A stretch of 64,000 bases of DNA. It comes from Rhytidiadelphus loreus (Eukaryota; Streptophyta; Bryopsida; Hypnales; Hylocomiaceae). This document shows positions 1 to 64,000 of the stretch, in pieces. The notes beneath the pieces were generated by a model, which was not told where the DNA came from, did no database searches, and saw only the letters and a program-made list of their open reading frames with translations. The position numbers and the translations under genes are program-made. The stretch covers positions 44,459,001 to 44,523,000 of the forward strand of contig OX344765.1 of NCBI GenBank assembly GCA_947034895.1, given 5' to 3'. Numbering within the stretch: position 1 is the first letter of the stretch; every line of letters starts with the position of its first letter.

Positions 1-1845
1 CTCAAAGCCTTTCTTGACGATCATTATTTATGTGCTCCAATATTTGTGTAATCACAAAGTAGAGTCTCAAAACTTACATTTGGTTGTAGCGCAAAGAACA
101 ACATAATCCTAGTGAATTGCTACAGTTAGTGATAGAGATGTGACGAGGGTTTGTTTTTATTCAGTAAGGAGTGGTACCAATTTAGTATTTACAAAACAAT
201 ATAATACAAAACAAGTTTACAAAAGAAATTTGCACCTAAAATAATAATTCTTCAACTCTTAAAGGTAAATTATTTATTTATTCATTAAAATATAAAGCAA
301 TTGTGAATGAAAAGACACACAAATCCTATTTAAAACAATAGTCGTGTCTTCATTTGGGTAACTTCATTTCATGATTTAGTTGTGTGACATCAAAATTTCA
401 TGTCTAAATGTCTCTTAATACCTAATGCACATTAAATGAAATATATAAATATATTTCATGAAATATTTTCTAACCATCCCTAGAATATAAATATTAACCA
501 TCCAAAATTTATTAATGAAAGTAATATATATTATATAAGTAGACAAACAACACAATCATTCTTTTATTTTGAGAAGATATTTGATCCATGTTTAATAACC
601 TGGAAAGATGGGGTGAATGACTATGAGTATAATTGAACTTCAAAATCTCACATTTTATGTTTTTTTTAATTTCGTATTTTAAGGTGAAAAGTATATATCT
701 TCTATTATCCATCAAAAATTTCAGATTCTTTTGTACTATAAAAATCTGAAAATTATAATTGTGAATTTTAGAATGTTTTTCATATCAAAGAGATAAGAGC
801 ATCCCCACCGTGGCTTCCCTACCCGTATCTCCATTGGGGTGAAGGGGAATAAAGATGGAGATAGGGTTGGGATAGGGAAGGCAACAATCCACTAGTTCTT
901 CCCTAAATTTTCAACTTATTGCTAAATAGAGGTAGGAAGAAGTCAAAACAAAACTATAAAATAGTAACAAGGCCAAATTATTAGATGAGATCCGAGGGGG
1001 CTAGAAGGCCGTATCAAGCCTGTTCCTACCTCCGTTCCCTCCGGTCTCATCGAACGATGGTGTTAGATTTTTTTTTCAAACAAAAACAAAAACAAACAAA
1101 TTTAAAAATCCTTGAAATGAAAAACAAATTTAATTTTTCTTTTTTTCTTTTTTTCGCAAAAAAGTGACATGGTAGTCACCTGGCCAGGTCAGCACAGCTT
1201 GTGAACAACGGGTTTCGGCAAGTTTCGGCAAGTTTCCAGATGGAAACTCGTAGCCCTACAGAGTAGCAAAAAAACATGTAATGGAATAGCACTTCCATGA
1301 AATCAATGAAGTACAACTCATATTGGAAGGGTGAAAAGAGGTTTAGGGATTATTCCATTTGAGTTCCCTATCCATTATCCCATACAGGGAATTTGGACCC
1401 CCTGAAATTTTTAGAGATGTAAAAAATGTTAGTGGGGGGTTATTCCGTATCCAAATGAAACTCATTTGGATAGGGATACATGAGCCCCTAGATGTGGATA
1501 AGTAGTTTAAATATTTTGAAAATTTCAACATACATGTACATTATAGCCTAAAATAATATAATGTAAAAAAAAGTTCATGTTGTTGTATATTTAGAAACTT
1601 GAATATAGACATTCAACTTCAAAATTAAAATAATTATCACATGAAGGATTAGAAAAAACATCGGCAAGCAGAATAGATACTTGGTTGGGAAGCTTCATTT
1701 TGTTAGTTTTGTTGAAAAACAATAAAAAGAAAACTTTTAAAAGTCAAAGTTGAATTTGAAGAACATGGAAAAAATGTTCTAAAATTCACTACATAGTTCC
1801 TCCAACATAATGTAGAAATCATAAAATAATTACTATGACTTTAAT
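1..1845. other. AT-rich intergenic, no gene
   Basis: No reading frame here looks coding. An imperfect hairpin lies at about 814-880 (CTTCCCTACCCGTATCTCC facing GGAGATAGGG...GGGAAG). The stretch at about 1040-1290 is a diverged copy of 10,376-10,605. Confidence 0.6.
1040..1290 (+). repeat. Dispersed non-coding repeat, copy 1
   Basis: This stretch shares an ordered set of blocks with 10,376-10,605: an A/T-rich tract ending in an AAATGAAAAACAAA block, then TGACNTNGTAGTC, CTTGGCCA-like and AAACTCGTAGCCCT-like blocks, ending in ACATGTAAT. The copies are clearly diverged. No coding capacity or terminal repeats were identified, so the class is unknown. Confidence 0.55.
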
Positions 1846-3019
1846 TTAACCCTTAAATGCCCAAGGCCTTTTTTGAGTTTCTTAAAATATGCTCTAAATC
1901 GAATAAAGAAACCTACATTTTGATAAGCTTCATCAATTTCTTTTTTAACTATAACCATACAAATTTCTCGGGGGGTCACTTAGAGTGTCCATTAGAAACC
2001 ACGTGCAAACAAAACTTTTTATACTTTTTGAATTTTAAATTCAAAAAAATAATAATTTCCTACTTTGAAAGTTTATGTTTGAATTATTGATGTTTTTTTT
2101 TGTTAATAATAATTAGTTACAAATTTTTAAAGTAAAAAGATACACTATAGAACTGAAAAATAACTTTCACGCTCTAATATTATATAAGAAAAAATTGTCT
2201 AAAAAATAAACAATTTAAAAAAAAAAATAACTCTCTATTGAAAGCTCAATTTGTGTTGAATATTGATTCAATGGTCATCTATAATTATTTTAGTTGAAAA
2301 ACATGGCATTTTAGTTCATTTTCAACCTCTTCTAGAAATCATTTCATATTTTATTTGAATTGGAAATTTTGGCAATAGAAACTTGTAGTCATTATTAAAC
2401 AATACTCAAAATTTTAGGTTGAAATTATAGTTTATTAGAAACCACTCGTTCGCACGTGGTTTGTTGTAGTAGAACTAAATGCACCCCTTGAGGCAAATTT
2501 AAACTATACATGTTAGAGATCACATGAGAAAAGTAAACACAAACAATATCATTTATGGATTGAAAGATTATAATGCTTGATCATGAGGGTGTTCAAACTA
2601 TGAAAGTGATTTGAAGTCTTTAAATCCTCTTTTCACATGTCAAATCTAAATTTGAGGTTACTGAAAAGTATGAGGTTAAAGGACATAACAAGTATAAGTA
2701 CAATCAATTTTTAGCTTCTCAAAATCTAGTCTAAAATATTTAAATGATTTTCTAATGTTTTTTTCTCTAAGACCTAGTGTATTTGAGGCTCATTTCCAAC
2801 ACTAGAAAATCAAGATTTGAATGGACTCCCTTGCACAAAATCTTTAATAGAAACATCATAAACATTTATTTTCAAAATCAAAATTTGATGCCAAAACTAG
2901 ACTTCAAAAAGAATTTGTCTAAAAAAGAAACTACTAAAAATAGTAACTTGATAAATTTTTATTTAACTTCAAAATTTTGTCAACACCCAAATTTGGTGCC
3001 TTGGGCATTTAGGGATTAA
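1846..3019. mobile_element. TTAA-flanked inverted-repeat element (MITE-like), copy E1
   Basis: The left end reads TTAA-CCCTTAAATGCCCAAGGC and the right end reads GCCTTGGGCATTTAGGG-A-TTAA, so about 19 bp form a near-perfect terminal inverted repeat next to TTAA. The 1.17-kb interior is AT-rich and non-coding. A TTAA target with CCCT-type termini is the signature of piggyBac-like elements; assignment to that superfamily is inference because no transposase is present. Confidence 0.6.
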
Positions 3020-3139
3020 CTCAATGATGTGCATATTAATGAAGATGTTACTAGATGAAAAATTCCATTTTTTAATTTGTTTTCACTATCTATACTTGTC
3101 AAAAGGATGTTAAAAATCCTTGCCAAAGTTCTAGGGTTA

Positions 3140-4080
3140 ACCCCAAAGTGACAAAGAGGACAGAAAGTGTCCTCACACAGTTTAAGGTTCAGTTCAAAGT
3201 GCTGTAACTTTTGCATACAAGGTCCAAATTCAATAAAACTTGTTGGGAATGTTGACTTCTCCCCTCTAGTTTGTATGGCAAAATTTTCAGATCAATTCAA
3301 GATTTTTTGATTTTTTGGAAGCCAATCGAAGTTCACAACTTCAATTTGAGTTCACCAAACTGCATTTTAGGGTTGCTACTTTGGGGCCTTGTATCTCCTT
3401 CATCCATTGCTCATTTTCAATAAAATTTGTTGGGTTTTGTTCCCCTTGAATTTTAGTTATTGTGGTAAAGTTTTCATGTCAATCTAAGTTGTTTTGAATG
3501 TTTGGGACCAATTCGAAGTTCAAAATCCTGCCATTTTTGGAGTATAGTGAACTTTGGCGGCTTGTTTCTTCTTCATACAAAGTTCATTTTCAATAATTAT
3601 TTTTGGAAAAATTGCGTATACTAGTCTAGTTTGTGTGGATAAAATTTCATGTTAATCCAAGAATTAATGAGTGACTGAGAAGCATTCTAGTAGAAAGAGG
3701 TTCAGCTTTAAATGTGTATTTTGCAATTTTTCTTGTTGACTTGTGACATTTCAAAGCCGTTTTGTAGACACAATGAGTCAATTGAATGAATTTTTTTTCA
3801 CCTATGTGTTTGTATACTAGTTTTGAATCATTTTGTAGTATAAAGTTTTTACATTTTAGTAGGTTTAGAAATCAAATTTCACCTCCAAATGTGTTTTTGG
3901 GAAAATTTCAGCATCCATTTTCAACACTAAAACATTATGATCTTGCAATCTATGTGGCCAAATGTCTTCAAATTTTCTACATGTCCTCTACAACATGTAC
4001 ACTACAAGATTGTATGGTTGAGATTTGTATAACTTGAAGACATTTAGATCCATAAAGCTTCAAAAGCAATGATGTTTTTG
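3140..4080 (+). repeat. Long non-coding repeat, copy 1
   Basis: The stretch aligns in the same orientation with 12,640-13,560. Shared blocks include AAGTGTCCTCACACAG, GTTCACCAAACTGCA, CTTGTTGGGTTTTGTTCCCC and ATTTCAGCATCC. The copies differ by substitutions and small indels throughout, so both are old. No intact reading frame is shared by the two. Confidence 0.7.
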
Positions 4081-4204
4081 AACTCTAGAAATTGAATGTC
4101 ACTTTGGGGTTAAGAACATTTTTGAAAGTTTTTCAAGTATTATATAGGAGGTCCATAAAGCAATCAGGCAAGTTTTAAAAATGTTTTCAAACACAAGGAT
4201 ACAT

Positions 4205-4620
4205 ATTTCTGAAACTAGAGTTGATGCTACAGTGTCTATTCAAGTTGTGGAGTGTAAATGCGGTTGTAAATAGGGTTTGGAAACCAGAGTCGATGATATA
4301 CTCTCCAACCACGTTGTGTAGTGCAAAATAATGCGGTTGTAGATAGGATTTGGAAACTCAAATTCTGAAACTAGAATCAATGCCATAGTCTCTATTCAAG
4401 TTGTATAGTGTAAATGCAATTATAGATAGGATTTGAAAATTTAGGTTTTGAAACCAAAGTCGATGCCATAGTCTCTATTCAAGTTGTAAAGCGTAAATAT
4501 GGTTGTAAATAGGATTTAAAAATTCAGGTTTTGAAACCAAAGTCGATGCCATAGTCTCTAAGTTAGTACAGTGTAAATGCAGTTGTAGATAGGATTTGGA
4601 AACTCAGATTCTGAAAGCAG
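4205..4620 (+). repeat. Tandem repeat, about 83-bp unit, nearly 5 copies
   Basis: Units recur around 4223, 4292, 4379, 4462 and 4545, each with a GATGCCATAGTCTCTATTCAAG-like block (written here in consensus), then a GTAAATGC block and a GATAGGATTTGGAAA-like block. Spacings are about 69, 87, 83 and 83 bp. The first unit is shortened and the last is incomplete. Confidence 0.75.
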
Positions 4621-5770
4621 ATGTGCTTTACACAGACCCAACAACAAAAGAAGCTTTCTTTCATTCCAATCTATCCTCACTGCCCAAGTTTCTGAAGCAC
4701 ATGTGAGGCGGTGGGCACACTGTAACTAACTTACAGTACTGACATTGCTGCGCTTACTTGAAAACGTTTTTTATATGTCAGTGCAAGTGTCACTCTGAAC
4801 ACCGACCTGGTTCCTGTGGCTTTAAATTTGTTATTAACTTAACCTTAAGATATTTCTCTCTATGATGGGAATCAATGTCCTAAATGTCCTGTCAATTCCA
4901 AATTGAATGATAAATAAATAAATAAATAATTTAAATTTTAAAATCCCTACACCCTAAATGTCCGTCAGGTCCTGTTAATTCCAAATTGAATGATTTTTTA
5001 TTTTAATTTAAAAGAAAAATCCCTACACTGTATGACAAACATACAGTCGATTACATTAGATTAATCAGACCTCGTTGGACATGATGCTAATCTTGACTAT
5101 TTTTTGGACTGTTGTTTTTACTCAAAATTTGCACCAACTTCATTATTACAGACGCTTCCCACTATCAATGTCCTAACTTTTTCAAGTCCCGGTTCAAGGC
5201 CAAATTCCAACTTCCTTGCCTGGGTTGTAGAAGGTGAATAACTGAAAATATCAAATGTGGCGATGGAAGACCGTTTGGAGAAGCCCCTGCCTACCCAAGG
5301 AAGTTGGGCTCCTATGGCTAACTTGGCATCAGGTAGTTGTAGTGAGCGTGGTCACATTCACACTGTTGTGAACATAGGTTGCCCTATTTGTCCACGCCGC
5401 AGTCATGAGTTTGTACTAAGGTAGAACTGCCCAATTCCATCAGTGATTCAATTCCGTGGTCTATAGCTTTGTCCCGATTCCGTTAGAAAAAACATGCAAA
5501 TTCGCTTTAGATTTTGACAAGAGTAGTTTATTAATGCTATTAAAAGACAACGTGTCAATTAATGATTGGTGGATCTTCAAGTGCTATTAGATACATTGGA
5601 AAGCGGTATTGAGTTGTAAGAGGATGTTTATGAATCCAGTCTAGTGGTGGTTTTGCAATTTCACTTCAGAAATTTACAGAAATTACAATTTTTATTGGAA
5701 AATTATAATTTCACTTGGGTTGAACTCCTAAAACAAAAGCACACCTCTACCAAATATGTGTCTTTCCTAG
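4621..5770. other. Intergenic, no gene
   Basis: No coding region, RNA gene or clear terminal repeat was seen. Two similar blocks containing CCAAATTGAATGAT occur near 4895 and 4981. Confidence 0.5.
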
Positions 5771-5779
5771 AGTTGGCTC

Positions 5780-6513
5780 CAATATAGTCAGATTGCAAAT
5801 CAGGGTGGTAATGGGTAGTTCTACCTTACACCAGTTTTGGGAATGTCCAACAGCTCAACAAGCATGGCTATGGGGGATACACATTATGAATGTAGGTGGT
5901 CACCTTGAAGGATGCCAAAGGCCCTTGGCAACCCTTCACCTGGAAACAAGGGATCTTCTCCGATCGCATTCCACGTAAGTTCAACCAAGCTTGTAATTTG
6001 TGGGGTATCCTTCATATTGTCATCCTTTAGACGTTATAAATTGAGCGAAATGACGCGGCCTTCAACAACAATAAGTGGCGGCCTACTAAACAAGTGCAAC
6101 GCATTTGGCTTGGGCTTGTAGACTATGGGTGGATTGAATGGGGCAAGACTTTGGGTATGATCGAGAAGCATCCGAACAAAGCCATAGGCATTAGAGACCG
6201 GTTCGCTCAACGTTGTTGTGAACATGACGTTATTGCGACCATGATCAATGAGAAACCTAGATGGGCTATCTTTGACCTCGTGCTAGCTTTGTTTTTCAAC
6301 CCCCTTAGTTTTTGTGCACCAAAGTGGTGCGGCTTCGCCGCTCCTCTTGGGTATTTTGTTTTTGTTTTTGTTGTTTTTGTTTTGTTCTCTCCTTTGTTGT
6401 CCTTCTCTTTTTGCTCATGCTATTTTCAGTTGGGCCTTGTATTTTACATTCTTTTGCGATAAAGGGTTCCCTTTATTTGTGTCAAAATATAAATAAATAA
6501 ATAATATATATAT
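5780..6513 (+). pseudogene. LINE (L1-type) ORF2 3' end, decayed
   Basis: Translated fragments in shifting frames match the C-terminus of plant non-LTR reverse-transcriptase proteins. An HQFWECPTAQQAW block near 5831 resembles the zinc-binding zf-RVT motif. It is followed by an IERNDAAFNNNKW-like block near 6040-6077 and IWLGLVDYGWIEWGK near 6101-6147. Stop codons and frame changes separate the blocks, so it cannot be functional. The fragment ends at an ATAAATAAATAAATAAT tail (6487-6505), typical of LINE insertions. Only the 3' 0.7 kb is present, as expected for a 5'-truncated insertion. Confidence 0.7.
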
Positions 6514-7369
6514 ATCAAATGTGGGGACTTGGGATGCATAATGGTGAGAAGGTCAAAGTCCCAACTCTATGTCAAAACTTTGTCTCATGTGTAATATTAT
6601 ATAGCAATTAAATGTTCAAAATATGGATCAAAAAGTCAAAAAAATATATTTTGGACTCTTTTAGCATCAACTTGGCATTGAACAGATTGGGTGGAATTTC
6701 AACTAATGAGGTTGCTTCATATGGTGTGTTTCTCTTTGTTTTATATTCATGTTTCTCCTCGTTTGTTTAAGTTGCATTTTGAGCTTAGAGTAGCAAAACT
6801 TTTTCTTGCGGGCATATATTGAAATAAAAATTACATTCTTAGAAAGGTATTCTAATTTTCTATCTAAAGAAATAGTTTTCAAAAAATCCCACCAACTGAA
6901 TGAATTAGTGTGTCATCATGGCCCAAATGTTCAAAATTTTACATATGGAGATTGTCTGATCACATATGCACCCAAAAGAAAAAATGATAGTTAGAGAAGG
7001 TTGTATCAAAACAAAAGTTGTCATTAATAAGAAATCTTAATCATTGGACCACATATACACCATAACTTGCAAACCTTAATTCTTTAATGCTTGAATCCTT
7101 TTTTGAATTTCTGCACATTTTTGTTTAAATCTTTGCACAAAGATGTCATTTATCTCAAATTCCATCACATTGGTCACAAAAAAAGGTTCTCTTTTGAAGA
7201 TGAATATGAAGTTGTTTACTCAATACATTACGCAAAAGCACTCATCATATGGACTTTTCATAGCTTAGGGGTTAAATTACAAAGAATTCCTCCATATGAG
7301 TACCATTGTACACAAGGGCTAAATTTGATTAGGAAGGTGCTGATTAAATAGAATTTTCATCTTAAATTT
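6514..7369. other. Intergenic, no gene
   Basis: AT-rich sequence with only short reading frames of random appearance. Confidence 0.5.
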
Positions 7370-8829
7370 TCAACCCCCAAAGTCCCAAGGCCATTTTTTT
7401 TTGTCAATAACCACTCAAAATTACCATTTTCAATGCAAGCAACAAAATTTTAAACATTTATTTCTTTTGCAAGTCCAACCATAGGATCTTGCACTAGACT
7501 GGTATGAAGATGAGTGGAAGAAATTTAATAAACTTTGACCACAAAAGTCACAAGACATAAGTGTTTAAAGTGGTGAAAACAAATTGTCTCTGCTCCTAGC
7601 CTAACAAGATTATAAGGCTTTGAATCCTCTTAATTACTTAAGAACCATGGGGTAGTCAAGATTTTTAAAATTGTGAAGATGTATTATAAAATGCAACTTA
7701 GAATAATAGTTTAATTAAACAATAGTTGTAAAATATGATCCATAGATCATATCCATATGGGTAGATCAACTAGTATACAAACCAATAATTTTAAATAAAA
7801 TTTAAAGTCAAAAAATGAAAATTCCTTTAAAAATCAATTGTAGATTGCATATTTTTACAAAAGAAAATTCATTGAAGTTTAAAATGTTAAGTTCTAATCA
7901 TAGTGATTTTTGGAGATTTTACTTTTACTTTTTTATTCAAGTCATTTGTGAAGGATCATTTTTTGGAATGAAAAAGTTACTTTTTGAGAATAGATCTACC
8001 AATACCTATTGAACAATAATATACTTTTTAAAGCAAAGTCTTCATAATTTATATCATACAAATTTTAAAGAACTAGCACGAGAATCTTCCAAAAAATTGA
8101 TGGATGAAAAAATACATTTTTTTGTGCTTGGCATGTATTTGCATTCATTGATTGTTCAAAATTTGGATGCTTGATCCTTTAGGGGTTAACTTAAAAATTT
8201 TGTACTACAGATTGTGAATTTTAGTTTTTCATGTTGAAGAATTGAGTTGAGAGTTCAGGAATCAAAATTTTTAAAACAACCCATGATTTTTCATTTCTCT
8301 TAAAAATTGTTAAGTTGACAAAATTGTTGATAGCTCTGAGATGGAATTGTAATACATTGATTCCAACAATGAGATTATTCTAGAAAGAAAACTAATAAAA
8401 CCATGTGCAATATATATTTTTTTAAATTGCTAAAATTGAGTTCATAAATGAATCCAATACATTATTTTTTCAAGAATTTATTAAGATTGTTGACAAAACA
8501 AGAAGCTTTGTAACTTTACATCACTTATCTAAATGGAATGAATCAAATCTTTCTACATAGACAAAAATATAATTTGTTAGAAATAATTTATTTTTTTAAT
8601 TATTATAATTTTTTGTAGATTTTTTTTGTTGGACACCTCGACTTGTTTTGGACTTATTGGGGCATAACTTCTATTCCCCAACACCAATTAAAATGATGTT
8701 CCTAGAAAGCTAATCAATTTAACTATCTTTAAAAAAAATTCAAAAATCTTATCAATAATTGTGATCATAGGTATATACCTAAATCTTCAAAAGTCCGCTA
8801 AAGGAACTCTTGGGACTTTAGGGGGTTAA
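7370..8829. mobile_element. TTAA-type inverted-repeat element, copy E2 (1.46 kb)
   Basis: The left end reads CAA-CCCCCAAAGTCCCAAGG and the right end reads CTTGGGACTTTAGGGGG-TTAA, giving a terminal inverted repeat of about 17 bp. The right half (about 8,460-8,829) is the reverse-complement relative of 18,983-19,350 (element E6). The left subterminal stretch GGCCATTTTT...AACCACTCAAAA is matched at the other end of E6. Non-coding, and its orientation is opposite to E6. Confidence 0.65.
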
Positions 8830-10375
8830 AAGTTCACATTACCTTACATTGATCGCAAGATGGCACATGGCACAAAAATTTACAAAAATGACTTAGTTTA
8901 TGCTAAATTTGACCCTCACACAAGATATTATTGAACATTAGCCCTCAAAGGACAGGCTAAGCCCCTCGGGCTTGATTTTGAGAGAATCATTGACAAAAAG
9001 TGTTATTTTGTATTTTTTTTTTAATTTTTCAATGTATTGAACCGACTTCTGTAGTGAATATGATTTGCCAAGCACCGCATTTAGGCAGCAAAGTCAAGAC
9101 ACTATTCACTTTTGCATGCCCATGCCCAGACCAAACAAACTTTGGACAAGCAAGAAGACCCATACCTGAGTTTTTTATTCCTCTTTGGGTTGCTCTCTAC
9201 GCAACTGAATGTCATTCAGTAAGGGTTAAAGCAACTTCAACAATTCTTTCTAATTGACAGTACCCATGGTAATTACAACTTAATTGGTGTACTGGTGAGT
9301 GAGCCCTTGAACAAACTGGCAGTAATTTTATTTTATTTTATTTTATTTTATTTACACAAATGAAATGATAATTTTTGTCTTTCAAATCAAGTTTGACCAC
9401 CGACAACTGAACCTGACCCACTCTATTAGTAATAAAAAAATAATAACTTATTTTAACCTTAAAAAATGGGGACATTGGGAGCAACTTCATTGGTGGCAGA
9501 AGTGAGCATCTTGTCACTTACTGGACCAAAATGACAGAGGCACATGAGTTTATCCTCAGTCCTCATCGGTATTAAAAAAACTTGTATGGTAGAAGGTAAG
9601 TCAGCCTATTACAAGGACAATGTACGTCACAAATATAATTTTACATGTAATGGGCTCGCTCCCATTTGACCTAATATGGTAGGAATACCAATGACGGTGC
9701 CCCCTTTAATGGTAGAGTGGGGTGTCCCAAAACAAAAAATAATTGTCTCTATTTTTTTTGGAAAAAGATTTGATTGGCTCACACTTGATTAGGAACAAGT
9801 TCTATAGGTAGCCATTTTAGGTGAAGCTGTGATACAAAAATGGGATACAAAAATGGGATTCAGATGAAGAATCTACATTTATATTGAATTAAATATTCAT
9901 TCTTGAGGAAAAAGAATTCCTTTTTTGTGTCCTTATTTTTGCACACACTGAGCTCAATTTTTGAAGGAATTATCCGAATTTCGTAAGCTAACATGCTTAT
10001 TTTAATCGTTTATGGTATTCCTATCTTAATGGGCTCACTTGCCTTCTCATTCGCCTAGAGTTTGCCATAATCCAAACCTTAACATTGAAATTTTCATTTG
10101 CACCAATTAACTTTTTTAAGAATGAAACTAAAACACAAAACTCACATATTATCTTGTAGGTATGTAGCATTGTATTCTTGACTACACCAACTTGTCTTAT
10201 TAAGGTGGACACCCAAAAATACACCATTGACCCTAAACTTCCATCTTCACTTTGTGTGCATCTCCAAAATCAATTATGTACCTATATGGAAGAAATTGTT
10301 TTAGAATCAAACTTTATTCTTTCATAACTTTTGCATACGGTATCCATATGTCTTGTTCTTTGGTGCGTTGGAACC
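8830..10375. other. Intergenic, with a (TTTTA)n tract at 9319-9353
   Basis: No gene seen. A simple TTTTA repeat occupies about 9319-9353. A 19-bp segment (GGGATACAAAAATG core) is duplicated in tandem near 9832-9860. Confidence 0.5.
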
Positions 10376-10605
10376 TCCATTCCCCCCAATCTTCTCAAAC
10401 TCCAGTGTCAAATTTCTTTTTTTTCAAAATAAATAAATAAATAAATAAATTTAAGTCCTTAAAATGAAAAACAAAGTTTATTTATTTATTTATTTTTCGA
10501 AAAAGCTGACCTAGTAGTCGCTTGGCCAAGTCAGTGTAGGCGGTTTTCAGGTGGGGTTCGAGTTGGGAACTCGCAGCCCTCCATAGCAGCCAAAACACAT
10601 GTAAT
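10376..10605 (+). repeat. Dispersed non-coding repeat, copy 2
   Basis: This is a diverged same-orientation copy of 1,040-1,290. It includes AAATAAATAAATAAATAAAT microsatellite tracts (10,430-10,495) absent from the first copy. Confidence 0.55.
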
Positions 10606-10848
10606 ATTAGTGTGCTTTTTGAAATGGTTTGTTTTCTTTGTCCAATGTCTAAATTTGAGTTTTCTTGTATTTATTCAAAGTACTCTTGAATGTGCTTCCA
10701 ATGATAGAAGTTTGAAATTCTAATTATATACAAGTCAACATGGTGGAACTAAATTTGGAGGGCCAATATATTGGTTGGACTAAGAGGAAGCTTTGATGAC
10801 GTGAATTTCCTTCATTTTTGACAATGAAATACTATTGTATCAGATGTA

Positions 10849-11080
10849 GAGGTTCATAACATTCACTAGCATGCATTGTCATTTACAACACAAAATAAGG
10901 TAAACTCAAAATATAAATCAAAATTCACCAAGTTTGTAGTGTTTTGGTGAAGGTTGCATTCAATTTCACACTTCTCCTGCTCTAAGCTATTGTAGGATTT
11001 GGGGTATTTGTGTGCTTGGATGCCCTTTGATTCACCAATGTTGAGGTTCATAACATTCATTGGCATGCCCTGTCACTACC
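10849..11080 (+). repeat. Repeat with 34-bp direct terminal duplication, copy 1
   Basis: A block containing GAGGTTCATAACATTCA and GCATGC occurs at both ends (about 10,849-10,880 and 11,045-11,080). The interior (TGTGTGCTTGGATGCCCT and GATTCACCAATGTT) recurs at 12,055-12,180. The structure is short and non-coding, and its class is unknown. Confidence 0.55.
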
Positions 11081-11227
11081 TTGGCTTTACAGTAGATGGT
11101 GTGGAATATTACACACCTAACAATACTTCATTAGTAGCTAATAGGTGTACATGTAGAGGCTCAATGTGATGAGCAGGGTGTATGTAGGAAACTAAGGCAG
11201 TGGGTATGAAGGCTACTAAATGTTATG

Positions 11228-12037
11228 TTAACCCCTAACTGCTTCATCGACCATATATGGTCGATCTGAAATTTCAGGCTCATTTTGAAGTGGGCAGTTA
11301 AATTCGTTTGCCCGTTTTAAAAAAAAAATTGGGCAGTTTTTAGGGTTAACTATTCAGAACTTTCATTTTTCACTGAGAAAGGTACATATTTGAGTGTTGA
11401 GAGGTCTCCAAAGCCATTTATGTCCGTTAATGGAAGAGTAAAGCTTGCTAATTTTATTTCATTTTTCAACTTTGAGCAATTTCACTTGATTTGAGATCTA
11501 AAAACTTCCACTTATTCATTTGCTTTGAAAATGGTCCCAATCGAAAGAGTAAAGTGTTTTCATAATTTTCACCATTGAAAATTTAAACAAGCAAGTGTTG
11601 ATTTGGAGTTATTTGTGAATTATACTTATTAAAAAAATTGCATCTCAACAATTGCAAGGTGGATTGTGTAATGAGTTTAATAGCTTTTCAAGTGATATTA
11701 AGTTTTTTGAAAGGGTATTTTAGTGTGCTAACACAATTTGTAGTTGTTCATGTCACTTCTAATCCCAAAAAGCTTTTATGTGCAAATTTCTGAAACATTG
11801 TGGAGAGGGACAACATATTAAAACTAGAAAACGTACATTTCTCTTATTATAATCTCACAACTCTTATGGAATTTTGCACTCAAAATTGGTGTACATACTA
11901 ATAAGCAAGCTCTTTAAACATCCATACGGTTAGATTTTGAAAAAAAATCATTTTGTTTCAATGGAGACAACTATGAGCCCATGTTCTTTTCTCATGGGAA
12001 AAACACACTTGGAAAGGCTTAGGCACTTAGGGGTTAA
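11228..12037. mobile_element. TTAA-flanked inverted-repeat element, copy E3 (810 bp)
   Basis: The ends read TTAA-CCCCTAACTGC at the left and GCACTTAGGGG-TTAA at the right: an intact TTAA pair with CCCCTAA termini. The interior is AT-rich and non-coding. It is the clearest example in this window of the TTAA/CCCCTAA terminal structure. Confidence 0.7.
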
Positions 12038-12054
12038 GTTATGAAAAAGAGTTT

Positions 12055-12200
12055 ACAAAAAATAAGTTAAACTCACAATATAAATCAAAATTGCATTTGA
12101 TTTCACACTTCCCTGCTGTAGGCTATTGCAGGATTTGGGGCATTTGTGTGCTTGGATGCCCTTTGATTCACCAATGTTGGACATGTAATAAGTTACTTGT
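12055..12200 (+). repeat. Repeat, copy 2 of 10,890-11,045
   Basis: This stretch shares TAAACTCA-AATATAAATCAAAATT, TTTCACACTTC and TGTGTGCTTGGATGCCCT with 10,849-11,080, in the same orientation. It directly follows the right end of element E3. Confidence 0.6.
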
Positions 12201-12639
12201 CATGCCCATGAAACTGTCCAAGTATTCCAAGCTACAGAATAATTACATGTTTTCAGGACTTTGATTTTGCTTTCAGAAATCAATACAACAAGTCACTGGT
12301 TGAAGAAGAAATTCAAGCTCTCTGATCCTCCTTTGGCACTGGCATGAACTGGTGTCAGGCTTCGCCTTCCTCGTCAGCCTATTTTTTTTTCTTTCAGAAT
12401 TCCCTCCACCTTGGTGATTGCCCTAACTTATACAGACTCCACCACAAAATAGAAGCTACATGAGAACAGCAGTACAAGTGTTACAGTATCTCATATCAGA
12501 ATGTTCTTATGTTTTGATTGTGTACATGAATTGGTCTTCGTTTCCACATTTTTAATTGAAAATTGCACACAATTTGCTCAAGATGTCATTGATACTCAGA
12601 CCTAGAATGTATCCTCATTTATCCCTAAGCCCCCTGGCT

Positions 12640-13560
12640 AGGGCACCAAAAGTGTCCTCACACAGCCTGGAAGTCCAATTCAAAGTGCTATAGCTTTTGC
12701 ATCCAATGTTTGAATTCAATCAAACTTGTTGGGAAATATGCGTTCTTCTAGTTTGTGTGCTAAGATTTTTTTTTTAAATCCAAGATGTATTGATGTTTTG
12801 GAAGCCATTTGAAGTTTTTAGGTTCAATTGGAGTTCACCAAACTGCAATTTGATTGATGGCTGTAATTTTGGAGGCTTTTATCTCCTTCATCCAATGTTT
12901 GTTTTCAATAAAACTTGTTGGGTTTTGTTCCCCTCTAAGTCTAGTTATTGTGGTAAAATTTTCATGTCAGTTCAAGTTGTTTTGAATGTTTAGGAGCAAT
13001 TCAAAGTTCAAAATCCAGACATTTTTGGATTACAAATAACTTCGGTGGCTTGTCTCTTCTTCATATAATGTCCATTTCCAATGAATTTTTTAGGAAAGTT
13101 GCGCATACTGATCTAGTTTGTGTGGTTAAAATTTCATATCAATCCAAGAAGCTACAAGTGTCTAAGAAACATTTTAGTAGAAGGAGGTTTAGCCTTATAT
13201 GTGTTTTTTGCAACTTCTTTTTTGCTTTTTTTATACATTTCAAAGCCATTTTGCAGACACAATGAGTCATTTGAACGGTGTTTTCTTTCACCAATGTGTT
13301 TGTATGTTGTTTTTGAAGCACTTTATAGTTTAAAGTTTTTTCATTTGAGTAGGTTTAGAAATCAAATTCCACTTCCAAATGTGTTGCTAGGAAAATTTCA
13401 GCATCCTTTTTCAACACTAAAACATTCTAATTTTGCAATCTATGCTACCAAATGACTCCAAATTTGATTCACGTCATCTACAACATGTACAGTTAAGAAT
13501 TTTATACCTTGATGACATTTAGACCTATAACACTTCAAAAACAATGATGTTTTTAAACCC
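12640..13560 (+). repeat. Long non-coding repeat, copy 2
   Basis: This is a same-orientation diverged copy of 3,140-4,080 and runs through the same ordered blocks to TCTATGCTACCAAATG. It has no conserved reading frame. Confidence 0.7.
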
Positions 13561-14779
13561 AAAAAGGTCCCGGGCATGTAGGAATCAATCCTCAGGCAGG
13601 GAAATAATTCTAGCATCTTCAACCATTGTTGTTTCAGTTTTGTAAACTTGGAGAAGGGGTTCAGGGCCAACAAAAAAAACTTGCAATTCATGCCACCTTT
13701 GAAAACCACCACTGACATGCCTGTCAAACAGAAGTTGCATTCCTAAAATCAATCACTTCAAAAGAAGTGACGGACATCCAGATCCTTCCAGAGAGCAACT
13801 CAGACTCCGCTACTGTTGACAGCTTTCAATCGCAAACTGATGAATCAATCAAGAAACAAACACTGAAGTTCAGAGACTGGAACCCGGAGAGACGAAGATC
13901 AAGTCTCTGGCAGCGACAATGTTTGAGGCTTTGTCCTTTTCTAGAAAACACTGCTCTCAGTAGCAAGTTGTAGCAGTGGCTTGCTTTTTCAGTACTGTAG
14001 CAATCCACTCAAGCTTTCTCACATTTCCCAAAGATAAAAGCTTTAATTTGTGAATGCAAGACATACTCCCCCTCCGGTGAGAAAAACAATACATCCATAC
14101 CTTGACATACCTTAAATTAGGTTGTTTGTTTTGTTTGTTACAATATGATCTCCAGAACCATGCGTCCTCCAGTCACATTTTTGGTATTGTATGAAAGGTC
14201 TTTGTGAGGATGGGTTTTGTTTCGTGGCATTTGGACCTACAATGTGAAATTTATGGATTTTTGAGTTATTTGAAAATACAACATTGATATTGCTCTTAGT
14301 GTGTAAATTGAAGTCTAAATGATATTCAAAACAATTTACAAACATTGTTTGGTGGAATTACTATAGTGTTTGGAGGGGATTTTTGCCAAATATCACTTGT
14401 TCTTCCCAAAGGATCATGAGAGCACATTGTTGATGCATCACTTTGAAGGTCAAATGTTGTGGTGGGACATGGAGGTACTGAGTTTGATACAAAATATGCG
14501 TTCGGTTGTGTTATTTCCAAAATATCAAGCATTTGCGAGGTGGCTCATTTTGTCTTAGAAGCAACAAACTTCCTAAAAATATAGTGCATGGCAGTAATAT
14601 TCAATCATTACATGATGATATTGGGCTCCTAGAAATGTTACTTTAGAGGTCAAGTTATTTTTGCAATAATCCCCTCCAAACATAGAATGATGTTTTGATG
14701 TTATTAACAACCAATTTTTTTAATATTATGAGGAGACTTTCAAACATTCTTGGTAGCCAAAACTCCCATAAGGTGAAGG
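13561..14779. other. Intergenic, no gene
   Basis: Slightly less AT-rich sequence without a convincing coding frame. Overlapping short frames on both strands at 13,767-14,008 look random. Confidence 0.5.
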
Positions 14780-15150
14780 CACCCTAAACCGTCCTTGTAC
14801 CTATTCTTGTACCTTAGATTGCTTCTTAATGTGTCCCTAGACTTTAGTTAATGTGTTCTTCAATTGTTTACCTCTGATTTGTTGACGCATTTGAAGGACA
14901 TATACTTAACTTTGATTTTCTAACTATTGATTTTTGCAGATTTCCGTTTAGGATCCACCCATATGACAATTTCTATGGTCTAGGGAGTCAGCACTTTGAA
15001 AAATCATAGAAATTACATACTACATCCGAAAAATCTTTTTTTTTTTTAATATTCATGATTTTCACTTGCTAATACTACAAAATATCATTTTAAGAGAAAG
15101 GTGTCACCAAATATACTGAATTGTTTATATTGACAGTTTTGGGTGCTTCC
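14780..15150 (+). repeat. Dispersed repeat, copy 1
   Basis: The stretch aligns with 21,460-21,790 in the same orientation. Shared blocks are TGTACC-TAGATT, GATTTTCTNA, ATATGACANTTTC-ATGGTCTA, TTGCTAATACTACAAAA, and a closing GACANTTTT block. Non-coding and diverged. Confidence 0.6.
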
Positions 15151-16559
15151 ACCTTACTAGAAGCAGAAGCAAACAATGCCAACATTTATTTGAGGAAATA
15201 TCTAGATTCAACAGAACTTTCACATTTGCCACCTTAAAGCTTTGTCTCAAAGTTGGATGCCTAATTATTATTCTCAAGAACATCGCTCCAATAAAAGGCT
15301 TATATAACAATTGCAGACTTATTGTGACATGTATGGATACTTGAGTTATTGAAGTTCACATACTTTTGAAGATCAATCCAGTCAAATAACTTTCATTTAC
15401 TAAATGAAGATACAACCATTGACAAATAAAATTCCATTAAAATTCTCTTGATGATAATTTCCTATTAGACTTGCATTTTCTCTTACGTTCAACAAAGCAC
15501 ATGGGCAATATGAGAAAAAAATTCAGCATTGATTTACAAAAAATGGTATTAGTTTATCATGAGGTGTTGCTAGACTAATAAAGTGTATAGATACTATTTT
15601 GGTATGCCAAAAAATAAAAAATATGTAGAAGTTTATAAACATTAAATATGTATAAGGTGTCAATAAAGTATTTTTTTGCAAGGTGGCATTTATAAATGAC
15701 ATCCTAATGGTTGTGGTAACAACATAGGGCATACTAATCTAAATATGAAGGTATAGCCCTATAGTTGCAAGAGCCATATTAATTTTGTACTTGAGTTTGT
15801 ACTACCACAATGGGCTCCAAGCTTAAACTACTCATTAAAATCAATGGTGACATCCAATGGAATAAATATCTCAATTAATAACTTTTTTTTATAAAGGACA
15901 AGAATATACACAAAAATGTAGAAAAAGAAATAAACTTTTGTTTATACACATGTTCAATTTTTTAACATTTACATGTTTTACACTAGAAGAAATCCCTTGT
16001 TGAAATATGCCAATCTTGCCTTTCACTTAGGATAATATGGAATTGCTTGAAATGCACATAATTGAAGCATGCTAAAACAACATCAACTTACATGTTGTTT
16101 CAAGTATTTTCTCAATGACATACAAACAAATGACATTTGAATGATTGAAGTGTGATCCAAATGTCACTTGGGATGTCAATTCAATAGTGAAGCATATTTT
16201 CTAATGTTACCTAATTATAAAATAGATATTTATTGCTTGTAATAGGCCTCCAGTACTTTTTGTTTTACATTCCTTTCAACATTAAATACACATTTATTAC
16301 AAGTCCTTCCCTTTTTTCCAATTTCAATCACATACCATAAATACACATATCTTGTGAGAACAAATGCCCTACTCTTTTGTACTTTGTATGTCATATGCTC
16401 AAATAATATCTTTATTGTTTACTATGTTTATATACAAAATTCAATGAATGTACATTTGAGTTAGCTAGAGTACTACTTGTAAAGTCCTACATTCACTTCA
16501 AGCATATTCAATGCTAAAAGATGGCTTCAAAATAAGTAAAATAGAACATGCACACTTGT
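15151..16559. other. AT-rich intergenic, no gene
   Basis: Nothing beyond short chance frames was seen. Confidence 0.5.
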
Positions 16560-16793
16560 TTAACCCCTTAGCATTCCAATGTCCAAAATTTGGGCGATGA
16601 ATGGAGAAGTTTCAAGATCTGTTTTTTATCACAAAACTTCTTATTCATCCAAACCAATACTTGACTTTTTTTAAACCACATTTTATATATGATAAATTTG
16701 ATGAAATTGAGGTAAATAATATATATTTATAAAATATAAGCAAAAATATCCAAAAATTCAAGAAAAGATTCAAGTGCCAAGGAGGTAATATTG
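16560..16793. mobile_element. Short TTAA/CCCCTTA element, copy E4 (about 234 bp)
   Basis: The left end is TTAA-CCCCTTAGCATTCCAA. The degenerate right end reads TGCCAAGGAGG-TAA. The interior (ATTCATCCAA, GATGAAATTG, ATATAAGCAAAAAT) aligns with 34,684-34,882, so E4 and E5 are two members of one MITE-like family. Confidence 0.55.
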
Positions 16794-17829
16794 TAAGGAC
16801 TGTAGAGCTAGAGAGTGGAGTAAAAATGATTTCAAAAGCACATAAGAAGATGAAGAATGGTAATTTTTCATTTAATTTTTATTAAGACTTCCTTGAGTGT
16901 GTACATAGTGTATCATAGTAAAAATTTCTTCATTGGAAGTATTATTGATTATTTTGTAAAAGTGGTTAATTCAAAGATCATGAAAGATGCTTTCTTGTAG
17001 TATATTTTAGCAATTTATAGCTCTTTCCTCAAGATCTGAATTTCAAGCATGAAAATGACCATTTTTGAATCTAATGGCAACTATCAAGTCTATTTTCTAT
17101 TGCAATTTGAAGGATTTTCAGATTTTTTTCAAGCATATTTTGTATTTGATATGATTTTTTTCACTATTACCTCAAGAATTCACAATAATTTCAAGTCATC
17201 ACCAATAAAATTGATTTTATAAAAATTTATAGATGACATGTGATTTCAACTCTAAAAACTCAAAATAAAACTTTTCATTCATATACAATGGAAAAAGGGA
17301 GCACAAAGTGAGGAGGAATTTGTTGTTTGAATGTAAGGTAGGTTAGGTAGTATGCTCTAAAAGTGACCATTTAAGGATGGGTCTGCCTTTTTCATAGGTT
17401 TTTATGAACAAAAATATTTTTAGATCATTTTTCAAAGAAATAGATGTGGAACTTAACACAAGTGGTTTTGTATTTTTCCAAGCATTTTTGAACTACTTAC
17501 AAATTTTCAAAGATTTGGAGTATAGGCATCTATTTCTGACCATAGGTCTCCCAAATCCATCCACTTGCAACTTGTAAAGAAATGTGCAGAAATCAAAGAT
17601 AATGATTGGCTCTTACAATAGAAAAACAATTTTTCCTCAATTCATTCAATTGCTAAAGTGGTTCATTTAAGGATCACCTCATCCCTATTCTCCAACTAAA
17701 AATAGGGGCAATTTGAAAGAGACAAGCGCTTTTAGAGCATACTACCTTATTGGAGGCAACAAATGCCCATTGCCCAAATGTTCAAGTATAGAAAATGTGC
17801 CATGAGTCATGGGCTTGTCTTAATTATAT
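16794..17829. other. AT-rich intergenic, no gene
   Basis: The block GCATACTACCT near 17,738 mirrors AGGTAGTATGCTCTAAAA near 17,344, giving an imperfect inverted pair 0.4 kb apart (AGAGCATACTACCT facing AGGTAGTATGCTCT). It could mark another small inverted-repeat element at about 17,336-17,750. Confidence 0.45.
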
Positions 17830-18060
17830 TTACAATACAATGAGGTACAATTCATTTACGAATTTTTCAGTCAGATTTCACTAGAAAGTGCAACAACTTT
17901 AGAAAGCTCTAGTGTGCTAAAAAATGAGCCGATGTTGAAACCACAAATTGCGTTGGAATTGCAATGAAGTGCGCTTCAAATTCATGACAAGTGAAAAATG
18001 AATAATTAAAAATCATACAACAATTTGGATTCCTCTTGTACACTACCTACCATTTTATAG
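17830..18060 (+). repeat. Repeat related to the flank of the Tc1-like relic
   Basis: Blocks TTCATTTACGAATTTT, ATTTCACTA, AGAAAGCT and AAATGAGCCGAT followed by a TTGAAACC-like block align with 23,270-23,460, which lies immediately beyond the stop end of the Tc1-like transposase relic. It may be a second 3' end of the same element family. The alignment is patchy. Confidence 0.45.
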
Positions 18061-18982
18061 AGAACCTTTGGAAGATAGTCAAAGATTTTTTTGCATTTGG
18101 ACAAAGAACAAGCAAGAAATCATACAAGCAATTCAAGTGGTACGGAAATAAGTATCTCTAAAGCAATTGTGAAGGTTCATTTCTTATATATATCATTGAA
18201 TACAAGTTGTAATTTTCACAAATGTTGGCAATACTCATTGGAAGATATTTGGGGCCTTCGGAAGTCTGTGAGTTTTCGACTCTAAAATTTGTCTCGACTA
18301 CGTTGGGAACGCTACCAGCTGCACAATCTATCGTGGTGGTGACAATGCCACATCATTTTTTGAAAAAATAAAAATAAAAATTCAACTTTTTTTGTATTTT
18401 AGAAATTTTAAACTTTCTTTTATTAATTTTTTTTTACCATACCGGCCACGTTCTTTTATTGCCGCGGGAATATCATTAGTAATAGGCTTGAAATGGGTTG
18501 TTTTTGCCCTCAAATTCCCTCTAATGATAGTGCAGAGTGTATAGAAAACATCAAATTCTTTGTATGATTTTCAATTACATACATGTGTTTGTAATGATGA
18601 TAAAGTAGACTTCAGTGTGATTTCAACATAATTCAAAATTCAAAATTCCATTCATTTTTTATCGCACATAGGCCTCCCAAAATTCTCCTAATCTCAGCAA
18701 AATCCAGAAATTCATAAATGAACTGTACCCTATTGTATTGTAGTAAGGTAAACCAACTCCATTATGGTCAAGTGATTCATAGTGCACACCTACCAAATGA
18801 CCCCATCATGGTTTTTTGAGTTTTTCAGATTTTGGCTTCAATGCATGTCTTATATGACAGTAATGAAGTAAGGTAAACTAGCCCATGACAAGCAAATTGC
18901 CCAATGCAAACACCTAGAAAACCACCCATTATAGTCTTATATCAATCTATGGCAAATTTTTACTAATAAATAACATTAAGAC
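18061..18982. other. Intergenic, no gene
   Basis: No coding region or RNA gene was seen. The GC level rises briefly at 18,285-18,345 and 18,440-18,470 without a recognisable feature. Confidence 0.45.
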
Positions 18983-19916
18983 TTTACCCCCTAAAGTCCC
19001 ATTGTCCCCTCGGGGGACAATTTGGAATTCGGGCAGGTTCCTATAGGCTGAAATTTTACCCTAATTTTTTGAAACTTTTTTTGAAGATAGAAAATCTGAT
19101 AAGCTTTGTGGGAATATAATTTTTATTTCAATTGGTGCCCGGAAGCAAAAGTTATACCACAAAAAGCCTGAAACTGAACTCGGCGGGCAGTACAAAAAAT
19201 ATTGCAAAAATTCAAAATAATTTTTTTTGAATTTTTTTTCTCAAAGATAATGTTTTTGTCTACATCTAAAGCTTTGATTCATTCCACTTTGATTAGTGAT
19301 GTGAAAGTTATGAACAATCTTATTTTTCGGGCAATCTAAGCATCTTTTTGAAAAAAAACACTTGTAGGATTCATCTTAGAATGCAATTTTCAAATTTTTT
19401 CAATTTTTTTTTTTTGAAAAGGTTAAATTTGCTTGTTAGAACAATCTCACTGTTGGGATTATAGTATTTCAATTCCATCTATGAGCTATTATCAATTTAG
19501 TTTTTCTTTCAATCTTGGACCTACTTCTACTTGACAATTTTTTGAAGTATGAAAATCAAGTTTTTATTTTTTGAATTTTTTTTCCTAGACTCCCAACTCA
19601 ATTCTTCAACACAATAAATTTTAAATTCAAACTCTACAATGTAATTTTTTTCCACAAATAGAGATCAAAGTCATCTAAAATTGCAGTCCAGTGTTCAAAA
19701 AAACTTGTTTTTTCAACTTTGAATGCTCATATCTCTCAATCTGTACGGTCAAACTTCATGATATTTTTACCACATGATCTAAAACAAGTAAAGTCTAAGA
19801 TCCTACGGTTCAGTTCCAAAAAACAATTTGTTTTTGTTTTTTTGGACTAACGCAGTAGAAATGGCAGTTTTGAGTGGTTTTTGACAGAAAAATGGCCTTG
19901 GGACTTTAGAGGTTAA
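18983..19916. mobile_element. TTAA-type inverted-repeat element, copy E6 (934 bp)
   Basis: The left end is TTTA-CCCCCTAAAGTCCCATTG and the right end is CCTTGGGACTTTAGAGG-TTAA. The body is homologous, in inverted orientation, to E2 (7,370-8,829); shared blocks include AATTGGTGC, GAAGTTAT-like and TTTGATTCATTCCA. Non-coding. Confidence 0.65.
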
Positions 19917-20639
19917 TAGGTTGGTTAGTGGCTGAAATCAATGCCTTGGGTGATAGTGATGGAGTTATTAGTGACTACAATAGGACCTTCTACCTCTCTA
20001 GTGTAAATTCATTATAAGAACCAACTTTTTCTTATTCCTTTATGTCATGTCCACTTTAGAAAATATTGTGACCATGTTAGAAAATTTTGAGACTGCTTTA
20101 GATGGTCAGATGACCATTATGAGTACACTTTGTGGTGATTTTGGAGTAGTCTAGAGACTGTTTGGGGCCAATTGAGCAGCACCCTTCAAAAATTCATAGC
20201 AAATTGGTAATTTTTCAAAAAAATAAAATTTCAATTGCTCTTTGCAAAAAAAGGATGTGAACAAGGCAAACTAACCATTCTGCTTGTCATAGGTTGGTTT
20301 TACCTTAGTTAGTGACTTCATGAGGAACTTCTAATTTTTCAGTGAGAGTTCATTGTGAGAATTGACATTTTAGGCCTTCTATGTTAGACAAGACTTTAAC
20401 TGCTTTAGGTGAGCCAAATGAGCATGATGGATTCATATTTTGTTGGTTTTCTGGTAGTCTATAGACTCTTATGGGCAAAGATGCATTGAGCACTTCAAAA
20501 ATTCATAGCAAATTCATACTTTGTCAAAAAAAACATAATTTCAATTGCTCTCATTTTTTTTTACACTTGTAGTCCTGTGAGAAATAAATTGAAAAATTTC
20601 AGTAACCACATGATGTCAAACTCCTTATTCTAACCACAA

Positions 20640-21300
20640 TGGCGTGGTTTACCCTATAGTGGAAGGCCTCCTGCAATGTGAGAGCCTGAAGGTCAGGTCT
20701 CTCACATCATGGGAGGCCTTCGGGGGGAGAGCTCCCACTGCATTAAGCACTGAGCAAATAGGAAGAAATCGTGCCCTAACGTGGAAGATGAATCTTATAG
20801 TGCTTGGCATTGTAAGCAGTGCCAAGGAATGTAACATGGGCCATTCTGATATTTGTGTAGGAGTCCAGCAGCTCAGTGCTAACGTCTCTACTGCTCATGC
20901 TCAGCACACAAATCTCAAAGTCATTCTTGGGAGGTGCCCTACCGTACTCTTAAGTTATATCATATTGAAGCAGAAACACAATCATAAATTTCCTCTTCAC
21001 ATTTATCACGACAGGTAGACAAGTACGCTCAAACAGTGGTTTGCACTGCTGCTGAATTGCAGCCATCTCAGTATCGCTTGAGCATTTCAATTTCAGGGAA
21101 AAATGAAGTCTCCGATCAGGAGACAGTTTCGAACTATTGCAAAAATCTGAGAGGAAGACGTTAAGAGGTGCTGAAGACTATTTACTTGCACAGCATTCCA
21201 GAGGAGCTGCGTCAACACTCTTTGGAAAAGGATTCGATTTGTGCACAATCTTGAGCTCATCTCAAATGGGAGATATCAAACGTTACGTGAAGTGAGATGT
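20640..21300 (+). other. Possible gene fragment, unidentified
   Basis: GC content and codon pattern rise here compared with the flanks. One frame near 20,742-20,838 gives a Cys-rich stretch ending HCKQCQGM, interrupted by stops. A second frame near 21,147-21,295 reads LRGAEDYLLAQHSRGAA without stops. The pieces are in different frames and have no recognisable splice links. It may be a captured or decayed gene fragment; I cannot name the family. Confidence 0.3.
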
Positions 21301-21459
21301 GTACAAGAAGTGAGTTGTGTGACCCTCATTGAAGGCCTTATATGTTCTCTACAATGAATTCCCAAGAGTTTCAATCATTTTTGTGGTTGCCAAATATTGT
21401 GTTGAAGGGTGAATTCTCACATCTACTAAAGAGAGTTAAGGTGAAAACATCCATTCTTG

Positions 21460-21790
21460 TCTTTGTATCCATTCATGTACCCTAGATTTCCATTAAACCA
21501 TCCTTAAACTTCCATTAAGGTGTCCATGAAAAGCGTCATTAAATCGTTCCCATGCTTTATTGTGATTGGTTGATTTTCTGAGATTTTGGTTTTAGATTCA
21601 CCTGTATGATAGTTTCAATGGTCTATGGAACTTTCATTTTGAAAATTTATAGAAAGTACATGCCATATTCAAAAAATCTTTTTTTATAAAAAATTCATGA
21701 TTTTGAATTGCTAATACTACAAAAGTATTATTAGGAAAGGTACCTCTAGTTATGCTAAATTACTTATTTGACATTTTTCAGTGCGTCCTC
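21460..21790 (+). repeat. Dispersed repeat, copy 2
   Basis: This is a diverged same-orientation copy of 14,780-15,150. Confidence 0.6.
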
Positions 21791-23269
21791 CATATGTCTT
21801 GAAGGTTAATAAAAAATATGACCAAAAACTCCATGGCAATGCAAGAAAACACAAGTCATGGAGTTTTTCTTGCATTCCAATTACAACTAATGCATGCATT
21901 GTACAATCACCTTCAATAAGCTTTCACACTTTTTTAGTGTGCATCCCTCTTGCATTCTACAAGTTGTCAACTTCAATTAATGATATCAATTAAAATACTA
22001 GAAGGTGGTTGCAAGAAAGATTGGTCAATTTTTGTGTTATTTTGCCAAATTGGTTCTATCTTCCCCTATAACTTTTGAAGCATGAAGCCGATGGACTTGA
22101 AATTTTGTTTGTTTGTGCATGTCTTGATTGTAATTGTATCCCTTATTTTTCAAAAGAATTAAAAATCATTTTATATTTAAAAGTCAATTTTGCTAATTTA
22201 TCATACTTTTGGATATAGGGGGGTTGAGTACTATTGAGTACTTTAAATTAATGATCTAGAGCTAAATTTTTTGTGGTTTATTCCCATAGTAGGTGGGTAT
22301 GTTTCCAACAAAGGGTATCTAAAAATGCATTATTTGTCCTCTATGTTCATGCAAATAGGGCTCCCTAGCACACACACTTTTGAACATTCAAGATGGTTTT
22401 GACCTCATTCTTTTGGTGAAAATTCATCAACATCAAGTCCTCTCAAATTCCAGATTTTATTTATTTATATTTCACTATGGTTGATTTCTTATAAATTAAA
22501 ACCTCGACATACCCCTTTTTTGGGACATAGTCTTGGACATAGAGTTATGGGTAGAAAAGTATAGCAAATTTGCTTTATCATAAACAACCAAGCAACTATG
22601 CTACGAGAGGCTTGTCCTCTTATTATTGGTTTGCTTTTAGATTAGGATAGATACTCAAAATTCCTTAGGGTAACTTTTGTCAATGCAAAGCTTCCTTCTT
22701 TTTGGTCTAGAGCTAATTAATAAAAGCCAAAGAAGTGAAAGCAATGACCTTCTCACTTAAGTCAACTCATTTTAGAACGTTGAAATGTTGAATCCTTTGG
22801 TTGTAGAACTGAGTTGCATCACACATTTGCCTGCATTATTCCATTGATGTGTGCTAAGTGTACATGATCCTTTGAAATGTAAGCATGGGTGGAAATCATG
22901 TCCAATAAGGGAGTCTATCCAACTTCAATGTAATTCATCAATTAGGTGGATACATCCAAAATTGCACCTTGTCTAAAGTTGCCATCATCACTTTGTGTGC
23001 ATTTTCAAAATCAATATGTACTTATGTTGAAGAAATGATTTTAGAACATTTATCAAAAACTTTAACCCTTCATAACTTTTGTTGAGGGTATCCAAATGTT
23101 ATATTCTTTTGTGCATCGGAACCTCCTTTCATTTGTCAACAAGAAAATATGAAATTTGATGAGTCTAATGTTAAAAAAAATGGTGCTTTTGGGTGTCCCT
23201 ACCTTAGATTAATAATCAATTTTAGTGAAGTTGGGACCTCCTTGGTTGGAATACGACATGATGTTCACT
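21791..23269. other. Intergenic, no gene
   Basis: AT-rich sequence. A stretch near 22,950-23,110 (CATCACTTTGTGTGCAT, TCATAACTTTTG, GGTATCCA) resembles 10,195-10,375, so it is probably another dispersed repeat pair. No coding region was seen. Confidence 0.45.
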
Positions 23270-23460
23270 ATTGTGCAGTAAGGTCTACTTCATTTACGAA
23301 TTTTGTGTTGCAGCAGTATTCACTAACAATTTCAGAAACTTCAGAAAGCCATATTATGTTCCAAAATGAACCGATTTTGGAACCAAAAGTTGCATTAGGA
23401 TCGTATAGGAGAGTACTTCAACATCAAAAGAGATATTTACATTGAAACTTCAAAACAATA
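23270..23460 (+). repeat. Repeat adjoining the Tc1-like relic
   Basis: This stretch aligns with 17,830-18,060 and abuts the 3' end of the minus-strand Tc1-like transposase relic, so it may be that element's terminal non-coding part. Confidence 0.45.
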
Positions 23461-23486
23461 CAACATTTTTTTAGTATAGAATGTCT

Positions 23487-23760
23487 ACCATCTAGTACAA
23501 CAGCCCATGGCTGAAATCACTGCTTGAATTCAATTGGGCATGCTCGCAATCAATGTTTGTAGTTGCTCTAGATTAACACCATTCCACATTTCTTGAATGC
23601 ATTCAATCATTTCTTGTTTGTTCTTAGGCTCTTCATGGTGGTGTAGCAAATCCTTCACGATTTCCACAAGTTTTCTATTGGATTTAAGTCGGGGAGTTTG
23701 GAGGTCAATCTAACTTTTTCATGCCGTGAGCTCTTTTCCACATTGCAGGAGCATTCCAAT
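23487..23760 (-). pseudogene. Tc1-like transposase C-terminus, decayed
   Basis: Read on the minus strand, this encodes the end of a Tc1/mariner DDE transposase. Visible in order are NAPAMWKRAHGMKKLD, a stop where Trp of WPPNSP is expected, PDLNPIENLW in the next frame, KDLLHHHEEPKNKQEMIECI, then a QEMWNGV block, LIASMPN, and a stop before IQAVISAMG. DLNPIENLW holds the third catalytic acid (Glu) of the DD34E Tc1 family. At least two stops and two frameshifts separate the blocks, and the N-terminal two thirds is missing. This is a fossil fragment of about 90 residues. Confidence 0.8.
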
Positions 23761-25999
23761 GATCAAAGATCTCTCACTATCGCTCATTGTCCTCATTCAC
23801 ATTTTGATGTGAGTGAAAAAACGATGCCCATAAGCATTGAATGAAACAATTGTTGAACGAAGTCAAGGACAAAATGAAATAGAGAAACTCACTTGAATGG
23901 ACGAAGCAAAGTTGAGAAATTACAAGCAAAATGAAATCGCAGTTGGAGTCGAAGTTGAAATGGAAATCCAAACTGCAATGAAAATTGAAATTGAAATGTG
24001 AAACAGGTCCGGAAGCTAGATGAGGAATGGAGCAATAGAACTAGGACAGAGAAACAATCGCACGAAAGTTTTGGAGTTAAACCATAAGCATCGTCCTACG
24101 TACCCACACCAAGCCTCATAATCATCGTCCTCCCTACATACCGACAAGTTTGTTGGACGGGGCAACCATTTTTTGCAACCGAACGAACTACTCGGAGAAG
24201 AGACTGCTTGGACTTCGAATTCGAGTTGAATACCTGACACACCTCACATACCTTTACAAGAGTTTCATGTGACAATTGCTGTGGCACAAGCCACATCCAC
24301 CGAAACTTGATGACACATACTTGTCTATATTTGCCTTCATTTTTATCAAACATGTACTCCGTATAACGGTATTTATGAGGACCGGTAGTCTGATAGGACT
24401 TGAATCAAGTTCCTCTGCGTATGTCCCTTCCATAACTGGGTACTATATCCTCAATTTCCTCATTGACATTGGTCTTCAAATTATGTTGATAAAAATAAAG
24501 AATCAAACTCCAAACTTTCCAGTCATCAAACATAATGCCAACCAGCTCTCTTCTCCAAGTGGCACACAGGTGCGGATCAAGAGCATTTTAAAAGGAAACC
24601 CGACAGGGTAAGTTACTAAGTATCGACGAATTAGACATGCGTTTCTAACATACTTTGAGTGTCAGTTTACACTTTGGCTGACTTCTTTTGAGGGTCTCAA
24701 AATGGCCTACAAGTGTGTAATAAAATTGCTAATTAAGGCTTCCAATGTAAGGATTTGGTTCCTGTTCAGCAACATGTTTGTTGTGTGTAACATAATGCAA
24801 TTCCCTTAACCAGAGTTACGTCGCGATTTGCACAATGCAGACACACGTACACACAGCGCTATTGAAGGCACAAATCCTGTTTGAATACGTTTTATGCCTG
24901 TCAAAGACAACTTCCCACGGAAGCTAATTTCCGTGGCCTCGAATTTCAGGCACGAAACACGATTGACTAAAATATCCCTCGACTGTCGCACCGCACAATG
25001 CATTTCGAAACTCCACAAAGCAATAAATTGCAAACACTCAGAATTGCAATACTATAAGGCATACACTCACAATTCCATAAAACGCCGCACCTGTGACGAA
25101 GAATGACGTGCGCAACCGACTCCACCTTCCTTGTGACGTCACCCCCCTGCAACCAACTCAAACTGATCTAGGAAGCTTCTTCCACGACTGCCAAGTGCAA
25201 TCTAAAACAGACGAGCGAACTTCACTTGCAGATCTCAATTTCTCACATTAAGTGGCTGCGAGTGGTCGAGTGCCAGTTTGCAATCGCTTTTTCAATTTAT
25301 CCGCAAACAATAAAAAAATACAAAAAATCAGTGCGTCACTTTCGACGAAGCGCTCTAAAGTTGAAAGCCGACCCGAACGAACGGGAGCAGTTCGACATCA
25401 ACAGGATGACCATGGAATTCGCCGCATCCTTCGACTCCGCACAACACGCAACTCAGTCTCATCGAAACCCTCGCAAACCCAGGAATTTTATTTTACGATT
25501 CGAAAAATGATATCTGGACACAAGCTCGGAACCCTAAACCCTGAAAACCCTCGGCTATCAAGGACGGTCGCGAGGTTATGAATCACGTTCGTCCAGATTC
25601 CAGAATCTTCGTCTAAAGGTAAACGACATTTGTATTCCGTCGACGACTGACACGACTTTCGTTGCGAGGGTTGGGGGAAGACAAGGCCTGGGTTGGCTGC
25701 TACAGTACGAACCAATGAGTGGGGGTTGTACCCTATCCTTGCCTTGATGCGATTGGCGGCTGAAATTCTTCAGGTGTCTGTGAAATCTGCGTGTGATGGC
25801 CGCGTCACTCCAGCACGCCAGCGTGGCTGCTGAGTCAGCCTGGTGTCCACCCATTCACGGTAGCTTTTGTTTCATGCACTTCCCCGTGGCGATGCCGGCC
25901 TGCTGACTAGGCATACTGACTCAGCACCTCGGCCTCCTCCACCGTTCCTTTAGAACCGTTCTATAGGGGAGAAACAATTTTTTTTCATTTAAAAAACTT
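23761..25999. other. Intergenic, GC-richer from about 24,800 to 25,950
   Basis: Short overlapping frames on both strands were examined and none shows a domain or splice-linked continuation. The GC-richer block with CpG-containing words could be a promoter or first-exon region of an unidentified gene, but nothing decides it. Confidence 0.4.
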
Positions 26000-28900
26000 G
26001 TGTCTTTTCTCTTGATACTACAACAAAATTGTTATTTGGTGTAGGATGAACTATTTATCATAAGGTTATACTATTCAACACTGGTTGTAATTGTGGTGTT
26101 GTAGCATTTGTGGTATGCAATAGTATGCATTGTTAGATTGGGCATCCCAATTTTTATGTTGGCTAATTATCCATCCATATTAAGTAACCATTTTGTTATG
26201 CTACTAGTACACAAGTTAATTCAATTAGTGTGAGAATTTGAATAGTGAGATGTTTTCGTATTCATTTGAATGAAAATTGGATGAGCAAGTTATAAAATTA
26301 TGAATATTTGAATGAATTTGGATGATAAGTAGATGAATGTCATTGAAAGCTCGATGAAAATTATACTATATATGAGACAATAGAAAAATAGTATAGACCA
26401 CTACATATTAAATTTATCTAGAATTTTGTAAACTTCTATATTAGTATTCCTAAAATATTTGCATAATTTTTAAATTAATACAAATTATTGTTATTATAGT
26501 AACATATGCTAATTGAATTAATTTATGCAATCTATTTCTACACAAGATTAGTAGATGACCATCTAGTGTTAGTGGCAAATTCTACAATATCTAATTAAAA
26601 ATTGGATAAACAAATACCTCTGTTGCAATACCATATGTCCTCAAATTGACTTGCCTTTTGAGTAAGATTTTATTGAAACTTCTTCAAATGTAGTTTTTAT
26701 CTATGTAATGCTACCTCTCCTTTGATCCAAAGCCAAATCATCTAATAAACCATCTACATCACCCAAACAATATGTAAACTTCCCATTTACACTTCAAATA
26801 TTACCAACAATTATTGATGCCCAATAGGTGTATAATACTGTAAAACAAGTTTGAAATAGAATTTACATCTAAATTTGCAAGATTTCAACTAATTTATTGG
26901 AATATATTTTATTGTGTTTTCTAAGCAAAGTTCGAATTTGAATGAATTTATGATCAACACTCAACCTTTGTATCTCTTGTTTAATACCTCCAATGTTTGA
27001 GTTGATTTAAAGTTAAGTTCATTTGAAGGTAGGATTAGTATGATATGCTCCATTGATTATCAAATACATGATAAACATAGGAGGTCAAAAGAAAAACATG
27101 ACATGAAAACACTAACATTCAAATTTAAGGGTATCTCTACTACCGGTACATCGCGAAACACTTTAATCCTTTAAAGATTAGGGGTAGTCAAATTCTCAAA
27201 ATTGTAAAGTTGCATTATTAAATGCAATTTAGAATAATATATTCATGATGACTTTCAGACAAAAATAGTAAGACATTATCCATAGATTTAGTCCATGCGT
27301 AGATCAATCATTGTACTAACTAATATTTTGCAATATAATCCATTCATGTATCATTTGATAAAGATACATGGAAGTAACGCATCATTTATAAAATGATTGG
27401 CAATGAAAAATTCTTTAAGTTCAAAATGTCAATTTGGAAGTAAAATGATTTTTTAGGATTTCCATTTTATATATTTATTCAAGTAGTTTTTAAAGGATCA
27501 CTTTTTGAAGTGAATAGTTATTTTTTCATACATGTGTCCCTTAAACTATAGAATATTTGCAAACCAAAGTTTTGAAAATCTATATTGTATAAATGTAAGA
27601 GAACTATCACAAGAATCTACAATACTTAAGTGAATTAGAAAATGAAGATTTTGTGTACTTTGGACATCATCTGCTGTTCGAAATTTGAACATTTGATCCT
27701 TTAAATTTAATAAATCATCAAACTCAATCACCTCTAATAGATACAGTTACAAATACAAAACAAAAGTCAAATAGAACAAATTATTAGTTTCCAACTTCCA
27801 TATACAATATCTTGTGGTACACCTTCAACACTTGATTTTATTAGAAATTTGATGTCATAGGGGGTGTAATTACTCTATTACAATAGAATATTTTCCATTG
27901 AATTATTAATCATTCATGTGTAACAGATGAAAATGGAAGGTGAGGTTAAAAAGTGAAGATAAAACTTATCAATTAGCACAAGCATATTTAGAATCTTATT
28001 AATAATTACTGCATCTTCACATCGATTATATTAATCCCACCAAGAGTATTGTGTTTTGAGGACCAAAATTGCATTTAAAGGAAGGCTAAAATCTTCATCT
28101 ATTTGGATTAACAAATTCAAACGTAGGATCATGTAGTTAAGTAGTTCAAGTACATCCTCCTAAAATTTTAGAGTGAAAATCCCCCACTCATTGCAAGTTC
28201 AATGTACCAAAATTTCAAAGAGTAGGTTTTGCTAGCCCTTCCCAAAGTTGAAGTTTTGTCTTTCAATATTTTTAGAAAAAAACATGTATGTCTGATAACG
28301 TTTTAATCATAATGTTGGAAAATGGGTTGAAAATATATAGAAAAAAATTTAACCACAAACACTTCCATTTTCATCATTATAAAAATTATAAAGTAGAAAG
28401 TGATATTTGATGGAAAAAAATAAATCACTAATACTTTGACAAGAAACTGTAAATTATAAATCCCAATCATGAGGATGTTTTAGTAAGCAACATATATCCT
28501 ATGAGTCTATTTTTATTTGGAAATTTTCAAATTTGAGTTCAAAAAATGACTTTAAATATTTACATATCGTACCATATTTCCCTTTTAGAATATAAATTAT
28601 GTAATAAAAGTTTGCAAAACATACACCATTAGATTGATAATTCTATAGTATTAATCTTTCATTTGGATGTCATTTAAACATTAAATCCTTATCATCCTTA
28701 AGTACAACATCATAGACATAGACTTCATGACCATTTTTACCTTATGAGGCATTGTATGAGATGCAATAATAATCCAAACTAGAAGTGACATGTGTTAGTG
28801 GCTCTAGATTACTATGAATACAAACTTTTGTCACTACTAAGATCCTCAATCCCTACTATTTTCTATGTCATATAAAAAGAAACATGTTGCATCTAAAATT

Positions 28901-29019
28901 AGTTATCCTAGACCTTTAAAGATTACATCTAAAGTGTATAAATACAAAGTCAACTTGTGTTCCAAACTAGAGATATCAATAGCCAACATAGAACATTAAG
29001 GGCTTATTTTCCCAATGCA
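26000..29019. other. AT-rich intergenic, no gene
   Basis: No coding frame, RNA gene or clear element ends were seen. Blocks near 27,180-27,330 (GGGGTAGTCAA, AAATGCAA-TTAGAATAATA, CATAGATTT) resemble 7,650-7,770, so an old repeat pair is likely. Confidence 0.45.
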
Positions 29020-29226
29020 TTAACCCTTAAAAGATGTGGCCCCCATAACCAAGGTAGTCACCAAAATGCTTGGATTATTGGACCAATAGGTGCATTCTTT
29101 GTTTAAACAATGAACAATCAAATTAAGTCATTCAACTTGGATTATTGGATCAATAGGTGCATCCTTTGTTTCAACAATGAACAATCAAGTCAAGTCATTC
29201 ACTTTTTAGTATCATTTAAGGGTTAA
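29020..29226. mobile_element. Short TTAA/CCCTTAAA element, copy E7 (207 bp)
   Basis: The ends read TTAA-CCCTTAAA and TTTAAGGG-TTAA, a perfect 12-bp palindrome-like pair counting the TTAA. The inside is mostly a 67-bp direct duplication (starts near 29,072 and 29,139). Non-coding MITE-like element. Confidence 0.65.
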
Positions 29227-30507
29227 CTAGACACAATAGAGACAATGCAATGGGCCCCAATGGCATATAGCACAACCAAGTATAGAGACTGTAATGCTTT
29301 AATCCTAGAAGAATGGATCTACTACCATTGATTTCAAACCTCAATGTCCGACACCACTTTGTTTGCTACCATTTGCAACTGGATATAAATGAAAAAAATT
29401 ATATTTATTTTTCAAAGATGAAATCATATGTCCACAAGTTATAAAACTTTCAAAGTTTTTTTGAAAAATACAAAATTATTATAATATTTTTAAAGAAAAA
29501 AATGAAAAGAAATCATATCAAATATGGATTACAAAATATACTTGAAAAATCTGAAATTTCTACCAAATGTATATTATAGTGTATAACACATGGTATAAAC
29601 CAAAATTATTCTATCACTCTAAAATTAGAAATCAACAAACAATGATTATAGGTCCAAAATTCATATTGCTATAAAATATTGAATTCACAAATTTTTCAAA
29701 TTCCTGATTGGAATAGAAACTACACATGAGCTTCATTTCATTAGTTGGACTCAAATTCAAAAAACATCATTTTTATGGCTAAAATTCACATCAAGAGTAC
29801 ATATCAAGAAATGGTCAAAATACACTATAAGGGAGATCTCTGAATTCAGCATCTTCTTCTTGAAAAAAAGTCAATAATACCATAATGAGGGAATTTGCAA
29901 TACTATTCACTGGATGTACTCCATCAACTTCCAAAAAATATATTGGATGAAATCAGGTGAAATCATCCATCGGACCACTCTGGTCCGAGTTAAAAGTCAA
30001 ACACTGGGCCACTCACAGTGGTCATCAACCATGAAATTACCCATTGCTGAGATGAATATGTGAATTCATATGCCGACAAAAACACTGAAAGTCGTCCGTC
30101 AGACCAAAGTAACAACCCAAGCCCCAATTCTGTGTCTCCGTGTGAGCTTTTGATTAATAGAAGCCGATAACTATAGCACTCGGTTAGATGAACAGCCTGT
30201 ACCATGCCTATCAATTTCGCTTCTGAACTACATCATTGAGTAAATTCACCAGACAGACAGTAACAAGAAATACAAAATGTTGCTTGGCCAAAGTAGTGAG
30301 ATCCAATCATTCTTGCTTCTGAAACTCTACCCTTCTCTGAAAAATAGTGAGTCAAAGAGTTCACACTACCGTAAATACTAAACTTGAAGCTGAATTTACT
30401 GAAAGTAAAGCAAAAATATCACGAAACTAGATTGGTGTCATGAGAAAAATTACATAGTACAATGTGCCGCAGAAATCCAGAATTTAGCACCTACAAAACG
30501 TACTCAA
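29227..30507. other. Intergenic downstream of the ALP1-like gene
   Basis: No gene seen. The part nearest 30,508 would include the 3' UTR of the minus-strand ALP1-like gene. Confidence 0.45.
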
Positions 30508-33500
30508 TCACGAATGGCCTTCAAAAAACAAGTGATTGGCAAGAGCGTCCCTCAAATAGCTTCCTATAGGGTCAATTGACATAACGCTCTGTTGCCTGCA
30601 TTCAAGAAAGTAAGTTATCAGCGCTCCTACCCTAACTAATAAAATATAATACTCATTAATAATATTCAATTTGTTTGGAAGCCCACAGTAACTTTCAAAA
30701 CATATTTCTATCATTAGAAAATGAAGGTACGACTTCTTTTAATTGGTGCATTTTGTTACCCTTTTTGGATTTCTACCTTTCTTTGCATCCAAAATGCTTT
30801 ATTCCAACTCCTATAGATGGGCCATTCGGGTACTGAGGGATTGTTAGGCATTTTATATATTTTCAGATTTTGACTACAAATTAAGGCCCAGTGATATGAG
30901 CTGAAGGAACCCGAAGGGTCTGTCACCACGTTTCAACTTAGTACGATACAAGTTTACACGACGGGAAGCAGATGGTAAACGAATTGTCTAAGCTATGCTT
31001 ATCAAGAGGAATGCTCGTAACCAGCCGGGAAGGGAAAGAAACGATGGGACTCAATGCAGATAGATCCAACGCTAGAGCTACATAGCAGCATCGGAGCCGG
31101 TGGAAATTCAGATAGAAAGCAAAGGAAGAGATATACCTGTAATTCTCATCGTGATGGCCAAAAAGAGCAATTCCGTCTTGAAGGTCGTCACCCTTATCAA
31201 TCATGATGTTGTGCAACAAGCAACAGCAAAGGATCAAGTGCGGAAGCTTCTTCAAGTCTGGCCGCCACATGGTGTGGTGCAATATTCGCCATGCTCCTTT
31301 CAGCCTTGCGAAGGCAACCTCTACCACCATACGGGTGCACATGTGCTTGTAGTTGAAGTTATCCTGGATGCTTGGCACCCCACCCACATCAAGTGGGTAG
31401 GGAGAGATGAGCCACGGCCGAAGGGGGTAACCCTCGTCTCCAATGACATACTCTCGCAAGGGAAACCCCTGCAGGAATTCAAAATATTAAACAAAAGACT
31501 CCGGAGCATAGAGTGTCGGAATTCTTACAGGAGGAAAAGAGAAAATGGATAGAATTCGACACAGACAGAGTAAGAGATTACAGGCTTTGCAACCATAAGA
31601 AACTTGCAAGTAGGATCCTAATAGAGTTATAGTAGGGATGTTGACCTTGCTTCAATAAAAGAGAAAGGGTTGATTTAATGAATATTGACGTGAATAGGTG
31701 TTGGCAAGCCTTTTTTGGTAATTTACTCACGAATCTGAAAGTGTCGAGCTTTAAGGATAACTCAAACGAATTATAAATTTCAGAACACTATTAACTAGTT
31801 CAAGCAAGGTCCCTTTGTCTCTTACAAAAGTTAAAAGACCTTGCTAGTGAGGTATTTGGTGACCAATCTAATTAAAATCTTCTCAAGGATCAGGGAAGGA
31901 TACTTAATCCTTCCGTGAGGTGTCGCAGAAGGCACGAGGGAGGAAATCTCTGGGCTAGACAATGTCACTAAGCATTACTTGGCCTCACATCTAGCAATCA
32001 AGAGGGGGACCATACAAGAGAGAGCTATGGTTACGTACAACTCCACATTCATAAGGTGAAAATATTAGCATCCAAGTTGCTTATACGCAAATTTATTTGA
32101 CTGAAATAAGGGCGAGATACGCACATGTAGTAACTGAACAGGACCATTGAGAATTTCACCATTCTCACACCGCCTGTACAATCCCGAGCTGCGAAGAGCC
32201 CCGGAATCAGTCACGGAACCTGGCAAACCGGTAAACACATCCCGAATGCGCCCATCACTGTCCACAACAGCTTGCACCACCATGCTGTAGTTGTGTTCCC
32301 GGTCAAACCAATCTGCTGTTGAATCTCCAACCTGCAGAAATATCAATAAAATCAATTCACACAATTTTAAAGAGATGACTTGTACGCGGCTCTCAGTAAA
32401 ATTAGACTGTTTCAGGAATATTTAGACGTCATAAAGACAATCTTCCTATGATCATTGTGATCGCCAGGCCTCCCTATGGGGAGGTTTCTGTTTCATAATT
32501 AAGATCAGAGGGAGACCTCCCTATGAATCATGGAAAAGATTCTCATTTGTTATCTAAACAATATATTTGAAATGGAAACCCTGTTCTCAGTAACAAAATG
32601 AACATGTCCAAAGAGCATCACCCATACCTGGAGCATTGTGCTATTCACAATGGCAGGATGGCAGCAAAAAATCAACATGTCAAAAGAGCATCTGCCACAC
32701 CTGAAGCAGTGTGCTAATCACAACATGTCAAGATGGCAGCAAACTGCTGAACAAATCCATATCCACATCTTAAATTTACAAAAACATTTCACCATTTCAA
32801 ATACGTGCAAGTAGCCATTGCCAAAAATGATCTAATAAACGAGGACAACAAGGACCTGGAGCTCCATGACAATGTGCGTGACATCCACTGCCCCACAGCA
32901 ATTCGGCAAGCCGTGCAATTTCCGGAAGCCTTCCTTGACATGCTCCATTTCTTCCCCGCGAGGCCAATGCATGTGATGCATCGCCCGCTTCTCCATGGAC
33001 TTGATGAATTTCCAAGTGGTTTTGCAAACCGTGGAAGTCCCGACCCCGAACAGCTCCCCAATGGTGGTATGCGCATATCCCGACGCGAGGCGCCGCAATG
33101 CCATGGCCACCTGCTTCTCCACCGAGATGAAGCGCCCCTCGATGCTCATGAAATTCGCCGGTGTTGCCGACTCCAGATCCGACTTCACCAAGGAGCAGAT
33201 GTAGTCGAAGGTCGACTTGGAAACCCTAAAATTCGTCACCCAGCGCTCCGGGTCGGGATCGTCCGAGGCCCGGAACTCGTCCCACCAAGTGTTGGCTCTC
33301 GATTGGGAGATGTACTCTCCGATGCGCGCGATCGCCTCGTCGTCCGCCATGGACGCGATCAACGCCGGCATGTAAGAATCGTCGTCTTCTTCGTACTTGC
33401 GTTTGCTCAACCGCGTTTGGGGCGCGGCGTCGCCTCCCGCGCTCCCCGTCAAGTTCGCCGCCCCGGAAATGAACTGCAGAGCCACGTTCACGGCCGCGGC

Positions 33501-33539
33501 AGAGGCCGCGAGTGCTCCAAACACCACCTGTTTCTCCAT
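30508..33539 (-). CDS. ALP1/EPCR1-like protein, domesticated PIF/Harbinger transposase (4 exons, 436 aa)
   Basis: Exons run 33539-32856, 32331-32125, 31468-31137 and 30595-30508. All junctions are GT..AG (CAG|GTCC, CAT|GTGCGT, AG|GTATAT; acceptors CTGCAG, CTGCAG, TGCAG), keep frame, and give 437 codons with stop. An Ala-rich N-terminus and an acidic patch precede a WWDEF block, then an HTH-like segment (about 157-182: TTIGELFGVGTSTV), then the DDE nuclease fold. The likely acids are D219 (GAVDVTHI), D308 (VIGDEGYPLRPWL) and E347 (VVEVAFARLKGAWRIL). The C-terminus SYLRDALANHLF matches the usual family ending. Known relatives (Arabidopsis ALP1 and EPCR1-type proteins) are host genes; ALP1 binds the PRC2 complex and opposes silencing. 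Three introns, an intact frame and no nearby terminal repeats support a host gene, probably nuclear. Retention of all three acids is unusual for domesticated members. Confidence 0.85.
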
Positions 33540-33554
33540 CCTTGCCCTCCACGA

Positions 33555-34135
33555 GAAAAAACCTAAAATTCAAACAAACTCTCAATGTCCGGCCATCATT
33601 GGAAAATCCATCGGGAGATTCCTGCCAAGGTGTCAATTTATGGCAATCGTTGAGCTTGAAGCTCTACCAAAACCTCTAAAGACCTGCAAAATCCCTTCCG
33701 AGAACAGCTAAACTCACTCGGGAAACGGACAGAGTCGCAGGTAGTTTCTTACTACAGTCTCCGTTGAGGTGTCGACTACAATTAACCAACGCGAATACAA
33801 GTCGAGTGCTTATTCAAGGAAGATTTGCAACCTCGTGGTACAACCACAAACTCCATGCTCAAAAACTTGCAAACCCTAAAATCGAAATTCAAGATTCTCC
33901 TCCCATCATTGGAAAATCCACTACGAGTTTTGTCAGTTCTGTGACGAGCACTGAACTAACTTCGAGCTCTAACCGAAACCTCAGAGTCGCTCCAAAAAGA
34001 TGGCAAAAATCATTCAGGAAATACAGTGAGCTGCAGGCAGTTCTTCACTACAATCTCCGTTGAGGAATATTGCTACAATTTCAACAGCGCGAATGTGATG
34101 CGAGTGCTTTTCCAAGGAGGGTTTACAACTTGGAA
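33555..34135. repeat. 311-bp tandem duplication upstream of the ALP1-like gene
   Basis: CCATCATTGGAAAATCCA recurs at 33,591 and 33,902 (311 bp apart). It is followed in both units by CTAACCGAAACCTC-like, GGCAGTT-TT-ACTACA, TCTCCGTTGAGG and GCGAAT...GCGAGTGCTT blocks. The units are diverged and end at about 34,135. Position directly 5' of the minus-strand gene suggests a duplicated promoter or 5' UTR. Confidence 0.65.
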
Positions 34136-34683
34136 ATTGGGCAAGAGGTCTGTTGCTGCTTCAATTAAGGTAGAACTACCTATCACCCCCTGATTTGCAA
34201 TCTGACTATCTTGGGGTTAATTTCAAGAAGGGCACATATTTTGCAGAGGTGTGTTTTTGTTTCATGGAATTATAATTTTCCCATTAAAATTGTAATTTCT
34301 GTGAATTTTTGAAGTGGTCAGCCCTGAAATTACGAAACCACTTATAGAGTGAGGTCAAAATTGTCCCCTAAACAACCCATTACCGCCTAATCAAGTACTA
34401 GATATTCTCTATTAATGGAGTGACACGTAACCCTTGTTGTCATAAAATCCCTGATTCTGTTATAAAATTCTCTGATTTTGTCATAAAAAGAAGGGAATTG
34501 GGGAGATTTTAGGTGGAATTGGGGCCAAAGTTGGTGATGGAATTGGGTTGGTCTACTGATGGAATTGGTCTGTAGAACAATAATGGGTGTTTCGACCTTA
34601 GTTCTATTAGTAAGAGAATTTTTTTTCAGGTGAGGTAGTTTGTTTGTTTGTTTGTCCCACAAATGGTGGTAGGTCCAATTGCA
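34136..34683. other. Intergenic, no gene
   Basis: No coding region. A stretch near 34,157-34,380 (GGTAGAACTACC, AATTATAATTTTCCCATTAAAATTGTAATTTC) is related in inverted orientation to about 5,640-5,810, marking another dispersed repeat. Confidence 0.4.
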
Positions 34684-34882
34684 TTAACCCTTAAACAGAG
34701 GGCTTCAAGGCCCTATTTTGTCCAACTAACTTTTCATTCATCCAATGTAACACTTGAATCTTGAAAAGACAACCTTCCTTAATGATCAATTTTATGAAAT
34801 TGCGGTAAACGATATTTCAGTAGAAAGATATAAGCAAAAATGTGCCAAAATTAGAAAAAAGATCAAGGGGTTAAGGGGTTAA
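34684..34882. mobile_element. Short TTAA/CCCTTAA element, copy E5 (about 199 bp)
   Basis: The left end is TTAA-CCCTTAAAC. The right end is AGGGG-TTAA, duplicated as AAGGGGTTAAGGGGTTAA at 34,865-34,882. The body aligns with E4 (16,560-16,793). Non-coding. Confidence 0.6.
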
Positions 34883-35338
34883 CCTTGAAATGCCTGAGCA
34901 ACCTAATAGATGCTCAAATAGTGTCATAACTTAGTCAAAATAGATGATTTTCATCCAACTTGGGGGGAGTGTCTTTTTAAATGTGTGTACAACTCTTGGT
35001 AGTAGAGAGACCCTAATTGAAGAACTAGAGAAGAAAATGCCAAATCCACAAATCATACAAGATGTCTTTCTAGTGTATTTGGCAACTCCTACCAATTTGC
35101 TCTTCATTTGCATTTTAGCCATTAAAACCAATATTTTTTTGAATTTAAGCCCAACTAATAAAATGAACCTAGTTTCTATTCCAATTTGAAATATTGTAAA
35201 ATCCCAAAAATTAAATATTTTATAAATATCTGAACCCTAGTCCTATAATCATGGTCTATTGATTTTGTAATTATAGAAAGACATGAGAATTTGGTTCACA
35301 TCCATCAAGAATTTTTCAGTTTTTTTAAGCTTATTTTG

Positions 35339-35380
<42 letters not shown>

Positions 35381-37119
35381 CAAAAATTCATAGTATTTTC
35401 AAATTTTCACAAAAATATTTCAAATTATTATGACTTATAGAAGACATGTGATTACATCTTTGAAAAAAAATTCATTCAAAATTCATCATAAAATAAACTA
35501 TACAAATTCAAGGATTTTGAAGTTTGACTACAAGTTTGTAAAGCCCATCCTTTCAAGCTTCCAAACTACTATAAATATGACCTCATTTGATACAGCTAGA
35601 GGAGACTAGACCATCTAAAACCAACGCATTTGTTTTTGGTGATCTATCACTAAAAAACAACCTCCCTTATGGTTGTGGGACGAAAGTATAGCAAATTTGG
35701 TTTGTTTTTTTATACATTTTCCCAAATCCATCCAAGGGATTCACTTGATATTTCTTATTCCAAAAAAAAGTTGTGGACAAACTTTAGAGTGGATATTTGA
35801 AAGTGTCAAAGAAAATGACCCTTCCAACCACTTTCTAAATATTGTCTATATTTTTTATTGGAGCCATGAAATCTCAAATGAGTTTTGGAGATGAAAGTTA
35901 TTTTGATTTTCTACATTAACTAGTTTCATTTTTTTTTAAAGTTATTCTATTATGCCCAAATGAAGTCTAAAATTCTACTTTTGAATTTTTGAATGCAATT
36001 CTTGCTTTTGACTTAACTATGAGCGATTGAGCTCTTCCTAATTCTAATTAAGCTCTTACTAATTCTAATTATTTAGGTCATAATAAGCTTGAAGGCATTG
36101 TCTTCCCAAAAATCTACAAAATAATAAAATTGAATATATTTTAGCCTATTTTTTACCAATTTTTTTAGTGTCCACATTCTACTTTCAATTTTTAGATGGA
36201 TCTACAATCTTCAAAAATTAGCACATATTTTTGAAGATGCTTATCTCAAAAAATATATATTTTATTTTTAAGACAAAATAGTTTTAAATAGTTTTTTGGA
36301 AAAATATTTACAAAATTCAAATTTAGTATGCAATTTTGAACTTTGTATCGTTGAAACTTCTATTGTGTGCCTGGCAAATTGGACACTATGTCTGCTTATA
36401 TTAGATAATGCAATGGAACAAATTATTTTTGGATAGTATGAATAACTTATTGATATTGAAAGTTACAATTATAGGTGTCTATTGCTTGAAAGTAAGTCTT
36501 TAAATTGCCTTGTTTGTGCATTTTAAAGAATTCTACACGATGTAGAATGTAATTAATATTTTTTGTCATGCCTAATTATCATTACATTCTTGCACAATTT
36601 CAATAAGTATACAAAAATTATATTTCAAAAAAATCAAAACTCTATTATTGATGAATTTTTAAAGTCAACTTTTATAGTTTTAGATGATAATTTATTGAAA
36701 ACAATTAGTGATGAATTTTCAAAATTTGATCTTGGAGATATGTAAGAAACTTCAATATACATTTCTCAATTCTTTTTCAAAAGAAGTTCAAAATTTACAC
36801 TAAAGACAATTCAAGCTAATCTAGTTTACAAGCAAACCTAGTATAACAAAATTGTAAGTCGTCATTAATTGATTGCTCTAAACAAACTTGTCATCTTTAC
36901 TTGTCCTACAAGATCAAGATAGCTAGTAAGTCTACCATGTTCTTGGCAAAAAGGTTTTCCAAATATATCTAACAATGAAGTCGAGTGAGCGAAGAACAAT
37001 ATTCTCTCCCCAATCCAAGACATTCCCAAGATACACATTGAGTATTCAAGGTTGCACATACATGTGGCTTTGTTGTCCAAATATAATCTCAAATACACTG
37101 TCATATAAGACATTTCTAG
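34883..37119. other. AT-rich intergenic; (AT)n at 35,343-35,378
   Basis: No gene recognised. A pure AT dinucleotide run lies at about 35,343-35,378. If the element described below inserted into the 3' end of the membrane-protein gene at 56,222-57,517, then the stretch just left of 37,120 is that gene's original 3' flank, read on the minus strand. Confidence 0.5.
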
Positions 37120-37151
37120 CCTAAAGGCCATATTCATTAAATTGAGACAAT
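37120..37151 (+). repeat. Left terminal inverted repeat (37,124-37,151) with CCTA flank
   Basis: Twenty-eight bases match the reverse complement of 56,216-56,243 exactly. The match continues weakly inward (TGG after one mismatch). The CCTA directly outside is repeated outside the right end. Confidence 0.75.
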
Positions 37152-37601
37152 ATGGTCATTTTGAGAACTTAAGGCTCCTCCATTCAAAGATAAATTGTTG
37201 AAGGCGAAGATAAAAATAGGCAAATCGGTAGAAGGCTAAGAGCAATTCCACACCAAAACAATTAAGAAACGTGAACGTGCAAAATGGAACTCCACATGAG
37301 TTGTGTAATAAAATGTAATATTTATAAAAGCGGGTCCCTTTACATTGAAGAACATGAATTTACTTGAATCAACTTCTCTCACTTCTCTATATACTTCACT
37401 TCCCGGTATATCTAATCTTGCTAATTCTAATGATTGAATGTCTTGTGTAAAAATGTAGAGGCTATGTGCACACAAAGAGCACTCACCCTTACTAAAAATT
37501 GGTTTTTGTATATGAATGACTATTCTATTAATAGTAATGATCCTTCTACAAAAAGAAGACCACTCTGAACGAGGATCACTCGGCAAACCATCATTCGTGG
37601 A

Positions 37602-38525
37602 TTAAGAACTGCTATTTGTTGCCTCCTTGGCTGCCTCCAAGGCTTTCAACTTGGCCAATCCTCTGAAGATATCCTCGCGTCGAGAAGACTTGGGTGATCC
37701 ACTGTGTTTACTGAAAGTATTGAACATCCCCATCATCATTAAATCCTTGGCCTCTCTCTTCCGTTTTCGTTCACGTCGCGGAATCTCGGTATTGGAAAGA
37801 GACCTAGAACCTCGAGGAGGCAGCCGGGGTATCGATCTATTCACAGTGCTTATGTACGGATCGGCAGTTGTTGTCGATCGTGTATAATTTGTCTGCCGTA
37901 GGTCTCCAAGAGTCGTTCGGTGGGAAATAGGTACAACAGAAGGCAAAGATACTCCGCCCACGGATTTTGAGGGAAATGAGATAGGAATCTCAACGAGGCG
38001 TGGAAGCTGCTGTGCAGTGCATGCACCCAACGGTACCGCATTGATTGGATCCCCAACCTTCGGATCTATATTGAGTTCCTTGCTATGCATAGCCTGATGT
38101 GCGATCGACACCGGCAACAACACTCCATCCTCGAGACGAGGATCCATACCCCGGTCTTCGTCATCCGCATACAATTTCCTGTGCGGGATGTTTGGCGTTC
38201 GCAAAGTCGGCGACTGTGAACGCAAACGACTTGGGGTGGAGCTGGCCCTCTTCATCGGCGATGGTGAGCAAATCGGTGTCCTCACGGGACCCCGACTAGG
38301 TGGGCTATCTACCACGCCTTCCTCCACATTCCCCTTCGAGAAGTTGATGGCCGCCGAAGCCGCATCGGTGGCCGAGCCCAGGAAGTTAGGCTTAGAATAG
38401 GAGGACGGCACGAAGCTCCCTCCAATCGAGCCGGACCTCATTGAAAGTGACACATCCGATCCAGACAGCAAGCTCCTCGTCAGTGGTTCCCTCTGTTGGA
38501 GAAAGTGTAGAATGGATCCTCCAAC
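37602..38525 (-). CDS. Ser/Pro-rich basic protein, terminal exon (about 307 codons), unidentified
   Basis: The open frame starts at a splice acceptor (GCTGTAG|GTTGGAGG at 38,525) and ends at TAA 37,602; its 5' exon is not identified. The product is rich in Ser, Pro and Arg. It has a cluster of SP/TP sites (SPPSRGPVRTPICSPSPM, TPSRLRSQSPTLRTPN) in the first third and a strong basic nuclear-localisation-like patch (RRERKRKREAKD) near the end, followed by an Ala/Lys helix. I do not recognise the family. The acceptor is phase 0, the same phase as the donor at 40,368 of the upstream fusion gene. It could therefore be an alternative last exon of that gene, or a separate gene. Codon use is similar to the fusion gene and unlike the AT-rich flanks. 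Confidence 0.55.
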   Translation of the reverse strand, partial: VGGSILHFLQQREPLTRSLLSGSDVSLSMRSGSIGGSFVPSSYSKPNFLGSATDAASAAINFSKGNVEEGVVDSPPSRGPVRTPICSPSPMKRASSTPSRLRSQSPTLRTPNIPHRKLYADDEDRGMDPRLEDGVLLPVSIAHQAMHSKELNIDPKVGDPINAVPLGACTAQQLPRLVEIPISFPSKSVGGVSLPSVVPISHRTTLGDLRQTNYTRSTTTADPYISTVNRSIPRLPPRGSRSLSNTEIPRRERKRKREAKDLMMMGMFNTFSKHSGSPKSSRREDIFRGLAKLKALEAAKEATNSSS

Positions 38526-38556
38526 CTACAGCAATGGCAATGTCAAAACATCTTTC

Positions 38557-38815
38557 ACAATTATCCTCGACCCAAAGATAAAACACATCCTTCACAATTA
38601 TCCTCGTCCCAAAGATAATACACATCAACCACAATTATCCTCGACCCAAAGATAACAGACATCAACCACAATTATCCTCGACCCAAAGATAACAGACATC
38701 AACCACAATTATCCTCGACCCAAAGATAACAGACATCAACCACAATTATCCTCGACCCAAAGATAACAGACATCAACCACAATTATCCTTGACCCAAAGA
38801 TAACTCAACATAGAA
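38557..38815. repeat. 37-bp tandem array, 7 copies, each with the TTATC...GATAA motif
   Basis: The units repeat exactly every 37 bp (TCG of each unit at 38,567, 38,604, 38,641, 38,678, 38,715, 38,752 and 38,789). Each contains TTATCCTCG-ACC-CAAAGATAA, a weakened version of the element's palindrome, joined by a CAGACATCAACCACAA spacer. The array lies between the phosphatase exon and the Ser/Pro-rich exon. Confidence 0.85.
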
Positions 38816-38998
38816 AACAAACACATGTTGAACAAAACAGTACAACCAAAAGAGGCCAGAAAACTTGATTACAAGTTCAAAATTTTACTAATTCACAAGA
38901 ATGAAATGTACATGAAAATCCGTATTCACAAAAATAATGTACAACGAGTTCTATGATTGACTGAGACACTGAGAAGTCTACTTCTTCCTTCGTCTCTC

Positions 38999-39820
38999 TT
39001 ATTCAATCACTAGATTCATCCCCCGCAACACAAATCGCGACTCGAATGCCTTCGCGGACATCCTCATCCCATCCAATATATAATTGGCTTGATCGTCTGA
39101 TGCGACCAAGGGCGCCACACCTATGCGGTTCCGATCTACAAACTCACGAAGGCGTCCGAGTGGACACTCCTCGTGTAGTTTCTTCAGCCACGGAATGAGA
39201 GTGCCGACGAGCACATTGTCTCCACGCATGTACGGGTTCCAACTCTCAAGGTATATGCAATTCCCATTCTCATTGAGGATGCCCTTTTGCGGAGAATCAT
39301 CAATGAGAATGGTATTGTCCTTGTTGAATGAGTTGGGATCCTGAGGGTCTAGGAACAATTCTTCATCAAGCACTTTGAAGAGCAGAGTCTTCCACGGACT
39401 CCCAGCCTGATGAAGAAATTTTCCTTCTGAGGTTTCTACCCTCCTACAGTTGTCCTGACCTAGGATGTGGTAGGGAGCCTTGCAGTTCTGGAATAGGAAA
39501 CTCGCAACGGGTTCCACCGTCTTCTTGAACATGGAGCTCCAAACTACGACGCGGTTCGAAATCTTTGAAACCTCGTCTAAGAACTCGCGCACATTGGAAC
39601 GAACGAAGACGGCCTTCGTCCCAATGAGGGTTGGGGTTCGATGGGAGAATACATTATCTCGGACCGTGTAATGTTTTTTCTTCTCATGGGGCCCTTGACC
39701 CTGACTCTCACACAACACTCCGTTCAAATCGAACACGATATTCAACCACTTCTGTCGCGGTTGGACCACTAACGAGGACACACTCCGCGGCACTCTGTTT
39801 TTTCGACCTGCCGTTACTAC
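38999..39820 (-). CDS. FCP1/SCP-type (NIF) HAD phosphatase domain, last exon of the fusion gene
   Basis: This exon encodes 273 residues ending VLRGMNLVIE. The HAD nucleophile motif is VFDLNGVLC (about residue 31 of the exon); the family normally has DxDxT/V, so the second acid is Asn here. WSSMFKKTVEP fits motif II (usually WTS/WSA), and TILIDDSPQK is the conserved acid pair of motif IV. Family members dephosphorylate phospho-Ser in Ser-Pro contexts such as the RNA polymerase II CTD. Because the second Asp acts as general acid/base, activity may be low. No ATG precedes the domain in its own frame; the exon opens at an acceptor after a pyrimidine-rich tract. A separate small gene starting at ATG 40,051 with a 60-nt intron is a weaker alternative. 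Confidence 0.75.
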   Translation of the reverse strand, partial: VVTAGRKNRVPRSVSSLVVQPRQKWLNIVFDLNGVLCESQGQGPHEKKKHYTVRDNVFSHRTPTLIGTKAVFVRSNVREFLDEVSKISNRVVVWSSMFKKTVEPVASFLFQNCKAPYHILGQDNCRRVETSEGKFLHQAGSPWKTLLFKVLDEELFLDPQDPNSFNKDNTILIDDSPQKGILNENGNCIYLESWNPYMRGDNVLVGTLIPWLKKLHEECPLGRLREFVDRNRIGVAPLVASDDQANYILDGMRMSAKAFESRFVLRGMNLVIE

Positions 39821-42800
39821 CTGATCAAACACAACACGAAAGAGATGTAGTTACCTGTTGAAAGGCAGAATCAGGCGACCCATAAAACGGTGAAAAGCAT
39901 TGAACCCCACTAAGCGACTGCAGAACCCCTCCGTTAAGTGATTGTTTGAGTGCCAACGGGCGGTGCACACTTCTAAGTTGTCCGCGCTGGGCACAAACAT
40001 GGGCAATATCAATTCATTAGACACTACACGCATTGAAGAGAAGTTTGACATATATTTATTTCCGGGTGTATTTATGATACACCCGGTCTAACGGTTTTGT
40101 TGATCTCTAGCCGATTGTATACAAGTACCAACTACACTCCGTTCCGGTATCTACACTATGCTACAAACGTAGTCATAGAGTGGTAGTCCGTCCACGCTTC
40201 ACAATCAGAGACTGTCCACTCCCTCCTGTCAGACAGAAGGAATTGGCATGAGAGTTTCTCACTGGGAATATGAACATGATGGAAGCCAAAACAAACATCC
40301 ATCACATCACATTCGACAGACTCAATCATGAAATATCGTAGGGATCTGACGATGGAGGGGAGTGTACCTGACCGAACTCCAGGGTTCCGGCGTCCTCATC
40401 CAAATATTCCCCGTAGTCGACAGTCTCGTCATCGTCGTCCGGGGGATTTTCAAACTCTATCTCCACCTCCGGTACTCGTGGCTCAGGTGGAGGGGGGATG
40501 GGATCTGGAACAACGTCACCCACTTCCTGTGTCTCCGGGACCGACTCCGCTTGCACCTCCAATGCAGGCGGCTGGCTCAAATTATCCTCGCCCCGAGGAT
40601 AATCCAGAGCACTATCAGCTCCCTCTGTTCCAATTCCAAGGGGAGCTCTCTCTTCTTGGATCTGTTGATCTGTTCTATCAACTGGAAGATTGGACACCTG
40701 CTCTTGTTCCAATGGAGGCGGAGAAGGGGGAACAATATCGTCTTCGGCAGGTGGGAGAGGATCATCTTCGACTCGAGGATAATCCTCCTCGGCGGTCTGC
40801 TGACCTGTGGCTTCTGATGCACCACCAACGTCATGGGCATCAGGATGAGAGGCAGAGGGTCTTGTGATCGCGTTCTCAGAGAAACATTCTCTTCACGCAA
40901 TTTCTCTAGTTCTTTCTTCAATGCCTCCTTCTCCGCCAGCTCCTCTTCCCTTCTTCTTGACTGCTCTGCCCTCTTAAAGGCCTTCCTCTCCTCTCTCTGC
41001 CTCCAAAAATCCTTGAGCTCCTGCTTCACAGGACGGAGAGGAACATGAGTTGGGTCTGAAGGCTCCCTGGACTCGGGAGCATGGCCAGGGTGTGCCTCTG
41101 CAGGTGCGTTCGGAGAATGGGTGCCCCGTGATGGACCCGCGCCACCATCATCCGGACCATCATAGTTGAAGTCCTCCATATCGGAATAGGAGTCCTCCAC
41201 ATCGCTGATTATGATGTCCGGTATGATCTCCTCCAAGGGCTTCTTTTCGATCTTCTTTTTCCTCCGCATATCCGCTCCGGAGTCTTGGATTCCTTTGGAG
41301 GCGGATTCGGGGCCCTTGTCCTGTACGTGGGATTCTTCCACATTTCCTCCTCGAACAATATTTGTATTTGTTCCGTATTCATTGATGCCGAGGTTGGAAG
41401 CACCCTCGTCACCAGGAAAATCCCGATCCGCCCTTGACACACCCGCATTTCCATCAATTGAGGGTGTGGACTCCGAGTCCACATCTGGAATTTGAAGGTT
41501 ACGAGGTCGCTCATAACCTGGAAGATATGGCGAGTTTTCATGGCAGAAATCGTTGATGTCTAATTTACTGCCATATTTCGCCATTTCTCGAAGTTTTTGG
41601 GATGCATGCCGGTCAGTAAGGCCATAATAATAGAGACCATACATCTGTAGAAGAAAAAGCAGTTGTTAATACTCATTCTCAACCCCTCATTTTGCACATC
41701 ATACAACAGACAAGGATATCTTCGAGCCGAAGATAACTGACAATACGACAATTTATCTTCGAGCCGAAGATAAAGGCGAAACATAGAGTCTCACCTTGGC
41801 AGCAATCATAAACTTTGAGCCAGTGTAAATGCCGATGACGTTTTCTCCAGTCACGGCAAAACTCTGGAGAATGTCAATATAGAATTCCATCCTGAGCTCA
41901 CTCGCATGGATTCTATATTTCGCCTCGGTATTCTTCTGAAAATCCGTGTAGTAAAGAATGTCATCTGTGGCATAGACCTTCTTCACTACATCCTTATATC
42001 TTGGCTCCCTATCATCCCATTTCTTCATTACAAATAGGAGCTTCACCGGGGGCGCCAACGCACGGTTGGTCGAGTTGTCCATCCTCTCGGCCTTACTTGG
42101 TAGGTAGGTGGACATCTTGACCTCGTACCCTGTCATCTTCGACGCCGCAAATTTCTTTGCCGCGTCGATGTCATATGAATTCCCCAGAATCCATAACCAA
42201 ACATCAGGAGTAGACAACACCGGCCTCAGGTGATCTGTCAGAAAATTCAGCAATGGCAAGCACGGCGGACTGTCACCGGATCCTGGATTTGGTCTAGGGA
42301 GGATTCGAAAATCTATGACGGCGACACGAAGGTCTCTCATGATGTAGGGCCACACGTGGGTGGTCACAAGAGCTTGGGGATAGCATTGGTGACCCCGAAT
42401 GAACACATCCCCTCCCACTAGCTCCACCCGCTTCTTCATTTTCAAGAAGGTCTTGAACATGTTATAGACCATCGACAATTTTGGGTTGTCCTTGTAGTCT
42501 ATTGCTGTCTTCTTCTTTGCCTCGTTGGTGAGGCGCTTAACGAAGAACTGGTTGGGAGGGGCGGTGAGGAGGAAATCCCACGTTGCCGAGGAAAACATGT
42601 TGTTGCGCTTCCATTGCTTCCACGCCACGTCAATGACTTCCCCATGTCTGTCCTTGAATTTCAAGGACTTATCGAGGGCCATGAATTCCTCCATGATGAC
42701 TTTCTTTCGCTTCCTCCTCTCTACCCAGTGCTCGGCTTTATAATTGTCCTCGCACAATATCTTTGAAGCGCCCACTGAGACCTTCGGGTAGTCCCGTGTG

Positions 42801-44755
42801 CGACCTTCTGTTCTCCCAAGCAGATGGAGGACGTAATCCTTCAGATCAATGTCTGTGAAGTGTCCCATGTGCTTGAAAAATTCCCTCTTCAATGAGAAAT
42901 TCTTCTCGTTGAAGGTCTTTGCGCTTTTGAATGGTTTGCGCGTCACAGGATCAATCAGTGATCCTTCCATGTGTTTTTGGAGGAACTCCTCCCACATCTG
43001 GTAAGTCTCATCGGCCAAGGTAATAATTCGGATTTCATTCTTGACATCCGATGCGAGCTTCACCTGTGCTCCCTCCTTGTCCGGATTGATGCTGCCATAT
43101 CGGATCATGACAGCGTCGACAAAATCCTGTCGAGACGAATATTCAATGAAGTAAGCTCAGTACTCAATGCATACATTTTTCTGACCATTATCCTCGACCC
43201 GAGGATAGTTGAGACAGAGATCACAGAACATGAAATTACAGATAACAAACCCTGTAGAGGCAGTACATTGAAATAACTAGATCATGAACATATACATTTT
43301 ATCTTCGCCACGAAGATAAAATGGACCTACCTTGTATGCTGCAAGGTTGAAGACAGCCTTATTCCGCCTCACCAATCCCTCATTCTCGATGTTGGTAGGC
43401 CGCTTGAGCTCCTTCCAAACCTGCCTACACGCGGAAATTTGGTTCCCCCACGTTGGCTGACTGTGAACGAGGTGATTGGAGGCATTGCACCATTTTGAAA
43501 TAGCTGTGAGCTGTTTCGGGTCTCTAGTCCAGACAATTATAGCTTCCCACGTCTGCAACTCGATCTTCCGAGTCTCACAGCATCCTCCTTGTTGTAGCAT
43601 TTTGGCTGCAGTGACACTGTGCTGGCTATTGATGATGAAGAAGCCTCCGGTCTTGATGGAATCCCAATCCTTCGGACGCTCCTTCAGAAGTTTCTTATTG
43701 GCATCTACAGGTGTCAAGCAAAGCTTTTGTCTTTGCTGCTCTGAGCCGAGATGAACGAGGGTGTCTTTCATCTCAAACACCATTCTCATTTCTAGCTTCC
43801 GGATAATATATCTTTCCTTGGCCAGGAAGCATTGTTTGATGTCTACGGTGAAGATCTGGGGATGAAAAATGAAGCACTTGCCATTTTCCTTCCAAAAATC
43901 TGATTGATATGCTCCAGCCACTTCATGTTTTTCGATTGCTTTCTTATCTGATGGCTTCCGTGGATTCACATTTGTGAGAATAGAGCCTGAACTGCCAGCG
44001 GTTGCTGGACGAGTGTCCGTTACAGATTTCCTCCGTTTGTCACTCGGCTCGCCAGTACTGGTGTCCGGGGTCTTTCTCTTTTGGGCCTGAGCGCGGGCGG
44101 TCCCTCTCCCACTTCCTCTACTCCCTGTTCGGCCACGCACTCCTGACGCTGATTTGGTCTCAGCCGCAGTTTCCTGCCTTTGATGACCACGACCGTGACT
44201 CGCTCGGGCAGGTCCTTTTTGGACATGTTCCTTGGCGTGCTCAGTGAGCTTATGGAACATGTACCCAATTTTCCTCGCCATGGCCCTGGCGTTCCTTCTG
44301 ACCCAAGGGTAGTACCTTGAAATGAAGTCTTCAGCCAAGGTATCATGGTTTGCCAAGTGCAAGTCGGCGATGAGGTTGTTGAAGTCGAACACTCCCACAG
44401 TGTCATCCTCATGGCAGATAATGGAATAAGTATGCTTTGTTTCCCTCCCCGCGTTGTCGTACCCTTGTAGTGTGATGACTAGGTACTTGTCTTGGTGATT
44501 CTCTACGAGAGCGACCTTCTCACTGAGGTTCCAATTCACGTAAATCCCACTGTCTTTTACTCGGTGACGTAGGTAGATGTAATCCTTCGACTGGTTGACA
44601 CCGAATGTCCAAGAGTCGACAACGGCTTTGAATTGCCAGAGCTTGCCGTAGAGCTCTGGCATCTCCGTTATGAAGGGCTCCTCATCGACCCACTTGCTGA
44701 ATGGCTCCAGAAACGGCAGTGTAGTTGAGTAATCGTACTCAGAGTCTGTAGACAT
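38999..44755 (-). CDS. Element-borne fusion protein: ParB-like, DNA-methyltransferase-like, coiled coil, acidic tail, FCP1-like phosphatase
   Basis: The exons that I can join are 44755-43331, 43126-41795, 41644-40368 and 39820-38999. The joins are AAG|GTAGGT to ACAG|GAT, AAG|GTGAGA to CTACAG|ATG, and CAG|GTACAC to a pyrimidine-rich tract ending GATCAG|GTAG, all phase 0. Start is ATG 44,755. About residues 1-190 are of unknown fold, then comes a basic linker (KRKTPDT, DKRRKS). About 300-475 has a ParB/DGQHR-like core (FIINSQHSV, 375 on). About 740-950 resembles a permuted N6/N4 DNA methyltransferase: a SPP block at 761, LRPVLSTPDVWLWILG, then ENVIGIYTGSKFMIAAK at 903 in the place of VLDPFxGSGTT. 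A coiled coil (about 1125-1175), an acidic Pro-rich tail, and the phosphatase follow. Exon 3 changes frame near 40,850. ParB and methyltransferase assignments are inference from motifs. Confidence 0.6.
40062..40086. other. Perfect hairpin, 9-bp stem, 7-nt loop
   Basis: CCGGGTGTA pairs with TACACCCGG around TTTATGA. It lies in the long intron (39,821-40,367) of the fusion gene and is unrelated in sequence to the GATA-type palindrome. Function unknown. Confidence 0.7.
40581..40793. repeat. Two element palindromes inside coding exon 3
   Basis: At 40,581-40,603 the palindrome ATTATCCTCG-CCC-CGAGGATAAT is perfect (10+3+10). At 40,771-40,793 a weaker copy (ATCATCTTCG-ACT-CGAGGATAAT) occurs. In the acidic-tail frame they encode DYPRGEDN and DYPRVEDD, so the DNA motif has become part of the protein. 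Confidence 0.8.
41716..41773. repeat. Two palindromes in intron 2 of the fusion gene
   Basis: ATATCTTCG-AGC-CGAAGATAA-like copies lie at 41,716-41,736 and 41,752-41,773, inside the 150-nt intron 41,645-41,794. Confidence 0.8.
43187..43321. repeat. Two palindromes in intron 1 of the fusion gene
   Basis: Copies at 43,187-43,209 (ATTATCCTCG-ACC-CGAGGATAGT) and 43,297-43,321 (TTTTATCTTCG-CCA-CGAAGATAAAA) lie in the 204-nt intron 43,127-43,330, the second close to the splice donor. Confidence 0.8.
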
Positions 44756-44811
44756 GTTGGTATAAATCTGTGCACAACATACCGTGAAAATCAGAGTTGT
44801 AATTTGATTTT

Positions 44812-44919
44812 TTATCTTCGCCTCGAAGATAACAATCGAAAAATAAAAATCAATTATCAACATATGGAATTCATTTGTATGTCAATGCCACAGTTCAGTA
44901 TCTTCGGTACGAAGATAAT
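44812..44919. repeat. Two palindromes just upstream of the fusion-gene start
   Basis: TTATCTTCG-CCT-CGAAGATAA at 44,812-44,832 and TATCTTCG-GTA-CGAAGATA at about 44,899-44,917. They lie 57-165 bp upstream of the ATG at 44,755, in a probable 5' UTR intron or promoter. A splice acceptor (GTGCACAG) precedes the ATG by about 15 bp. Confidence 0.75.
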
Positions 44920-45074
44920 ATTGTACGTTCTCTTATTCTATTTTCTTTACATTGTTGTTTAGTTGCTCTTAACTTCTAGAGGGGTATAACTGTTGCTTAT
45001 TCTAATTTCATTACATTAAATTCGTTGCTTGTAGTTTTTTATTTTAATTTCTGTTATTTTGTGATATTATTTTT

Positions 45075-45715
45075 TGTTTGACAATTATCCTCGGCCCGAG
45101 GATAATTGTTTTTAAGTTATTATATTTTTTGAACAATCATCTTCGAGCCGAGGATAATTGCTTTCTAATTAACAACATTTTTGGATTATTTTTTGTTTGA
45201 CAATTATCCTCGGACCGAGGATAATTGTTTTTATGTTATTATATTTTTTTGAACAATCATCTTCGAGCCAAGGATAATTGCTTTCTAATTAACAACATTT
45301 TTGGATTATTTTTTGTTTGACAATTATCCTCAGACCGAGGATAATTGTTTTTATGTTATTATATTTTTTTGAACAATCATCTTCGAGCCGAGGATAATTG
45401 CTTTTTAATTAAAAACATTTTTGGATTATTTTTTGTTTGACAATTATCCTCGGCCCGAGGATGATTGTTTTTTATTTTTATTTCTTTTTCTTTTTTGCAT
45501 GCTTTTCTGTTACTTATTTATCCTCGGGCCGAGGATAATTGTTTCTTTTTTTTGAAGTGATGGCCCTTTTGGGGGGGGGTTATTTTCTGAGTATCATTTA
45601 GCCGAGTATAATTGTTAGTCTTGCTGTGTTTTTCATGACTACTGTGGTTTTTTGGCTTTTTAGACTACAGTTTATCTTGGACTCGATGATGATTATCTTC
45701 GGACCGAGGATAATT
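45075..45715. repeat. 119/120-bp tandem array with two palindromes per unit
   Basis: Units starting with the block at 45,082, 45,201, 45,321 and 45,441 each hold one palindrome of the CCTCGGNCCGAGG type. The best copy, at 45,081-45,109, is symmetric over 14+1+14 bases. Each also holds a second copy of the CTTCGAGCCGAGG type about 57 bp on. Further single copies follow near 45,519 and 45,687-45,712. The array sits upstream of the fusion gene. Confidence 0.85.
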
Positions 45716-46384
45716 TTTGTTGGAAACTCAGTAATAACTAACGATAATTGTGACGAAAACCCTAAATGTAATACTAATCATCTAGGCATGTGTAGAATAC
45801 AGACATAGAATTTTGTGAACATTCAATTAATACATGCATACAAACAAAATTGAAATCACGCAATGAATGCAAGAGCAAGTGTGGAAACAACATAATACTA
45901 CAACTAAAAATTTGGTCACCTGCAAATTATATTGTTTGCACACTTCCTGCAGCAGATTCTAAAATGTAATAGAATTTCTCCACACCCTAATGTTCAATGA
46001 ATACTGCACACACACTAAACCCTAATCCACAAACAAATGAGACAAATGAACAAAAATTTGAAACCCAAACTCTAAAACCGAGGCCAGGAGCACTTGCATT
46101 CACATTGCAAGAACGTGAAGAATTCATGAATACATAACAACTGAAACAAGAAGAAGAAGAATTTCACACTGAACATGCACAATGAATGAATGAGTAACTA
46201 CAACCAAAATTCAAGAACCTTAATTCAGATTCAAGAACCTTGCCCTGAATTCTAGAACCTCAACACTAGAAAACAAAAACAGTCACAAAGGTTGAAAACA
46301 AAGTACAACTATTTCAAATTGAATAAACACATCAAATAGAGGCCAAGTACAAAACTCTGCTTACCAAAAATCAACTGCTTCGTT
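45716..46384. other. Non-coding, inside the element
   Basis: AT-rich sequence with AAACCCTAAA words and a short repeated CAAGAACCTTAATTCAG / ATTCAAGAACCTT block near 46,215-46,260. No gene seen. Confidence 0.45.
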
Positions 46385-46680
46385 TACAGCAGCCAATGTC
46401 GCTCCTTCAGCTCGTGCGCCTGAAGCTCCTGCGCCTCAAGCAACTTCAGAACACCCGCGCGTGAAACAGCAGGCAATGTCGCTCGAAGCTCCTGCGCCTT
46501 CACCTCCCGCGCTTCAGCTCCGCGCCTCGCCTCGTCTCCCGCGCTTCAGATGCCGCGCCTCGCCTCCCGTGCTTCAGCTTCCGCGCCTCAGCTCCCGCGG
46601 CCCAAGCTGCTTCAGCTCCCGCGCCTGAAGATCCCACGCCTCGAGCTCCCACCACTGCAACCTAAACACGCAAGAAGAGT
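46385..46680. other. GC-rich CTCCCGCGC/TTCAGCTCC low-complexity island
   Basis: Repeats of GCGCCT, CTCCCGCGC and TTCAGCTCC words give a CpG-rich island in otherwise AT-rich DNA, about 1.6-1.9 kb upstream of the fusion-gene ATG. It may be a promoter island or a degenerate minisatellite. No convincing protein is encoded: frames are repetitive and unlinked to neighbours. Confidence 0.55.
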
Positions 46681-46779
46681 AAAACCGCCCTGGAAACCCG
46701 TCATCAACTCGTGCTGGAAAGATGACCTCGCGCTGCAAAGTGAGGCTGAACCCTCGCGTTGGAGAGATGATCTCCCAAG

Positions 46780-47060
46780 CCTATGACCTCCCGAGCCTGC
46801 GACCGCCCGAACCTACGTTCCCGAACCGGAAACCTCCCGAACCTACGTTCAAGAGTCTGCGAACTCCCGAACCTACGTTCCCAAGTCTAGAACCTCCCAA
46901 ACGTACGTTCCCGAACCTACATTCGTGAGTCTGCAAACTCCCGAACCTACGTTCCCAAGTCTTCAACCTCATAAATGTACGTTCCCGAACCTACGTTCAT
47001 GAGTCTTCGAACTCCCAAACCTACGTCCCCAAGTCTTCAACCTCCCAAACGTACATTCTT
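46780..47060. repeat. 74-bp minisatellite
   Basis: GAGTCTGC or GAGTCTTC starts recur at 46,853, 46,927 and 47,001 (74 bp apart). Each unit is built from shorter CTCCCGAACCTACGTTCCC-type blocks. Confidence 0.75.
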
Positions 47061-47090
47061 GAGCCTGCTGCCTCCGAAACTTATTTTCTC

Positions 47091-47117
47091 AACCCTAAAC
47101 CCTAAACCCTAAACCTA
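47091..47117 (+). repeat. Short interstitial telomeric tract (CCCTAAA)3
   Basis: Three consecutive CCCTAAA units directly follow the 74-bp minisatellite. Confidence 0.85.
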
Positions 47118-49423
47118 CCATGCCGAGCCTATTGCCTGTCCCAAACCTATTTTGCCTAATGTATGTCGCGAAACCCTAGTTTTGAGCTTGGGGCCCTCTA
47201 CACGTAGGTGTCCTTAAGACCTTAAGCCTTAAACGATTGATTGGTCACTGCAGAAATCATCTATTTTGTCCCTGTGGGAATTGTTGGTTTAAATAAACCC
47301 TAAAAAATACACATTGGAAGACAAACTATTGTAGATGATCTAAAAAATAAACCCTAAAAAATACACATTGGAAGACAAACTATTTGCTAATTTAATCAAA
47401 TTTGAATAGAATTCAATCAATGATATTTCTAATTTGTTTAGGGTTTCAACACCCTAAATGACCAACGTGTTTTTTGAGCATTTTAGAATTTACTTTAAAT
47501 TTCAAATGAATCAAGCATCTTTAGAACTTACGCACCGAAACACAATTTTCAGATTCCATACTCTATTCAAAGCTTACATTACATTTTGGACATTCCATAC
47601 ACTAAAATTCTATATGTAATACAAAGTACTGTCATTAATAAAAGAATAATAAATAATAAACTCTTTAATTTGTTTAATTTGTTTTTTTTAAATTATAAAG
47701 AACTTTTACTTTTTAGATACTTCTCACCCTTAAAGGTCTAAACACCATATTTTAAATATTTAACATTTAAAAAGGTATGGAATAACCACTAATTGGGACA
47801 AGAAATAAAATGTAGAAGTTGAAAAAATTTTGAACTTTAAATTATGATTCTTCTGAGAATTAATTTGGTGCCAATTGTTTGGTTCTTTACAACAAAAAAT
47901 ATAAATGAAGTATTCATATTCTGTAGTTTGAAGAACTATTATTTCTAAATTCATGGAATAGGTTTTAGGGTGGAATGCCAAAAAAAATGAAACTTCTACG
48001 TTTTTTTCACTCGGTTGTCTTCATTAAAATTCCATGATTGTTGTGCATTGAGTTTAGTTTTTAAAGTACAAAATACTCTTGGCTTGTTTTATTAATTAAT
48101 TCCATGTTAAAAAGATTAAGAATGATTTTGATATAATATTTTGTTTATTGAAAAGTTTTCATGACACAATTCTAAAAGTACAACACTCAAAATTGTTCAT
48201 AATAGTTTAAAGAAAAATAGGCCTTTCATTGATACATAACTTACATTTTTTGAATAATTATGGGTTTAAATTACACAAGATGTAAAGAAGTTCTCAAACT
48301 TATAGAATATAGTATTTTCATACAATTTCAAAGTCATTGTATGCAATACGTTGTAATACATTCATTTCTAGGAGGTGAAACTCTCATAATGATTATTATT
48401 TTATGAGACATTGAAGTGGTTCAAGTCTCTAAACCATGATGGAGTTAATAATAATGAATACAAAATCCATCATTCATTTCAATGTCCTAACAAAGTAGGC
48501 CCATTTGAAGCCAATTATTCTTCAAATCATAGCTTCGAAATTCGAATGCGATGAAAGTGGACATGATGACTTCTTAGAACAAAGGTCTTTGAAATTTTTT
48601 ACTCTTCATATAGTTACCAAGCTTGTAAAAATAGGGGTCCTACTTTGTATAGTTCAAGTATCCTACTTTCTTTTTGAAATATTGAAACATTTGCTTTTTA
48701 TTTCCTTTTATTTTTTAAAAGATTTTTTTTAATATGTTTATAGTATTTCTTTACATTGTTGTGCAAACTTTTGGTTTTCCCCCTTAATCATTCTAATTTA
48801 AAAAAACAATTGAACAAAATAATATACTATGTTGAAGAATCATTATTCTTTCAAATTTTTATCATAATTTAATTCGTACAATATTTTATTTTTTTGCTCT
48901 AGTTGTTCTCATTAAAATTTCAATTCTATGAAGTACAACATCAATGGCTTCGTTTCTTCTTTCGTTTCCAATGTGCTCCTCTATAAATGCAAATTCCTTA
49001 GAATGTGTTAAAACATTCTGGAAAAGAAACTATTACAAGAACTACATTTTATAGAATTGAATCTTAAAAAATTCACAATTGTACATTATTCTTTGTTCTG
49101 AATAGTGGAACTCAAAGTTGTGTATATTTTTTATGACATTAAATTCGAGATTGTACGGTCATTTAAAAGTCAACAACTTTGGACATCATTTTTTAATTAG
49201 AACTAATAATATTCAAAATAGAAACTATTATATTTAATCGTGTGCTTTAAGGTAAAAACCCTAAACCCAAAACCTATAAATCTAAATAAGAAACATCCTT
49301 AAACTTCTGGATATGGAATTTCAAAAGCAAATATGAATTGTCAATATAATCCGCAAAATCTTAATGATAAAAATATTGAATTCATGAACATATAATTTAC
49401 ATTTCTTCAAGACTTTGTTAAAA
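47118..49423. other. AT-rich non-coding stretch inside the element
   Basis: A 55-bp direct duplication (AATAAACCCTAAAAAATAC, then CATTGGAAGACAAACTATT) lies at about 47,292-47,385. No coding frame was seen. The low complexity and lack of palindromes could mean a nested insertion within the element. Confidence 0.5.
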
Positions 49424-49571
49424 CCTTACACCCTACACCCTACACCCTAAACCCTAAACCACATACCCTAAACCCTAAACCCTAAAAACCCTGATCCCTA
49501 CACCCTAAACCCTATAACCTAAACCTAGAAGCCTATATCCTAAACCCTAAACCCTAAACCCTAAACCCTAA
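49424..49571 (+). repeat. Interstitial telomeric repeat tract, degenerate (CCCTAAA)n
   Basis: About 15 CCCTAAA or one-base variants (CCCTACA, CCCTATA) run over 148 bp. This is the Arabidopsis-type plant telomere motif. It is degenerate in the middle and perfect at the right end (49,537-49,571). Confidence 0.85.
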
Positions 49572-51770
49572 GTCATGTTGTGCTAAGTGGCTTTGTGTAG
49601 AAAAAGTTTTTCTTTTTGGCTTTGATCCAATGTAGCTAAAAGGAAAAAGAAAATAGAAAAAAGAATGTATGGTATGAGTTTAGACCCCTTATAACTTTCA
49701 TATATAGAAAAAATACGGTACAATAAGAATGGCTCATGCCTCTTATAAATACTGGGGGGGAAAATAAATTATAGGATAAGGGTGAACTAGACCCCTTATA
49801 TACCTAATTCCTTACATTAAATAATAAATACCACTTCTTTGGATATTAGGTGGATTTATGAAAGCTTTTTGATTTTTGAAATGTGGTAACTGCTTTGTAT
49901 TAGCAGGCCCTTATTTCCATACCTTCCCTCCCTTCAGCATGTACTGAGTAATCATTCACCTGATGTACTTACCAGGTTGATTAGGCGTTAAATAAGTTAT
50001 TAAACCACTCACTAATGCTTACTTTAAGTGAGTTTAGTGGCTCTTAAAAGGAAAAAACGAACCAGTTGGTTCACCTTCAAGACTGTACCTCCATTTGGCC
50101 ATACCATGGCCTTGCCACCTCATCTGATTGAGTGCCACCTCATGGAAAGACCAGCCCATTCATGTGCTTGATCTGGTGGGCTTATAAGGCCGGTTTGTGA
50201 GGCACTTTTTGCATATTTTTTATGCGAACGTGCAGTTGCAGTCTGGCCCACACGATTACTGCTGTATTGCTAAAGATTGGAGACTTGAGACTCGATGGCA
50301 GCTACACAGGTTACTTTTAGCCAAATGATTTTGTGGCACAGTAGTTGGTTGAGTTTATTTGCTTGTGGACTTGAGTTGTTTTGATTTTTTATTTACTGTG
50401 AATAAGTGATAACAAGCTGCTGCGTGGCTGTAGACACCTTGTCTACGATCGACTAACATTTGGATGTTTGGTGGGTCATGGGGACAGGTGAGGCCCGCAG
50501 CTTTGGTCAATAATTCATCATGTGGCTCTTCCCAAGCTGTGACATATCACTACTTTTTAGGGGCTTAAAATCATATGTTTTTTAGCTTATATGATTTTGA
50601 TAGATCTTAAAAAGTTTACTTTACATTACTTCTAGAAACTTGATCTATTAGCTGTGTTTGTTCTATTGGACTTTCCATCAGTGGATCCTGATTACAAATT
50701 ACAAAACTTTCTATTGTACCTTAACTACCTTTGATAAATGAAGCTGGTTATGATGGGCAAAAAGCAATGAGATGATCTGTATTTTGCTTACAGATGTTGA
50801 GCAGTATCTTAACATGATTTTAAGGTTAGGCAAGAAAAGCCCCGAATTGGGGATGTCCCACCCGCCCACCCGGGCAGTCCTAAAGCCCTAACTTCATTCC
50901 CTACTGAAAGCTTACAATAGGTACAATTTTGATTATAGCCAATGCACATTGGACCCACCATGTGCCAAATTGGTGTGGATACCTCCCCTATACATTCATC
51001 TAAATCAGACTTAAGAATAAACTATTTTAAAAAGAAGGTTGATTGGCGGGTGGTGTATGAATTGCCAAATTTGCCAAACTCTAAATTCCGCTATGCTTTC
51101 AAAGAATATTTCCACATTCTCCGGAAAAAGGTGACTGCCATGGATTCCACAAAATATAAATTCCCCTATTTAAATCATAAAAAGATCGGCTACGTCATAT
51201 TCCAATTCTATTAATGAAAAGCTCCTTCATATTCCACATCGTTGTCATTATGTGGGCGAATCGAATGTCAACGGCCCCCTAATCCGAGCAAGTACTTCTC
51301 CCCTACGTCCAGAAAATCATGAAGAACTCAAATGCCGTTGAATTTCCCGCTCATTTTCTCCCGCTAGTGTATGCATCGTCTCTCTTCCTCGAGCACCTCA
51401 TTTCCTCTCTCGTGTTTTCCAGATTTCCCTCCTCCGCGGCCTCTTGCTGACATTGCTACCGCACGGCCTTTGAACTTATGTTTTTGCATTCATTTACATG
51501 TTTATGTGAGTAGGTGGCTTAGTTTCGCTCGGGTTGTCGTAAGTTCCTCTACTTCCCTTCTTCCCTCTTCCCTGAATGCTAGATTCCTGTTCTTGCTCCT
51601 TAATTTTAAGCAAAGGTACATGCAGTATTATTTAGTCCTTCGATTCATCGCGTATTCAGAATTCCGGTGTCACGTCTCAAGTGTTGTTCTTCGTATGTTA
51701 TGTTCGAGAAAGAACAACCGATTTTCACGCCGTAAATATCGGAACTATAAATTTCTCTAACACATACGTG
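49572..51770. other. Non-coding, inside the element
   Basis: No gene could be supported. Short frames at 50,942-51,214 and 51,371-51,760 lack motifs. The part from about 51,240 is pyrimidine-rich and could be a 5' leader of the plus-strand transposase unit. Confidence 0.4.
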
Positions 51771-52125
51771 CATGGAGGTTATCTTCGGTTCGAGGATAAT
51801 CCGAAACATGCATGGAGGTTATCTTCGGTTCGAGGATAATCCGAAACATGCATGGAGGTTATCTTCGGTTCGAGGATAATCCGAAACATGCATGGAGGAT
51901 ATCCTCGGTCCGAGGATAATCACACACATGCATGGAAGTTATCCTCGGTCCGAGGATAATCACGGATAGGATGGAGGTTATCCTCGGTTCGAGGATAGTC
52001 ACGGACATGTTGGAGATTATCCACGGCTCGAGGATAATCACAGACATGCATGGAGGTTATCGTAGACTAGAGAATAATCACACACTTGTATGGAGGTTAT
52101 CCTCGAGCCGAGGATAATCGCCCAA
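51771..52125. repeat. 40-bp tandem array, 9 copies, one palindrome per unit
   Basis: CATGGAGGTTATC starts at 51,771, 51,811, 51,851, 51,891 and 51,931 (exactly 40 bp apart), then four slightly shorter units. Each has TTATCYTCGG-TYCGAGGATAAT followed by a CACACATG or CGAAACATG spacer. The array sits upstream of the transposase pseudogene, mirroring the array upstream of the fusion gene. Confidence 0.85.
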
Positions 52126-52266
52126 ATGCATAGAATGTAAATAATAACCATAGACAAAGGAAGACATTCACTGACATTCGAGATGATATACAGAGTTTAC
52201 ATACATAATCATTCTGACAGTCTAATGAGGGGGAATGCATAAAATCTCTCAATCTTTGACGTCTGC

Positions 52267-52554
52267 TATCTTCGAATCGAAGATACCTTTTGCTTTTCAT
52301 ACTCGTAGTTTAGAGTGTTTGGTAGATGAAGTAATATAATTCTGATTGTTCTAAGGAATGCAAAGATGATAGATTAGATTCTGTTTTTTGGTTCTGTTGT
52401 GCTAATTCATCGCATTTTAACTTCATTAGTCTAGGTGGATGGATTAGTATACATGATCACAAAATGGTTTACAATTTTACCCTCCACTGGAAGTCACTTT
52501 GCCCCTGATTTTGTCAATGTGTCGTACTTGTTTTTTATCCTCGCCTCGAGGATA
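52267..52554. repeat. Two single palindromes at the 5' end of the transposase unit
   Basis: TATCTTCGAATCGAAGATA (52,267-52,285) and TATCCTCGCCTCGAGGATA (52,536-52,554). The second lies in what looks like an intron ending CACGCGCAG just before the ATG at 52,597. Confidence 0.8.
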
Positions 52555-52596
52555 CTCACAACAGTATTAATTAATTGGTGTTCTTTCACGCGCAGA

Positions 52597-55445
52597 ATGG
52601 ATACTTCAGATGCCAACGAGTTTACAGTTCCAGTGCCAACTTTGCCTCCGGGTGTCGCAGCCTGCGAGGGATTTCCTCGACCTTCTTGGTATACCAAATG
52701 CGTCACACTCAGAAATGAAGAGGGGATAGAGGTGGCAAAAGGAATTTGTCATAGTGTTGATGCAGATCTCGTCATTGACATGGACGGGCAACCACTCGGT
52801 GATGACCGGGTTGCAATTCAAATTGCAGAGTCTTTGTGTGAGGCACATGTTCCGTCGGAGTGGATGTGGTCCATGCACTCTTGGCACATATCTAGAGTCT
52901 ACCTTAATGGTGCCAGCTTATATGATCACGAGCAAACGCATCTCTTCAATTCTGCAATCTCTTCAAACAGTTCAAGGCGGCGTGTTCGGACTGGAGTTCG
53001 CTCCTATGAAAGCTCACGGGAGAGGACTGAGCCTACCAATCTCCCGAAGAAAGAAGCCCTCCTCACAGAGCAAGCAATTGCTGATGTTTCTAGTATGAAA
53101 TGTTGCTAGAAGAATTGCTTGCAACCATTTCCACGTAGTCAGATTCAAGCCGTTCGGTCTCTACTTCATATTGACGGTGGAGTGTTCTGGCGCAAGTCAC
53201 GTCTGCTTGACGTGCACAAGCAAACCCACACTGATTCCAATGGAAGAGACATGATCACCTTGGCAAACCATGAAATTTGTTCGGTGGCTTGGTGTGCCAT
53301 TCATGGAGTATCGAAGGCTACCTTTTATAGATACAAGAAGATGGCAAAAGATGACCAAAAACCGGAGCATCATAGCAACCTTGGAATGAAGAAACCTCGG
53401 ACACACACTTTGCAAGCAACAGCAACTCTTCGATTGTTAGTGGAGAATGAAGCGGACACGATGCCTCACAAATCGAGGACCCTTGAGTCTGGGGAGAAAG
53501 TCCCCTCCATGGTCCTACCGTTTGCATTTCGTTGGAAGGACAAGTTACCACAGATTAACAATGTCAATTCCTCACTTCAATTGCAACATATTTCGGCTAG
53601 TGGATTGAGCAACATACGTCGTCAATCTTTTCCAGAGTATGCTCCAAAGGCTAGAGGAGATAGTTTTTCTCGTTGTGGAACCTGCGATAGATATAGGCAA
53701 CTCAAGAGTGCTTGCACTCCACGTTCACGAGCGCAAGACGTGTAGTCTAACAAATTGAGAGTGCACCTATCGGGGCAAAAGGCGCATAGGAACTTGTACT
53801 ATGGAAACCGTTCAATGTCTGAGATGTATCCTGACAAGGTTTTGACTATAATCCATGACAAGATGGATCACTCAAAGACTACTTCCCCTCATTACTCGCA
53901 CAAGAGTAAGAGAAATGATTCTTTCATGAAGATGCCTGTCACTGTTACAGGCATGATTGCTCATGGTCATGGAGATGTGCGATATGCACACTATGGCTTG
54001 GACATCTTCCCAACAGACTCCAACCATACTATTGGGTCCATTGCAAAATTATTGCGAGATCTAGAGTCCCAACCGAAGCATTCATCTCATCAATTGTTTG
54101 TAGGAGGAGAGCGTTCTGAACTGACAGAGGCTTTGTTAATAGGTTCAGAGATTTGTACAGACTCTCTCGGGTCCCCCCCTGAAGTATTGGTGGAAGCTCA
54201 ACCTCTTCCTCTAACATTGACTCTTCAGCTTGACAATGCTTCTGGCGACAACAAGAATCGGTGGGTTTTTGCATTCTGTTCTCTTCTTGTCTATAGAGCT
54301 ATTTTTCGAGAGATATACATCAATTTCCTCATTGTTGGACACACTCATGAGGACATTGATGCTCTATTTGGTCGTTGGAGCACTAAATTGAAGACGAATG
54401 ACTACCCCACACTTCCAAGGTTGATGAAGTCTTTCATGGATTGTGAAACACAACCCGTAATTCCTCATCTCATTGAGGAGGTTCCTGATTTTAAGCGATT
54501 TGTGGACGGGTACTTGCATACAGGCGATGATTCTCTACAGGGTCATTCTCAAGCGCAACAGTTTAAGTTTTATAAGGATTCCAATGGGTGGCCATTGATG
54601 CAGTACAAGATCCTTTGTACCGATGTTGATTGGTTGCCGAAAGAGGGTGGGGGATTCGCTTGTGGAAGGAGACAATAGATGGGCACCCTAAAGTACCGAG
54701 GGGTAGTCCTCTACCTTTGCCACCACAACAAATGCGTTGCTTTGATGAGATTTGCAAGGGTTTAGATGGGTACATTGCATTGTGGGGGGCAATGGGAAAT
54801 TAAGACTTATCTGGCGAGTTTAGGAGGAAGAATGAGCCAGTGCGGAAATATTGGGAAGGTGTGAGAAGTGCTCTCAATGCTCCGCTTGTGGTACATGAGA
54901 CATTGCAGCATGGATTTTGGCCAAATTCTCGTGTTGCTGATGAGGTGGAAGACCAATACCTAGATGATGGTACGATGCGTGAGGAGTTTGCAGAAGATGC
55001 ACCTTTTGTTGGTCGTAGGCGTGATCGTCCACTTCCTTCATTTCGTATTGGCCGTGATGTATATGCAGGTTACTTAGTTGTTGTGCGCCCCGCTGACGAT
55101 GACCTCCGTCCATTTTGGCTTGCTCGGGCTCTAACAAATCCTAATCCAGATCCAGGTCATGTCAATTCGATTCAACTTCAATATTGGACACCTACGTCTT
55201 TTCATCACACCAATGAAGAAACATATGCTGGGTGGGACACAAAACAAGGGAATTCTTGGTGCGAGGATAAGGCTATCTCTCCGAGTTGGACGCATACAGA
55301 CTGCATTATGACTGCTTGGAAGCCACGTTTCAAAGAAGGCACTTCTGATCCAAGAGTTAGAATTCCCAAAACACAAATTGCTATAATCCAAACATCGGTG
55401 GATGCATATGTATCTGGTGAAAGCAATAATGTATCTTCGGAGTGA
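52597..55445 (+). pseudogene. RNase-H-fold transposase (DUF7869-type, GHTHEDID family), decayed
   Basis: One coding track runs from ATG 52,597 to TGA 55,445, but is broken by TAG at 53,107, TAG at 53,743, a frameshift in the G-run near 54,645-54,652, and TAA near 54,801. An N-terminal Cys motif straddles the first stop (MKCC, stop, KNCLQPF). Next are an HTH-like segment (GVSKATFYRYKK), a second Cys block (SRCGTCDRYRQLKSAC), and the nuclease core. Candidate catalytic acids are D in HDKMDH (about residue 420), D in LQLDNASGDNKNRWVF (about 546) and E in GHTHEDIDALFGRW (about 585). The conserved tail (about 54,840-55,445) is also readable. From memory the family corresponds to the domain called DUF7869; that label needs a profile search. 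In an intact copy this protein would cut and join the element's ends in the nucleus. Confidence 0.75.
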
Positions 55446-56215
55446 AGATGAATAGTTTGTAGGCATAGGAAATCATGAGGAGTTTTGCGAGTTTGTACGT
55501 TATTTTCTTAACTTTAGGGAGGATGACAAAAAAATATGGAAAAAAATAAATTATAAAGAGTTGTAGAAGTTGATAGTTTCTTTGATTAGGGCAAAAAAAA
55601 TATAATAAAAAGTTGTTAGAAAAAAACATGTGGAGAAGATGAAATAGATTTAGTTTTTTTATTCTTTTAGTTCATTGTTTTGATCTTTTTTTATATTATT
55701 TTAGAATTTGATGTTATAGATGTTGTATAATATAATATATTTTTATTTTTATTTCTTGTATGGTATTGTGTATTTTGTAAGTTCTTCATTGGAATTCTAT
55801 TGTCTATGACATTTGTTTTGGAACACGATGAGTACTAATGTTTTCTATACAAAGTAATTATGAACTTCTCTATCTAAGCATATGTCAAATTCTTTACTTT
55901 GACATTGTAGTTTTTGATCAGGCTAGGTGTACAAATGTATTCTATCATGAATGATTTCAAAAATCTCTACCTCACTATATGTCAAACTATTTACTTAGAT
56001 ATTTTAGTTAAGCACTTATTATAAATGGTTCTAGTTTCCCATCCAAAATCCCTCCTTTCAACGTCCTTCACTACTATTTTTTTCCTCCAATTTCTTATAC
56101 TTGTACAAATTCTTTATTCTTCAAGCAGTTTATGGTCTCAATTTTTTGAATTGTCTCAATTTAATGGACTCTTCTACATACTAAATTTAGGAAGATGATT
56201 AAAATGAGAATCCAC
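55446..56215. other. 3' flank of the transposase, inside the element's right end
   Basis: AT-rich sequence. The stop codon of the transposase overlaps a weak palindrome (TATCTTCGGAGTGAAGAT, about 55,432-55,449). A partial copy of the terminal repeat (ATTGTCTCAATTTAATG, about 56,150-56,166) lies 66 bp inside the right end, as a subterminal repeat. Confidence 0.6.
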
Positions 56216-56247
56216 ATTGTCTCAATTTAATGAATATGGCCTTCCTA
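56216..56247 (-). repeat. Right terminal inverted repeat (56,216-56,243) with CCTA flank
   Basis: This is an exact inverted match to 37,124-37,151. It overlaps the last codons and the stop of the membrane-protein gene on the minus strand. CCTA at 56,244-56,247 matches the left flank. Confidence 0.75.
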
Positions 56248-57517
56248 TGAAAGGGACTAATTGGGAAACATTGAGAAGCTCAGCTCGGGCATTAAAGTGT
56301 TGAGACTTCCAATAAACTATTGTTACTACAAAGGCTCCAATATAAGCAACTATTGATAATAATAAACCAAACTCTACAACTCTACGATCATAGACAACGC
56401 TAATAATCCATATAATAGTTGTAACTACAAAAATAATCAAAGGTAATACTACAAGGATGCTTGAAACTTTGGAAAGCAAAACAATGAAGTAAACAACTAT
56501 TCCACCTATGCACACACATACCACACCTAGCACAATATGCGATTGCTTCAGCATCAAGTTTGGTCCAATGAATCGTTCCTCTACATGAACCATTGCTTTA
56601 AGCAACTTTTGCTCTCGCCAAGAGTTCATATAGACTACTAATGGTCGATGACAAGGATTAACAAAAAAGAACACACTAACCTCCAACAACAAAACAATAT
56701 TCAAGATCAATCCAACCACTTCAAGCGGCGCCACAGGCAAGTCTTTCACCACTCGAAAGATAATTGCATAAATATACCCCAATGCTTGTAATGCAAGAGC
56801 ACTCATAGCAAATCCCGAATTTCCACGCAAGAATTTCAACTCATCATATTTTGGCACTACCTCCGCCAACATCAATGCTGTCGTCCCTGCAAATGAGAGT
56901 TCGTTGCGTTCGTAACGACCAATTTGAGTTTCTCTTTCAGCATCTTCTCCAATGACCATGGCCTCCGACTCATCGTCCACAAAGTCTAAATCCGACCATA
57001 ACCATTCTTCTTGAAGCAAAGCTGATTCTTTCGCTACATACACGACAATCTCACAGCAAAATAGTATTCGACCTTGGGACTTGGAGAATGGAGACACCCA
57101 TGACCAGAGCATCTTCATATGACCATACCAGTCACGAATTGGTAGAGGTTGACTTAGATTCCGGCATAATTTGTTGTATCTCCAAATCAAAACTGCACTT
57201 TGAAGTGACTGAGAAATGAATACCCAAAGGCCATACACTGGTGCAAAGACAGCCATAAACAGGAATAAAACCTTGTTTCCTCTGTTCGACACAATGTATT
57301 TCACATTGCCCCAAACTGCGACAGTGGAGGCAAGCAGAGTGACAAGAAAGCCCCAAATGACGTCTGACAAAGGTCGAAGGCATCCAGAGTCTTCCCCAGG
57401 AGCAGCAGCGGCGTTGGGCTCCGTGGCTGCTGCAGCACCCACGACCACACCCAGACTCACCGTCGCCATTACCACCCTCGCAACGTTATGGGGCACTCCA
57501 AACACCCTCTTGGCCAT
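56222..57517 (-). CDS. Multi-pass membrane protein of unknown function, 431 aa, C-terminus altered by the element
   Basis: The start is ATG 57,517 in a good plant context (ATCATGGCC); upstream in-frame codons lack another ATG. The product has about eight hydrophobic segments: one near the N-terminus (VMATVSLGVVVGAA), two more before residue 100 (WGFLVTLLASTVAVWG, FLFMAVFAPVYGLWVF), and five in the C-terminal half, including LVVLPLIIFVVTTIIWIISVV. A soluble acidic loop (DLDFVDDESEAMVIGEDAERE) lies in the middle. I do not recognise the family; its membrane location is unknown. It is one uninterrupted exon. The last codons (RPYSLN, stop) lie inside the terminal repeat. Joining the flanks across the element would end the protein at FIG followed by TAG, so the insertion adds six residues and replaces the 3' UTR and polyadenylation signals. 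Confidence 0.7.
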   Translation of the reverse strand: MAKRVFGVPHNVARVVMATVSLGVVVGAAAATEPNAAAAPGEDSGCLRPLSDVIWGFLVTLLASTVAVWGNVKYIVSNRGNKVLFLFMAVFAPVYGLWVFISQSLQSAVLIWRYNKLCRNLSQPLPIRDWYGHMKMLWSWVSPFSKSQGRILFCCEIVVYVAKESALLQEEWLWSDLDFVDDESEAMVIGEDAERETQIGRYERNELSFAGTTALMLAEVVPKYDELKFLRGNSGFAMSALALQALGYIYAIIFRVVKDLPVAPLEVVGLILNIVLLLEVSVFFFVNPCHRPLVVYMNSWREQKLLKAMVHVEERFIGPNLMLKQSHIVLGVVCVCIGGIVVYFIVLLSKVSSILVVLPLIIFVVTTIIWIISVVYDRRVVEFGLLLSIVAYIGAFVVTIVYWKSQHFNARAELLNVSQLVPFIGRPYSLN

Positions 57518-60500
57518 GATGACCCGAGCTCTGAGCGCAAACCTCGTCGTCCCAGATAAATGAAGATGATCAAGCAAGACACCCGCAGTCAGTAATAGGG
57601 ATATGAGGAGGCTAGTGTTAAAAATTCAAACACTCTAGATCGCGAGCGCACCAACTGCGGTGACTTGCTTGAACTGCATGCCCACGTACCTTAACCAAAC
57701 CCACGCTCCAGAGAGAAATTAAGATCTGTAGCGTTCACTGATTAGGGTTTCGATCAGCAGATACGGAGGTGGCTGATGAGGAGGGACATAAATTAATTCA
57801 GCTTTAGATCGACGAGGCTGCGGTCAGAGAACTCAAAAACCACCAACATCGATCAGACACAATGCAAGCAGCTGCGACAACAGAAACAAAACTCTGGGAC
57901 CACCCGACCAACAAGCTAAGAAGTTGCTAACAATCTGCACCCTGCAGAAGTTGAAGAGTCCCCGGCCATTTCGAGTGCCAACTTGAAGGAGCCAGATTGC
58001 TGACGGTGAACAGGTGATGCACAGGATCCGGAAATAGGAACAATAGAGCAGGAGAAATATGTTCTTTGGTATAAGCCGCCGAGTCCCACCGTCCCATGTG
58101 CCCAATTAAGCGAGATGCTTCAATTTAGTACTGAATGTGCTGATTGTGGTCTAGTGAGTTCAGTCGGTAAGAGCGGATGAACGGGACTACCCTAATTATC
58201 AAAGTCAAGGATTGTCGATAACTTAATCGCCTAACATTAGAGTTCTGCATGTCCGTTGGAGGTGGAAATTAAAGTCAAGAGCAACAGTTTATTCAAGGTA
58301 ATAAGAGACGTTAGGTACCTCGATCGAGTAATTCACGCGGCCTGATCCCGCCTGATCCCGCCTTCGTCTCTGCCCGGACAAAGGCTTGCCAAGCTGCTGT
58401 TCACCGCTTCACGGCGCTCCGCTCATACCCGACCTCTGGCATTCGGGAATCAAAAGTAATTCGGAAGTTAATAAGCTTACATCTACCATTAAAGATGTTG
58501 GTGCCTTATCTACAAGACTGATCTTTTTGTGTAAAGTCGTCTTGCAGCCCGGTTTTCCTGTCAATGTTGAACAAATTTTGTGCGCTCCAACTCGTCTCCA
58601 CAGACTGTGAGGTCCGCTTCAGGAGGGGAAGGAGAGTGAAACCACGTTTCGCCATGGACCGTGAAGATGCAAGTCCGAGCCCCCACTTCCAACCCAGGTT
58701 AGTGACATCAACCCTCACCGTGGATCTCATTAATCAGTGATTGTCTTTGAAACTTTTTAATCCGAACTCAGTAGCGACGCAGACCAATCTTGCAGCCGGT
58801 GGTTGTGAGTATAAGTGAAGTCGTGGACCGGTTTAGGGATTGGATTTTTAGGGTTTAAAGCAATGTCTTTTGAGAGTACTATGCTAGGGTACTGCTAGTC
58901 GTCTTAGGATGTAATTCGTCTTAGGATGTAATTCGAACTAGGCAGCCTGGTGACTTTTAATCGGTAGTTCAATAAGCGTTATTGGAATTCAGTCGACCGT
59001 ATTCATCGTATCATGTTTTCGTGAAGCAACAAATCTTGGCATGCCTGCATTCCTCAATGACCGCATGACTCTGGCTCATTCGATTTTCTTTACCTAGTCA
59101 TTTTGGCGCTTGAATTTTGTAGAGTCTAAGAAATCGATTGTTTGTGTGCTTAACATCCAATTCTGTAATATGTCCTTAGGAGAAAATTGCATTTTTTGAC
59201 AATTTCTACCCCTGGCCAACATGTACTGTACACAGTACATTGGTTAATTTTGGTACTACAACAGAATTGTAACATTCTTCAATGGCTATAGACCTTCCTG
59301 TAGAGGAATCTATTTGTATACAAAGATAATTTCTAAGCTCCTACAAGTTCCCCGTTATCTTGTAATTATTTGATTATTCCTCCATCCACAAATCATTCTT
59401 ACGGCTCTACGTGAGCTTCGTATGATTTCTTCCCACAAAGATCGTCTTCCAATTGGCTCAAGAATGTCATGGTTGAAGCGGAGCATGAAACAGTCCAGCT
59501 GGCTCACTAATATTATTTCTGAGGCTAAGCTGACTAACAAGTAATCTCCTCGAGGACCACGTAGGGTCCTCCACGGAATAATCATTCGATCCGTAGAGAC
59601 AGCTCTTATCAGATGACGCAAATCGATCACAACAGCACCTCCTCAGAAGCTCGCGAAATTAAAGTCCTGCGATGAAACTTCTTCATTTGCGTTCCAAGAA
59701 AACTCGTGGGAAATGAGAACAGCTCGATCTTCCTGGATCTTCAGAGTCGCAAGAGCAGGATAGACTAGGAACATCAGTGAGGGTCTCAGTCGCAGCTTTA
59801 TTGGACTCTTGAGATGCACACCGCAGCTAGAGAACATGCAATTATTGATTCCCTTGTAACGCTGCTGCTGGCCTTCCAAAATCAGAGCTAAATCGCTGGA
59901 CTGCAACTGCATGCTGGTGCTCAAAATCAGGAGATAGCACTCTCAAATTTTTCACTCTTAAGTGGCCCTCACACAATAATTGAATCCACTTGTTTTTCTA
60001 AGGATATGTAGGCCACTAGAATTTTCTTCTGCAAGTCACAAGTGAGGCTACAGAATTGGGCCTCCACACTAGCAATTGGGCAGATTCATGAGTTCGCTTT
60101 CGTCGTCACCGGCCAAGTCTCCAAGTGAAATTAAAACACCCGTCATGTCGCTATCCCGGTGACTTAGGCCTGCCCTCGAGACAAAAATTAATGTGAGGGT
60201 GAATGAGCATTCAATCCCAGCTTATTGACCTCAGAGATTCAAACACTCAGTACAAGATGTTGATATCCTTGTGCGACATACAAGTGGGAGCAGATGCTTG
60301 CAACAATCGGGATTTTACAAAAATTATGAATTGTTTACAACTTCAATCCAACAAATTCGATCATTTGGTTTAATGTATAGGTTCTATCAATGACATGGAT
60401 TTCTACAATCGCTATACTCCGTATGTCGTTCCAGGTTGCTCACCCCATGAGCAAATGAAGAGTTGCATCTGAATGATATGTCTTATTCGTGAAAATGGCG

Positions 60501-60772
60501 TTTTCCATATCGCCAAAATTGCCGAATTCAAAAGCCCAATACCCTGAAAACTAGAACTGGCATCGGGCGGAGGCACCAGCAAGGCTACTGAAACTGCACC
60601 AATTCAATGTAATTCAGCATTATAACGAATACGAGGTCGTGCTAATAAGGAACTGCTGAGTCAACGTGCAATAAAACTACTTTCCTCCTCCTTGTGACAA
60701 TTGAGGATTCTATTAGTGTCTTCATTCAGATCTTCAATTTCGAACAGAGTCGATCTTCTGTTGCCTGATTAT
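57518..60772. other. Intergenic between two minus-strand genes
   Basis: No convincing gene. The first few hundred bases would hold the promoter of the membrane-protein gene. Overlapping short frames at 58,386-58,730 and 59,355-59,924 have no motifs and no splice partners. The direct duplication GTCTTAGGATGTAATTCG occurs twice at about 58,900-58,935. Confidence 0.45.
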
Positions 60773-61547
60773 TTACAAAGCTGTCACTACTTCCTGTGTG
60801 AGCCTCTGCACCACCGCCTCATAAATTCTGCCGTGATTTCTGGCACAAAACACCGCCCCAGTGGCTGCCATCCCGTACACACACACCAGTCGATTCTGCA
60901 TGCGCTTCCTTGCGATTGCCCAGGCCGGCCAGAACACCGGAAACAGACACGACACGACACACAGCACCCGAACGACTTTCGAATGCGCCGCTTTGGAAAA
61001 CTGATTGGAAGCCAACGCCACCACTTTGTAGTCTTGCTTCGGAAAAGTTATGGCCACCGTGGATCGATACCCCGTCGACCGCACGATCTCCAAGAGCGAT
61101 TTCGTGAGTTCCTCGAAGTCCCACTGCACAAATTTGAGGAGACGAAACTCCTTGAATGCGTTCTTGCTGCCCGCGTACTCCTCCAGCGTCTCCCTCACTG
61201 TGGGCCAGGCTGCGTCTCTACTGGCTGTGCGAGAAGGGTTGGTGAAGATCCGGGACCACTGCGGGTTCAAGTACTTGGACACGTCCAGTTCGATGAAGAA
61301 ATCGGTGACGGTGCTGTTGCGCGCGCTTTGTGCTCGTGACTCTGTGGAATCCCCAAATGCGAACGGCCATATGGGGAGACTGGAGGTGGGACGCGAGGAA
61401 GCGCCAAAGCTCCTCGGGGTTGTGGTCGAGGAGGGGGTCGTGGCTGTAGATCCCCTTGGTCTTGGAAATCGTTTCGGCACGGGAAGTTGGGGCGACAGAG
61501 GGGCGCCTCGGAGGGAAGAAAACGCGCGTGTCGGGGATGAGATTCAT
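60773..61547 (-). pseudogene. Plant gene with C-terminal membrane segment, one frameshift
   Basis: From ATG 61,547 the frame reads PDTRVFFPPRRPS, KTKGIYSHDPLLDHNPEELW and RFLASHLQSPHMAVRIWGFH. Coding then continues in another frame as ESRAQSARNSTVTDFFIELD, NPQWSRIF and FRLLKFVQWDFEEL, to a hydrophobic stretch (VVRVLCVVSCLFPVFWPAW) and the stop at 60,773. Dropping one base near 61,350 joins the two halves. I recall this DHNPEELWRF / DFFIELDVS pattern from uncharacterised plant and fungal proteins with a C-terminal membrane anchor, but cannot name it. No room exists for an intron, so this is a 1-nt insertion in the genome or a sequencing error. Codon use is GC-rich, typical of a host gene. Confidence 0.6.
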
Positions 61548-62466
61548 GTCGTAAGGGGATGCAGAATCGCAGAAGGAAGGGGGTTCTGGGGCGGCATAGA
61601 GTTTTGGGGTGCCTGCTGATGGAGCGGAGGGCTATAACACGGGTCCTCTCATGGTTGCAGGGGCTTCCATGATGCGCTCGTCACAAATTAATCACACTCT
61701 TGAGCAACTAACTCAATACAATGTGCAAGGATCGATCGGTGCGTGTCGATGGGGTATGCCCTCACAATTCTGAGCTGATGCGTGAAAGCAAGCAGCTTAC
61801 GACTGAGCAAGAGCAGCTGGAGACCGCCAAGAATAGTCGATTCCTGTGTTTCATCCAACCTAATGAACGACGATTTCTAGTTAATAAATATGCACTTGAA
61901 TTGTGCAAACAACACCAGTCTCGAAACTTGTTCCCTACAGAGATTCGGCGTTAGCTAGGAGGGAGCTAGTTACAGATAGACAAGCACAGACAGGGTTTGA
62001 ATAGTACTATCAGTAAGAAACGATCAAGAAACGACTTGGAGATTTCTAAGAGACGGATAGACAAAAAGCAGTGATCGATCGATCAGGTCCAGTAGGAGGA
62101 TTAACTTGGCACGGACGACAAGTAGTCTCCCGTTCCGTGAGAGCCCCGGAATTCATGACCTGCGTCGTGAATAAATACGCAGACAGTGCTGAGTGTCGGG
62201 GGGGAGCTCTACGCGGAACCTCGCTCTGACAGCCGGTCTGCCAAACGCGCTTTACGACCAGTGGAAATGGGTGAATTTTATTGTCATGACGCTGTAGATA
62301 CTATTATTTTATTATTATTTTATTTATCTAAATGATAATTATATTAATTATCAAACAAAATATGATCCTCCTCTTAAAGAGTAGGTCTGTTGAATCCTTA
62401 AAGTAGATCGCTTCTATTGTATATTCTCTAGTACTTACGAAAAAGTACAGAGTTGGTGATGATGAA
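61548..62466. other. Intergenic, no gene
   Basis: This stretch would contain the promoter of the minus-strand gene ending at 60,773. A short plus-strand frame at 61,721-61,954 has no supporting motif. Confidence 0.45.
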
Positions 62467-62667
62467 TTAACCCTTTAAGGACAAAGGGGTGACCTTGGAA
62501 ACAATCCCTTGTCATTATTGTGTGAATCATGGGCTTTAGAAATAGTAAAAGCATTGGAAGTCAAAAGACCTCCCCTTTCCACAACAAAATTCATAATAGT
62601 TGTACTATTGTCCTACTGTAAGGATTCCATCTCATCCATCACGTCCTTCTCAACATTTAAGAGTTAA
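62467..62667. mobile_element. Short TTAA/CCCTTTAA element, copy E8 (201 bp)
   Basis: The ends read TTAA-CCCTTTAAGG and CATTTAAGAG-TTAA. It has the same size class and terminal form as E4, E5 and E7. Non-coding. Confidence 0.5.
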
Positions 62668-64000
62668 TGTGATCATGTGCCACACATTTTTGGTTTAGCT
62701 TCAAATATAAAGAATTTTTTTTCATTTTCAATAATATTTTGTTATAGATTTCTAGAAATTAAATTGTATCTATTCGAAGAACAAAAATTGAATCGGTTGA
62801 ATGAAAACTTGGGATTGATAAAGCATGATTCTATTGTCAGGAGTTGTTTTCTTCCAGGCAAAGACGGGAACATGATCATCATCTCATGAAAATAGACCCA
62901 ACCATTCATCTGTTTGGGCTAAGTCAAAGCACAAAGTGAGCATGTGGATCTAGTTTGGTGGAACAAGAGAAAGGAGGTAAAGCCAGCTATGCCTTTTGTA
63001 ATCTAAAAGAGGGAATCGAGAAGTCATGTCTGCCCATGAGCAAAAAACATGTAGGTGTGAGTCCCATAGATCACTAATCTTACACAAGGAGGCTTGTGCT
63101 AATCTATTGTCCCTTTCTAAAGAAAAGTGAAAGTTGACTCCAATAAATGTGGTGGACCACCAAAGGCTTGTGTTGGAAAATGTGTTTATTGCTAGATTTG
63201 ACTAATTGACACATCAAGAATTGTGACATACACACAAAAAAAGCTCTCAAAATTGGGACATGTAGAGATATACTCATCAAGTTGCACCTCCTATAGAATG
63301 CCAAAGTAGTGGAATTCCACCAATTTGATGAAATTGATCGACGTTTAGTGCACATGATCCTATCTTGCATGTCTTCTGGGTCAGATACTCAGATTCTTTA
63401 GTGGGCTGTGAGTACAGTTAAGAAGGGCTAGCATTAGGTTCTTTCTGTTCTCCTCAAAACCTCCTAACATTGAGTGTGCACATTGGCTTCAAAGTCTTAC
63501 ATTGGTATTATCTATTCAAGGTCCTTACAGCATCCTCACAGCAACACGCCCCAACTGACCTCTAAGTATTCTGTACCATTGATCTTCTACGAATGTCATC
63601 CATTGATTTGCTTGAGCGTGTTACTGTGGGGGTGCCCTTAGTATGCACTTGTTGATAAACTGTGCTTAAATTAGTGTCTGGATTTGAGCTACAGAATCGA
63701 TGGCTGCAGCGCAGCCTGCTCACTCTTAGCTCATCCTCTCAGTCTTGCTTTCTTCTGCTTTCTTCCATTTTCTCCTTTTCATACTCCATAAAATCCAGTT
63801 AGGCACCTACAACGAAGTTTACCGCGAGTGTCGTGCGTCCACAAATACTGAAATCGAGTGCTGAAAATTAGGGATTTCAACTGCTCAGATGGGGGTATTC
63901 GTTTCCCAAATCTAGCCTCAGAGCTCTAAAACCTAGGACCAGTACAGATCTGAGCTTTCAAATGAATGTCTCCAGTTCCAGACTTGAGTGCAACTGTTGT
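62668..64000. other. Intergenic, no gene
   Basis: No gene supported. Near 63,701 an ATGGCTGCAGCGCAG start-like context is followed by a stop after ten codons. The GC-richer end could lead into a gene beyond the window. Confidence 0.4.

Follow-up and report, generated by a model that had tools for sequence, protein, structure and literature searches.

In a 64,000-nucleotide stretch of the genome of the moss Rhytidiadelphus loreus (the window, i.e. the whole of the DNA analysed), a 28-bp inverted pair encloses two genes and a family of short palindromes. This locus raises the question whether ends and genes form a single transposon and, if so, what a large second gene and its palindromes do there. 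An earlier note on this DNA had described the two 28-bp copies as identical and flanked on both sides by CCTA, and both ends and flanks are exactly as described (Table 1), with no further match to the 28-mer elsewhere in the window at up to 8 mismatches. The two gene units are also divergently transcribed as had been stated, with the cargo gene on the minus strand and the transposase gene on the plus strand.

Ends, copies and mobility of the element

The window's own assembly (G000; 407,041,205 bases in 489 contigs) contains the exact 28-mer at 273 places, 133 in forward and 140 in reverse orientation, and the reversed 28-mer, used as a control in the same 407 Mb, at none in either orientation, which rules out a chance inverted pair. 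Among the first 100 of the 273 places, 86 make up 43 facing pairs (plus, then minus) less than 100 kb apart and 14 are unpaired, so that the 28-mer is not the unrelated dispersed repeat which the earlier note had considered as an alternative. The spacing is 15–25 kb in 28 of these pairs (null mean 0.16, maximum 2 in 500 draws); over all 43 pairs, 22 are spaced at 17.6–18.8 kb and 21 at 20.0 kb or more. Perfect 4-bp target-site duplications (TSDs) were found in all 28 distinct copies with both ends compared; these comprise 20 pairs and 10 full copies (5 overlapping), picked from facing pairs near 18–21 kb and hence with degenerate copies unrepresented, the inner and outer copies of a nested insertion, and the window copy. 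Six queries, namely cargo exons 1 and 2, the first part of exon 3, the NIF domain, exon 5 and the transposase core, all find their counterparts in every one of the 10 other full copies (some with matches split in two pieces), and each of these copies carries 24–36 palindromes. Both ends thus recur together with the internal genes, and the unit that the earlier note had proposed is a real mobile element of 18–19 kb, present in many copies and moving as one unit. By tblastn, none of the 11 copies, the window copy included, is without stops or breaks in every part.

At G000:C1:65939579-65981994, a copy with the TSD ATAA lies inside ends with the TSD TTTT, and the joined flanks of this nested copy match none of the 11 element copies. 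Within the single assembly examined, no allele lacking the element at the window's site was seen. Copies C1_7464 and C1_66451 are 97–99% alike per 500 bp in their transposase and NIF modules but 72–85% alike in the cargo head, a contrast that may reflect module exchange or gene conversion.

At 19.1 kb, the window copy exceeds the commonest copy size and includes some 1.3 kb of additional sequence at a place where C1_7464, C2_1062 and C1_5162 have 31–80 bp; this stretch starts beside a degenerate, telomere-like CCCTAAA tract. G+C-rich imperfect tandem repeats with periods of 14–74 lie between both genes at 46400–47100. The element has inserted at the stop codon of a minus-strand host gene, whose product, with the flanks joined, ends in ...NVSQLVPFIG-stop, and to which the occupied site appends six residues, RPYSLN. 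The interrupted host ORF (56222–57625, minus strand) apparently encodes a multi-span membrane protein.

Table 1. Features of the window copy, in window coordinates (TIR, terminal inverted repeat; TSD, target-site duplication)
Feature	Position	Strand	Support
Left TSD, CCTA	37120..37123	.	4-bp TSD rule also in 27 further copies
Left 28-bp TIR	37124..37151	+	133 + / 140 - exact copies in assembly
Cargo exon 5, basic Ser/Pro-rich C-terminus	37605..38525	-	ORF, acceptor TAG before exon; 10/10 other copies
Cargo intron 4 (5' limit putative), array of 7 palindromes with 37-bp period (38561-38803)	38526..39001	-	
Cargo exon 4, NIF/FCP1-like phosphatase domain	39002..39820	-	Pfam PF03031, E 6.2e-15
Cargo intron 3 (limits putative), no palindrome (two in L002)	39821..40365	-	
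Cargo exon 3, last part of methyltransferase-like domain followed by coiled-coil and acidic region	40366..41644	-	
Cargo intron 2, palindromes at 41716 and 41753	41645..41794	-	
Cargo exon 2, beta-class DNA methyltransferase fold, altered motifs	41795..43129	-	78 homologues, fold match
Cargo intron 1, palindromes at 43188 and 43299	43130..43330	-	
Cargo exon 1 with conserved INGQHS-type motif; start codon at 44755	43331..44755	-	16 homologues
Palindrome array upstream of cargo gene, 11 sites	44812..45713	.	
Extra stretch of window copy (approximate limits)	49572..50878	.	adjoins CCCTAAA tract
Palindrome array upstream of transposase, 40-bp period, 8 sites (<=3 mismatches)	51779..52117	.	
Transposase gene, ~950 aa when open, broken in window copy	52597..55448	+	Pfam DUF7869 (PF25273), E 5.9e-47
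Subterminal 17-bp copy of part of TIR	56150..56166	.	
Right 28-bp TIR	56216..56243	-	
Right TSD, CCTA	56244..56247	.	

The DUF7869 gene and the cargo gene

The DUF7869 profile matches all 23 transposase family members, the other Pfam rows matching one member each at E 0.055 or more. In the window copy the frame is interrupted by two in-frame TAG codons (53107, 53743), a frame break around 54643–54680 and a TAA at 54801; in 4 of the 10 other full copies it is open from stop to stop over at least 949 residues, the start MDTS being seen only in C1_7464 among these open frames, and in C2_53931 tblastn places a stop within the core. At least 107 homologues were scored, seven of which carry an organism name (Ceratodon purpureus, 2; Physcomitrium patens, 5). 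The residues D422, D545 and D587 (P0079 numbering) are the same in all 23 homologues compared. An RNase H-like DDD core is known from DDE/D transposases, and the predicted order of a strand before D419/D422, a helix, a strand before D545, a helix, a strand and a helix with D585/D587 fits such a core. The structural model has a pTM of 0.49, with most of residues 420–470 below pLDDT 50, and fold searches with this model, whose core is poorly resolved, listed no RNase H-like match. We infer that the DUF7869 protein is a DDD transposase, a name given because of its position between the TIRs, its copy number, the conserved acidic triad and the open frames in other copies. DUF7869, an uncharacterised Pfam family, would thereby gain a likely job as the transposase of an 18-kb, high-copy element.

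The cargo gene combines several domains over five exons. For exon 1 there is a weak ParB lead, in that phrog_723 is matched by one of 14 members at E 0.019; the ParB family in Pfam is matched by none of the 14. Residues 246–457 of exon 2 match the beta-class DNA methyltransferase fold of M1.HpyAVI, M.BceJIV and M.RsrI, with whole-model TM-scores that are low (0.17–0.27 by query). Beta-class DNA methyltransferases carry the motifs DPPY and FxGxG. In an alignment of 26 exon 2 sequences we find D-x-R (D282), with an invariant D and a nearly invariant R, and (F/Y)xGxK, with nearly invariant G and K, which we take to occupy the DPPY and FxGxG positions, respectively, as placed by sequence alignment rather than structure alignment. 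As modelled, exon 2 is a beta-class N6A/N4C DNA methyltransferase fold with altered catalytic motifs, and, unlike the three enzymes, it belongs to a gene of a eukaryotic transposon that also encodes a NIF domain. Such a fold would suit a catalytically active enzyme that methylates the palindromes of the element as a kind of self/non-self marking, but the changed motifs argue against activity, and we consider this reading very improbable. Further downstream, the window copy has a frame change in exon 3 at about 40863–40870, and its exon 3 ORF has 362 aa compared with 446–509 aa in 6 of the 10 other copies. The first motif of the phosphatase domain in exon 4 is DLNGV, in which Asn stands in place of the second Asp of the phosphatase motif.

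The cargo gene has relatives beyond this genome. Two sequences binned as Synechococcales cyanobacterium AVDCRST_MAG81, L001 and L002, carry a plant-type cargo gene with introns (22% identity to the window cargo in exon 1, 30–31% in exon 2; L002 also has the NIF domain, E 2.4e-14, with the motif DLNGI) and probably represent contaminants in the genome record of a prokaryote. Cargo and transposase seem to travel together outside this genome too: a 46150-nt contig of other origin matches exons 1 and 2 and the transposase, and an 80586-nt contig of other origin matches exon 1 and the transposase, the contigs being equated via equal size. A viral origin of the cargo is unsupported, in that scans of viral contigs, which detect only relatives sharing short patterns, gave no confirmed relative for exon 2 and none for the transposase or the palindrome pattern. 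Between subfamilies A and B of the element, cargo exons 1–2 have a dN/dS of 0.10–0.13 at a dS of 0.7–0.9. Because of this purifying selection and the matches in 10 of 10 full copies, a captured passenger gene is ruled out, and the cargo appears to be a regulator maintained by the element. The genes of the element would also account for many proteins annotated as 'hypothetical' in mosses and metagenomes.

The palindromes and their possible readers

The palindrome is 21 bp long with a 9-3-9 layout, TTATCCTCG-NNN-CGAGGATAA. All copies lie inside the element, as the earlier note had observed: at up to 4 mismatches 39 of 39 window sites do so (mean 2.8 sites when the window was shuffled base by base, 5 replicates), at up to 3 mismatches 33 of 33 (mean 0.015, maximum 1, for 200 arm-shuffled palindromes), and the window's 44.9 kb of flanks contain none. 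The arrays that had been reported upstream of both genes are there, with 11 of the 33 sites upstream of the cargo, perhaps in a 5' UTR intron, and 9 upstream of the transposase (the tabulated array and one more site at 52535); the palindromes are not confined to these regions, however, as a further 11 lie in cargo introns 1, 2 and 4 and 2 in exon 3. None of the 33 falls in the transposase frame or in the terminal parts (left 481 bp, right 795 bp). Motif repeats of a regulatory kind are known from Spm, where TnpA has repression or pairing sites, and the palindromes might likewise be the transposase's own sites, with the cargo acting otherwise, e.g. on RNA polymerase II via its NIF domain. Sites of a transposase are expected near the ends, exactly where there are none, and we regard this possibility as unlikely.

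The two exon 3 palindromes (40582 and 40762) are read in frame as DYPRxED and are reminiscent of the palindromic elements found inside coding genes in Rickettsia. Their place in a coding exon, together with the ability of slippage to give tandem arrays, would agree with a functionless, selfish micro-repeat that multiplied within the elements. The arms, however, leave a conservation footprint. When C1_7464 is compared with C1_66451, C2_14843, C2_53931 and C2_53573, the intron 1 arms are identical at 33 of 34 positions in each, whereas outside the arms 92, 88, 87 and 133 of 167 positions are identical, respectively; in intron 2, where the second site fails to align in C1_66451 and C2_14843, the values are 23, 23, 33 and 33 of 34 for the arms and 72, 71, 69 and 91 of 116 outside them. 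Because of this footprint a micro-repeat without role is disfavoured, and the palindrome-free flanks and the occurrence of dyads with other arms at the same places in distant relatives also speak against it, leaving it a very small probability.

In introns 1 and 2, a palindrome begins 12–26 nt past the 5' splice site in the window, L001 and L002, with arms that differ, being TTCAGCTCG in L001/L002 (dyad form TTCAGCTCG-NNN-CGAGCTGAA) and TTATCCTCG or TTATCTTCG in the window. Peptides that would be encoded by arms seen in DNA occur in 14 of 48 intron read-through tails of metagenome proteins (3 hits in 39,910 aa in the coding core control), and peptides of a further arm, TTATCGTCG, in 9 of the 48 tails, some common to the first set; in both cases the DNA is deduced from the peptides. 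Both the fixed place after the donors and the compensatory change of the arms are consistent with palindromes that act in RNA, as hairpins past 5' splice sites or in 5' UTR introns with a part in splicing control or a small-RNA pathway. The mispairs point both ways, since of the 18 of transition type 12 retain a sense-strand G.U pair and 6 lack it, and 5 others are neither G.U nor A.C. Moreover, tandem arrays of separate dyads with periods of 37 to 120 bp look like protein sites, and 9-bp stems are short for Dicer-type processing; a role as RNA hairpins seems to us improbable. Sequence comparison indicates that the dyads are conserved and mostly non-coding, unlike in sequence between distant lineages, and kept in architecture and place. 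Subfamilies A and B have one common palindrome in spite of their dS in exons 1–2, so that the sites change slowly, and no co-change of binder and sites is seen within this genome.

We hypothesize, at even chances in our own estimate, that the transposon is moved by the DUF7869 protein and that the cargo binds the palindromes and prevents silencing or sets expression, as VANC does. A large element of cut-and-paste type with 28-bp TIRs and 4-bp TSDs would be mobilised by the DUF7869 protein, and the cargo protein, with its methyltransferase fold and altered motifs, would bind, as a dimer, the 21-bp palindromes that lie upstream of the two genes and within their introns. Binding would keep the element free of host silencing or set its expression, and binder and sites would change together, which may have given each lineage its own palindrome sequence. 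The working principle would resemble that of VANC of the Arabidopsis VANDAL elements, with unrelated parts. Several points argue against this model: sequence-specific binding does not follow from the fold; the reader of the palindrome could just as well be the transposase or a host factor, or the palindrome could act as an RNA hairpin; a DNA-binding site does not need a fixed place near the 5' splice site; subfamilies A and B share the palindrome despite diverged cargo heads; the terminal parts, unlike those with VANC motifs, hold no dyads; and neither an RNase H-like match for the transposase model nor a copy open in every part was found.

More tentatively, and with somewhat less than even confidence, we suggest that a moss transposon lineage turned a DNA methyltransferase into a catalytically altered, sequence-specific anti-silencing factor with a lineage-private, co-evolving 21-bp dyad. 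To our knowledge, VANDAL and a small number of other elements are the only well-known cases of anti-silencing encoded by transposable elements. If true, the principle of VANC would have been invented independently, and there would be another, unrelated example whose protein folds can be recognised and whose DNA code is clear, the NIF-type phosphatase domain possibly linking bound sites to RNA polymerase II; transposon escape from silencing and the co-change of binder and sites would become testable.

Relation to known elements

In the open-licence literature searched, we found no paper on DUF7869, and none of the titles and abstract openings listed there describes an element of such a kind. 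By its TSD the element is closest to Sola, beside which it is set by description and not by comparison with Sola sequences. As outlined in PMC10741241, Sola elements have 4-bp TSDs and TIRs of 11–1124 bp, include members above 15 kb and have been reported in Physcomitrella patens. The element is alike in its 4-bp TSDs (28 of 28), a 28-bp TIR within the Sola range, its size and the DDD-like invariant residues of its DUF7869 protein, and differs in its conserved second gene and palindrome system, which are absent from the Sola descriptions in the relevant parts of PMC10741241 and PMC3627910. The TSDs of the first 26 copies comprise 22 different sequences with 71% A+T, begin with A in 7 and end with T in 11 of the 26, and do not follow the AWWT form given for Sola2 of Dictyostelium (Dictyostelium fasciculatum type) in the Sola2 account of PMC3627910. 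En/Spm (CACTA) elements, as characterised in the corresponding section of PMC10741241, are similar in size (above 10 kb) and short TIRs, but have a 3-bp TSD and CACTA/CACTG ends, whereas the element has a 4-bp TSD and AAGGCC ends, which excludes it from this group. We conclude that the element is a TIR transposon with a regulatory system that is possibly new.

VANDAL elements are MULEs with a Mutator-type transposase and TSDs of 7–12 bp, and membership is excluded by the DUF7869 transposase and 4-bp TSD of the moss element. According to the passages on VANC in PMC5735166, VANC motifs vary from family to family and are found, often as tandem repeats, in introns and in non-coding parts that are intergenic or terminal. 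The element shares with this system a second element gene and a short family-specific motif that recurs, frequently as tandem copies, in introns and other non-coding parts, and differs from it, as far as the same passages of PMC5735166 describe it, in its transposase, TSD length, long dyad motif and dyad-free terminal parts. It differs further in a cargo with a DNA methyltransferase fold and a NIF domain.
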